40,493 nucleotides of DNA, taken from the NCBI GenBank assembly GCA_007694945.1, contig REER01000072.1:1-40493 (forward strand), read 5' to 3'. The notes below the pieces were generated by a model, which searched no databases, had not been told where the DNA came from, and saw nothing but the letters and a program-made list of their open reading frames with translations. Positions 1-40,493 of this stretch are shown here, in pieces; within the stretch, counting starts at the first letter, position 1; each line of letters starts with the position of its first letter. Position numbers and translations under genes: made by a program. Source of the DNA: Paracoccaceae bacterium. GTDB lineage: Bacteria > Pseudomonadota > Alphaproteobacteria > Rhodobacterales > Rhodobacteraceae.

Positions 1-2
1 CT

Positions 3-476
3 GCTCCGCCCAAGCCCGCCGGAACCGCGCCGACCGCCTCGGCGGGTGGGGCAGGGGGTAGCTCCGCAGCGTCATCACCAGCGCCTCAGCCTGCAGAGCC
101 CGTCGCGGCGGCACCCGCAGCCAGCGTCGCAGCCTCGGCCACCACGTCTGACACTGTTGCCGCAGAAGCCGCAGCGCCATCCAATGCTGAAGCTGCAACT
201 GGCTCCGGGTCCGAAGAAGGTTCGCAGCCCGAGGCACTGGACGCGCCAGTGGGCGAAAAAGATGATCTCAAGCAGATCAGCGGGGTCGGCCCGGTCCTGG
301 AAGGCAAGCTTAACGAACTGGGTATCTATCATTTCTGGCAGATCGCTCGCTGGAGCAGCGACGAGGTGAACTGGGTCGACGGCTTCCTGAACTTCAAGGG
401 CCGGATTGATCGGGATGACTGGATCGGGCAGGCAAAGGCGCTTGCCGAGAAATCGCCCTCGAAAGCCCCCAACTGA
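3..476 (+). CDS. C-terminal part of an Ala/Pro-rich protein with a NuoE-type tail domain (5' truncated)
   Basis: The reading frame is open from the window edge to the TGA at 474-476, so the start lies outside. The first ~75 residues are a low-complexity Ala/Pro/Ser/Glu linker. The last ~75 residues form a compact domain beginning KDDLKQISGVGPVLEGKLNE, with the helix-hairpin-helix signature ISGVGP, followed by HFWQIARWSSDEVNWVD and the basic-aromatic segment FKGRIDRDDW. This domain is known at the C-terminus of NADH-quinone oxidoreductase subunit E and some other proteins of Rhodobacterales. Against a nuoE call, no other nuo gene follows and the usual C-terminal end differs. I therefore do not assign a function; a NuoE-like or otherwise unnamed HhH-tailed protein is possible. 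Confidence 0.7.
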   Translation, partial: APPKPAGTAPTASAGGAGGSSAASSPAPQPAEPVAAAPAASVAASATTSDTVAAEAAAPSNAEAATGSGSEEGSQPEALDAPVGEKDDLKQISGVGPVLEGKLNELGIYHFWQIARWSSDEVNWVDGFLNFKGRIDRDDWIGQAKALAEKSPSKAPN

Positions 477-551
477 AGTAGCTTGGCACTCAATGGGGAT
501 GGGCTACCCTGTCTTGCATCATTTTGTGTTGCAACATAGCAGTGCATCGCC

Positions 552-1559
552 ATGTTTTCGACTGATGCGCCCCTGATCCCGCGCCAGGAGGGGCTCTATT
601 GTCCCGAAGGTGATTTCTACATTGACCCGGTGCGCCCGGTAGCGCGCGCTCTCATCACGCACGGCCATGCTGATCATGCCCGCGCGGGACATGGCGCTGT
701 CCTGGCCACGCAGCAGACACTTTATATCATGGCGCTCCGGTATGGCGATGGCTTTGCAGGCCACAGGCAAGCCGCCGAGGGTGTGATTGAGGTCGGGGGT
801 GTTCGTGTCAGCTTTCACCCCGCTGGGCATGTCCTGGGTTCGGCGCAGATCAGAGTCGAGACGCGTGGGCAACGTGTGACTGTCACTGGAGATTACACAC
901 GCAGCCCGAATTCTGCCTGTGCACCCTGGGAGCCCGTGCCCTGCGATCTTCTTGTGACAGAGGCAACATTTGCGCTGCCGGTCTTTCGTCATCCGGACCC
1001 GGCGCAGGAGATCAGGAAACTGCTGGACTCTGTTGCTGCATTTCCCGACCGCGCGCATCTGGTGGGTGCCTATGCCTTGGGCAAGGCGCAGCGGGTGATC
1101 ATATTGCTGCGTGAGGCTGGCTATGATGCCCCGATCTACATCCATGGGGCGCTCCAGAACCTGTGCGACTATTACATTGCGCAGGGGTTGCGTCTGGGCG
1201 ATCTGCGCCCGGCGACTGTGGCACGCGGAAAGAAGGGCGATTTCGCAGGTGCCATCGTGCTGGCCCCGCCATCTGCTTTCGCCGCGACATGGGCGCAGCG
1301 CTTCCCGGACCCCGTTATCTGTTTTGCCTCGGGCTGGATGATGGTGCGGGCGCGGGCGCGGCAGCGGGGGGTGGAATTGCCGATGGTGATCTCGGACCAT
1401 GTCGATTGGCCGGCGCTGACACAGACCATTACCGAACTCGACCCGGCAGAAACCTGGGTCACCCATGGTCGTGAAGAGGCCATCCTGCGCTGGTGCGAAC
1501 TCGAGGGGCGGGCGGCGCGGCCCCTGCGGTTGGTCGGTTATGAGGATGAGCCGGAATGA
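552..1559 (+). CDS. Ligase-associated MBL-fold DNA exonuclease
   Basis: This 335-residue metallo-beta-lactamase/beta-CASP family protein has the metal-binding motif THGHADHAR near residue 37, later family segments HPAGHVLGSAQ and TGDYTR, and GAYALGKAQR in the second half. This is the layout of the ligase-associated 3'-end exonuclease family (mRNA 3'-end processing factor-like). Its ATG start is typical of the family, beginning about 35 residues before the HxHxDH motif. The stop overlaps the start of the DNA ligase gene by four bases (ATGA at 1556-1559), so the two are almost certainly co-translated and act together in end processing and sealing of DNA. The metal site appears intact. The biological damage type handled is not known from sequence. 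Confidence 0.9.
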   Translation: MFSTDAPLIPRQEGLYCPEGDFYIDPVRPVARALITHGHADHARAGHGAVLATQQTLYIMALRYGDGFAGHRQAAEGVIEVGGVRVSFHPAGHVLGSAQIRVETRGQRVTVTGDYTRSPNSACAPWEPVPCDLLVTEATFALPVFRHPDPAQEIRKLLDSVAAFPDRAHLVGAYALGKAQRVIILLREAGYDAPIYIHGALQNLCDYYIAQGLRLGDLRPATVARGKKGDFAGAIVLAPPSAFAATWAQRFPDPVICFASGWMMVRARARQRGVELPMVISDHVDWPALTQTITELDPAETWVTHGREEAILRWCELEGRAARPLRLVGYEDEPE

Positions 1560-3124
1560 TCGGCGCTTTCGCGCATCTGCTAGAGCGCCTGGCCTTCACG
1601 CCCCAGCGCAAGGGCAAGCTCGCGCATCTGGTAGGGTATTTCCGTGCGCGGCCTGATCCGGAGCGGGGGCTCGCGCTGGCCGCACTCACGGGCGGTCTGG
1701 AATTGCGCTCGGTTACGCCCTCGCTCTTGCGGGGGCTAGTTTCCGAGCGCGTGGATGCGGAGCTTTTCGCGCTGAGCTACGATTTCGTGGGCGATCTGGC
1801 CGAGACGATTGCCTTGATCTGGCCCGAGGAGAGGGGCGCGCAGGATCTACCGCTCGCGGATCTGATTGAAGAGTTGCAGAGTACAGGTAAGGCCGCGCTG
1901 CCAGCTGTGATCGCGGCCCGGCTCGACGAGATGGCGCCGTCGCAGCGCTATGCCTATCTAAAGCTAGCCACAGGCGGCTTGCGCGTGGGTGTCTCTGCCC
2001 GGCTGGCGCGACAGGCGCTGGCCGAGTTTGGTGGGCTGGATTTGCATGAGATCGAGGAACTCTGGCACGGGCTGGTGCCACCCTATACCGATCTGTTTGC
2101 CTGGGCAGAAGGTGGCGCGAAGCCGGTCTCGGCCGCGCGCGCGCCCTTTCGACCGGTGATGCTCTCGACGCCAACTGACCTCAAGGCGCTGCAAGACCTT
2201 GCGCCCGAAGAATTTCTTGCCGAGTGGAAATGGGACGGCATCCGCGTGCAGGCGGTCAGCGAGGCGGGCACGCGCAAGCTCTATTCGCGCACGGGCGATG
2301 ATATTTCGGCGGCCTTCCCGGATGTGATCGCGGCGATGGATTTCGAAGGCGCGGTGGATGGAGAGCTGCTGATCCGGCGCGGCGCTGAGGTCGCACCCTT
2401 CAACGATCTGCAGACAAGGCTCGGACGCAAAACCGTCAGCCGTAAACTTCTCGAAAGCCACCCGGCGGCGCTCAGGCTTTATGATCTGCTGATCTGGGAG
2501 CGGCGCGACTGGCGCTCCGAGCCTTTTGCCAAACGGCGGGAGGCTCTCGAGCAGGCGGTGACGAGGCTTGACCCCGCACGGATGGATCTCTCTTCGCTTC
2601 TCCCCTTCGACAATTGGGAGGCCTTGGCGACGTTGCGCGCCGATCCGCCTGAGCGCGTGATCGAGGGGTTAATGATCAAGCACCGGGCGAGCCCCTATCT
2701 GGGCGGGCGGATCAAGGGGTACTGGTTCAAATGGAAGCGCGACCCGATGCTTGTTGATGCTGTGCTGCTCTATGCGCAGCGCGGGCATGGCAAGCGATCA
2801 GGGTATTATTCGGATTTCACTTTCGGGCTTTGGGACGGGGACCAGCTTGTGCCCGTGGGCAAGGCCTATTTCGGGTTCACCGATGAAGAGTTGCGCGCGC
2901 TCGACCGGTTTGTGCGCAACAACACAATTGATCGTTTCGGTCCTGTCCGTGCTGTGGAACCGACCAAGGTGGTCGAAGTCGCCTTCGAGGGGCTGAACCG
3001 TTCGACCCGGCACAAATCCGGCGTCGCGATGCGGTTTCCGCGCATCTCTCGGCTGCGCGACGACAAGCCAGCGAAAGAAGCTGATCATCTGAGTGCGCTT
3101 CTGGCGATGTTGCCGGAGAGGTAA
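1556..3124 (+). CDS. ATP-dependent DNA ligase (bacterial LigB/LigC-like, exonuclease-associated)
   Basis: This 522-residue ligase has the adenylation motif I as EWKWDGIRVQ, with Lys225 as the expected AMP-accepting residue. It is followed by motif-III-like sequence around VDGELLIRRG, motif IV/V sequence VIEGLMIKHR and YWFKWKRD, and an OB-fold C-terminus. The N-terminal ~200 residues match the helical DNA-binding domain of large ATP-dependent ligases. It lacks the polymerase and phosphoesterase domains of LigD, so it is not the canonical NHEJ ligase. It sits directly behind the MBL exonuclease (4-base overlap). In many bacteria this pair is followed by an Lhr-type helicase and a metallophosphoesterase; neither is present here. 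NAD-dependent LigA would be the replicative ligase elsewhere. Confidence 0.93.
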   Translation: MIGAFAHLLERLAFTPQRKGKLAHLVGYFRARPDPERGLALAALTGGLELRSVTPSLLRGLVSERVDAELFALSYDFVGDLAETIALIWPEERGAQDLPLADLIEELQSTGKAALPAVIAARLDEMAPSQRYAYLKLATGGLRVGVSARLARQALAEFGGLDLHEIEELWHGLVPPYTDLFAWAEGGAKPVSAARAPFRPVMLSTPTDLKALQDLAPEEFLAEWKWDGIRVQAVSEAGTRKLYSRTGDDISAAFPDVIAAMDFEGAVDGELLIRRGAEVAPFNDLQTRLGRKTVSRKLLESHPAALRLYDLLIWERRDWRSEPFAKRREALEQAVTRLDPARMDLSSLLPFDNWEALATLRADPPERVIEGLMIKHRASPYLGGRIKGYWFKWKRDPMLVDAVLLYAQRGHGKRSGYYSDFTFGLWDGDQLVPVGKAYFGFTDEELRALDRFVRNNTIDRFGPVRAVEPTKVVEVAFEGLNRSTRHKSGVAMRFPRISRLRDDKPAKEADHLSALLAMLPER

Positions 3125-3445
3125 AGCCCTTGTCGACATGATCGTGGCTGTTCTGCCGGTCGGGAAGATCGCCCACCATGGCCCGCACCTGCCGATGTCA
3201 CTGGATCAATGTACCCCTAGCGGTATCAAAGAGGCTGCAACTCCGTGATTCCGCAAGTTTGTCCTGCCCTTTATTTACCCACATGCGCAGAATGTGGACG
3301 CCCAGCCTGTGCCCCACCTTCAACCTGTGCTGGGGCTATCGCTGGTCTGCGCTTTGTATCAATAATAATGGTTTAGACTCAGAACTGGCGGCTAATCTCG
3401 ACCTTGTCGAGCGATTGTTGCGCAATTTGTGAAGGGAAAACAGAG
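3125..3445. other. Intergenic stretch without a supported gene
   Basis: This is about 320 bases between the ligase stop and the Rid-family gene. An 84-codon open frame crosses it but has no family resemblance and would end just before the Rid gene, so I do not call it. The segment 3350-3400 is more AT-rich (runs such as aataataatgg) and probably holds the promoter of the Rid gene. A purine-rich ribosome binding site lies just before 3446. No RNA gene is recognisable. Confidence 0.5.
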
Positions 3446-3895
3446 ATGACAGATTCAGCAAAACCGCTTGCACGCTATTCGGCATGGACACGGCGCGGCG
3501 ATTTTGTGTTCCTCTCCGGTATCATTGCCGTGGACACTTCGGCAGGCAAAGTCATCTGCGGTTATGACGATCTGCCCGAGAACGTGGCCGAGCGCATCGG
3601 TCGCACAGGCGAATTCAGCGTCGATGCCAAGGACGGCCCGATCACCGCACAAAGCTGGTATGTTCTCGACCGCGTGCGCGCCACCATCGAAGAGGCGGGC
3701 GGCAGCATGGGCGATGTGTTCAAGCTGGTTCAATATTTCCGCAATCTTGATCATTTCCCGCGCTACAACACAGTGCGTCGCATGTTTTTCCCCGATGCGC
3801 CGCCGGTCTCAACCGTGGTCGAGGTCAGCGCGATGATGCCGTCGCCTGAAATCCTGATTGAGGTCGAGGCGACAGCCTGGCTCGGAGCCCGATGA
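3446..3895 (+). CDS. Rid-family (YjgF/YER057c/UK114) protein
   Basis: A 149-residue protein with the Rid fold: opening RRGDFVFLSGIIAVD, a central ITAQSWYVLDRVRATIEEAG, VFKLVQYFRN, and the C-terminal strand pair ending ILIEVEATAWLG. I chose the ATG at 3446 because it follows gaagggaaaacagag; a longer frame beginning at 3404 would run through non-coding-looking sequence. RidA enzymes hydrolyse reactive enamine/imine intermediates and use a conserved Arg in the P-A-R-S segment. Here the equivalent segment is PPVSTVVEV without Arg, so it probably belongs to another Rid subfamily without classic 2-iminopropanoate deaminase activity. It stands alone and has no obvious operon partner. Confidence 0.85.
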   Translation: MTDSAKPLARYSAWTRRGDFVFLSGIIAVDTSAGKVICGYDDLPENVAERIGRTGEFSVDAKDGPITAQSWYVLDRVRATIEEAGGSMGDVFKLVQYFRNLDHFPRYNTVRRMFFPDAPPVSTVVEVSAMMPSPEILIEVEATAWLGAR

Positions 3896-4442
3896 TGAGC
3901 CGGCCAGATCTTGCCGAAAAGCGTGACGAACTTCCGCAAAGAATACGCGATCCATCGATTTCGGAATGTGCCGCGCATGGCTTTGTTGGAGCGTCAATAC
4001 AGGGCGTTGCCGTGCGTGACGGGATTTTTAGGATCCTCTGCATTATTTCGTAAGTATCAAGGACGTTCTTTGTGCTGATGCGCCAAGTGATGTCGTGGAG
4101 CTTAAGGATGAATTTTTCCATGGCATCGTCATGACGCTGGTCCCTGAGGCTTTGTTCAGCGAATGCATCCCGCGCTGGCGGTATCTCGTTCTTGCGCACC
4201 CGAAGCAGCCCGCATGTTCACCGGCGAGATCATGGGCGTGCACCCATCCTGGCGAACGCCTGTTTCAAGTGCGAGCAGGATCGTTTGAAAATCGGATATC
4301 CCGGACAGGGAGCCGGTGAAAGTTCGACCGGGGTGACCGAGTTGGGCATGGCGTTGTTTGAAGCCTTGAAAACCAGGCAGACGGGATGACGGCAAGAGGT
4401 CACTTCGGCCGAAGGCCGACACACAAAAAGCACCTGTGCCCA
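3896..4442. other. Low-coding stretch of about 550 bases, no recognised gene
   Basis: Several overlapping open frames occur on both strands (the longest, 124 codons, on minus at 3825-4199), but none has a convincing start, ribosome site or family motif. The composition is less GC-biased at third positions than the neighbours, with AT-rich patches near 4020-4080. It may be a decayed gene or insertion remnant, but I cannot identify a parent. A perfect 6-base inverted repeat (tcggcc gaa ggccga, 4405-4419) lies just past the pxpA stop and may help terminate the leftward pxp transcript. Confidence 0.4.
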
Positions 4443-5219
4443 TCAGGAAGGGCGATGGCTACTGAAAGTTTGAAGGCGGATGCACTCTGCTTTCAGCGAG
4501 TCATGCAGTGCCTGCGCGAGCTTGACGGCACCCGCCGTATCGCCGTGCAGGCAGATCGTGTCGATCTGAGTAGGCAGATGTATGCCTGTGGCTGTAATGA
4601 TAGCGCCGGATCGCAGCATCGCCAGTATGCGCGCACAGACCTGATCAGCATCGTGTATCACGGCACCGGGCAGGCGGCGGTCCATCAACAGCCCATCATC
4701 GGTATAAGCGCGGTCGGCAAAGATTTCCTGCGCCATGCGCGCTCCTAGCGCCGTCGCCGCACGCGCCTGTGCCGTGCCCGCGATCACCATCACGATGATC
4801 TCGGGATCAACAGCGAGCGCGCCCTCGAAGCAGGCCCGCGCGAGCGCCTCGTCCTCAGCGGCCATATTGGCCAAGGCGCCATGAAGCTTGAGATGCCGAA
4901 CCTGCCCACCGGCCAGGCGCGCCATCGCCTGTGCTGCGCCCAGTTGATAGGCCACGAGATGCCGCGCCTCTATGAGGGTTATCTGCATCCGGCGTCTGCC
5001 GAAGCCCTGCAGGTCTGGGAAGCCCGGATGCGCGCCAATGCCGACACCGGCTTCTACTGCCAGCGCCATGGTCTGCGCCATCACATCCGGGTCGCCCGCG
5101 TGATAGCCGCAGGCGATATTGGCCGAGGTGATGATCTGCAGAAGTGCCTCATCCGCCCCCATCAACCATGGGCCGAAGCTTTCGCCCATATCGGCGTTCA
5201 GGTCGATGCTTGTGATCAT
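4443..5219 (-). CDS. pxpA: 5-oxoprolinase subunit A (LamB/YcsF family)
   Basis: A 258-residue protein of the LamB/YcsF family, beginning IDLNADMGESFGPW and continuing SANIACGYHAGDP and GIGAHPGFPD, all family signatures in the expected order, with full family length. With PxpB and PxpC it forms the ATP-dependent prokaryotic 5-oxoprolinase that opens 5-oxoproline (pyroglutamate) to glutamate in the cytoplasm, PxpA being the subunit thought to activate or accept the substrate. Its ATG shares four bases (ATGA) with the pxpC stop, so it is translationally coupled as the last gene of pxpB-pxpC-pxpA. Confidence 0.93.
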   Translation of the reverse strand: MITSIDLNADMGESFGPWLMGADEALLQIITSANIACGYHAGDPDVMAQTMALAVEAGVGIGAHPGFPDLQGFGRRRMQITLIEARHLVAYQLGAAQAMARLAGGQVRHLKLHGALANMAAEDEALARACFEGALAVDPEIIVMVIAGTAQARAATALGARMAQEIFADRAYTDDGLLMDRRLPGAVIHDADQVCARILAMLRSGAIITATGIHLPTQIDTICLHGDTAGAVKLAQALHDSLKAECIRLQTFSSHRPS

Positions 5220-6235
5220 GGCCCCTTCCTTTCCAGATCGTCTCCATCGGTTACCCCGCTGATCAACTGATAAGCCAGAAGATCGGACATGTCATGCGGG
5301 TCGCGGATCAGGGGTTGCAGATGCTTTCCCAAATCTGCACGGCGGTTGGCTTCCGCGCGCTCCAGTGCAACGGCCTCTTCGAACGTGACAAAGGCGAAGC
5401 GCAGCGCAGCGCTTGCGGGCGCCTGCAAAAGTCGAGGCAGGTCGCACGGCAGGACTGTGCCGATGCGCGGATACCCTCCTGTCGTCTGGCATTCCGACAG
5501 CAGCACGAAGGGAGCCCCGTCCCCGGTGATCTGGATGTCACCGGGGACAATCGCTTCGGACAGGATGCTCAATCCCGCTTGCAGGCCGAAGCCGTCCCCG
5601 TCGTTCGCCAGTCGCTGACCCATGCGATTGGCGCGCGCATCCTTGCGAAAGACGGTCTCGGTGAAGCGCTCTCGCTGGGCTTGGGGGAAAAGCTGCGTCT
5701 GTGGCGTCTCGACCATCCGCAGAAGCCCACCGTCGAAACGGTCGAACGGGTCGAAGGTCATCCCGGTGGTGCTGCCACGCTCTCGGCCTAGGGGCAGCCT
5801 GTCTCCGGCCTCCAACATCCGCCCGATCCCTGCGCCCAGATGTGCCGAGCGCGCCCCAAGCACCTGCGCGACGCCCAGCCCACCGCCGAAATGGAGGTAG
5901 GAATAGCCGCCGCGGCTCCCCGACATTTTCAACCGCGCGCCAGCGGGCAGGGCGTGGCTTGCGTGCCAGACCAAGGGGTCACCATCACAGAACGCGCGCA
6001 TCGGCGCGCCGGTCAGGGCAATGCGGACAGGGGCTGGCACGGTAATGCTTAGAAAACTGCCTGCGATCTCGATCGCCGCAAGATGGCTGTCCTGCCCCAG
6101 CAGCGCGGCACCCTCAAGCAGAGCCAGCCGATCCGCAGCGCCACCCCGCGAAAGTCCCTGCGCGAGAAATCCGGGGCGGCCCAAATCTTGCACCGTAACG
6201 CCCGGGCCTGCCTGCTGAATTGTGACCTCTGCCAT
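5216..6235 (-). CDS. pxpC: 5-oxoprolinase subunit C (biotin-dependent carboxyltransferase/KipA family)
   Basis: A 339-residue protein with the KipA/urea-amidolyase-like carboxyltransferase fold: TIQQAGPGVTVQDLGRPGFL at the N-terminus, LSRGGAADR, and near the C-terminus SECQTTGGYPRIGTVL, all diagnostic. I place the start at the ATG at 6235, which shares one base with the pxpB stop (TGATG); a GTG six bases upstream is less likely. PxpB and PxpC together bind ATP and phosphorylate 5-oxoproline. Older annotations call this family allophanate hydrolase subunit 2; the presence of PxpA beside it makes the oxoprolinase role more likely. Confidence 0.92.
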   Translation of the reverse strand: MAEVTIQQAGPGVTVQDLGRPGFLAQGLSRGGAADRLALLEGAALLGQDSHLAAIEIAGSFLSITVPAPVRIALTGAPMRAFCDGDPLVWHASHALPAGARLKMSGSRGGYSYLHFGGGLGVAQVLGARSAHLGAGIGRMLEAGDRLPLGRERGSTTGMTFDPFDRFDGGLLRMVETPQTQLFPQAQRERFTETVFRKDARANRMGQRLANDGDGFGLQAGLSILSEAIVPGDIQITGDGAPFVLLSECQTTGGYPRIGTVLPCDLPRLLQAPASAALRFAFVTFEEAVALERAEANRRADLGKHLQPLIRDPHDMSDLLAYQLISGVTDGDDLERKGP

Positions 6236-6993
6236 CAACACAACCGCTCCGCGACCGCGCCGCCCGACCCGTTGGTTTCGCGGATCGTCTCTAACTCTTC
6301 GCGCGAAACTGGTATGAACAGCACTTCATCACCGGGACGAAGCAGGAAAGGGTCATCCAACTCTGGCCGGAACAGGCGCAAAGCCGTCTGGCCCACATGT
6401 CGCCAGCCGGTCGGCGTGCTGACGGAAAACAGCACCATCTGGCGGATTGCCACCGCCAGCGCCCCCTCGGGCACAAGCGGGGTCAGGTCGGTCTGGCGCG
6501 GAATGTCCCACTCTGGCGGCAATTCGCCCAGATAGGGCTGGCCCGGCGCGAAGCCGATGGCTTGCACCCGAAGCGGCGCGGCGCAGATCGACTTGGTGGC
6601 CTGTTCGGGCGACAGCCCAGCATGGGCAGCGGCTTCGGACAGTTGCGGGGCGAGTTCTGTGCCAAAGACGGCAGGAACACGCCAGAAGCGCCGCCCTTGC
6701 GGCAAATCCGCCTGATACCAGTCGCGGCTATCCAGCAGTGGCATGATCGCAGAGCTTAACTGGGCGTGATCGGTGCAGGTCGGGTCGAAGCGCAGATAGA
6801 CCGATGTGAGCGAGGTGGAGCTTTCAGCAACGCCTTGCGGTGATGCCGCCTCTACTGCGGCGCGAAACGCCAAGGCTGCACGATTGGCTGCCTCGCAAAG
6901 CCGTGCGCCGAAACGGATCAGCAGACCATCCACACCAAGCGGGTGGATAACCGGCTGACCTTCCTCTTGCTGGCGCTCCCTAACCAAGGGCAT
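6235..6993 (-). CDS. pxpB: 5-oxoprolinase subunit B (KipI/allophanate hydrolase subunit 1 family)
   Basis: A 252-residue KipI-family protein: an N-terminal segment PLGVDGLLIRFG, a central SVYLRFDP, and the C-terminal GFAPGQPYLGELP plus PTGWRHVGQTALRLF and RPGDEVLFIPVS, which are family hallmarks. It is the first gene of a tightly packed pxpB-pxpC-pxpA unit. The upstream sequence on the coding strand (tgtgggaac before the ATG) gives a modest ribosome binding site. The function with PxpC is formation of the ATP-using half of 5-oxoprolinase. In Bacillus a relative (KipI) inhibits a sporulation kinase, which is irrelevant here. Confidence 0.92.
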   Translation of the reverse strand: MPLVRERQQEEGQPVIHPLGVDGLLIRFGARLCEAANRAALAFRAAVEAASPQGVAESSTSLTSVYLRFDPTCTDHAQLSSAIMPLLDSRDWYQADLPQGRRFWRVPAVFGTELAPQLSEAAAHAGLSPEQATKSICAAPLRVQAIGFAPGQPYLGELPPEWDIPRQTDLTPLVPEGALAVAIRQMVLFSVSTPTGWRHVGQTALRLFRPELDDPFLLRPGDEVLFIPVSREELETIRETNGSGGAVAERLC

Positions 6994-7049
6994 GTTCCCA
7001 CACTGTGATGACCAAGGGCAGTTTATAACCCCTTATCCAGCTTACCGGA

Positions 7050-7583
7050 TCATTCCGCCCCGGCGTTCATTGCGGTTTCCCGCTGCGCGAGACACCATGC
7101 CACCACCTCATCGTGATCGGCATGCAACTTGGCCCCCAATTCACCAGCGTATCCAAGGATCTCCGAGAGATGGGCTGGGCTCACGGTGGTGAGCGCGGGC
7201 ACGCCGGCAATAAGTGCCTTTCCGATGACTTCGCGAAAGCCGCCGCCTTCCAGCTCTGCCTTCCCAAACTTGTTCACAATCAAGAGATCGACCTCACCGC
7301 GCTCTAGCGTAGCATCCACAAGCGCAACCGCATGGGCCAGACCTTCGGGGTCGAGGCGGCAGCCCTGCGCAAAGCGTCCACGATCCTGCGAGATGCGCAC
7401 AGTCGGGCCATCGCCCAGCACTTGCAAGTCCATATGGCATCGGCGTTCGGGATCGAAGACGTAATTTATCTGGATCACCCCGGCGAGGACGAAACCGCGA
7501 CTGGATAGTGTCACAGCGACCGATGCGAGCGTTCGGTCGCCATCACCTTGGCCTTTTTTCTGGATGAATCCCAGCATCTGCAT
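7050..7583 (-). CDS. DUF2478 family protein (putative NTPase-like)
   Basis: A 177-residue protein recognisable as DUF2478. It starts MLGFIQKKGQGDGDRTL and has SSRGFVLAGVIQ early (the usual GvrvaGlvQ strand), a Cys-containing MDLQVLGDGP segment, CRLDPEGLAHAV, the Walker-B-like strand VDLLIVNKFGKAELEGGGFR and ALIAGVPALTTV. This family is often found near molybdenum transport or cofactor genes in alphaproteobacteria and looks like a nucleotide-binding protein; its reaction is not established. The typical phosphate-binding loop is weak (KKGQGDGDRTL). It lies 56 bases upstream of pxpB on the same strand, so it could be co-transcribed, but there is no functional link I can defend. Confidence 0.8.
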   Translation of the reverse strand: MQMLGFIQKKGQGDGDRTLASVAVTLSSRGFVLAGVIQINYVFDPERRCHMDLQVLGDGPTVRISQDRGRFAQGCRLDPEGLAHAVALVDATLERGEVDLLIVNKFGKAELEGGGFREVIGKALIAGVPALTTVSPAHLSEILGYAGELGAKLHADHDEVVAWCLAQRETAMNAGAE

Positions 7584-7946
7584 CTGCTCATTGTTTTGTA
7601 AATGGTAGTTTGGCGCGGGGAACGTTAGAAGTCAAAGTACATGCGAAATCAGATCGGGTGCATGCTGAACGGGTGCGCAACCAAGATGAACGAGGCTCGC
7701 CGCTGGCACGGATCTGGTCCAACATTACTCTTGCGTGTGCCGCGCATCGCGCGCTGAATGATCGCCGGCACTCGATCAGCCTCGGGCGAAACAGGGCCAA
7801 GAGGTCATTCTGGAAGCTCTGGATTGTTTTGCGCTGTGCGGGGGATGAAAACCGCCGCTCATGCGTTAGCATGGAAAACTGGAACTGTAGTAACATCCCC
7901 CGAAGCATACCCGCTTTGCGGGCTGTCACGTTTGAACGAGGACTTG
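7584..7946. other. Divergent intergenic region upstream of the antiporter operon
   Basis: About 360 bases separate the leftward DUF2478 gene from the rightward antiporter operon, so it should contain promoters in both directions. Open frames here lack family resemblance and ribosome sites. A small hairpin, cccgc tttg cgggc, lies around 7909-7922 shortly before the mnhE ribosome site (acgagga). I do not recognise a known riboswitch class, although a leader-type control element would be plausible for a cation transporter. Confidence 0.4.
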
Positions 7947-8534
7947 ATGCTCGACCCTGTCTCTTTCTCAGAGGCTTCCCCTGCCCCTGTGCCCGCCCAA
8001 GTGAGGGCTTTGCAATTGCAGGAGAGAGCGTGCAAGCCCCCTCCGCGGTGGCCGCGCTTTTTCATTACGCTCCTGGTGCTTGCCTTGATCTGGGGAGTGC
8101 TGACCGAATTCCGCCTTGACGCGATGGTGTTCGGGCTGCCTGCAGTGCTGGCCGGTGCGGGACTGGTTTTCCTCATGCCGGCAACACCCGGTTGGCGCAT
8201 CTCACCTTCCGGTGCGTTTCGTTTCGCAGTGTTCTTTGCGGTGCAATCGGTGCTGGGCGCAATCGATGTCGCCATGCGGGCGTTTTCTCCCCGATTGCCC
8301 CTTAGCCCCGGCTTCCGGCATTATCCGCTTTCGCTCCCCATGGGGGCACCGCGAATCGTCTTTCTCAACACGATCACACTGCTGCCCGGCACCCTGTCGG
8401 CAGAGGTCGAGGCAGATGAGGTAATCGTGCATATGCTCGACACGCAGGCCGATCTGGCCGCCAGCTTGGGCGCGTTGGAAGTCCGCGTTGCAGATCTGTT
8501 TTCCTTGTCGCCGCAGTCGGAGAATTCGAAATGA
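7947..8534 (+). CDS. mnhE: Multisubunit cation/proton antiporter subunit E (MnhE/MrpE)
   Basis: A 195-residue MnhE-type membrane protein. After an unusually long soluble N-terminus (~40 residues, Pro/Ala-rich), two hydrophobic segments follow (FFITLLVLALIWGVLTEF and a second around GLPAVLAGAGLVFLM), then the conserved C-terminal region SPRLPLSPGFRHYPLSLPMG and FLNTITLLPGTLSAEVE, which is highly typical of MnhE. The ATG at 7947 follows acgaggactt; a frame extending back to 7758 is open but has no family sequence. It is the first gene of a rightward operon; its stop overlaps the mnhF start (ATGA). Confidence 0.88.
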   Translation: MLDPVSFSEASPAPVPAQVRALQLQERACKPPPRWPRFFITLLVLALIWGVLTEFRLDAMVFGLPAVLAGAGLVFLMPATPGWRISPSGAFRFAVFFAVQSVLGAIDVAMRAFSPRLPLSPGFRHYPLSLPMGAPRIVFLNTITLLPGTLSAEVEADEVIVHMLDTQADLAASLGALEVRVADLFSLSPQSENSK

Positions 8535-8791
8535 CGACATTTTTCGGTATCATCGTCGTGACCCTGCTGGTCAGTATTCTCACTGGCCTGATCCGCGTGC
8601 ATCGCGGTCCGCGGCCTGCTGACCGAATGATGGCGGCTCAGCTTGTCGGCTCCGCCGCTGTCGCCATCCTGCTGATCCTCTCGCGTGCGATGGACATGCC
8701 CGCGCTGCTCGATGTCGCCGTTGTCTTTGCACTGCTGGCTGCCGTGGCGGTGGTGGGTTTTGTCGTGCTGGCGTCGCGGAAGGTGTCATGA
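8531..8791 (+). CDS. mnhF: Multisubunit cation/proton antiporter subunit F (MnhF/MrpF)
   Basis: A small 86-residue protein with three predicted membrane helices and the MnhF core: RVHRGPRPADRMMAAQLVGS after the first helix, then LLDVAVVFALLAAVAVVGF. The R-G-P-x-x-x-D-R motif is the family signature. It overlaps mnhE upstream and mnhG downstream by four bases each, consistent with stoichiometric production of complex subunits. It is a structural membrane subunit of an Mrp-type antiporter. Confidence 0.9.
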   Translation: MTTFFGIIVVTLLVSILTGLIRVHRGPRPADRMMAAQLVGSAAVAILLILSRAMDMPALLDVAVVFALLAAVAVVGFVVLASRKVS

Positions 8792-9081
8792 TGCTAGATC
8801 TGATTGCCGCTTCACTCGTCGTGTTCGGGACTGTGTTCTTTATCGCGGGCACAGTCGGGCTCTTGCGCTTCCCTGACATCTACTGCCGCCTGCATGCGCT
8901 GACCAAGGCCGACGGGTTGGGGCTTGCGCTTGTAGCGCTGGGGATGACGCTCAAGGCCGAGAGCTTTGGCGAGGTGTTCCGCATCGTCCTGATCTGGTTT
9001 TTTGTTGCGCTGGCGAGCGCCACCTGCGGGCATCTGATCGCGGCCTATGCACGGCAGGCCGACAGGGAGGGCAAGGCATGA
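8788..9081 (+). CDS. mnhG: Multisubunit cation/proton antiporter subunit G (MnhG/MrpG)
   Basis: A 97-residue protein with three predicted helices and the MnhG signature GTVGLLRFPDIYCRLHALTKAD directly after the first helix (R-F-P-D-x-x-x-R-x-H-A), followed by GLGLALVALGM. Short basic tail. It overlaps mnhF by four bases upstream and the fused MbhD/E-MnhB gene by four bases downstream. It is a membrane subunit of the Mrp-like complex. Confidence 0.92.
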   Translation: MMLDLIAASLVVFGTVFFIAGTVGLLRFPDIYCRLHALTKADGLGLALVALGMTLKAESFGEVFRIVLIWFFVALASATCGHLIAAYARQADREGKA

Positions 9082-10058
9082 CCGACCCCTTTCTGATCTT
9101 GGACCTTCTGCTTGCCGGCGCAGTCATCGCGCTGGCAGTTGCGACCCTCACCGTGCGCGACCTCTTTGCCGCCATCGTGCTGTTTATCGTGCTCGGGCTG
9201 CTGTCGGCGCTGGCTTGGGTGCGGCTGTCGGCGCCAGATGTGGCGCTGGCCGAGGCGGCTATCGGCACGGGTGTCACGGGTGCGCTTCTGCTCAAGACGT
9301 TGCATCACCTGCGCTATGTCGCAGGCACGCTGGGGGAACAGACAGCTCATGGCGTGACGCCGGTCACACCGGTGCCCATGAGCGTGATCTGGGCCAATGC
9401 CGCATTCTGTGGCCTAATCACTCTGGGGCTTGCCATTGCGTTTCTGGACGCGCCGCTCGGTGGTCCAGGCTTCGACGCGCTTGTTGCGGATGCCATACCC
9501 GCCAGTGGTGTGGACCATGGGGTTACGGCGGTGCTGCTCAATTTCCGGTCTTACGACACATTGATGGAGGTGGTCGTGTTGCTGGCCGCCGTCATCGCGG
9601 TCTGGCAGATAGAGCGCGGCCTTTCCGAGGCGCCGTCGCCCGATCTGAGTGTCATCTGGCAAGGTTTCGCGCGTCTGACCCTGCCTGCCATCGTGGTCGT
9701 TGGGACCTATCTGCTTTGGAAGGGGTCCGAGGCTCCTGGGGGCGCCTTTCAGGGCGGGGCAGTTCTCGCAGCCGTGGGCATCCTGTTGCTGCTGTCGCGG
9801 CTCTATGTGCCGCGTCCCGCGCATCGCGCGCTTGCGCGCTGGGGGTTCGTGCTGGGCACCGGGGTCTTTGCCGGTGTGGCGCTTCTGGTGACCGGGGGCG
9901 GGCGCGTGACCTTCGAATATCCGCCCGAGCATGCCAAGACCCTGATCCTACTCATCGAGGGACTGGTGACAGTGTCGATTGCGGTCACGCTGGCTGCCCT
10001 GTTTCACGGGCGCGAGCCGGTCGCAGTGCGCGCAAAGGAGGCACGCCATGACGCCTGA
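9078..10058 (+). CDS. Fused antiporter subunit: MbhD (DUF4040) - MbhE - MnhB
   Basis: A 326-residue membrane protein combining three modules that are separate, or part of MnhA, elsewhere. Residues ~1-80 are MbhD/DUF4040-like, with LSAPDVALAEAAIGTG including the conserved acidic residue. Residues ~103-183 resemble MbhE, with the NFRSYDTLMEVVVLLAAV segment. Residues ~195-315 are MnhB-like, with the loop KGSEAPGGAFQGGAVLAA. In classical seven-subunit Mrp, the first two modules form the C-terminus of MnhA, whose N-terminus is a NuoL-like channel. Here that channel domain is absent and large antiporter-like subunits are encoded separately downstream. It overlaps mnhC by 11 bases. Confidence 0.85.
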   Translation: MTDPFLILDLLLAGAVIALAVATLTVRDLFAAIVLFIVLGLLSALAWVRLSAPDVALAEAAIGTGVTGALLLKTLHHLRYVAGTLGEQTAHGVTPVTPVPMSVIWANAAFCGLITLGLAIAFLDAPLGGPGFDALVADAIPASGVDHGVTAVLLNFRSYDTLMEVVVLLAAVIAVWQIERGLSEAPSPDLSVIWQGFARLTLPAIVVVGTYLLWKGSEAPGGAFQGGAVLAAVGILLLLSRLYVPRPAHRALARWGFVLGTGVFAGVALLVTGGGRVTFEYPPEHAKTLILLIEGLVTVSIAVTLAALFHGREPVAVRAKEARHDA

Positions 10059-10338
10059 TCTGATCTATGGCCTGACGGGGATCGCCGTCTTTGCAATCGG
10101 GCTCACGGGTGCGCTTTGTGCTCAGGACCGTCTGCGCCGGGTGCTGGCGCTCAAGCTCTGTTCGCTGGGCGCGGGGTTTTTGCTGGTGGTCGCCGCCTGG
10201 CGCGAACCGCCGGCCGCGCCCGACCCAGTGCCGCATGCGCTGGTGATCACCGGAATCGTTGTGATGATCAGCGCCACTGCCGTTGCCCTTGCCCTGATCC
10301 GGCGCCTGCAAAGCCTCGAGGCTGAAGATGACGATTGA
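10048..10338 (+). CDS. mnhC: Multisubunit cation/proton antiporter subunit C (MnhC/NuoK-like)
   Basis: A 96-residue NuoK-like protein with three predicted helices: YGLTGIAVFAIGLTGAL, a middle helix after RVLALKLCSLGAGF, and PVPHALVITGIVVMISATAV. The P-x-x-H-A-L-V-I-T-G-I-V motif is the conserved MnhC/MbhG signature. The start at 10048 is supported by a strong AAGGAGG about seven bases upstream. It overlaps the preceding fusion gene by 11 bases and the next gene by 11 bases. Confidence 0.9.
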   Translation: MTPDLIYGLTGIAVFAIGLTGALCAQDRLRRVLALKLCSLGAGFLLVVAAWREPPAAPDPVPHALVITGIVVMISATAVALALIRRLQSLEAEDDD

Positions 10339-11770
10339 TGCGATGACATTAACGCTGTTCCTGCCGCTCTTCGGGGCGATGGCGGCCTTCGTGTTTCCAC
10401 GCGTCGCCACTGGTATCGGGCTGGTGACTGTGGTGGCGACCTGCGGCGCGGTCTGGCTGCTCGCGCTCGAGGTGCTGAAAGCGGGTGCCGTTGTCACCCC
10501 ACTGGGTGGATGGGAGGCGCCGCTCGGGATCGCGCTGCGCGCGGATGGGTTGAGCCTTGCCATGCTGGCGATGACCTCTGGTGTGGGGCTTCTGGTCTCG
10601 CTTGGCGCGCTTGATGCACTGCGCGATCTACGCCAGCGGCAGTATTTCTGGCCGCTCTGGCTGTTGCTGCTCACCGGCATGAACGGGGTCTATCTCGGCA
10701 CCGATATCTTCAACCTCTATGTGATGATCGAGGTCATCGCGCTGGCTGCGGTCGGTCTCACGGTACTGAGCGGCACGAAAGAGGCGCTGCGCGCGGGGCT
10801 TGAATACATGTATGCCTCGATCCTCGGCGCGCTTCTGTTCCTGATGGGGGTCGGTTTTGTCTATCTGCATCTGGGGCGGCTGGATTTCGCAGGGCTGCTC
10901 GAGGCCGAACCCTCGGGCGCGCTGAGTGCAGCGCTGGCGCTTATGTTGGTGGGGCTGCTTTTGAAGACTGCGCTTTTTCCGCTGCATTTCTGGTTGCCCG
11001 CGGCCCACGCCAATGCAACGGCGCCTGCCTCGGCGCTCTTGTCGGGGCTGGTGGTCAAGGCCGCGCTCTACATCTTCCTGCGGCTGACCACTTACGTGCC
11101 ACTGCCCGACGAGATCCTCGTCGCGCTGATCGGCGCGCTGGGGGCAGGGGCCGTGCTTTGGGGTGGTGTGCAGGCGTTGCGCGCCGAGCGGCTGAAGCTG
11201 CTGGTCGCCTGGTCGACGGTGGTGCAGATCGGGCTCATTTTCATTGCCTTCGCGCGCGCCGGACAGGTAGGGCTGACCGAAAGCTGGAAAGCCGCCGCGC
11301 TGCTTATCCTCGCGCATGGTGTGGCCAAGGCCGCGATGTTCCTGGCTGCGGGCCGCATCAAGGACGAGGTCGGGCATGACATCATCCGCGACCTGGATCG
11401 CGCCGAGGTCCGTCCGACGCTGGCGCAATTCACCTTCGCACTGGCCGCGATCAGCATCATTGGGTTGCCCCCGTCGCTGGGCTTCATTGGCAAATGGTCA
11501 TTGATGGAGGGCGCGATGGCGGCAGGCTACTGGCACTGGGTCGCCATTACCATGATCGGCACGCTGCTGTCGGTGGCCTATTTCAGCAGGGTCTTTGCGG
11601 GTTTCCTGCGTTTCGACCGGGTGCGCGGACCAGTGGGTGAGCATCAGGGTTGGGCGCTTGCTGATGTCGCGCCACTGACCCTCGCCATCGCCTCGATCTC
11701 GCTCGGCCTGATGGCCGCACCGATCCTGAGTTTCATCGAACTCGGCTATGCCCTGGGAGTGACGCCATGA
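10328..11770 (+). CDS. mnhD: Antiporter-like membrane subunit D, copy 1 (NuoN/MrpD family)
   Basis: A 480-residue, ~14-helix proton-conducting subunit family member. The key channel residues are present: Glu135 in YVMIEVIALAAVG (TM5), Lys213 in LLLKTALFPLHFWLP (TM7), Lys244 in LVVKAALYIF (TM8) and Lys389 in GFIGKWSLMEG (TM12). It starts 11 bases inside mnhC and overlaps the next subunit gene by four bases. It probably forms one of three parallel half-channel pairs that move H+ (or exchange Na+/H+) in the complex. Confidence 0.9.
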   Translation: MTIDAMTLTLFLPLFGAMAAFVFPRVATGIGLVTVVATCGAVWLLALEVLKAGAVVTPLGGWEAPLGIALRADGLSLAMLAMTSGVGLLVSLGALDALRDLRQRQYFWPLWLLLLTGMNGVYLGTDIFNLYVMIEVIALAAVGLTVLSGTKEALRAGLEYMYASILGALLFLMGVGFVYLHLGRLDFAGLLEAEPSGALSAALALMLVGLLLKTALFPLHFWLPAAHANATAPASALLSGLVVKAALYIFLRLTTYVPLPDEILVALIGALGAGAVLWGGVQALRAERLKLLVAWSTVVQIGLIFIAFARAGQVGLTESWKAAALLILAHGVAKAAMFLAAGRIKDEVGHDIIRDLDRAEVRPTLAQFTFALAAISIIGLPPSLGFIGKWSLMEGAMAAGYWHWVAITMIGTLLSVAYFSRVFAGFLRFDRVRGPVGEHQGWALADVAPLTLAIASISLGLMAAPILSFIELGYALGVTP

Positions 11771-13254
11771 CCGACATGCCGCTCCTGCCGCTCTTCATCT
11801 TGCTGACCTCGCTGCTGGCCTCGCCCATACTCTTCGCCTTGCCCGAGCGCGCGGCCAATCTGCGCACCAGCATAAACCTGGGCGTGGCCGCGATCAAGGT
11901 CGCGCTGGTGGCCTGGCTGGGTTGGAAGGTCAGTCAAGGGGTAGTCTATGACGTGCGCTTCACAGTGCTGCCAGGGCTCGACTTCAAACTGCAGGCCGAC
12001 CCGCTGGCGCTGCTCTTTGTTTCACTCTCGGCGATCCTGTGGCTGATCACGACAGTCTATTCCGTCGGTTATCTGGAATCCGGATCCCATCGCGCGCGTT
12101 TCTTCGGCTTTTTCAGCCTCTGCGTGGCCGCGACAGTCGGCGTCGCCATGGCCGGGAACCTGTTCACCTTCCTTATTTTCTACGAACTCCTGACGCTCGC
12201 CACCTACCCGCTGGTGATCCATCGTGGCAGCGCCGAGGCGCTTCGTGCCGGGCGGATCTACCTTATCTACACGCTAGCGGGCGGGTTGGTGCTGCTCTTG
12301 GGCACGCTCGGCCTCTGGATCGTCGCGGGGACAACGGATTTCGTACCAGGAGGCATTCTGGCCGACGTGGCAGCAGAACAACGGCTGGTCGCACAGATGC
12401 TGTTCGTCGTGCTGGTCGGGGCTGTCGGGGTAAAGGCGGCATTGTTTCCCTTCCACGCTTGGTTGCCGATTGCCATGGTCGCCCCTGCGCCGGTTTCGGC
12501 GCTGCTGCACGCAGTGGCAGTAGTCAAGGCCGGGGCGTTCGGGATCATGCGCATCGTCTACGAGATCTTCGGCATCGAGACAGCGCAGGCTCTGGGAATG
12601 ACCGCGCCGCTTGCAGCGCTTGCGGCAATTACGATCATCTTTGGTTCGCTCAAGGCCATCACGCAGGATGACATCAAGAAACGGCTCGCCTATTCGACAG
12701 TCTCGCAGGTCAGCTACATCACGCTTGGGGTTGCGCTGGCCAGCCCGATCGCTGCTGTCGGCGCGCTTGCGCATCTGATCCATCAGGGGCTGATGAAGAT
12801 CACCATGTTCATGGCCGCAGGCAATCTGGCCGAGGGGTTGGGCGTGAAGAAGGTCAGCCAGATGAATGGCGTCGGTCGCGCCATGCCAGGAACGATGCTG
12901 GCCTTCACAGCGGCGGCCCTTGCGATGATCGGGCTGCCCCCACTCGCCGGGTTTGTCAGCAAATGGTATCTGGCGCAGGGCGGGCTCGATGCCGGTGCCG
13001 TCTGGGTGGTTGCGCTGCTGCTCGGCTCGAGCCTGCTGAACGCGATCTATTTCTTGCCAATGCTCTACCGCGCCTGGTTTCGCGACGGGACCGAGACCGA
13101 AGCCGCGCCAGCGCGTCAGCGCATCGGCTGGATGCTGGCCGCGCCCCCGATCACGACAGCGCTGATGGTGCTGGCCGTGGGGGGCTTTGCCAACGCGCCG
13201 TTCAGCCCGCTGGAGTGGACGCGCTTTGTCGTGGCCATCGAGTATCAGGAGTGA
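11767..13254 (+). CDS. mnhD: Antiporter-like membrane subunit D, copy 2 (MrpD/NuoM family)
   Basis: A 495-residue proton-conducting membrane protein. Channel residues: Glu140 in LIFYELLTLATYP, Lys223 in GVKAALFPFHAWLP, Lys254 in VVKAGAFGIMR, and Lys399 in GFVSKWYLAQGG; DIKKRLAYSTVSQVSYI is the conserved loop/TM segment. Sequence features are closest to canonical MrpD/NuoM. It is flanked by the first (4-base overlap) and third (4-base gap) D-like genes, so all three are expected in one complex. Confidence 0.9.
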   Translation: MTDMPLLPLFILLTSLLASPILFALPERAANLRTSINLGVAAIKVALVAWLGWKVSQGVVYDVRFTVLPGLDFKLQADPLALLFVSLSAILWLITTVYSVGYLESGSHRARFFGFFSLCVAATVGVAMAGNLFTFLIFYELLTLATYPLVIHRGSAEALRAGRIYLIYTLAGGLVLLLGTLGLWIVAGTTDFVPGGILADVAAEQRLVAQMLFVVLVGAVGVKAALFPFHAWLPIAMVAPAPVSALLHAVAVVKAGAFGIMRIVYEIFGIETAQALGMTAPLAALAAITIIFGSLKAITQDDIKKRLAYSTVSQVSYITLGVALASPIAAVGALAHLIHQGLMKITMFMAAGNLAEGLGVKKVSQMNGVGRAMPGTMLAFTAAALAMIGLPPLAGFVSKWYLAQGGLDAGAVWVVALLLGSSLLNAIYFLPMLYRAWFRDGTETEAAPARQRIGWMLAAPPITTALMVLAVGGFANAPFSPLEWTRFVVAIEYQE

Positions 13255-13258
13255 CGCC

Positions 13259-15067
13259 ATGACGCTGACGGTCTATCTCTTCGTTGTCGGCTGGCCATTG
13301 GTAATGGCTACGGCGTTGCTCATCCCGCAGGCCCGGCCGATCCTGTGGCGGATGATGCCGCTCGCACCTTTGCCTGCGCTGCTGCTCGGGCTGTTGGTGA
13401 GCGCGCCGCAATTCGTGACCGGTGACTGGTTCGTCCTCGGCCTGACCATGGGGCTCGACGACGTGTCACGGCTGTTCCTGATCTTTACCTCGGTGCTCTG
13501 GATCGCAGCGTCCAGCGCAGCACGGCACTGGATGCGAGAGGACCCGCGAGCCACATGGTTTGCCGTGATGTTCCTTCTGGCGATGAGCGGCAATCTCGGG
13601 CTGATCCTGTCGAAAGATGCGATGGCTTTCTATGGCGCCTTCGCCCTGATGAGCTTCGCCTCGTATGGGCTGGTCGTCCACACCCGCGACGCCGCCGCGC
13701 GCAAAGCCGCGCTGCTTTACATCGTTTTCGTTGTGGTCGGGGAATTGATCCTGTTCTCAGGGCTGGTGCTGGCCGCGACGCAAGCAGGCTCGATCCTGTT
13801 GGCCGACATGCGCACGGCAGAACTTTCGGGGCTGGCAGTGGCGCTGTTGCTGGTGGGTTTCGGAATCAAGCTCGGTGTCATGCCCCTGCATTTCTGGCTG
13901 CCACCCGCCCATGGCGCGGCCCCGGTTCCGGCCTCTGCAGTGCTCTCGGGCGCGATGATCAAGGCGGGGCTGTTCGGGATCATGTCGGCCGTGCCTTTAG
14001 GCGTGGTGGCCTATGGCGATCACGGCACTGTGGTCATGGCGGCGGGTATGGTGACGGTCTTTGCGGCGCTGCTGCTCGGGGTGCAGCAGACCAGCGCGAA
14101 ACCCGTCCTCGGCTTTTCCAGTGTCAGCCAGATGGGGATCATCGCCATCGGGCTTGGCGCCGCGCTGATGACGCCGGGCGCCTGGGTCGCGATCATGCCG
14201 GTACTGGTCTTTCTCGCAGCCCATCATGGGCTTTCCAAGGGGGCGTTGTTTCTTGGCGTTGGTGCCTGGGCCGCGCAGACCGGCCGCGTCGGGCAGATTG
14301 TGCTCACGCTGGCATTTATGGTGCCCGCGCTGGTGCTCGCAGGCTTGCCCATAACCTCGGGTGCGCTTGGCAAAGAGGCGCTGAAAGCCGCGCTCACCTT
14401 CGGCTCCGAGGTTTGGCTGCCCTGGCTGACGCTGGCGCTCACGCTCTCGGGTGTCGCGACTACATTGCTGATGGCGCGGGCGATTGCCCTGATCTGGCTC
14501 AACCCGCCCAAGGCACCGGCATCCAAGCCCGAGGCACTGGCGCTGCCCTTCCTCGGGCTCGCGGGGCTTGCGCTGGCGCTGCCGGTTATCTGGCCGCTAC
14601 TTGACGCGACCATGGCTGCACCCGTGCTGGACGCCACGACCGGGGCACTCTGGCCGGTTGCGCTTGGTGTGGCCATCGCGTTGATGGTCGCCATCACGGC
14701 TTATGCTCAGTCGATCGGGCTGGCGGAGTTCATCAACATGCTGACCGCACCGGCGCGTAACCTGTCCGAGAGACTAGGCAACTTCTGGGCGGTCAAGCGG
14801 CGCGCCGCCCGTCGGCTTGGCGCAGCAGTCCCGCGCACTATCGAGAGCTATACGCTTCAATGGCGGTTGGGTCAGACGGCAATCGCCGGGCTGATAGCTG
14901 CGGTGCTGGTCATCGAAGCCGCGTCGAGCCTGCGTGACGTCCGCCTGGTCACACCGGCACTGCGTCTCGGGCTGACCGAGCAGGACATCGGCTTGCAAAC
15001 ACCCGAAGTGGAAACCGAGATCGAGGAACGCGAGCCTGATGCGATACTGGACGAGCCCGTGGAGTGA
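13259..15067 (+). CDS. Antiporter-like membrane subunit D, copy 3 (HyfB/NuoL-like, C-terminally extended)
   Basis: A 602-residue member of the same family, larger than the other two. It keeps the TM7 lysine (Lys204 in GIKLGVMPLHFWLPPAHG), the TM8 lysine (Lys235 in MIKAGLFGIM) and a TM12-type lysine (Lys372 in SGALGKEALK). The TM5 position that is Glu in relatives (ELMSLASY pattern) reads FALMSFASYGLVVH, with Ala129 in place of the Glu. The C-terminus adds an amphipathic linker, one more helix (TAIAGLIAAVLVIEA) and a very acidic tail ending EVETEIEEREPDAILDEPVE. I use the ATG at 13259, just after the previous stop; upstream extension would overlap the previous gene. It is the last gene of the antiporter operon. 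Confidence 0.87.
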   Translation: MTLTVYLFVVGWPLVMATALLIPQARPILWRMMPLAPLPALLLGLLVSAPQFVTGDWFVLGLTMGLDDVSRLFLIFTSVLWIAASSAARHWMREDPRATWFAVMFLLAMSGNLGLILSKDAMAFYGAFALMSFASYGLVVHTRDAAARKAALLYIVFVVVGELILFSGLVLAATQAGSILLADMRTAELSGLAVALLLVGFGIKLGVMPLHFWLPPAHGAAPVPASAVLSGAMIKAGLFGIMSAVPLGVVAYGDHGTVVMAAGMVTVFAALLLGVQQTSAKPVLGFSSVSQMGIIAIGLGAALMTPGAWVAIMPVLVFLAAHHGLSKGALFLGVGAWAAQTGRVGQIVLTLAFMVPALVLAGLPITSGALGKEALKAALTFGSEVWLPWLTLALTLSGVATTLLMARAIALIWLNPPKAPASKPEALALPFLGLAGLALALPVIWPLLDATMAAPVLDATTGALWPVALGVAIALMVAITAYAQSIGLAEFINMLTAPARNLSERLGNFWAVKRRAARRLGAAVPRTIESYTLQWRLGQTAIAGLIAAVLVIEAASSLRDVRLVTPALRLGLTEQDIGLQTPEVETEIEEREPDAILDEPVE

Positions 15068-15083
15068 TGCCGAAGCGATACCC

Positions 15084-15794
15084 TCAGATCGAGGTACTCA
15101 GCCGGTATCCGGGCGCGTAGGATTGTGTGACAAGCGTCACAGGTGCTTCGGCCTTCCATGTAAGGCGCTCCATGGTGAACAGGGCCGCGCCTGACGCGCA
15201 GCCCATCAGCGCCGCAACCTCGGGCGTGGCACCGACGGCTGACAGCGTCAATTCGCCTTCGGTGTAGGGCACATTCCGCACCAGCCATTCATTCGCGCTG
15301 ATCTGTTCCAGATCGACCTCGAGGATCTCGGGAACGGCGCTTGGGTTCAGCCAGCGATCCTCGTACACATGAGGCTGGCCGTCGCGCAGATGCAGGGCAA
15401 GGACATGCAGCAGCTCTGTTCCGGGTTGCAGGTCGAGACGCTGCAGCAGCGCGTCAGGCGCCGGGTCGAGATTGCGTGAAATCAGCCGACAGCCATAGCG
15501 GGCGCCGTGATCCTCAACCTCCTGCCGGATGATGGGGATCTGAAGCGTGGCCTTGCGCAGCGGGGTCAGAACGACCCGGGTGCCCCCCTTGCGCCTGCGT
15601 TCGAGAAACCCCGATTCGGCAAGCGCGCGCAGGGCGCGATTGACAGTGGTGCGGGCGCAACCGAACTCGGCGGCCAATTCGGCCTCATGCGGAATCAGCG
15701 CGCCCGGCGCCCATTCGCGCGCCCGGATGCGCCGCAACCCCTCGTCGCGGATGGCCTGCCAACCGAAGGCCGCGGGGCGCTGCTCAGAGCACAT
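15084..15794 (-). CDS. hutC: Histidine utilisation repressor (GntR/HutC family)
   Basis: A 236-residue GntR-family regulator of the HutC subgroup. The N-terminal winged helix includes HEAELAAEFGCARTTVNRAL and GFLERRRKGGTRV; the C-terminal UTRA ligand domain follows, with the family segments HVYEDRWLNP and ISANEWLVRNVPYTEGE. HutC proteins bind urocanate and release hut operators. I place the start at the ATG at 15794, which overlaps the hutF stop by 11 bases; a longer frame inside hutF is spurious. It is the last gene of the leftward hutF-hutC unit and probably controls both directions from the operator at 17183-17196. Confidence 0.93.
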   Translation of the reverse strand: MCSEQRPAAFGWQAIRDEGLRRIRAREWAPGALIPHEAELAAEFGCARTTVNRALRALAESGFLERRRKGGTRVVLTPLRKATLQIPIIRQEVEDHGARYGCRLISRNLDPAPDALLQRLDLQPGTELLHVLALHLRDGQPHVYEDRWLNPSAVPEILEVDLEQISANEWLVRNVPYTEGELTLSAVGATPEVAALMGCASGAALFTMERLTWKAEAPVTLVTQSYAPGYRLSTSI

Positions 15795-17145
15795 CGCCGA
15801 GCCTTTCGAGTGTGCCAAGATAGTTGCGGGTGATCGTCTCATGCGCAATGTGGCGCCCCTCGCGGACCATATGCCGCCCGGCTGACCAGACCTCGCGCAC
15901 CAGCCGGTCGTCGCCTGTGAAGATGAAGGCATCGAGCAGCCGGTCGCCTTTTCGCCTGGCCAAATCCACCGCGCTGCCATCGAGCGCAAGCAGGTCGGCC
16001 CAAAACCCCGGCGCGATGGCGCCACTCTCGCGCCCCGCTGCCTGAGCGCCGCCGGAGGCGACGCCCTCGAACAGCACCCGCCCTGTTGAGCGATCAGCCG
16101 TGGCTAGCACCGCACGCGCCCGATCTCGAAGTCGCTGCGTGTATTCCAGCAGGCGCAGCTCTTCTGTCAGGCTGATGCGGATATTGCTGTCTGACCCAAC
16201 CCCAAAGGCGCCACCCGCGCGCAGCCAGCGCGTACCGTCGAATATGCCATCGCCCAGCGAGGCCTCTGTGATCGGGCAAAGCCCGGCAACAGCGCCGGTC
16301 GCGGCCAGTGCGGCGGTCTCGTCCGGTTCCATCTGTGTGCAGTGGATCAGGCACCAGCGTTCATCGACCGCGGCGTTTGCCAGCAGCCACCGTATCGGAC
16401 GCGCCCCCAGCATGGCCTCGACTTCTTCCACCTCGGCCATCTGTTCGGCCAGATGCATGTGAACCGGCCCTTCGGTCAGTGCCAGAGTGTCGGTCATGCT
16501 TTCGGGCGAGACAGCGCGTAGGCTGTGGGGTGCCACACCCAACTGCGTATCGCCGGGCAGGCGGGCGAGGGCCTCGCCGGAGCCTTCCATAAGCCGCGCG
16601 AACTGGTCCGGGTCATTGCCGAAGCGCATCTGTCCCGACTCAAGCCCGCGACGGTCGCAGCCGCCAAACTGATAGAGAACCGGCAACAATGTCAGCCCGA
16701 TCCCGCTCTCTTCTGTGGCGGCCACAATCCGCTCGGCCATCTCGGCGAGGTTCGGATATGGCTGCCCGCCTGGCTGGTGGTGCAGATAGTGAAACTCGAC
16801 ATTGCAGGCAAAGCCGGCCTCGAGCATCTGCATCTGCACGAATGCGGCAACGGCCTGCACATCCTCCGGGGTCAGGTGGTCGAGAAAGCGGAACATGAGC
16901 GCGCGCCAGGTCCAGAAGCTGTCGTGTGGGTCAGGGCCGCGTGCTTCGGTCAAACCCGCGATGGTGCGTTGAAAGGCATGGCTGTGCAGATTCGCAGGCG
17001 CTGGCAGCAGGATGTCGAGCACCTGCCCGGACGGGGTCGCGCCTTGCGTGACGCCCGCGATCCGCCCATCGGCGGCGATCCCGACCGCAACATCCTCTGC
17101 CCAGCCCTCTGGCAGCAGGGCTTGTCTTGCGAACAGAACCTTCAT
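15784..17145 (-). CDS. hutF: Formimidoylglutamate deiminase
   Basis: A 453-residue amidohydrolase-superfamily enzyme with the metal-site segment PANLHSHAFQRTIAG, the central EFHYLHHQPGG, GVAPHSLRAV, and GVGSDSNIRISLTEELRLLE near the C-terminus; all are HutF signatures. It converts N-formimino-L-glutamate to N-formyl-L-glutamate with release of ammonia, the step that defines the five-enzyme histidine degradation route. Its partner, N-formylglutamate deformylase, is the hutG gene on the other arm. The start ATG at 17145 is close to the shared operator/promoter; a ribosome site (gaggga) precedes it on the coding strand. Confidence 0.95.
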   Translation of the reverse strand: MKVLFARQALLPEGWAEDVAVGIAADGRIAGVTQGATPSGQVLDILLPAPANLHSHAFQRTIAGLTEARGPDPHDSFWTWRALMFRFLDHLTPEDVQAVAAFVQMQMLEAGFACNVEFHYLHHQPGGQPYPNLAEMAERIVAATEESGIGLTLLPVLYQFGGCDRRGLESGQMRFGNDPDQFARLMEGSGEALARLPGDTQLGVAPHSLRAVSPESMTDTLALTEGPVHMHLAEQMAEVEEVEAMLGARPIRWLLANAAVDERWCLIHCTQMEPDETAALAATGAVAGLCPITEASLGDGIFDGTRWLRAGGAFGVGSDSNIRISLTEELRLLEYTQRLRDRARAVLATADRSTGRVLFEGVASGGAQAAGRESGAIAPGFWADLLALDGSAVDLARRKGDRLLDAFIFTGDDRLVREVWSAGRHMVREGRHIAHETITRNYLGTLERLGDVL

Positions 17146-17169
17146 GGCTGTTCCCTCTCAAGAAATTGG

Positions 17170-17198
17170 TTGACTCTCATAATATGTGCATACATAAA
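17170..17198 (+). promoter_or_regulatory. Candidate promoter for hutI operon
   Basis: TTGACT (17170-17175) and CATAAA (17193-17198) are separated by 17 bases, giving a sigma-70-like promoter pointing to hutI, about 65 bases before its start. The -10 end overlaps the candidate HutC operator, as expected for repression by blocking polymerase. This is inferred from sequence only. Confidence 0.45.
17183..17196. promoter_or_regulatory. Candidate HutC operator in the hutF/hutI divergent region
   Basis: The sequence tatgtgcatacata is an inverted repeat, TATGT-N4-ACATA, centred in the 119-base gap between the divergent hutF and hutI starts. GntR/HutC proteins bind short AT-rich palindromes of this type. 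Its position allows one repressor site to control both arms. Confidence 0.55.
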
Positions 17199-17264
17199 AA
17201 AAGCAACCCGGATTTCGTAACCATTCCCGTGCAATCGGCTCATACGACAGGATCGGAATAGCGC

Positions 17265-18461
17265 ATGACGATAACCGTGCTGAGCAATGCCCTCTTGGCG
17301 ACCATGGATGGCGATGGCTACGGCCTGCTTGCCGATGGTTCCGTGGTCATCGAGGGCGCCCGTATTCGCCATGTTGGCCCAATGGCCGAACTGCCTGCGG
17401 AATTCGCAACGCTTCCCCGGCAGGATCTGGGGGGTCGGCTGCTCACCCCGGCGTTTATCGACTGCCATACGCATCTTGTGCATGGAGGCGACCGCGCGCG
17501 CGAATTCGAACTGCGCCTGCAGGGCGTAAGCTATGCCGAGATCGCCTGTTCGGGCGGGGGAATCCTGTCCACTGTCGCCGCCACCCGCGAATCGAACGAG
17601 GATGCCCTTGTCGCAAGCGCCCTGCGGCGCCTCGACGCGCTGCTGGCCGAGGGCGTGACGACTGTCGAGGTAAAATCCGGCTACGGGCTGGAGCGTGAGG
17701 CCGAGTTGCGCATGCTGCGTGCGGCGCGAACGCTGGCCGAATTGCGCCGGGTGCGCATTGTCACCACTTATCTCGGCGCGCATGCCTGCCCGCCCGAAAT
17801 GGACGCGGATAGCTACATCGACGAGATCTGCCTCCCGACCCTGCGCGCCGCCCATGCCGAGGGGCTGGTCGATGCAGTGGACGGGTTCTGCGAGTCCATC
17901 GCCTTTTCGCCCGCCCAGATCGGCCGAGTCTTCGAAGCAGCGCAGGCGCTCGGCCTGCCGGTCAAGCTCCATGCCGAGCAACTGTCACAATCAGGTGGCA
18001 CTGCGCTCGCTGCGCGCTTCAATGCGCTCTCGGCGGACCATGTCGAATATGCGACTGATGACGATGCTCAGGCGCTAGCGCAGTCAGGCACCGTCGCAGT
18101 GCTGCTCCCCGGTGCTTTCTACACGTTGCGCGAAACCCAAGCCCCCCCGATAGACAGTTTCCGCGCCCATGGCGTGCCGATGGCGCTGGCCACGGATTGC
18201 AATCCGGGCTCGTCGCCGCTCACCTCGCTGCTGCTGACGCTGAATATGGGCTGCACCCTGTTTCGTCTGACCCCCGAGGAAGCGCTGCGTGGCGTGACGG
18301 TCAATTCGGCCCGCGCGCTGGGTCTGAGCGATTGCGGGCGCATCGCGCCCGGCCTGCGTGCCGATCTTGCCGTCTGGGACGTAAAGAACCCCGCCGAACT
18401 GGCGTGGCGCATCGGCTTCAACCCGCTTCATCACCACTGGTTCGGAGGCGTTCAATGCTGA
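17265..18461 (+). CDS. hutI: Imidazolonepropionase
   Basis: A 398-residue amidohydrolase-fold enzyme with the metal-binding [39 protein letters not shown], and [20 protein letters not shown], in family order and full length. It opens 4-imidazolone-5-propionate to N-formimino-L-glutamate. It is the first gene of the rightward arm hutI-hutH-hutG-hutU. Its last bases overlap the hutH start by seven bases, so translation is coupled. Confidence 0.95.
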
Positions 18462-19972
18462 CCCTGATCCCCGGCGCCACTCCTCTGGCCCGACTCGAGA
18501 GCCTCTGGCGCGAGGGTCTGCCCGCACGGCTCGACCCGGCAACTGCTGGCCCCATCGCCGCTGCCGCTGAACAGGTACGGGTCGCGGCAGAAGGGGGCGC
18601 TGCGGTTTACGGCGTCAATACCGGCTTTGGCAAGCTCGCCTCGGTCAAGATCGCTCCCGAGGATACCGAAACCCTGCAGCGCAACCTGATCCTGAGCCAT
18701 TGCTGCGGCGTGGGCGAGGCGCTGGATATCCCGACAACCCGGTTGATGATGGCGCTCAAGCTCCTCAGCCTTGGCCGTGGTGCCTCGGGCGTGCAGCCGC
18801 AAACTGTCGCGCTAATCGAGGCCATGCTCGCGCGCGACGTCACGCCTGTCATCCCGGTGCAAGGCTCTGTCGGGGCCTCGGGTGATTTGGCACCGCTGGC
18901 GCATATGGCTGCGGTCATGATCGGTGCAGGCGAGGCGACAGTCGCTGGCGAGACACTACCCGGCACCGAAGCACTCGCGAAAGCGGGCCTCACCCCTATC
19001 ACGCTCGGGTCCAAGGAGGGCCTCGCGCTCATCAACGGCACCCAGTTTTCGACAGCGCTCGCCCTGACGGGCCTTTTCGACGCGTGGCGACTGGCACGCG
19101 AAAGCCTCGTCGTCGCCTGCCTCTCGACCGATGCCATCATGGGCTCGACTGCCCCGCTGCAACCCGAGATCCACAGCCTGCGCGGCCATCGTGGCCAGAT
19201 CGAGAGCGCGGATGCCATGCGCGCGCTGATGGCGGGCTCCGATATTCGCGACAGCCACCGCGATGGCGACTCCCGCGTGCAGGACCCGTATTGCATCCGC
19301 TGCGCGCCGCAGGTGCTGGGCGCCACCGTTGACCTGTTGCGCTTTGCCGCCCAGACGCTTGAGATCGAGGGCAATTCCGTCACCGATAACCCCCTCGTAA
19401 CTCGCGCAGGCATCATTTCGGGCGGCAATTTCCATGCCGAGCCGGTCGCTTTCGCGGCTGATATCATCGCGCTGGCGCTGGCCGAGATCGGCGCCATTGC
19501 GCAGCGCCGCGTCGCGCTGATGGTCGACCCCACGCTCAGCTTCGACCTGCCGCCCTTCCTCACCCCTGATCCGGGCCTCAATTCGGGGCTGATGATCGCC
19601 GAAGTCACCACCGCCGCGCTGATGAGTGAGAACAAGCATCTCGCCAATCCTTGTTCGACCGACTCGACCCCGACTTCTGCCAATCAGGAAGATCACGTCT
19701 CGATGGCCGCACATGGGGCCCGCCGCCTTGCGCGCATGACCAGCAATCTCGCAAGTATCCTTGGTGTCGAAGCTCTCTGCGCCGCGCAAGGCATTGAGTG
19801 TCGCGCGCCCCTTGTGACCTCGCCCCCGCTGCAACGCGCACTGGTCCGCATCCGTGACGTCAGCCCCGCGCTCACCACCGACCGCTATTTGGCCCCCGAC
19901 CTGCGCGCCGCCGCCGTCCTCATCAGCGACGGCGCGCTCGCCCATGAGACCGGACTGGACCTGACCCTATGA
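18455..19972 (+). CDS. hutH: Histidine ammonia-lyase
   Basis: A 505-residue lyase. The Ala141-Ser142-Gly143 triad within [16 protein letters not shown] forms the MIO electrophilic cofactor by self-cyclisation. Other family segments are [36 protein letters not shown] and [12 protein letters not shown]. It deaminates L-histidine to urocanate, the first step of the pathway. Start at the ATG 18455 is supported by ttcggaggcg upstream, inside the end of hutI; extension upstream is only a shadow frame. Confidence 0.96.
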
Positions 19973-20042
19973 CCGTCATCCGTTTCATCTTGCCAAAAAT
20001 ACTCAATTCAACCTTCAACCCCGCAGCCCGAGGTCCTCGCAG
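19973..20042. other. hutH-hutG spacer with a Rhodobacterales-type intergenic motif
   Basis: The 70-base spacer is the only real break in the rightward hut operon. It contains tttcatcttgccaaaaatac (starting at 19983), a string I associate from memory with intergenic positions in Rhodobacterales genomes. No terminator hairpin follows, so hutG is probably still co-transcribed. A possible ribosome site (cgaggtc) precedes hutG. What the motif does is unknown to me. Confidence 0.35.
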
Positions 20043-20834
20043 ATGACCCCTTACACGCTCCAACGCGGTGACGGTCCGGTCCTGCTGGCCATGCCCCATA
20101 CAGGAACCTGGCTTCCGCCCCAGATAATCGCCCGGCTCAACCCGCGCGGGCAGACGCTCTCTGACACAGATTGGCATATCGAGCGGCTCTATGACGGGTT
20201 GCTGCCCGGCGCCACGATCCTGCGCGCCAACTTCCACCGCTATGTGATCGATGCCAACCGCCCACCCGATGATGCAAACCTCTATCCGGGGCAGAACACG
20301 ACCGGGCTTTTTCCGCTTACCGATTTCGACGGAAACCCTATCTGGACGGAGCCACCCAGTGCGGAAGAGTTCGCCGCCCGTCTGCGCGACTACCACGTGG
20401 CCTATCACGCGGTTCTGGCGGAAGAACTTGCGCGTCTCCGAGCGCAGCATGGCGTGGCGATCCTATATGACTGTCACTCAATCCGCTCGTATATCCCGCG
20501 TCTCTTTGACGGTATCTTGCCTGATTTCAATATCGGCACCGCAGACGGCACATCCTGCGCCACTGCAGTTGAAGCCGCTGTACAGACCGTCTGCGCGCGC
20601 TGTGAAGGGTACAGCCATGTCGTGAATGGCCGCTTCAAGGGTGGTTGGACGACGCGGCACTATGGCCGCCCGAGTGACGGTATCCACGCGATCCAGATGG
20701 AACTGGCCCAGAGCACCCATCTTGCGCAGGAAGTCCCGCCCTTCACCTATGACGAGGACAAGGCCGCACGGCTGCGCCCGATCCTCGCCGACATCCTCCA
20801 CCACCTGGCCGATCTGGCCCCCAGCTTGAGGTGA
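20043..20834 (+). CDS. hutG: N-formylglutamate deformylase
   Basis: A 263-residue member of the N-formylglutamate amidohydrolase family: [39 protein letters not shown], and the metal-site [19 protein letters not shown]. It hydrolyses N-formyl-L-glutamate to formate and glutamate, completing the HutF route. The C-terminal [13 protein letters not shown] segment and IQMELAQ are conserved in the family. It lies 70 bases after hutH and four bases before hutU. Confidence 0.95.
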
Positions 20835-20838
20835 TGCC

Positions 20839-22524
20839 ATGACCAACTCCCGCCACAATATCCGCGACATCTACCCAGCAACCGGCCCCGAGATCACGGC
20901 GAAAAGCTGGCTGACCGAGGCCGCGATGCGGATGCTGATGAACAACCTCCACCCCGATGTGGCCGAGAACCCGCATGAGCTGGTGGTCTATGGCGGCATT
21001 GGCCGCGCCGCCCGTACATGGGAAGATTTCGACCAGATCGTGGCGTCACTGAAGGATCTGGAGGGCGACCAGACCCTGCTGGTGCAATCCGGCAAGCCCG
21101 TGGGCGTGTTCCGCACCCACCGCGATGCGCCGCGCGTGCTGATCGCGAATTCAAACCTCGTGCCGCATTGGGCGACCTGGGACCATTTCAGCGAACTCGA
21201 TCGCAAGGGGCTGATGATGTATGGCCAGATGACCGCAGGCTCCTGGATCTATATCGGCACGCAGGGCATCGTGCAGGGCACCTATGAGACCTTTGCCGAG
21301 GCCGGGCGGCAGCATTACGGCGGTGATCTGCGCGGCAAATGGATTCTGACGGCCGGTCTGGGGGGTATGGGCGGCGCTCAGCCGCTGGCCGCCGTCATGG
21401 CTGGGGCCTGCTGTCTGGCCGTGGAGTGCGACGAGACCCGCGCCGATTTCCGCATCCGCACCCGCTATTGTGACGCCAAGACTCATTCGCTTGACAAGGC
21501 GCTGGCGATGATCGCTGACTGGACCGCGAAGGGTGAGACGAAGTCGGTCGCGCTTATTGGTAATGCCGCCGAAATCTTCCCCGAGCTTGCCCGCCGTCTG
21601 AAAGAAGGCGGCCCTCGCCCCGATATGGTAACTGACCAGACTTCAGCACATGATCCGGTGCATGGCTATCTGCCGCTGGGCTGGTCCGTCGCTGAATGGC
21701 GCGTCAAACAGGAGAGCGACCCCAAAACCGTCGAAGCTGCCGCGCGGGCCAGCATGAAGATCCATGTGGCCGCTATGGTCGATTTCTGGAACGCGGGCGT
21801 GCCCACACTGGATTACGGCAACAACATCCGCCAAGTGGCGCTGGAGGAGGGTTTCGAGAATGCCTTCGCCTTTCCCGGTTTTGTGCCTGCATATATCCGG
21901 CCACTTTTCTGCCGCGGTGTCGGGCCATTCCGCTGGTGCGCACTCTCGGGCGACCCCGAGGATATCTACAAGACCGACCTGCGCATGAAGGAATTGTTCC
22001 CCGAGAACGACCACCTGCACCGCTGGCTGGACATGGCCCGCGAGCGCATCGCCTTTCAGGGCCTGCCCGCGCGGATCATGTGGATCGGGCTGGGCGAGCG
22101 GCACGAGGCCGGGCTGGCGATCAATGAGATGGTGCGCAACGGCGAGCTGAAAGCGCCGGTCGTGATCGGCCGCGACCATCTGGATTCGGGCTCCGTCGCC
22201 TCGCCCAACCGCGAGACCGAGGCAATGAAGGACGGCTCGGACGCCGTTTCTGACTGGCCCTTGCTGAACGCGCTGCTGAACACCGCCAGCGGCGCCACCT
22301 GGGTCAGCCTGCATCATGGCGGCGGGGTCGGTATGGGCTTTTCGCAGCATTCGGGCATGGTGATCGTCTGCGATGGCTCGGATGAGGCCGACCGGCGGTT
22401 GGAGCGCGTGCTCTGGAATGACCCGGCCACCGGCGTGATGCGCCATGCGGATGCGGGCTATGACACCGCACTCGATTGCGCACGTGCGCATGGGCTTTCT
22501 CTGCCTGCGATCCTGAAGGGCTAG
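20839..22524 (+). CDS. hutU: Urocanate hydratase (urocanase)
   Basis: A 561-residue urocanase at full family length, with [20 protein letters not shown], the NAD-binding [46 protein letters not shown], and [13 protein letters not shown]. It hydrates urocanate to 4-imidazolone-5-propionate using tightly bound NAD+. It is the last gene of the rightward arm. With hutH, hutI, hutF and hutG in the same locus, the entire pathway from histidine to glutamate is present. Confidence 0.96.
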
Positions 22525-22939
22525 CGGCCGGGCAAGGTGCAGCGGTAGAATGGCGTTTTTTCGCAAGAAATTGAGGGCGCATCTTGCTTGCCTTGTCGTG
22601 CGGGTATGCGCAGGTTCAGCCCGAGCGACTGATCGATCCTGCTCATCCGGAATTTCGTGCAGCCCGGCAGCGCTATGCAGCATGGCTGTGCGGTTCGGCT
22701 GGGTGTGGGTTGAGGCGAACAGCCCCATCCGTGGAAAGGCGCGCATAGGCTGTCGATGCCCGAAGACGGGCTGCGGTCGATGCTGTGGCTCATGTTGGCA
22801 ATTGACCTGGTCAAGTCAGGCGCGGTCTGGGTGGTCGCCACCCCCGCCAACGTTTCGCTGATATGGGTCACTCGGTTTGAGCAGGATCAATGCATGGGCT
22901 CCGGCTACCTGTCTATTCTGAGTTAAAGGAGGACTACGC
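22525..22939. other. Intergenic region after the hut operon
   Basis: About 415 bases without a confident gene. One frame around 22586-22748 reads LALSCGYAQVQPERLIDPAHPEFRA-like sequence but has no ATG start, beginning after a stop and offering only a TTG; it might be a small secreted protein or a gene remnant. A second small candidate is listed at 22756-22926. No clear terminator hairpin with a T-run follows hutU. The end of the region carries the strong ribosome site aaaggagg for the UspA gene. Confidence 0.4.
22756..22926 (+). CDS. Possible small membrane-like protein (56 residues), uncertain
   Basis: The frame opens ATG CCC GAA GAC and encodes MPEDGLRSMLWLMLAIDLVK, then a hydrophobic stretch SGAVWVVATPANVSLIWV, ending at TAA 22924-22926. 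The hydrophobic centre could be one membrane segment. No good ribosome site precedes the ATG (tgtcg immediately upstream), and I do not recognise a family. The stop lies just before the UspA ribosome site, so translational coupling is conceivable. It may equally be a chance frame. Confidence 0.2.
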   Translation: MPEDGLRSMLWLMLAIDLVKSGAVWVVATPANVSLIWVTRFEQDQCMGSGYLSILS

Positions 22940-23335
22940 ATGTACAAGAAAGTACTGATGCCACTGGCCTATCGGCCTGGCCATCACCCGGACAAGGAGC
23001 TTCGCGCTGCGAAAGCAATCGCGGCACCGGGTGCACATGTGACCCTGCTGCATGTAATCGGCGCAGTGCCCGAATTTCGCAGCGATGAGACGGTCACCAA
23101 AGAGGCACTCGCCAAGGTCATTGCGCATGACCTCGAGCGGGTAGCCGATACCTTCGTCGATGCCGAAGTGATGGTTGTCGAGGGCGAACCTTCGGAAACG
23201 ATCCTTGATCTGGCAAGTAGCAAGGGGATCGATTGTATTGTTCTGGCTCCCCACCGGTCCGATACGGGCGAGTATGGTTCGACCGCAGCACAGGTCGTGC
23301 GTCGAGCACCCTGCACTGTTCATCTGGTTCGCTGA
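22940..23335 (+). CDS. Universal stress protein (UspA family)
   Basis: A 131-residue single UspA domain: KKVLMPLAY at the first strand, HVTLLHVIGAVPEF, AEVMVVEGEPSETILDLA, IDCIVLAPHRSDTGEYGSTA and the closing RRAPCTVHLVR. The ATG at 22940 follows an ideal aaaggaggactacgc. In ATP-binding Usps the G-x2-G-x9-G-S/T loop is expected before the last strand; here the loop reads PHRSDTGEYGSTAAQ, so the canonical motif is not intact and nucleotide binding is doubtful. Its partner or signal is unknown. Confidence 0.88.
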   Translation: MYKKVLMPLAYRPGHHPDKELRAAKAIAAPGAHVTLLHVIGAVPEFRSDETVTKEALAKVIAHDLERVADTFVDAEVMVVEGEPSETILDLASSKGIDCIVLAPHRSDTGEYGSTAAQVVRRAPCTVHLVR

Positions 23336-23691
23336 AAGCATTTACTGGCGGGCATGCGCGCTTGCCGCCATGCCCCAGTCATTATGCGCGGCGCCTCATC
23401 AATGTGCCGCGCTCACTCACGCGGTACGGGCAGACCTGCATAATCAAGGGCCCCAACAGAACGCGCAGGAAGGATTTAGGAGACTATGCTTTCGCCATTT
23501 ATCGGGCTCTCCCGCAGGAACCCGGGCCACATTTGCGGGAGTGATTGCACTGATAAGGTCGTCGCAGTTTGGCTACTCCAGACACCGATATCCAACCGAA
23601 AAAAAACACTTGAAGATGTAACGCAGTCGTGAGGCCGGGATGAAACCGGCAGCCACAGCGTAATTCGGGTATCAACAAAATGGAGGTTCCC
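23336..23691. other. Intergenic region between the UspA and DUF1127-like genes
   Basis: About 355 bases. A bulged hairpin (tggcgg...ccgcca, 23346-23370) shortly after the UspA stop lacks a T-run. A small frame with a good ribosome site is listed at 23486-23632. The region 23590-23620 is A-rich (cgaaaaaaaacac) and may belong to a promoter for the next gene. Confidence 0.4.
23486..23632 (+). CDS. Possible small protein (48 residues), uncertain
   Basis: ATG at 23486 is preceded by ttaggagact, a good ribosome site with five-base spacing. The frame encodes MLSPFIGLSRRNPGHICGSD, then CTDKVVAVWLLQTP and ends TLEDVTQS at the TGA 23630-23632. I recognise no family; two Cys residues are close together (C17, C21). 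The evidence is the ribosome site only. Confidence 0.25.
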   Translation: MLSPFIGLSRRNPGHICGSDCTDKVVAVWLLQTPISNRKKTLEDVTQS

Positions 23692-24027
23692 ATGTCCATG
23701 ATAGCGAATGCCCCGAAAGCACCGGCCCTGTCGCGGCGCAAGAATGGCGCGACCGGCTTTTTCGGTCGTCTGATCCACTGCGAACCCAAGGCTTACGAGG
23801 CCCGGCTGCAAGAGCGTGACATGATCATGATCACAGCCACGCTTCTGCGCCTGAAAGAGCGGCAGCTCAATCGCATCGGTTTGTCGCGCGCCACGCTCGC
23901 GCTTGATGTCGAGGACCTGGCCCTGCGTGCCGAGCGGGACGCGCAGCTCACTTCGGAGGTTCTGCGGATTGTCGAGGATGATGCCAGCGAAAGCCGGGAA
24001 GATCATCGCGCCATCGCCGCCGAATGA
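23692..24027 (+). CDS. Small basic protein with DUF1127-like segment
   Basis: A 111-residue soluble protein. I use the ATG at 23692 because GGAGG (23682-23686) is correctly spaced for it; the ATG at 23680 would overlap that ribosome site. Residues ~50-70 read LLRLKERQLNRIGLSRATLA, which resembles the L-x-D-R-x-L-x-D-I-G-L-S-R core of DUF1127 (YjiS-like) proteins, small Arg-rich proteins implicated in RNA/phosphate/stress adaptation in alphaproteobacteria. The protein is longer than typical DUF1127, with an acidic C-terminus. A strong terminator follows, so it is monocistronic. Confidence 0.7.
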   Translation: MSMIANAPKAPALSRRKNGATGFFGRLIHCEPKAYEARLQERDMIMITATLLRLKERQLNRIGLSRATLALDVEDLALRAERDAQLTSEVLRIVEDDASESREDHRAIAAE

Positions 24028-24044
24028 CAGAGATGTCCTATTCG

Positions 24045-24077
24045 AAAAAGCCGGGTCGCGAGAGACCCGGCTTTTTT
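24045..24077 (+). terminator. Rho-independent terminator after the DUF1127-like gene
   Basis: A perfect 13-base stem, aaaaagccgggtc / gacccggcttttt, with loop gcgaga is followed by a T-run. It lies 17 bases after the stop at 24027. The A-run before and T-run after allow partial function in both directions. Confidence 0.93.
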
Positions 24078-24122
24078 GTTTTCAAATGTGCCATGCATCG
24101 CTTGCGTAAGAGGAGAAAAGCG

Positions 24123-24148
24123 AAAAAACCCCGGCACTAGGGCCGGGG
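24123..24148 (-). terminator. Rho-independent terminator after the DUF2333 gene
   Basis: The stem ccccggc / gccgggg with loop actagg is preceded on the plus strand by aaaaaa, which becomes a T-run after the hairpin on the minus strand. It lies ~24 bases beyond the stop of the leftward gene at 24172. Confidence 0.88.
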
Positions 24149-24171
24149 TAGTTGAGGTTGATTGAGGTGGA

Positions 24172-25167
24172 TCAGTTGGCACGGATCACGCGGGCGATCT
24201 CGTCCAATTGGAGGATGGCGCGCTTCAGATAGAAGCCCTGGAGATGCAGGTGATTGGCCAGAAAGCTGTTTGCACCAGAGCTGTTGAGCACGACCAGCGG
24301 CTTTTGCTGCGATGCCGCGCGCAGACTGTCCAACGCCTGTTGCCAGACCCTTGTCAGCCCCTGCGCGCGGATCACGCCGTCGAAGTCGCGGCCCAATTCG
24401 CGCAGCAGCAGATAGGACGCGTAAGCCATCCCCTTGTTGAAATAGAAGATATCGTCGGACACAAAGTCGATGATGAATCCATCGCCACTAACGTGGTCAT
24501 CCACAAGCGCCGCGCGCGAGCCCAGTTCACTTGCCATCCGCTCGACTGTCATCGCCAGCGCATCGGGGCGTGTCTCGAACACCGCCATACCCTGTGAAAC
24601 GCGGCTGTTGAAGGCGCGCAGGGCTCGGGCGGCCGCCTCATATTGGGTGTCGGCGGGTTGGATTGGAAGGAAAGATTGGTCGAAATCGAACAGCCACACA
24701 TCGGTCGGAAATTGCAGCAGACCAACAGCGCGTTCCAGATCGCGGTCGATTGCCGATGATCCGCGCAGGCGCCCGATCTGGCTCTCCAACTCCATCGCGA
24801 AGCGGCTGATGGCGCGCATCATGCCGCGTTGATAATTCGGCATATTGTCGTGAAAGACCGTCGGGAAGAAGATCGGGTCATTGGCCGTCCAGCGGTTCTC
24901 CACCGTCTCGCGCAGGATCAGAGCCTCTGCCATGTTCACCGCGTGGCTGCCGCCTTCGATCGGAGCAGGGGGAGTGAAGTCAAGATCGGCGTCGATCCGG
25001 TGCATCAGGTTGCCGATCACGCCGAAATAGAAGACGAGGACTGCGGCCAGATAAATCAGGGTGCGCTTCGCGATTACCCGCGGTTTGGTGCCGAAGATCA
25101 ACCCCGGCAGGGTAATTTCAGGCCGCTTTGCGGGTACTTGCGGCCGTATGATCAGATCATTCGCCAT
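24172..25167 (-). CDS. DUF2333 family membrane-anchored protein
   Basis: A 331-residue protein with a short cytoplasmic N-terminus, one membrane segment at ~residues 35-53 (RTLIYLAAVLVFYFGVIG), then a large predicted periplasmic domain. The segments RETVENRWTANDPIFFPT, DNMPNYQRGMMRAISRFA and LNSSGANSFLANHLHLQGFYLKRAILQLDEI match the DUF2333 family, common in proteobacteria; its function is not known. The ATG follows aggagagcgat on the coding strand. It is monocistronic, with its own terminator, and divergent from the ECF sigma operon, so a shared stress response is conceivable but unproven. Confidence 0.87.
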   Translation of the reverse strand: MANDLIIRPQVPAKRPEITLPGLIFGTKPRVIAKRTLIYLAAVLVFYFGVIGNLMHRIDADLDFTPPAPIEGGSHAVNMAEALILRETVENRWTANDPIFFPTVFHDNMPNYQRGMMRAISRFAMELESQIGRLRGSSAIDRDLERAVGLLQFPTDVWLFDFDQSFLPIQPADTQYEAAARALRAFNSRVSQGMAVFETRPDALAMTVERMASELGSRAALVDDHVSGDGFIIDFVSDDIFYFNKGMAYASYLLLRELGRDFDGVIRAQGLTRVWQQALDSLRAASQQKPLVVLNSSGANSFLANHLHLQGFYLKRAILQLDEIARVIRAN

Positions 25168-25248
25168 ATCGCTCTCCTATGTACAATCAGAGAACGCACG
25201 ACGACATGCTTTCATCCCGGGCGAGAAGAAAAAATCTGAATCTTTTTT

Positions 25249-25274
25249 GGATTAAACTGCGCCGGGCTGCGTAT
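25249..25274 (+). promoter_or_regulatory. Candidate ECF-type promoter upstream of the sigma factor gene
   Basis: GGATTAA (25249-25255) and CGTAT (25270-25274) with 14 bases between them resemble an ECF-dependent promoter (GGAAc-like -35, CGTnT-like -10). Many ECF operons are autoregulated. The transcript would start shortly before the gene at 25303. The consensus for this sigma group is not known to me. Confidence 0.3.
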
Positions 25275-25302
25275 GACCTGAAAGTAAACACAGGGGAATC
25301 AG

Positions 25303-25821
25303 GTGAGCCTCAAAACTGAATTGCATTCTCACATCGGCAGCCTGCGCCGTTATGCTCTGGTTCTGACCCGCGATCCAGTTGCTGCAGATGACCTGGTGCA
25401 GGAAACCCTAGTCAAGGCGATAGCAAAAGCCGACACTTTCCAGCCGGGCTCGGACCTGCGCCCATGGCTGTTTCGCATCCTGCACAACACCTTTGTCAGT
25501 GACCTGCGCCGCGCCAAGACTCGCGCCGAGGCCGCTGCGGAGATGCCCGAGCCGGTATCGACGGAATGTCAGGATACGCGTCTCGAACTGAAACAGGTGC
25601 TTGCCGCGCTCGACCAACTGCCAGAGGCGCAGCGTATGCCGATCATCCTGATTTCGCTGCGTGAAATGAACTATGCTGAAGCCGCGCGCACACTCGATGT
25701 GCCGCTTGGCACCTTCATGTCGCGCCTCGGTCGCGGCCGCGAGGCCTTGCGCAAGATCGTGCAAGGTGTCGGCGTTGGAAAGCTGGCGATCCTGAAACGT
25801 AAGGGAGGAGGAGAGCAATGA
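25303..25821 (+). CDS. ECF-type RNA polymerase sigma factor
   Basis: A 172-residue sigma-70 family protein with only regions 2 and 4. Region 2 includes DPVAADDLVQETLVKAIAKA and LRPWLFRILHNTFVSDLRR; region 4 includes LDQLPEAQRMPIILISLREM, YAEAARTLDVPLGTFMSRLGRGREALR (a helix-turn-helix). The start is GTG at 25303, preceded by caggggaatca; this is the only start that keeps full region 2 without excess. The last codons overlap the anti-sigma gene start (ATGA), typical of ECF/anti-sigma pairs. The stimulus is not evident. Confidence 0.93.
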   Translation: MSLKTELHSHIGSLRRYALVLTRDPVAADDLVQETLVKAIAKADTFQPGSDLRPWLFRILHNTFVSDLRRAKTRAEAAAEMPEPVSTECQDTRLELKQVLAALDQLPEAQRMPIILISLREMNYAEAARTLDVPLGTFMSRLGRGREALRKIVQGVGVGKLAILKRKGGGEQ

Positions 25822-26612
25822 CACAGCAAGACCAAACTGATCTGGCCCTTGACCCAGACCTGATGGCCTATATCGATGGCGGCCTGCCGCCGGACCAGAT
25901 GGCCGAGATCGAGGCGCGACTTGCCCGCGACCCGGATGCACGCGAGGCGGTCGCACAATGGCGTCATTTCGACAACCTGCTGCACCAGTATGGACGTACG
26001 GCGGACGAGATGCCCTCCAGCCTCAAGATTGCGTCTCTGGAGCGCGAACTTGGCCGTAAGCTGAAGAAACGCCAGTGGCGTGCAACCCTGCTTGGACCGG
26101 GTTTGCAGCGTTTTGCAGCCAGCGTCGTGCTTTTCGCGGCGGGCTGGGGCGCGCATTCCCTCTATGAATCGGGAATGTCGCTGACGACTGAATCACACCC
26201 GTATTTCGTAGCCCCAACTTTGGCGGGTCACAGTGTTGTTACGCTGGCCTCGTATCAAAGCACAGAATTCAAGGGCGACCAGATGTCCGAAGCGCTTGAG
26301 TGGATGTCCGAGCAGATGCAGCACAAAATCGAGAGCCCCAAGCTGGAACGACTGGGCTATCAGGTTGAATCCTCGCGCCTGATGACGGTTCAGGGCCAGC
26401 CTGTGGCGGTGTTCTACTACCGCAACCCCGAGGATGAGCTTGTCACCGTGTCAATGACACCCCGAGACGCAAGTCAGCCGGATTATAGATTGCGGGTAAC
26501 CGAAGCAGCGGAAAACAAGCTGGCGTACTGGAGTAGCAACAGCCTGCATTATGTTGTGGTCGCCAAAACCGACACCGCGTCGCTCACGACACTGGCCGCA
26601 GCGGTTGAATAG
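25818..26612 (+). CDS. Membrane-anchored anti-sigma factor
   Basis: A 264-residue protein starting with the anti-sigma domain DLMAYIDGGLPPDQMAEIEARLARDP and AVAQWRHFDNLLHQYG (residues ~14-58). There is one membrane helix at ~98-115 (RFAASVVLFAAGWGAHSLY) and a periplasmic sensor-like domain of ~145 residues (AVFYYRNPEDELVTVSM, YWSSNSLHYVVVAKTD). The Zn-binding H-x3-C-x2-C motif of ZAS anti-sigmas is absent. It overlaps the sigma gene by four bases. It presumably holds the ECF sigma at the membrane until an envelope signal is received. Confidence 0.9.
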   Translation: MTQQDQTDLALDPDLMAYIDGGLPPDQMAEIEARLARDPDAREAVAQWRHFDNLLHQYGRTADEMPSSLKIASLERELGRKLKKRQWRATLLGPGLQRFAASVVLFAAGWGAHSLYESGMSLTTESHPYFVAPTLAGHSVVTLASYQSTEFKGDQMSEALEWMSEQMQHKIESPKLERLGYQVESSRLMTVQGQPVAVFYYRNPEDELVTVSMTPRDASQPDYRLRVTEAAENKLAYWSSNSLHYVVVAKTDTASLTTLAAAVE

Positions 26613-26642
26613 TGGAGCGAGCGAATATCCGTGCTTGGGAGT

Positions 26643-26698
26643 GCCGTGCGACGGCAGCGAACAGTCGCAGGTATCGAGTCCGATCCGTTCACCGGATC
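26643..26698. terminator. Pair of inverted repeats between convergent operons
   Basis: Two perfect short hairpins lie in the 84-base gap: gccgt gcg acggc (26643-26655) and gatccg ttcac cggatc (26682-26698), the latter touching the mct stop codon. Neither has a clear T-run, so termination is only suggested by their position between convergent transcripts. Confidence 0.35.
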
Positions 26699-27941
26699 AT
26701 TCAGCGGCTCTCAGGGTGATACCATTGAGACGCGGGCCCGTAACAATCCCCCTGTCGAACAGCCTGCCGATCTCGCCAGACGACAGTCCAGCGGTTTCGG
26801 CCAGCACTTCCTCCGTATGTTCGCCTAGGGCAGGTGCGGGTTGCGGGGCCTCGCGGCTGATCGCTGAGAAGCCAAGCGGTGAGGCCGGGGTCGGATAACT
26901 GCCAATGCCGGGCTGATCGACCATCTGGAACAACGGGTTGTCGGTCGAGAGATCGGGATCTTCGCGTACGGCTTCGGCGAAGCTGCGGAACTGCGACCAC
27001 GTCACGCCGCCCGTGTCGAAGGCCTTGGAAAAGTCCTCGACCTTACGCTGCGCGAAGAAGGGGGCGAGCACTTCCGTGATCGCGCCTCTATGCCGGAAGC
27101 GTGCGCCTTCCTGACCGAGGCTTTCGCCCAGCCGTGCTTCCAGCGCGGCGATGGCGTCCTGCGTGCCAGTCGCCTTCACCAGCCCGTGCCACTGCCGGTC
27201 GGTCAGGCCGATCACCATTACGCGCTTGCCATCGGCGCAGATGAAATCCTGCCCATAGCCGCCGTAAAGCGCATTGCCGCATTTGGGTCGGTCAGTGCCG
27301 TTGATCGTCACCTCGCCGATAATACCCAGATTGCCCAACATCGCCGCTGCCGCGTCCTTGAGCGAGAAAAGCACTTCCTGCCCTTCGCCGGTGCGCAGCC
27401 GATGCCGCTCGGCGGCCAGCAGGGCGGTTACGGCCATGTTGCCCGCGATGCAATCCCAAGCGGGCAGAACCTGCGCGACGGGTTCGGTCGACCCTTCTGG
27501 CCCGGTGGCAGTCGGGAAGCCCAGAGACGGATTGACCGAGTAATCCACAGCGGGCCGCCCATGCCTGTCGCCGAGAAGCGCGACCATGATCAGATCATCG
27601 CGGTGGCGCGAGAGGGTCTCATGATCCATCCAGCCACGCACGCGCAAATTGGTCAGGAACAGCCCTGCGTCGTCGCCGGGTGCCGTGATGATCCGCGTGA
27701 TCAGCTCGCGCCCGGCAGGCGATTTCATGTCTACGGCGACGGATTTCTTGCCCTTGTTCAGCCCCGCCCAGAACAAACTCTGCCCATCATTGGTCACAGG
27801 CCAGCGTTGCGCATCCAGACCGCCCTCAATCCGGTCGAAGCGGATCACTTCGGCGCCCATCTGCGCCAGCGTCATGCCTGCAAGCGGGATGGCGACAAAG
27901 GCCGAGCCCTCGACCACACGCATGCCCTTGAGAATACCCAT
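26697..27941 (-). CDS. mct: Mesaconyl-CoA C1:C4 CoA transferase (2-methylfumaryl-CoA isomerase), class III CoA transferase
   Basis: A 414-residue CaiB/BaiF-family CoA transferase. The expected catalytic Asp is Asp163 in LPAWDCIAGNMAVTALLAAE. Long stretches match what I remember of Chloroflexus Mct: RVVEGSAFVAIPLAGMTLAQ, FWAGLNKGKKSV, DYSVNPSLGFPTATGP, and the distal MVDQPGIGSYPTPASPL. Mct moves CoA within mesaconyl-CoA from C1 to C4. The gene follows meh by three bases and ends the operon sga-mcl1-mtkA-mtkB-meh-mct. Alternatives are itaconate or succinate CoA transferases of the same family, which also sit beside MaoC- and CitE-type genes; the Mct-like sequence makes those less likely. Confidence 0.78.
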   Translation of the reverse strand: MGILKGMRVVEGSAFVAIPLAGMTLAQMGAEVIRFDRIEGGLDAQRWPVTNDGQSLFWAGLNKGKKSVAVDMKSPAGRELITRIITAPGDDAGLFLTNLRVRGWMDHETLSRHRDDLIMVALLGDRHGRPAVDYSVNPSLGFPTATGPEGSTEPVAQVLPAWDCIAGNMAVTALLAAERHRLRTGEGQEVLFSLKDAAAAMLGNLGIIGEVTINGTDRPKCGNALYGGYGQDFICADGKRVMVIGLTDRQWHGLVKATGTQDAIAALEARLGESLGQEGARFRHRGAITEVLAPFFAQRKVEDFSKAFDTGGVTWSQFRSFAEAVREDPDLSTDNPLFQMVDQPGIGSYPTPASPLGFSAISREAPQPAPALGEHTEEVLAETAGLSSGEIGRLFDRGIVTGPRLNGITLRAAE

Positions 27942-27944
27942 CGC

Positions 27945-28829
27945 TCATTCCTCCCATTCAAAGCGGGCTTGCAGCCCCTGGTGGCCTTCAGCGGCCGCAG
28001 TGCAGAGCTTGAGTGCACATTCGCCATCGCGCTCGGCCTGCAGGTCTAGATGCCCGTCAAACATCGGATGCACGCCGCGAAAGCTGAAGCGCGTGGGTGT
28101 CTGACCGGTGTGGCGCATCGCGGCCTCCATCAGGAGCGTCGCCTGCATCGGGCCATGCACGACGAGGCCGGGGTATTTTTCGGTCTCGCGCGCATAGTCG
28201 CGGTCATAATGGATGCGATGCGCGTTATAGGTCGCAGCTGAATAGCGGAACAGCCGCACAGGCCCGACCTCGACCCGCTCGCTGAAGATAGGCGCTTCGG
28301 GGGCGGGGATGGAGCGGGGGGCGCGGAATTTATCGGGGATCGGCAGATAGACGATATCCTGCTCTTCGCGGATCGCCCCGCCGCCCTCGCCGCGCAGGTC
28401 ATGGCCCACGCGTACAAAGGCCATGTCGCCGGTGCTGCCGGTCTTGAAATCCACACTCAGGATCTCGGAGCGTCTGGTCAGCGTCTCGCCCACCGCAAAG
28501 CGGCCCTTGAAGGTCAGCTTGCCACCTGCCCACATGCGCCGGTTGAAGGGCAGGGGGGGCAAGAAGCCGCCAAGCATGGGGTGGCCATCCGTCGCGATTT
28601 CCGCAATCGGCACGAACTCAGGAAACGCGACCCAATGCCAGAGTACGGGCAAGAGGGCACCAGTGTGAATAGGGGGTTGGGGCGCCGCGTCATGCCCCAG
28701 CGCACCCATCGCCATGCCCGCCAGGTCTGGCGTGACCGCCCCGGTCCGGGTCTCGACCCGGCCCACCCAGGCTTGCGCCTGCTCAGGGGTCGCGGCCTCG
28801 CCAGTCAGGGTGCCTTGCGTCTTGCTCAT
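27945..28829 (-). CDS. meh: Mesaconyl-C4-CoA hydratase (3-methylfumaryl-CoA hydratase), MaoC/FAS1-like double hot-dog
   Basis: A 294-residue two-module hot-dog protein. The C-terminal module carries the hydratase-2 motif: Asn202 and His207 in YNAHRIHYDRDYA followed by LVVHGPMQATLL (201-232). The N-terminal module contains LPPLPFNRRMWAGGKLTFKG, characteristic of the HTD2/FAS1-like dehydratases to which Chloroflexus Meh belongs. The reaction is mesaconyl-C4-CoA + water to (S)-citramalyl-CoA. It overlaps mtkB by four bases and precedes mct by three. Itaconyl-CoA hydratase is the main alternative; the neighbour Mct and malyl-CoA lyase favour Meh. Confidence 0.75.
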   Translation of the reverse strand: MSKTQGTLTGEAATPEQAQAWVGRVETRTGAVTPDLAGMAMGALGHDAAPQPPIHTGALLPVLWHWVAFPEFVPIAEIATDGHPMLGGFLPPLPFNRRMWAGGKLTFKGRFAVGETLTRRSEILSVDFKTGSTGDMAFVRVGHDLRGEGGGAIREEQDIVYLPIPDKFRAPRSIPAPEAPIFSERVEVGPVRLFRYSAATYNAHRIHYDRDYARETEKYPGLVVHGPMQATLLMEAAMRHTGQTPTRFSFRGVHPMFDGHLDLQAERDGECALKLCTAAAEGHQGLQARFEWEE

Positions 28830-29722
28830 GCAGCTTGCCTCATGCCAAGCACTTTCGCGACCGTCTCGCCCAGGGCCGAGGGTGTGGGCGCGACTGTGAT
28901 GCCCGCAGCCGAGAGGATCTCGACCTTCTCCTGCGCGCTCTCGCCAAAGGCCGAGATGATCGCGCCCGCATGGCCCATCTTGCGCCCCTTGGGTGCCGAC
29001 AGACCGGCGATATAGGCGATGACAGGCTTGGTCATGTGATCGCGTGCATACGCGGCGGCCTCGGCCTCCTGCGGGCCACCGATTTCGCCGATCATCATCA
29101 CGGCGTCAGTCTCGGGGTCGTTCTCGAAGAGTTCGAGGATGTCCTTGAAGCTGGAGCCGTTGATCGGATCGCCCCCGATCCCGACCGAGGTCGACACCCC
29201 GATCCCCAGCGCCTTCATCTGGGACGCGGCCTCATAACCAAGCGTGCCCGAGCGGCCCACGATACCGACGCGCCCGGGCAGGTAGATATGTGGCGGCATG
29301 ATCCCCATGAAGCCGATACCGGGCGAGATGACGCCTGCGCAATTAGGGCCGATGAAGCGCATCTTGCGCGCCGCTGGGAAGCGGCGCAGGAAGCGTTTGA
29401 CCTTCATCATGTCCTGCGAGGGGATGCCGTCGGTCACGCAGATCGCGAATTTCAGCCCCGCTTCGGCACATTCCATGATTGCATCAGCGGCACCGGGCGG
29501 GGGCACGAAAATGAGGCTTGCCTCGGCGCCCGTTTCTGCAGCGGCCTCGGAAACCGTGTTGAACATAGGCTTGCCGAGCACGATTTCGCCGCCTCGGTCG
29601 GGGGTCACACCACCCACGACATTGGTACCATTCTTGATCATGTCCTCGGCATGAAATTTGCCGATGCGCCCGGTCATGCCCTGAACGATGATGCGAGTGT
29701 CTTGCTGGATGAGAATTGCCAT
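28826..29722 (-). CDS. mtkB: Malate-CoA ligase (malate thiokinase) alpha subunit
   Basis: A 298-residue SucD-type subunit with NVVGGVTPDRGGE, GPNCAGVISPG, PGRVGIVGRSGTLGYEA, VGIGGDPINGSSF and MIGEIGGPQEAEAA. The phospho-accepting His251 is in KMGHAGAII. Similarity to Methylobacterium MtkB is stronger than to housekeeping SucD in several segments (ITDGIPAQDMMRVKR-like, IMPPHIYLPGRVG). The enzyme makes L-malyl-CoA from malate, ATP and CoA. It lies 14 bases after mtkA and beside malyl-CoA lyase, which fits malate rather than succinate as substrate. Confidence 0.9.
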   Translation of the reverse strand: MAILIQQDTRIIVQGMTGRIGKFHAEDMIKNGTNVVGGVTPDRGGEIVLGKPMFNTVSEAAAETGAEASLIFVPPPGAADAIMECAEAGLKFAICVTDGIPSQDMMKVKRFLRRFPAARKMRFIGPNCAGVISPGIGFMGIMPPHIYLPGRVGIVGRSGTLGYEAASQMKALGIGVSTSVGIGGDPINGSSFKDILELFENDPETDAVMMIGEIGGPQEAEAAAYARDHMTKPVIAYIAGLSAPKGRKMGHAGAIISAFGESAQEKVEILSAAGITVAPTPSALGETVAKVLGMRQAA

Positions 29723-29736
29723 GAGCGTGCTCCTGT

Positions 29737-30906
29737 TCAGGCGGCCATTGCGGGGCGTGATGCGACCGCCGTGGCGGCGGCTTCGGCCAGGGTGTCGGCG
29801 GAAATCAGTGGCAGGCCGGACTCATTTATGATCCAGCGACCCTCATCGACATTGGTGCCCGCAAGGCGCACGACGACAGGCAGGGTCAGGTTCAGCTCGC
29901 GATAGGCCTGCACCACGCCGGAGGCGACCCAGTCGCAACGGTTGATACCAGCGAAGATGTTGACCAGTACGACCGAGACATTCGGGTCGCTCAAAACCGT
30001 ACGGAAGGCTGCGACCACCCGCTCGGGGCTGGCACCACCACCGATATCGAGGAAATTCGCGGGGCTTCCACCGGCGAGCTGGATCATGTCCATCGTCGCC
30101 ATCGCCAGCCCCGCGCCGTTGATGATGCAGCCGATATCGCCCTCGAGCCCGACATAGTTCAGCCCATGTTCGGCAGCAGCATCCTCGCGCGGGTCTTCCT
30201 GACCTGGGTCGCGGAGTGCGGCCACTTCGGGGCGCCGGAATAGCGCGTTGGTGTCGAAACTCATCTTGGCATCGAGGGCAATCAGATCACCCGAACCAGT
30301 GATCACCAGCGGGTTGATCTCGACCATGGTCGCGTCGAGGTCGCGAAAGGCGCGATAACAGCCGCGCATCACATTGGAAAACTGTGCGATCTGACTGCCC
30401 GACATGCCCAGCTTGAATGCCAATTCGCGCGACTGGAACGGCACGAGCCCCGTGGCCGGGTCGATCACCATGCGCACCAGCGCGTCGGGCCGGTCCTCGG
30501 CCAGCTCCTCGATTTCCATGCCGCCTTCGCGAGAGGCGACGATCATGATGCGTTCGGATTTGCGGTCGAGGACGAGGCCCAGATACAGTTCCTTGCTGAT
30601 ATCCGTGGCCTTCTCAACAAGCAAGCGGTGCACAGGCTTGCCCTGCGCGTCGGTCTGTTTGGTCACCAGATTGCGGCCCAAAAGCGAGAGCGCGAAGGCG
30701 TTCACCTCGGTCTCGCTCCGGCAGAGTTTCACTCCGCCAGCGGCACCGCGCCCCCCGGCATGCACCTGCGCCTTTACGACCACAGGCAGGCCCAATTTCC
30801 GCGCCTCATGCATCGCCTGTTCCGGGGCGAAGGCGATGCCACCATCGGGGACGGGCACACCGAAGCGGCGCAACACGTCCTTGGCCTGATGTTCGTGAAT
30901 ATCCAT
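29737..30906 (-). CDS. mtkA: Malate-CoA ligase (malate thiokinase) beta subunit
   Basis: A 389-residue SucC-type subunit: [20 protein letters not shown], the ATP-grasp region [59 protein letters not shown], and [20 protein letters not shown]. The last segment and [17 protein letters not shown] closely resemble Methylobacterium MtkA. It pairs with mtkB just downstream to form malyl-CoA. It starts 12 bases after mcl1 on the same strand. A succinyl-CoA synthetase role is the alternative, but a housekeeping sucCD would normally sit by mdh or sucAB. Confidence 0.9.
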
Positions 30907-30918
30907 CGGGTTTCCTCC

Positions 30919-31893
30919 TTATTCGGCGGCCTGCGCGGGCGCGCTGCGGGCCGCGATGGCATCGGCGAGCGAAAGCACATTCAACGCCATTTTCTCGGAG
31001 GCCGCGTCGATCATTTTGCCATCGAGTGCAGCAGCCCCCTTGCCCTCGGCCTCGGCCTTGCGCAGCTCCGCGATGATGCGCCGCGCGCGGTCCACTTCGG
31101 ATGCGGGCGGGCTGAAGACTTCGTTGGCCATCGCGATCTGACTCGGATGGATGGCCCATTTGCCCTCGAACCCAAGGGCGGCCGCGCGCTCGGCGGCGGC
31201 TATGTAGCCATCAGGATCGTTGAAGTCACCGAAGGGGCCATCGAGCGCGCGCAACCCGTATGCGCGGCAGGCAATGATCATGCGCGAGAGCGAGGCATGC
31301 CACTGATCGCCCGGATAGGCCGGGTTCAGCCCGCCGATATTGACCGTGCGCGCACGCATCGAGGCCGCGTAATCCGCCACACCGAAATGCAGTGCCTCCA
31401 GCCGCGAGTCCGAGGTCGCGGCATAGCGCGCGATTTCCCCGACATTGGCCATGCCGAGCGCCGTCTCGATCAGCGCCTCCAACCCCACACGGCGGGTCAG
31501 CCCGCAGGCCTGCTCGATCTGATTGACCAGCGCATCGACCATATAGAGGTCGGACACCACGCCCAGTTTCGGGATCAGCAGCATGTGCACGCGATCACCC
31601 GCCTGCTCCATGATATCGACCACGTCGCGATACATGTAACCGGTATCCAGCCCGTTTATGCGAACGCTGACGGTCTTGCCCTTGGCCTCCCAGTCGATCT
31701 CGTTCAGTGCAGCGATGGCATTCTTGCGCGCCTGCGCTTTCTCGGGCGGCGCGACCGCGTCCTCAAGGTCAAGGAACACGACATCGGCAGCCGACCCGGC
31801 GGCCTTCTCGATCATGGTGACATTAGAGGCCGGAACAGCCAGGGTCGAACGTTGCAGGCGCTGGCGGCGGAGGGGGAAAAGCGAGTGGCTCAT
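30919..31893 (-). CDS. mcl1: L-malyl-CoA/beta-methylmalyl-CoA lyase (CitE family)
   Basis: A 324-residue HpcH/HpaI-CitE family lyase: STLAVPASNVTMIEKAAGS, DVVFLDLEDAVAPPEKAQAR, the metal-binding EALIETALGMANVGEIA and EALHFGVADYAASM, and FEGKWAIHPSQIAMANEVF. The sequence matches Rhodobacter/Methylobacterium malyl-CoA lyases. It cleaves L-malyl-CoA to acetyl-CoA and glyoxylate, and reversibly condenses glyoxylate with propionyl-CoA to beta-methylmalyl-CoA. Some relatives also cleave (S)-citramalyl-CoA to acetyl-CoA and pyruvate; this third activity would be needed for the complete route suggested by meh and mct. It lies 12 bases after sga and 12 before mtkA. Confidence 0.92.
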   Translation of the reverse strand: MSHSLFPLRRQRLQRSTLAVPASNVTMIEKAAGSAADVVFLDLEDAVAPPEKAQARKNAIAALNEIDWEAKGKTVSVRINGLDTGYMYRDVVDIMEQAGDRVHMLLIPKLGVVSDLYMVDALVNQIEQACGLTRRVGLEALIETALGMANVGEIARYAATSDSRLEALHFGVADYAASMRARTVNIGGLNPAYPGDQWHASLSRMIIACRAYGLRALDGPFGDFNDPDGYIAAAERAAALGFEGKWAIHPSQIAMANEVFSPPASEVDRARRIIAELRKAEAEGKGAAALDGKMIDAASEKMALNVLSLADAIAARSAPAQAAE

Positions 31894-31905
31894 GTCAGGA
31901 CGTCC

Positions 31906-33105
31906 TTATTCGGCAGCAATGGCAAAGGCAGGGGCGGGTGCATGGGCGGCAAAAGTGGTCTGTGCAGCAGCAAGCCCCGCGCCCAGTTCGACCCGCGCAC
32001 CAGCGGCTTTCAGCGAGAGTTCGGCCATTCCAAGCGCGGTCAGGCACATGCCCTCGTTCAGGTCGCCCAGATGGCCGATGCGGAAGGCCTGGCCCGCCAG
32101 AGGCCCCAGACCCGCGCCGAATTGCGTGTTGTAGCGCGTGCGGGCAATCTCGATCACCTCGCGCGCATCGACATCTCGCGGCGTGCGGATGGCAGTCACA
32201 GTGTCCGACGCAAAGCTCGGATGTTCGGCCACGATATCGAGACCCATCGCGGCAATGCCAGCGCGTACCCCTTGGGCCAGACGGCGATGGCGGGCAAAGA
32301 CATTGCCCAGACCCTCGGCCTGCAACCTGGCCAGCGCCGCGCGCAGACCATGCAGCAGTTGCGCGGGTGGCGTGAAGCAGAACGAGCCTGCCTCATGCGC
32401 CCCGAGCATGGCGCGCAGGTCAAGAAAACTGCGCGCCATGGTGCCGGTCTCCATCGCTTCCAGCGCGTTGGGGCTTGCGGCCAGAATGCCCATCCCCGCC
32501 GGGCACATCAGGCCCTTCTGCGTGCCCGCAATCGCCAGATCGACGCCCCAGGCATCCATCTCGAAGGGGATCGAGCCGATGGAAGAGACGCCATCGACAA
32601 ACAGCAGCGCGTCATGGAAGCAGGTATCAAGCGCATGGCGCACGCCTGCCACATCAGAGGTCACACCCGTCGCCGTTTCGTTATGTGTGACGAAGACGGC
32701 CTTGATCTCGTCATATTTGTCTGCGCCCAGGCGGCGCTCTATCTCGCGCACAGGGCCGGGGGCGCCCCAGGCGACGTCAATCGCCTCAACCCGCAGCCCC
32801 AGCGCCTGCGCCATCTGCGCCCAGAGCATCGAAAATTGCCCGTGGCGCGCGATCAGCACCTTGTCGCCGGGCGACAGCGTGTTGGCGATGGCGGCTTCCC
32901 ATGCCGCCGTGCCCGAGCCGGGGAAGAGCGCAATCTCGGCCGTGCGGGTGCCAAAAATAGGTTTCAGCCCCTTGCGCACTTCATCCAGCAACCCGCCAAA
33001 ATCCGGCGCTCGGTGGTCCTGCATAGGCACAATCATGGCGCGCTGCACGTCGGCAGGTACATTGGTCGGGCCGGGAATGAAAAGATGGGCGGTGCCTGTC
33101 TGCAT
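31906..33105 (-). CDS. sgaA: Serine-glyoxylate aminotransferase
   Basis: A 399-residue class V PLP-dependent aminotransferase. Segments: LFIPGPTNVPADVQRAM, LFPGSGTAAWEAAIANTL, VTHNETATGVTSDV, LLFVDGVSSIGSIPFEMD, and the PLP-lysine Lys197 in AIAGTQKGLMCPAGM. It transfers the amino group of serine to glyoxylate, giving hydroxypyruvate and glycine (serine cycle). I use the ATG at 33105, which follows acggaggaatcgacc; the longer start at 33153 has no ribosome site. It leads the operon. A close alternative in this family is aspartate-glyoxylate aminotransferase (BhcA), but the mtk/mcl context argues for the serine cycle. Confidence 0.88.
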   Translation of the reverse strand: MQTGTAHLFIPGPTNVPADVQRAMIVPMQDHRAPDFGGLLDEVRKGLKPIFGTRTAEIALFPGSGTAAWEAAIANTLSPGDKVLIARHGQFSMLWAQMAQALGLRVEAIDVAWGAPGPVREIERRLGADKYDEIKAVFVTHNETATGVTSDVAGVRHALDTCFHDALLFVDGVSSIGSIPFEMDAWGVDLAIAGTQKGLMCPAGMGILAASPNALEAMETGTMARSFLDLRAMLGAHEAGSFCFTPPAQLLHGLRAALARLQAEGLGNVFARHRRLAQGVRAGIAAMGLDIVAEHPSFASDTVTAIRTPRDVDAREVIEIARTRYNTQFGAGLGPLAGQAFRIGHLGDLNEGMCLTALGMAELSLKAAGARVELGAGLAAAQTTFAAHAPAPAFAIAAE

Positions 33106-33191
33106 GGTCGATTCCTCCGTTCGTTGCCTGTCTATGGCAGAGGCAGAGGGCATGCTGCGAATGAAACCGGGTTCTGCTGTAACTGCGAACG

Positions 33192-33223
33192 TTTACAAAA
33201 CGTAACTTCTGTTGCATTGTAAA
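33192..33223. promoter_or_regulatory. Candidate ScfR operator in the sgaA/scfR divergent region
   Basis: TTTACAAA (33192-33199) and ATTGTAAA (33216-33223) form an inverted repeat with a 16-base spacer in the 145-base gap between the divergent starts. ScfR-family regulators (PccR, RamB) are described as binding TTTGCAAA-like half-sites, so this differs by one base per half. One site could control both directions. Confidence 0.45.
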
Positions 33224-33250
33224 TTTAACAATCGGGAAAAGGTTCTGCTC

Positions 33251-34660
33251 ATGCGCAAGACATTCATCGGCCCGCGCTTGCGTCGTCTGCGCCAGGATGC
33301 AGCTGAAACGCAAAGCGCAATGGCCAAACGGCTTGGCATTTCTGCGGCTTATGTGAATCTTCTGGAGAACAATCAACGCTCGGTCTCGGTCGCCATCTTG
33401 CTCAAGCTGATGGAGCAATACGGCGTGGATTGGCACGACCTGTCGGACGAAGGCTCGGGCGCGCAACTGGCCGATCTGCGCGGGGTGCTGCATGACCCGT
33501 TGTTTGACGATGCAAGGCCCGACCTGCACGAGTTGCGGAGCGCTCAGACCCACACGCCCACCCTGATTGATGCTTTCCTGCGGTTGCACCGCGCCTATCA
33601 GAATGCGACAGACCAGCTGCTTGCCCTCGCCGCGCAGCCGGGTGAGCATGAGCCGATCGTGAGCGCCAGCCCCGAAGGCGCAGTTCATCACTTTTTTCGC
33701 CGCCAGCGCAATCATTTCCCGGCACTTGAACAGGCAGCCGCTGGGCTCTGGGACAAAGGTAACGCGCCATCGACAGACGATTTCTATGCTGCGCTGAAGG
33801 AGCGGTTGCGCAGCCGTCACCATATAGCGGTACGCGTGGTGCAGGTCGGTGATTTGCCTCGCACACTGCGTCATTATGATGACAGTCGCGCCGAAGTGCT
33901 GCTGTCCGAAGCGCTCGACCATCCGAATCGTGTCTTCCAGTTGGTGCATGTACTGGGCCTGATCGAGCATCGCGAGGTGTTGGACAGTCTGCTCGACAGT
34001 GCCGGGATTGACGACCAGCAAGGCCGCGCGCGTTGTCTGGTGGAACTCGCCAATTACTTCGCCGCCGCCGCGCTTATGCCCTATGATCCCTTTCTCGCCG
34101 CAGCGCGGGCATCAAAATATGATTTCGACCATCTGGCGACCCGCTTCGGCGTCAGTTTCGAGCAAGCCTGCCACCGCGCCACAACGCTGCAACGCGAAGG
34201 TGCGCAGGGGGTGCCGTTGTTCTTCCTGCGCATCGACAAGGCGGGGAATGTGACCAAGCGTTTCAACGCGACCGATTTTCATCTGGCGGAATATGGCGGT
34301 GCATGCCCCAAGCTCGATGTGCATATGACCTTTCGCCTGCCGGGCCGCATTGTTTCGCAACTGGTCGAGATGCCTGATGCCTCACAGTTTTTCGTCTTCG
34401 CCCGAACCGTTGATCGCCCCACGTTCGAGCGCCGTGGTCAGGACAACCGGCTGGCCGTTGCGATGGGCTGCACCATCGAATATGCGCCAAAAATCGGCTA
34501 CAGCGAGGGCATCGCACTCCAGGGGGCGGCGCCGACACCCATTGGCATCAACTGCCGCATCTGTCCGCGCGCCGGATGCGAGCAGCGCGCGCATCAGACG
34601 GCCCTGTTGAAAACCCCGGTCAATGCGGCAAGGCGGGGGGCGACGCGATACGATGTATGA
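33251..34660 (+). CDS. Short-chain acyl-CoA-responsive regulator (ScfR family, XRE-HTH + DUF2083)
   Basis: A 469-residue regulator. The N-terminal XRE helix-turn-helix is RLRRLRQDAAETQSAMAKRL, then ISAAYVNLLENNQRSVSV; the middle contains an ImmA/IrrE-like domain (FQLVHVLGLIEHREVL, RCLVELANYFAAAALMPYD); and the C-terminal DUF2083 ends with the Cys cluster GINCRICPRAGCEQRAHQ, diagnostic of ScfR. Known members (PccR in Rhodobacter sphaeroides, RamB and MldR in actinobacteria) sense acyl-CoAs and activate or repress acetate/propionate assimilation genes. I start at the ATG at 33251, since the HTH begins immediately after it; an upstream ATG at 33212 adds 13 residues without a ribosome site. It is divergent from sgaA. 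Confidence 0.9.
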   Translation: MRKTFIGPRLRRLRQDAAETQSAMAKRLGISAAYVNLLENNQRSVSVAILLKLMEQYGVDWHDLSDEGSGAQLADLRGVLHDPLFDDARPDLHELRSAQTHTPTLIDAFLRLHRAYQNATDQLLALAAQPGEHEPIVSASPEGAVHHFFRRQRNHFPALEQAAAGLWDKGNAPSTDDFYAALKERLRSRHHIAVRVVQVGDLPRTLRHYDDSRAEVLLSEALDHPNRVFQLVHVLGLIEHREVLDSLLDSAGIDDQQGRARCLVELANYFAAAALMPYDPFLAAARASKYDFDHLATRFGVSFEQACHRATTLQREGAQGVPLFFLRIDKAGNVTKRFNATDFHLAEYGGACPKLDVHMTFRLPGRIVSQLVEMPDASQFFVFARTVDRPTFERRGQDNRLAVAMGCTIEYAPKIGYSEGIALQGAAPTPIGINCRICPRAGCEQRAHQTALLKTPVNAARRGATRYDV

Positions 34661-34678
34661 ACGCGTCGCCCCAGACCG

Positions 34679-35449
34679 TCAGAGCGCCTCGAGATAAGCG
34701 ACGAGGTCGGCGAGTTGCTCATCGGTAGGTGTAGACGGCTCGCCGATGCGATCGGCCTGATAGACCCACATGGTGCGTACAGCATCCTCAAGCGCATCAT
34801 AGCGCCCGTTATGGAACCAGGGTCCCGTGTGCTGAACGGCCCAGAGCGAGGGAACTTTCACCTCGACTCCCGCGACATCATAGACCGCGGTCGATTCCAT
34901 TCCTGGCTGCATGTGGCAGGAATTGCATCCGGCCTCGTAGAACAACTCAAAGCCCCGCTGCACGTCTCCGGGCGCATCGGCCACGGGTGTGCCCTCCGCA
35001 TCGACGAACGGGGTCTCTGGCAGGGGTAGCGACATTATATACGCCGTAAGGGCGGCAAGCTGTTCTACGCTTGGCTCGGGCCCGCGCATGCGGTTGACGA
35101 TGATGCCGCGGATGTTCTGTTCGATGGTGGGCAGACCGGCCCAACCCCATTGTGTACGGTGATAGGCCCCCCAGAGCGTCGGCGTGGACCGACCGCCCTC
35201 CGCACCATCCTCTACAATGTCGAGGCCGATATAGGTGTTGTTGGTTGTGTGCCCTTCCAGACCCATGGTTGTCGGGTGACAGGTTGCACAGGAATGCAAA
35301 CCCTCTGCTGACAGGCTCACGTCATTGAAAAGGGCGCGACCCAGTTCGACCGTGTCAGTGTCATGATCCGAGCTATTGGCAGCAAGGGGAATTGGCGCAA
35401 CCAAAAGGGTGGACAACAAAAGGCTGTGGCGGGATGGTGTCTTAGGCAT
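34679..35449 (-). CDS. Periplasmic di-haem cytochrome c (MauG/cytochrome c peroxidase family)
   Basis: A 256-residue exported protein with a signal peptide (MPKTPSRHSLLLSTLLVAPI, then PLAANSS) and two c-type haem sites, Cys54-His58 (CATCH) and Cys175-His179 (CNSCH). Family segments: LGRALFNDVSLSAEG, GRSTPTLWGAYHRTQWGW, VPSLWAVQHTGPWFHNGRYD. This is the bacterial di-haem cytochrome c peroxidase/MauG superfamily, but shorter than typical CcpA (~330), so peroxidase activity is not certain. I use the ATG at 35449 with ggaggag upstream; an in-frame TTG at 35467 lies before the ribosome site. It is convergent with the ScfR gene, only 18 bases apart. Confidence 0.87.
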   Translation of the reverse strand: MPKTPSRHSLLLSTLLVAPIPLAANSSDHDTDTVELGRALFNDVSLSAEGLHSCATCHPTTMGLEGHTTNNTYIGLDIVEDGAEGGRSTPTLWGAYHRTQWGWAGLPTIEQNIRGIIVNRMRGPEPSVEQLAALTAYIMSLPLPETPFVDAEGTPVADAPGDVQRGFELFYEAGCNSCHMQPGMESTAVYDVAGVEVKVPSLWAVQHTGPWFHNGRYDALEDAVRTMWVYQADRIGEPSTPTDEQLADLVAYLEAL

Positions 35450-35924
35450 GGGCTGGCTCTCCTCCAAAGCTGCTCAGGTCAAGACCGAAACTGTGGCATG
35501 AATGCGACAGCCTATCATTATTTTTGATTCATGGAATTTTTCCGGCACTCATAAGTCTCAGACAGCACGCACTCCGCAAGTGCGCGGGATCATGCTCTCG
35601 CCGAGATCCGGCCTAGCTTTGATTCGCGGCGCATTGTGGGTGGCATCATCATTGGTGAAATGCTCGTCTTGCTCATCTGATATTCTGCTGACGAGTTCCT
35701 CAGAGAAGGCCGAGAAATGGCATTGCGCTCTGGCTATCGATTGCAATGGAGAACCGGCCCGGCTGCTGCTCGAAACCATCGGAACGCGCATGCGACCTAA
35801 GGAGGGGAAGGCATAAGGCGATATCAGCGTTATGATGGCTGTGGGGAGTAAGGACAGCATACACAGGCGCGCTATGCGAGAAACACTAATAACTATGGAA
35901 GCTGTCACCAGAAAGAGGGACGAC
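35450..35924. other. Intergenic region between the cytochrome c and response regulator genes
   Basis: About 475 bases separate two divergent genes. A 104-codon frame (35502-35816) shows no family features and no ribosome site, so I do not call it. The AT-rich parts 35512-35550 are likely promoter sequence for the leftward cytochrome gene or the rightward regulator. No RNA gene seen. Confidence 0.4.
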
Positions 35925-36584
35925 ATGATACTGGTGATCGATGACCACCCATTGTTTTGTGAGGCGCTCGAAATGACGCTCTCTGAAGCTGTGGGTCTTT
36001 CGACAATAGAGACTGCAAGCTCGCTCGAGACAGCCCTCGAGCGCCTGCGCGGCGGGCTGGAGGTCGATGCCATCGTGCTCGATCTGAACCTGCCTGATGT
36101 CGCCGGACTGGACGGGCTCACACGACTGCGCACCACCGCGCCAGGGGTGCCGGTAATCGTGGTCTCGTCGATGTCGGAGGATCGTATCATCACGGCCGTG
36201 TTGCACGCCGGCGCAGCAGGCTTTGTTCCCAAACACAGCCCGCGCGAGGCTTTTGTAACTGCCATACGCGCTGCCACACAGGGCGGCACCTATCTGCCGA
36301 AGGGCTACGCGCCACCTGCCAAGGGCACCCCTCCCGATGCCGAGCGCGGCGCGATAGATCGTTTGGGCGAATTAACGCCGCAACAGGCACGCATCCTCGC
36401 GCTGATCTGTGAGGGCTATTTAAACAAGCAGATCGCATATGAACTCTCGATCTCGGAAACCACCGTCAAGGCGCATGTCACGGCCATATTGCGCAAGCTT
36501 GGCGCACAAAGCCGCACGCAGGCCGTGCGTATCGCGAATTCAGCCAGTTTCGCCGAGATCCTGCGCGGCAAGAACCCGACGTGA
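35925..36584 (+). CDS. NarL/LuxR-type response regulator
   Basis: A 219-residue response regulator. The receiver domain starts MILVIDDHPLFCEALEMTL and has Asp53 in IVLDLNLPDVAGLDGL as phospho-acceptor, with the VSSMSEDRIITAVLHAGAAGFVPK segment. The C-terminal LuxR HTH is LTPQQARILALICEGYLNKQ, then IAYELSISETTVKAHVTAIL. I start at 35925 because the receiver begins directly there after gaaagagggacgac; longer in-frame starts (35832, 35874, 35895) add non-family residues. It is followed by the FIST sensor and hybrid kinase and is probably their output. The nearest functional analogue is Pseudomonas ErbR (AgmR). Confidence 0.92.
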   Translation: MILVIDDHPLFCEALEMTLSEAVGLSTIETASSLETALERLRGGLEVDAIVLDLNLPDVAGLDGLTRLRTTAPGVPVIVVSSMSEDRIITAVLHAGAAGFVPKHSPREAFVTAIRAATQGGTYLPKGYAPPAKGTPPDAERGAIDRLGELTPQQARILALICEGYLNKQIAYELSISETTVKAHVTAILRKLGAQSRTQAVRIANSASFAEILRGKNPT

Positions 36585-36678
36585 CCCAAACCGGGCGTGC
36601 AAATCCGTTTGCGCACGCGCGCGGGTAGAGTAGTCTCTCCCAAAGACAGTAATCCGCCAGTCAGGGGAGGGGCGACGG

Positions 36679-37884
36679 ATGTCACACCAGGACGCATTCA
36701 TCACGCGTGCCCAGTCAGACGAGCCCGAGACCGAGCGCGCCATTGCCGAGGTTCTCGGGCAGGTCGACGCTACCTCGTTCGCGCTTCTGATCCTGTTCGT
36801 AGGCGAGGGGCATGATCTCAAGGCTATCGAGCGCGCGCTTGTCCCGGTTGTCGGGCAGACCCAGGTCATCGGCTGCACGACTGCAGGCGAGATCGGGGCA
36901 GGTGGGTATTTGACTGGTTCCATCGTGGCGATGGGCCTGCCCCGCAGTCTGTTTCGCGTCGCCACCGGTTACCTGAACGACCTGCGCCGCTTCAGCCCCG
37001 ATCTGGCACGCGACCTAGCATTCGAATTGCGGGCCGAGGTGACCTTCTCGACCGCCGATTGGGCTAACGAAGTCGCCTTCCTGCTCAGTGACGGGCTATC
37101 ACTTATGGAGGAACAACTCGCCTGGGCTTTATCCGAGGCGCTCGGTCAAAGTCCGCTGGTTGGCGGGTCGGCCGGGGATGGGCTGAATTTCGGCAAGACC
37201 TTCGTGCTGCATCAGGGCCGTTTCATGACCAACACGGCCGTGCTCGCGGTGTTGCGCACACCTTGCCGGGTCACGGCCTTTCGCTTCGACCATCTGGAAC
37301 CCACAGAGCATCGGATGGTGGTTACGGATGCCGACCCGGACAACCGACTCGTCCGTGCGATAAATGGTATGCCCGCCGGCCCCGAGTACGCCCGCATCCT
37401 TGGCAAGGACCCGCAGCAACTCTCGCCTTTCACTTTTGCCGCCAATCCCGTTGTATCGAAAATCGGCGAGGACCACCACGTTCTGGCCATTCAGCGGGTC
37501 GAGCCTGACGGCACCCTGCGCTTCTTCTCGGCCATTGAATGCGGGCTCGTGTTGCGTCTTGCCCAGAGCACCGATCTGGAGGCCCATCTGGAGCGTGAGT
37601 TAACCAAGCTGTCGGCCAAGGTGGGCGCGCCTGCGATCCTCGCCTGTGACTGCATCCTTCGCCGCCTTGAGGCCGAACACAGTCAGAAGCAACACCGCCT
37701 CTCGGCGCTGCTCGACCGTTTTGGTGTGACGGGGTTCAACACCTATGGCGAGCAGTTCAACCTTGTCCATGTCAACCAGACCTTCACTGGTCTTGCCTTT
37801 TATCCACCCGCCGAGGATACTGATTCACTCACTGCATCGGATTATCTCGGGCAATCTGCCAGCCGGGAGGCAGAAGATGTCTGA
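36679..37884 (+). CDS. FIST-domain sensor protein (NosP-like)
   Basis: A 401-residue protein with FIST N (residues ~30-225: SFALLILFVGEGHDL, QVIGCTTAGEIGAGGYLTGS, GGSAGDGLNFGKTFVLHQGR) and FIST C (~225-380: ARILGKDPQQL, LRFFSAIECGLVLRLAQ, LACDCILRRLEAEHSQKQHR, GFNTYGEQF). Some FIST proteins, notably NosP of Pseudomonas and Shewanella, bind haem and respond to nitric oxide by inhibiting a partner hybrid kinase. Start at 36679 is supported by a long ggggagggg site. It overlaps the kinase gene by eight bases, a strong hint at a direct partnership. Haem binding cannot be seen from sequence alone. Confidence 0.88.
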   Translation: MSHQDAFITRAQSDEPETERAIAEVLGQVDATSFALLILFVGEGHDLKAIERALVPVVGQTQVIGCTTAGEIGAGGYLTGSIVAMGLPRSLFRVATGYLNDLRRFSPDLARDLAFELRAEVTFSTADWANEVAFLLSDGLSLMEEQLAWALSEALGQSPLVGGSAGDGLNFGKTFVLHQGRFMTNTAVLAVLRTPCRVTAFRFDHLEPTEHRMVVTDADPDNRLVRAINGMPAGPEYARILGKDPQQLSPFTFAANPVVSKIGEDHHVLAIQRVEPDGTLRFFSAIECGLVLRLAQSTDLEAHLERELTKLSAKVGAPAILACDCILRRLEAEHSQKQHRLSALLDRFGVTGFNTYGEQFNLVHVNQTFTGLAFYPPAEDTDSLTASDYLGQSASREAEDV

Positions 37885-40150
37885 GAGCTTTCTGACTGAC
37901 GATCTGAGCCTTGCAGACGAAAACGAACGCCTGCGCCTGATCGTGAGCGCACTTATGGACCGTGCCGAACGGATCACACAGGGCGCGAGCCGCCCGGCTG
38001 CGCAACTTGCCCATGTCGTCGCGCTGGAGAGTCAGGTGCGCACACGCACGCGCGACCTGGCCGAAACGCTCGACCGGCTGCGCGTGGCCAATGCGCGGCT
38101 ATCACAGGCCGAGCGCGATGCGGTCGGCGCGCGCAATGCGTTGGCAGACGCGTTGGAAGCCATGGTTGAAGGTTTCGCAATGTTCGACGCCGAGGATCGG
38201 CTGACCATGTGGAACTCGCGCTTTTGTGCCGACCTGCCCGATGTCCGGCGCCGCATCGGACCGGGACTGACCTTCCGGGATTATGTGCGCATTGTATCGG
38301 AGAGCCCGGGGCTGAATCTGGCTGACAGTTCTGAGCGCCGCGAATGGGTGACGCAGCGGCTGGAGAACCATCAACGGCGCGATGTGAATTTCATGGTGCA
38401 GCTGGTGGAGGATCAATGGCTTCAGGTCTCGGAACAGCGCATGAGTTCGGGCGGGACCGCGGTCACGCAGACTGATGTGACCGCCATGGTACGAAATGCC
38501 CGTGAAGAGCGCACCAAGCTGCTGGACGAACAGGCGCAGATGGTGCGCGCGACGCTCGATCATATCGATCAGGGGGTGTTGATCTTCGATGCCAAAGCCC
38601 GGCTTGCGGGTTGGAATCGGCGCCTGCGAGAGTTGTTCTCCCCGCCGGTGGACCTACTAGCGGCGGGAACACCCTTCACGGCGATTCTGAACAACCTGAT
38701 GCGCCGCCGTCAGTTGGGTCGCAGTAATATTCGCGCAACCCTCACTGACTGGGTCAACGGCCCGCCGCACCGGCCGCCCTTGAAGGTTGAGATCGTGCAG
38801 GAGGAGGGCAACATACTGGACCTCTTCGCGCAAGCGATGCCGGATAGAGGGTTCGTGATCTCGTTCAACGACCTCACCAAGGAGCGCCGCGCAATTGCCG
38901 AAATGCACCGGATGAACGAGACGCTTGAAGCGCGCGTTCGCGCGCGCACATTGGAGCTGGAATCCGCCCGGGATGAGGCCGAGCGTGCCAATGCCTCGAA
39001 GTCGCGCTTCGTGGCTTCGGCCAGCCATGACCTGCTGCAGCCCCTCAATGCTGCCAAGCTGTTTCTGTCCTCCTTATCCGGAATGGAGCAGCCTCCAGCG
39101 CAGACGCGGCTGGTCGAACGCGTCAACTCGGCCTTTGGCTCGGTCGAGCAGATTCTGGGCGCGCTTCTGGATATTTCCAAATTCGATATCGGCGCAGCCC
39201 ATGCGAAACCCGAGAGTTTTGCTCTCGCGCCCCTTCTGGACAGGCTGCGCGAAGAATTTGCTCCGATGGCCACTGCACGCGGGCTTGGATTTCGGGTGCA
39301 CGACACGCGCGCTCATGTCCATAGCGACCCGGTCTATCTCAAGCGCGTTCTGCAGAACCTTCTGTCCAATGGACTGCGCTACACCAAGAGTGGTCGGATC
39401 ATCTTGGGCGTGCGCCATAGGGGCAAATACCTTCGGATAGAAGTCTGGGATACAGGCCCCGGCATTCCAGAGGACAAGCAGACAGAGATCTTTCGCGAGT
39501 TCACCCGGCTCGACCCGGCTCAGGGCGACAGTGGCATGGGCTTGGGCCTGGCTATTGTCGAGCAAGCCTGCGCACTGCTTGGGCATCCGCTGACATTGCG
39601 GTCGATCGAGGGTAAGGGAACGGTCTTCAGCGTCACGGTGCCGCTTGTGGAACCTGATCAGCGGCGTGAGGCGGTGAAAGACCTACATGACAGCAAGCGT
39701 GACGCACTCGACGACCTGCTGGTTCTGGTGGTCGAGAATGACCGCGAAGTGCGCAGCGCGATGATCGGAGTGCTGGAAGGGTGGGGCACCAGTCCGATCG
39801 AAGCGGCAACACTCGCGGAAGCTGAAGCTCTGATCGACGAACTCGGCGTGCCTCCCGACGTCATTCTAGCCGATTACCAACTGGATCATGGCGCCAATGG
39901 GCTCGACCTGGTGCGCGACCTGCGCGTGAGGCATGGTATGCTCCCTGCGGTGCTGATCACGGCGGACCATAACCCTGATCTCGCACAGAAAGCCGACGAG
40001 CAGGGCATTCTCTTGTTACGCAAACCACTTTCGCTGCGCAGGCTACAGCGATTACTGCGCCATATCCCGGCCCAGCAGACCGAGCCCCAAAGCAGGGCAG
40101 AACGCGGCGATCACAGCTACTGGTTCCGACAGGTGAATATTGCGGAATAG
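37877..40150 (+). CDS. PAS-containing hybrid sensor histidine kinase (NahK-like)
   Basis: A 757-residue protein without membrane helices. It has an N-terminal coiled coil (~14-90), two PAS domains (MVEGFAMFDAEDRLTMWNSR and IDQGVLIFDAKARLAGWNRR), a second coiled coil, HisKA with His384 in FVASASHDLLQPLNAAKLFL, then the HATPase with N-box LQNLLSNGLRYTKSG, G1 VWDTGPGIPEDKQ and G2 GDSGMGLGLAIVEQA, and a C-terminal receiver with Asp666 in ILADYQLDHGANG. This is the NahK/ErcS' architecture. Start at 37877 overlaps the FIST gene; upstream extension is only a shadow of FIST. It probably phosphorylates the NarL-type regulator, possibly via a phosphotransfer protein elsewhere. Confidence 0.92.
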   Translation: MSESFLTDDLSLADENERLRLIVSALMDRAERITQGASRPAAQLAHVVALESQVRTRTRDLAETLDRLRVANARLSQAERDAVGARNALADALEAMVEGFAMFDAEDRLTMWNSRFCADLPDVRRRIGPGLTFRDYVRIVSESPGLNLADSSERREWVTQRLENHQRRDVNFMVQLVEDQWLQVSEQRMSSGGTAVTQTDVTAMVRNAREERTKLLDEQAQMVRATLDHIDQGVLIFDAKARLAGWNRRLRELFSPPVDLLAAGTPFTAILNNLMRRRQLGRSNIRATLTDWVNGPPHRPPLKVEIVQEEGNILDLFAQAMPDRGFVISFNDLTKERRAIAEMHRMNETLEARVRARTLELESARDEAERANASKSRFVASASHDLLQPLNAAKLFLSSLSGMEQPPAQTRLVERVNSAFGSVEQILGALLDISKFDIGAAHAKPESFALAPLLDRLREEFAPMATARGLGFRVHDTRAHVHSDPVYLKRVLQNLLSNGLRYTKSGRIILGVRHRGKYLRIEVWDTGPGIPEDKQTEIFREFTRLDPAQGDSGMGLGLAIVEQACALLGHPLTLRSIEGKGTVFSVTVPLVEPDQRREAVKDLHDSKRDALDDLLVLVVENDREVRSAMIGVLEGWGTSPIEAATLAEAEALIDELGVPPDVILADYQLDHGANGLDLVRDLRVRHGMLPAVLITADHNPDLAQKADEQGILLLRKPLSLRRLQRLLRHIPAQQTEPQSRAERGDHSYWFRQVNIAE

Positions 40151-40169
40151 AGGGCGCGCGGTGCGCGCA

Positions 40170-40190
40170 GGCTGGTTCGGAAAACCAGCC
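40170..40190 (+). terminator. Possible terminator after the hybrid kinase gene
   Basis: A perfect 8-base stem ggctggtt / aaccagcc with loop cggaa lies 20 bases after the kinase stop, followed only by ctttgcg, so it is a weak intrinsic terminator at best. Confidence 0.5.
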
Positions 40191-40445
40191 CTTTGCGCCG
40201 GTGGTCGCTGTTTTGTCGCATCCTGCTTTATGCGTAATGCTATGGTCGCATTGTTTCGAACCATGTTTCGGTGTTTCTTCCTTCCATCCAGACGCCCTGT
40301 CACAACAGGAATTTGGTGCCGGAAACGGCAATAATATCAGATATTTCTGTTGTCGTTCCATTGCACGGGACGACCGCGCCTTTGTCGGGTGCGACCCTGA
40401 ACACATGCCGTCGAGAGGAGACGGCCCTTTGAGTAGGAAGACCCC

Positions 40446-40493
40446 ATGAACCAGATGACTCAAGTCGATTTCCGCGTCACATCGCCTTTCAAA
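40446..40493 (+). CDS. Start of a gene cut by the window edge, possibly aldehyde dehydrogenase
   Basis: ATG at 40446 follows gtaggaagacccc and the frame stays open to the end, encoding MNQMTQVDFRVTSPFK. The short N-terminus resembles the start of NAD-dependent aldehyde dehydrogenases of the ExaC type (…FKxRYxNFIGG follows in those), and the regulator cluster upstream is similar to one controlling alcohol oxidation. Only 16 residues are visible, so the assignment is a guess. The ~295 bases before it (40151-40445) hold the kinase terminator-like hairpin and a promoter-like AT-rich patch near 40230-40340, with repeated gtttcg elements. Confidence 0.4.
   Translation, partial: MNQMTQVDFRVTSPFK

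Follow-up and report, generated by a model that had tools for sequence, protein, structure and literature searches.

Six genes lie on the minus strand of the window, the whole stretch of 40,493 nucleotides that was analysed, and are faced by a divergent regulator gene across an intergenic region that holds an operator-like element:

31906..33105, minus strand: sga, first gene of the operon, with an alternative in-frame start at 33153
30919..31893, minus strand: mcl, second gene
29737..30906, minus strand: mtkA, third gene
28826..29722, minus strand: mtkB, fourth gene
27945..28829, minus strand: meh, fifth gene
26697..27941, minus strand: mct, sixth gene
33251..34660, plus strand: scfR, divergent, likely starting at ATG 33251 (the open reading frame list starts it at TTG 33212)
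33167..33223, no strand assigned: operator-like element between scfR and sga, CGGGTyCTGCTGTAAAtGCGA-N3-TTTACAA-N18-TTGTAAA

The open reading frame calls place 12 bases between sga and mcl, 12 between mcl and mtkA, 14 between mtkA and mtkB, a 4-base overlap between mtkB and meh and 3 bases between meh and mct, in agreement with an earlier sequence-only reading of this DNA that described six tightly spaced minus-strand genes in this order; the divergent ScfR-family gene and the two-box element were absent from its account. Among the 80 named loci, 7 have the six genes together with the divergent regulator, and our 295-genome sample of the host's family contains 10 such loci in other genomes, so the arrangement is not a product of chance; the full operon is present in cultured Roseibaca, Roseibacterium and Mameliella strains, Roseibaca ekhonensis being one such carrier. 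mtkB adjoins mtkA in all 28 of the loci compared that have mtkA. A search of the open-access literature found no description of the operon; the earlier reading likewise knew of none combining MtkAB, Sga, Meh and Mct.

Judged by homology, Mct is an ortholog of the characterised intramolecular mesaconyl-CoA transferases, sharing 60% identity with the solved Mct structures 8apq and 7xkg and scoring 525 and 523 bits against the characterised Chloroflexales enzymes, versus 106 bits for the next solved CoA-transferase family, which is intermolecular; the earlier assignment of this transferase to the mesaconyl-CoA type is borne out by this grouping. Its best NCBI family is 2-methylfumaryl-CoA isomerase TIGR04253 (549.7 bits, under the cut-off of 725, which the Contendobacter and Roseospira Mct also miss at 613 and 594), and in an Mct-only tree the Chloroflexales enzymes fall among proteobacterial ones. 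Equivalents of the catalytic Asp165, Arg47 and Tyr136, aligned by letters to the residue numbers of the published papers, are kept in 83 of 83 aligned sequences. Arg314' of the second subunit, emphasised in the Roseiflexus Mct paper, is Gly here and Arg in just two of the 83, both from Chloroflexales, and is therefore not a family-wide feature.

Meh carries PF13452, of the FAS1_DH-region family, and by the same kind of comparison is a member of the mesaconyl-C4-CoA/itaconyl-CoA hydratase family (44% identity to 8khg, 42% to Contendobacter meh). Up to an E-value of 0.01 the only structures it matches are itaconyl-CoA hydratase 8khg (180 bits) and the near-identical 8huc. The sequence-only reading had taken a grouping with itaconate enzymes as evidence against itself, and the resemblance is indeed there; however, itaconyl-CoA hydratases also hydrate mesaconyl-C4-CoA (PMC12290011, in part), which makes that test weaker than was thought. 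The same resemblance is what speaks for itaconate or mesaconate catabolism, in which the transferase would activate the free C5 acid, the hydratase would form citramalyl-CoA and the lyase would cleave it, as do four loci (L042, L044, L045 and L047) in which a lyase with 30-32% identity to the Mcl of the operon comes after meh-mct, the one scanned (L042) being best matched by an itaconate lyase model, below cut-off. We nevertheless hold this explanation to be very unlikely for the operon, as its sole CoA transferase groups with the intramolecular class and retains the three residues above, the Chloroflexus Mct is described as virtually exclusively intramolecular (PMC9813914, in part), and mtkAB and sga are left with no role.

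The first four genes encode predicted enzymes of malate and glyoxylate conversion. MtkA passes the NCBI model NF010647 for malate--CoA ligase subunit beta (646.8 bits, cut-off 604) and MtkB scores 417.9 bits against the succinate-CoA ligase alpha model, which points to the large (beta) and small (alpha) subunits, respectively, of a malate thiokinase. Mcl is a predicted malyl-CoA/beta-methylmalyl-CoA lyase whose best solved relative, at 365 bits, is the lyase 5ugr, which we take to be the Methylobacterium enzyme (4l9y scores 292 bits); it is 50% identical to a separate Mcl1 of the same genome, and in the tree a branch with SH-aLRT 98 has the scfR-linked Mcl to one side. It is probably a citramalyl-CoA lyase as well, the Rhodobacter Mcl1 making citramalyl-CoA in vitro (PMC3832036, in part). 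Sga belongs to the serine/aspartate-glyoxylate aminotransferase family and probably converts surplus glyoxylate to glycine; its best solved relative is serine--glyoxylate aminotransferase 6pk1 (342 bits), and it scores 506 bits against the NCBI BhcA model, under the cut-off of 650.

The host genome is a draft of completeness 95.41, so every gene absence in it is provisional. The mch gene that the sequence-only reading required elsewhere in the genome was found on another contig, its product scoring 443 bits against beta-methylmalyl-CoA dehydratase 8hgn and 427 against 4e3e; Mch, Mct, Meh and Mcl, the lower half of the 3-hydroxypropionate bi-cycle, are thus all in one genome. Ethylmalonyl-CoA-pathway genes, which that reading also proposed to look for, are there as well: the genome holds Ccr (over cut-off in each of the 11 genomes searched), methylmalonyl-CoA mutase (Mcm) and a second, Ecm-type mutase, and the carboxylase genes that adjoin the Mcm gene are probably those of propionyl-CoA carboxylase. 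Isocitrate lyase gave no match in this draft, and the host's reductase-domain matches all lie in frames of at most 470 amino acids, evidence against a full-length propionyl-CoA synthase. As far as the genome is assembled there is no Smt pair, as the five CoA_transf_3 matches lie on five contigs, no two adjacent, and two of them are fragments at contig ends.

The earlier description of the locus as a serine-cycle operon fares less well. On such an explanation sga, mcl and mtkAB would serve methylotrophic C1 assimilation with meh-mct as an accessory outlet, and all four genes do belong to serine-cycle families shared with Methylobacterium, the scfR-type Mcl are nested in the tree among Mcl of serine-cycle-like clusters, and the suggested search for methylotrophy genes recovered FTHFS together with a PQQ alcohol dehydrogenase-type gene in two pieces, of which one lies at a contig end and one is over cut-off. 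The same search gave no PEP carboxylase match in the draft host genome, nor in five of the seven other operon genomes (the gene is present in two of the eight), and in three of the eight the PQQ alcohol dehydrogenase does not reach its cut-off. Furthermore, in the three clusters read next to folD and ftfL both mcl (61-71%) and mtkA (61-64%) are more distant; Mameliella alba has one of these clusters, with ppc, in addition to the full operon. The name is therefore misleading, and we consider a methylotrophic serine cycle quite improbable here; compared with that of Methylobacterium, the present system has no PEP carboxylase match, FTHFS on a contig other than that of the operon, meh-mct added and an ScfR-family gene facing it.

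We propose a model, towards which we lean, in which the operon represents that half of the 3-hydroxypropionate bi-cycle which leads from malate to pyruvate, equipped with MtkAB and connected to the ethylmalonyl-CoA pathway; what we observed is the homology of the genes, their conservation and the DNA element, and all activities and the direction of flux are what we infer. The enzymes of the operon would probably cleave malate and recombine the products to pyruvate and acetyl-CoA with no carbon lost. MtkAB would convert malate, ATP and CoA to malyl-CoA, which Mcl would cleave to acetyl-CoA and glyoxylate. The glyoxylate would either become glycine by Sga or be condensed by Mcl with propionyl-CoA to beta-methylmalyl-CoA, from which Mch, encoded elsewhere, would form mesaconyl-C1-CoA. 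Mct would then shift the CoA to C4, Meh would hydrate mesaconyl-C4-CoA to (S)-citramalyl-CoA, and a lyase, either the operon Mcl or Mcl1, would presumably cleave this to acetyl-CoA and pyruvate. The net reaction would be malate + propionyl-CoA + ATP + CoA to 2 acetyl-CoA + pyruvate + ADP + Pi, with no loss of CO2. The mesaconyl-CoA half of the sequence-only reading is in this way supported by the grouping of Mct, the Mch in the genome and the ethylmalonyl-CoA-pathway genes.

The lower half of the Chloroflexus bi-cycle and the partial bi-cycles of Kentron, Competibacter and Accumulibacter share Mct, Meh and Mcl, with Mch in the genome, and the proposed reaction sequence that leads from malyl-CoA to pyruvate and acetyl-CoA, put forward there for assimilation of organic substrates (PMC6593406, in part). 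In contrast to those systems, ATP-driven MtkAB stands here in the apparent place of the CoA-transferring SmtAB, the succinyl-CoA:malate CoA transferase of Chloroflexus; an aminotransferase gene and the divergent scfR are added, mch is on another contig, and the host has no long propionyl-CoA-synthase-like frame among its reductase-domain matches. Indeed, four of the 80 named loci, of Competibacter type, have two CoA-transferase genes before meh-mcl-mct (taken as smtAB, one pair having been family-scanned), and by analogy mtkAB may do the job of that pair.

This mcl type is found in 36 of the 295 family genomes (including five with a more distant cluster lacking scfR, L170-L174), mct in 47 (one a fragment at a contig end), both in 22 and the two adjacent in 12; with kinship ignored, the Fisher p for co-occurrence is 1.8e-11, or 1.4e-4 without the 12 adjacent cases. 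Nine loci read scfR-(sga)-mcl-mtkAB with no meh-mct alongside, a tenth being cut by a contig end, and five of these ten genomes have no Mct match; meh-mct is optional at such loci, and malate cleavage may therefore be their core job. One further locus, L154, has mct without meh. Conversely, in 25 of the 295 genomes Mct occurs but this mcl type does not; meh precedes mct in 73 of the 80 named loci, mostly without mtkAB in the stretch read; and Marivita lacus and Sulfitobacter sediminilitoris, with loci of meh-mct only, each have just two matches to the Mcl family, at 48-49% and 35-37%. These variants, together with the consistent presence of Ccr, speak for a bypass of the ethylmalonyl-CoA pathway, in which Mct and Meh would tap its mesaconyl-C1-CoA and a lyase would give pyruvate and acetyl-CoA directly. 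Such a route would turn acetyl-CoA, CO2 and 2 NADPH into pyruvate with one FADH2 returned, an oxygen-tolerant equivalent of pyruvate synthase needing neither Mch nor propionyl-CoA carboxylation. We regard this explanation as rather unlikely, as it leaves mtkAB, mcl and sga in the operon unexplained; gene content cannot separate it from the malate-to-pyruvate model, because the steps after mesaconyl-CoA are common to both.

The operon apparently has its own dedicated genetic switch. The scfR product is, from its domains, a member of the RamB/PccR/PrpR family of short-chain acyl-CoA regulators, with PF09856 (ScfRs, 188 bits), PF06114 (IrrE-like) and PF01381 (HTH) all over cut-off, PrpR structures (6cyj and others) as structural relatives and 349.7 bits against the RamB model, under its cut-off of 700. 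TTTACAA-N18-TTGTAAA occurs within two mismatches at 22 of 30 loci and within three at 28, versus at most one of 30 within two mismatches in 40 shuffles. With 7-base boxes a spacer of 18 scores best of the 4-25 tried, and as a spacer of 10 also scores high (21 of 30 loci) the exact box layout is uncertain. Of 28 genomes with this mcl type, 24 have a single copy of the element's left part, in every case at the cluster, and seven other genomes have none; the element precedes every scfR-bearing variant read, including L011 and L070, where scfR directly faces meh-mct. A sigma-70-type promoter was sought and none was found. The Paracoccus RamB, of the same family, recognises a pair of boxes separated by 18 bp, and its preferred ligand has been suggested to be beta-methylmalyl-CoA (PMC10370305, in part); the best-scoring spacer of our element is of that length. 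By analogy, ScfR would bind the two-box element before the operon and sense a CoA ester of the node. Rhodobacter and Paracoccus share mesaconyl-C1-CoA and beta-methylmalyl-CoA of the ethylmalonyl-CoA pathway and regulators of this family (RamB, PccR), RamB controlling malate synthase and isocitrate lyase (PMC10370305, PMC12632250, both in part), whereas here the RamB-like gene lies opposite a predicted malate-cleaving operon of the mesaconyl-C4 route, and isocitrate lyase gave no match in the genome.

Finally, we tentatively offer a broader view, possible rather than probable, in which Mct and Meh make the ethylmalonyl-CoA pathway an oxygen-tolerant, ferredoxin-free route from acetyl-CoA and CO2 to pyruvate, MtkAB and Mcl add ATP-driven malate cleavage, C2, C3 and C4 compounds meet at a CO2-retaining node, and a single-target ScfR reads a CoA ester of that node. 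If true, many ordinary Rhodobacteraceae would have a working half of the 3-hydroxypropionate bi-cycle. Mct is present in 47 of 295 family genomes, whereas the mesaconyl-C4-CoA branch has counted as a speciality of Chloroflexus with sporadic cases among Proteobacteria (PMC6593406, in part). The operon would be a natural counterpart of the designed photorespiratory bypass of Shih et al. 2014 (named in PMC9393500, in part), in which Mcl, Mch, Mct and Meh carry out the same conversion of glyoxylate and propionyl-CoA to pyruvate and acetyl-CoA; that bypass was built in the laboratory, whereas the present operon is natural and adds MtkAB as a glyoxylate source. The cultured carriers, the regulator gene and the DNA element make the operon testable at once, and it would let bacteria without a glyoxylate shunt handle glyoxylate and propionyl-CoA without carbon loss.

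We propose that the operon would encode the lower half of the 3-hydroxypropionate bi-cycle, from malate to pyruvate, and join it to the ethylmalonyl-CoA pathway. Because the known reactions add up to it, the overall balance would be malate + propionyl-CoA + ATP + CoA -> 2 acetyl-CoA + pyruvate + ADP + Pi, with MtkAB taking the part of Smt and spending ATP to activate malate. The six genes lie 3-14 bases apart, except for one pair that overlaps by 4 bases, and face a regulator gene across a deeply conserved DNA element:

26697-33105, minus strand: operon, in the order sga, mcl, mtkA, mtkB, meh, mct
33167-33223: element of two boxes between scfR and the operon
33251-34660, plus strand: scfR, a ScfR-family regulator with HTH, IrrE-like and ScfRs domains
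4443-6993: LamB/YcsF gene and two carboxyltransferase-domain genes, a 5-oxoprolinase-type set, presumably PxpABC
7758-13254: Na+/H+ genes with MnhE and proton-antiporter domains
15084-22524: histidine-degradation genes (HutF-type and another amidohydrolase, N-formylglutamate amidohydrolase, urocanase, GntR/UTRA regulator)
36679-40150: FIST-domain gene, then a NahK-like hybrid histidine kinase

The Na+/H+ genes would suit a haloalkaline habitat, and the FIST and kinase pair is similar to nitric-oxide-sensing NosP/NahK pairs. The window corresponds to contig 139 in a draft genome of 3.18 Mb. Among the best 80 of 542 mct relatives, which form our set of named loci, the closest is the Rhodobacteraceae MAG 'CSSed165cm_253' (97%), presumably from soda-lake sediment, followed by Natronohydrobacter and Roseinatronobacter metagenome genomes. 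Gene counts per locus were taken from tblastn tables, and single-genome searches covered 11 chosen genomes, eight of them with the operon.

The two solved Mct match the operon's Mct at 525 and 523 bits and 60% identity, and the next family reaches 106 bits, so that the grouping with itaconate enzymes that could have undone the original assignment did not appear. The equivalents of Asp165, Arg47 and Tyr136 are unchanged throughout 83 aligned Mct sequences, and on this grouping and these residues we reject the itaconate pathway as an unlikely reading. Arg314', emphasised from simulations of Roseiflexus Mct (PMC9196870, in part), has an Arg equivalent solely in two Chloroflexales and Gly in 74 of the 83. 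The Mct tree (83 rows, midpoint root) places this Chloroflexales pair amid proteobacterial sequences, with Competibacteraceae and two Rhodospirillaceae, at a join support of 89/73. The window Mct lies under the NCBI family cut-off (549.7 vs 725 bits), as do those of Contendobacter and Roseospira.

Meh was compared with the meh of a Contendobacter meh-mcl-mct cluster (42% identity) and with solved structures, of which the related ones are itaconyl-CoA hydratase chains only (44% over the aligned part). The hydratase thus does resemble itaconate enzymes, a grouping that the sequence-only reading had named as refuting it, yet this is no argument against the assignment, because itaconyl-CoA hydratase also has mesaconyl-C4-CoA hydratase activity (PMC12290011, in part). 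Of the named loci (best 80 of 542), 73 have meh upstream of mct, directly or with mcl between; in two of the remaining seven mct lies at or near a contig start. The Meh tree holds 67 rows, with short and contig-cut meh omitted and one long outgroup row. In four loci (L042, L044, L045, L047) the gene after meh-mct encodes a lyase that shares only 30-32% identity with the operon Mcl and may be a dedicated citramalyl-CoA lyase; the one scanned, from L042, has the itaconate-pathway Ccl as its top model, under the cut-off.

By analogy with Rhodobacter Mcl1, which in vitro forms citramalyl-CoA from acetyl-CoA and excess pyruvate, Mcl-type lyases may act on citramalyl-CoA (PMC3832036, in part). In genomes such as Marivita lacus, with meh-mct and no operon-type mcl, Mcl1 would have to cleave it, because just two Mcl-family genes were found there (48% and 37%).

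The remaining steps were sought in the own genome, and the mch and ethylmalonyl-CoA pathway genes that the sequence-only reading had proposed to look for elsewhere in it are present. The Mch match to 8hgn reaches 443 bits and that to 4e3e 427; we take these structures to be of Methylorubrum and Chloroflexus origin, respectively. A CitE-like gene lies near mch, resembling the situation in Paracoccus, where the locus tags of mch and mcl-2 are close (gene table of PMC10370305, seen in part). Mcl1 is a separate gene, placed beside Rhodobacter Mcl1 in the Mcl tree; Ccr and methylmalonyl-CoA mutase pass their cut-offs, and a second mutase is of ethylmalonyl type. Propionyl-CoA carboxylase has a candidate in the carboxyltransferase and biotin-carboxylase-type genes adjoining the first mutase, an identity read from position. 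Isocitrate lyase gave no matches in the own draft genome, and those in four of the 11 genomes searched cover only short profile stretches. PEP carboxylase likewise had no match in the own draft, being found in two of the eight operon genomes and three of the 11 overall; both absences are provisional in a draft genome, but are repeated in relatives.

The operon had been described as a serine-cycle operon. This reading is rejected by searches for PEP carboxylase, formate-THF ligase and PQQ alcohol dehydrogenase, together with the Mcl tree. This organism may still oxidise methanol, since its genome holds two fragments of a gene of the PQQ alcohol/methanol dehydrogenase type (G000:C19:5-1063 and G000:C63:3618-4187, one at a contig end). 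The beta-hydroxyaspartate cycle was set aside on the evidence of Sga: BhcA is the top NCBI model for Sga but falls under its cut-off, and the top solved relative of Sga is a serine--glyoxylate aminotransferase.

Of 295 sampled family genomes, 36 have operon-type Mcl (E <= 1e-130), 47 have Mct (E <= 1e-110) and 22 have both, with mcl and mct adjacent in 12, window counted; the Fisher p for co-occurrence is 1.8e-11, or 1.4e-4 minus the adjacent cases, both ignoring phylogeny. Ten of the 11 other adjacent loci are full seven-gene units, and the eleventh (L154) is without meh and scfR. A further nine loci carry scfR-(sga)-mcl-mtkAB without neighbouring meh-mct and a tenth (L177) ends at a contig edge; of these ten genomes, five have Mct elsewhere (one a fragment) and five have no Mct match. 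Beside one scfR-sga-mcl-mtkAB cluster (L162, genome G114) lies an Mcl1-like gene, 86% to the own-genome Mcl1, which ties the cluster physically to an ethylmalonyl-CoA-pathway gene. Two loci (L163, L175) show no scfR in the stretch read (mcl 77%, mtkA 69% and 67%), and L170-L174, also without scfR, are more distant (mcl 68-74%, mtkA 61-64%); folD and ftfL adjoin two of these five, as they do a cluster in Mameliella alba that has an mcl, mtkAB and ppc of its own. In the Mcl tree a branch with SH-aLRT 98 sets apart all 28 scfR-linked Mcl, together with three rows lacking a detected scfR; the deep order of this tree was disregarded because Chloroflexus Mcl and the CitE outgroup sit on very long branches. 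The group so set apart is nested among the more distant kind, and the four 'serine-cycle' genes therefore look to have come from serine-cycle ancestors and to be now under different control.

The sequence-only reading mentioned neither scfR nor the element, both present in the window. Excluding two loci without an scfR match (L154, L163), 30 of 32 upstream regions were compared, and by eye all 30 hold CGGGTyCTGCTGTAAAtGCGA-N3-TTTACAA exactly or nearly so (33167-33198 in the window), the second box, TTGTAAA, lying 18 bases after the first. TTTACAA-N18-TTGTAAA matches with at most two mismatches in 22 of 30 loci and at most three in 28, the two exceptions (L158, L164) having boxes at other spacing. 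The best spacer in any of 40 shuffles reached 1/30 within two mismatches, a test that gauges strength and not independence, as the box words derive from the same sequences. A spacer of 10 also scores 21/30, and the element may therefore contain more than two half-sites. A promoter and terminator scan gave nothing above shuffles. The left part of the element, searched with at most one mismatch in 35 genomes, is matched exactly once in each of 24, and by coordinates this site always precedes the mcl of the cluster by 1.3-1.4 kb. The 24 are among the 28 genomes with operon-type mcl (missing in G006, G044, G093 and G252); none of the seven without it has a match, and the reversed pattern gave none. 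At this stringency there is a single site per genome. L011 and L070 carry the same element but a reduced unit, in which scfR is directly opposite meh-mct and sga-mcl-mtkAB are absent. Solved relatives found for ScfR are PrpR structures only. Paracoccus RamB, of the ScfR family, binds two near-identical boxes 18 bp apart, with beta-methylmalyl-CoA as its suggested preferred ligand (PMC10370305, in part); the likeness to the window is one of regulator family and of the best-scoring, 18-base spacing.

Four of the named loci (L060, L067, L076, L077; best 80 of 542) have two extra CoA-transferase genes before meh-mcl-mct, that pair in L060 scoring as family III transferases in general. From position, and by analogy with Chloroflexus and Accumulibacter clusters, we infer these to be SmtAB; no adjacent CoA-transferase pair was found in the own genome as assembled.

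In the open-access literature, seen in part, we found no account of an operon that unites MtkAB, Sga, Meh and Mct, in agreement with the earlier claim, nor of Mct-Meh as a Rhodobacteraceae pathway. In the portions consulted, PMC6593406 names one alphaproteobacterial symbiont, and a genome survey took TIGR04253 as a bi-cycle marker (PMC9802188). The enzymes and reactions are already known; what is new, as far as we searched, is the gene combination, the use of MtkAB where Smt would stand, and the putative switch of ScfR type.
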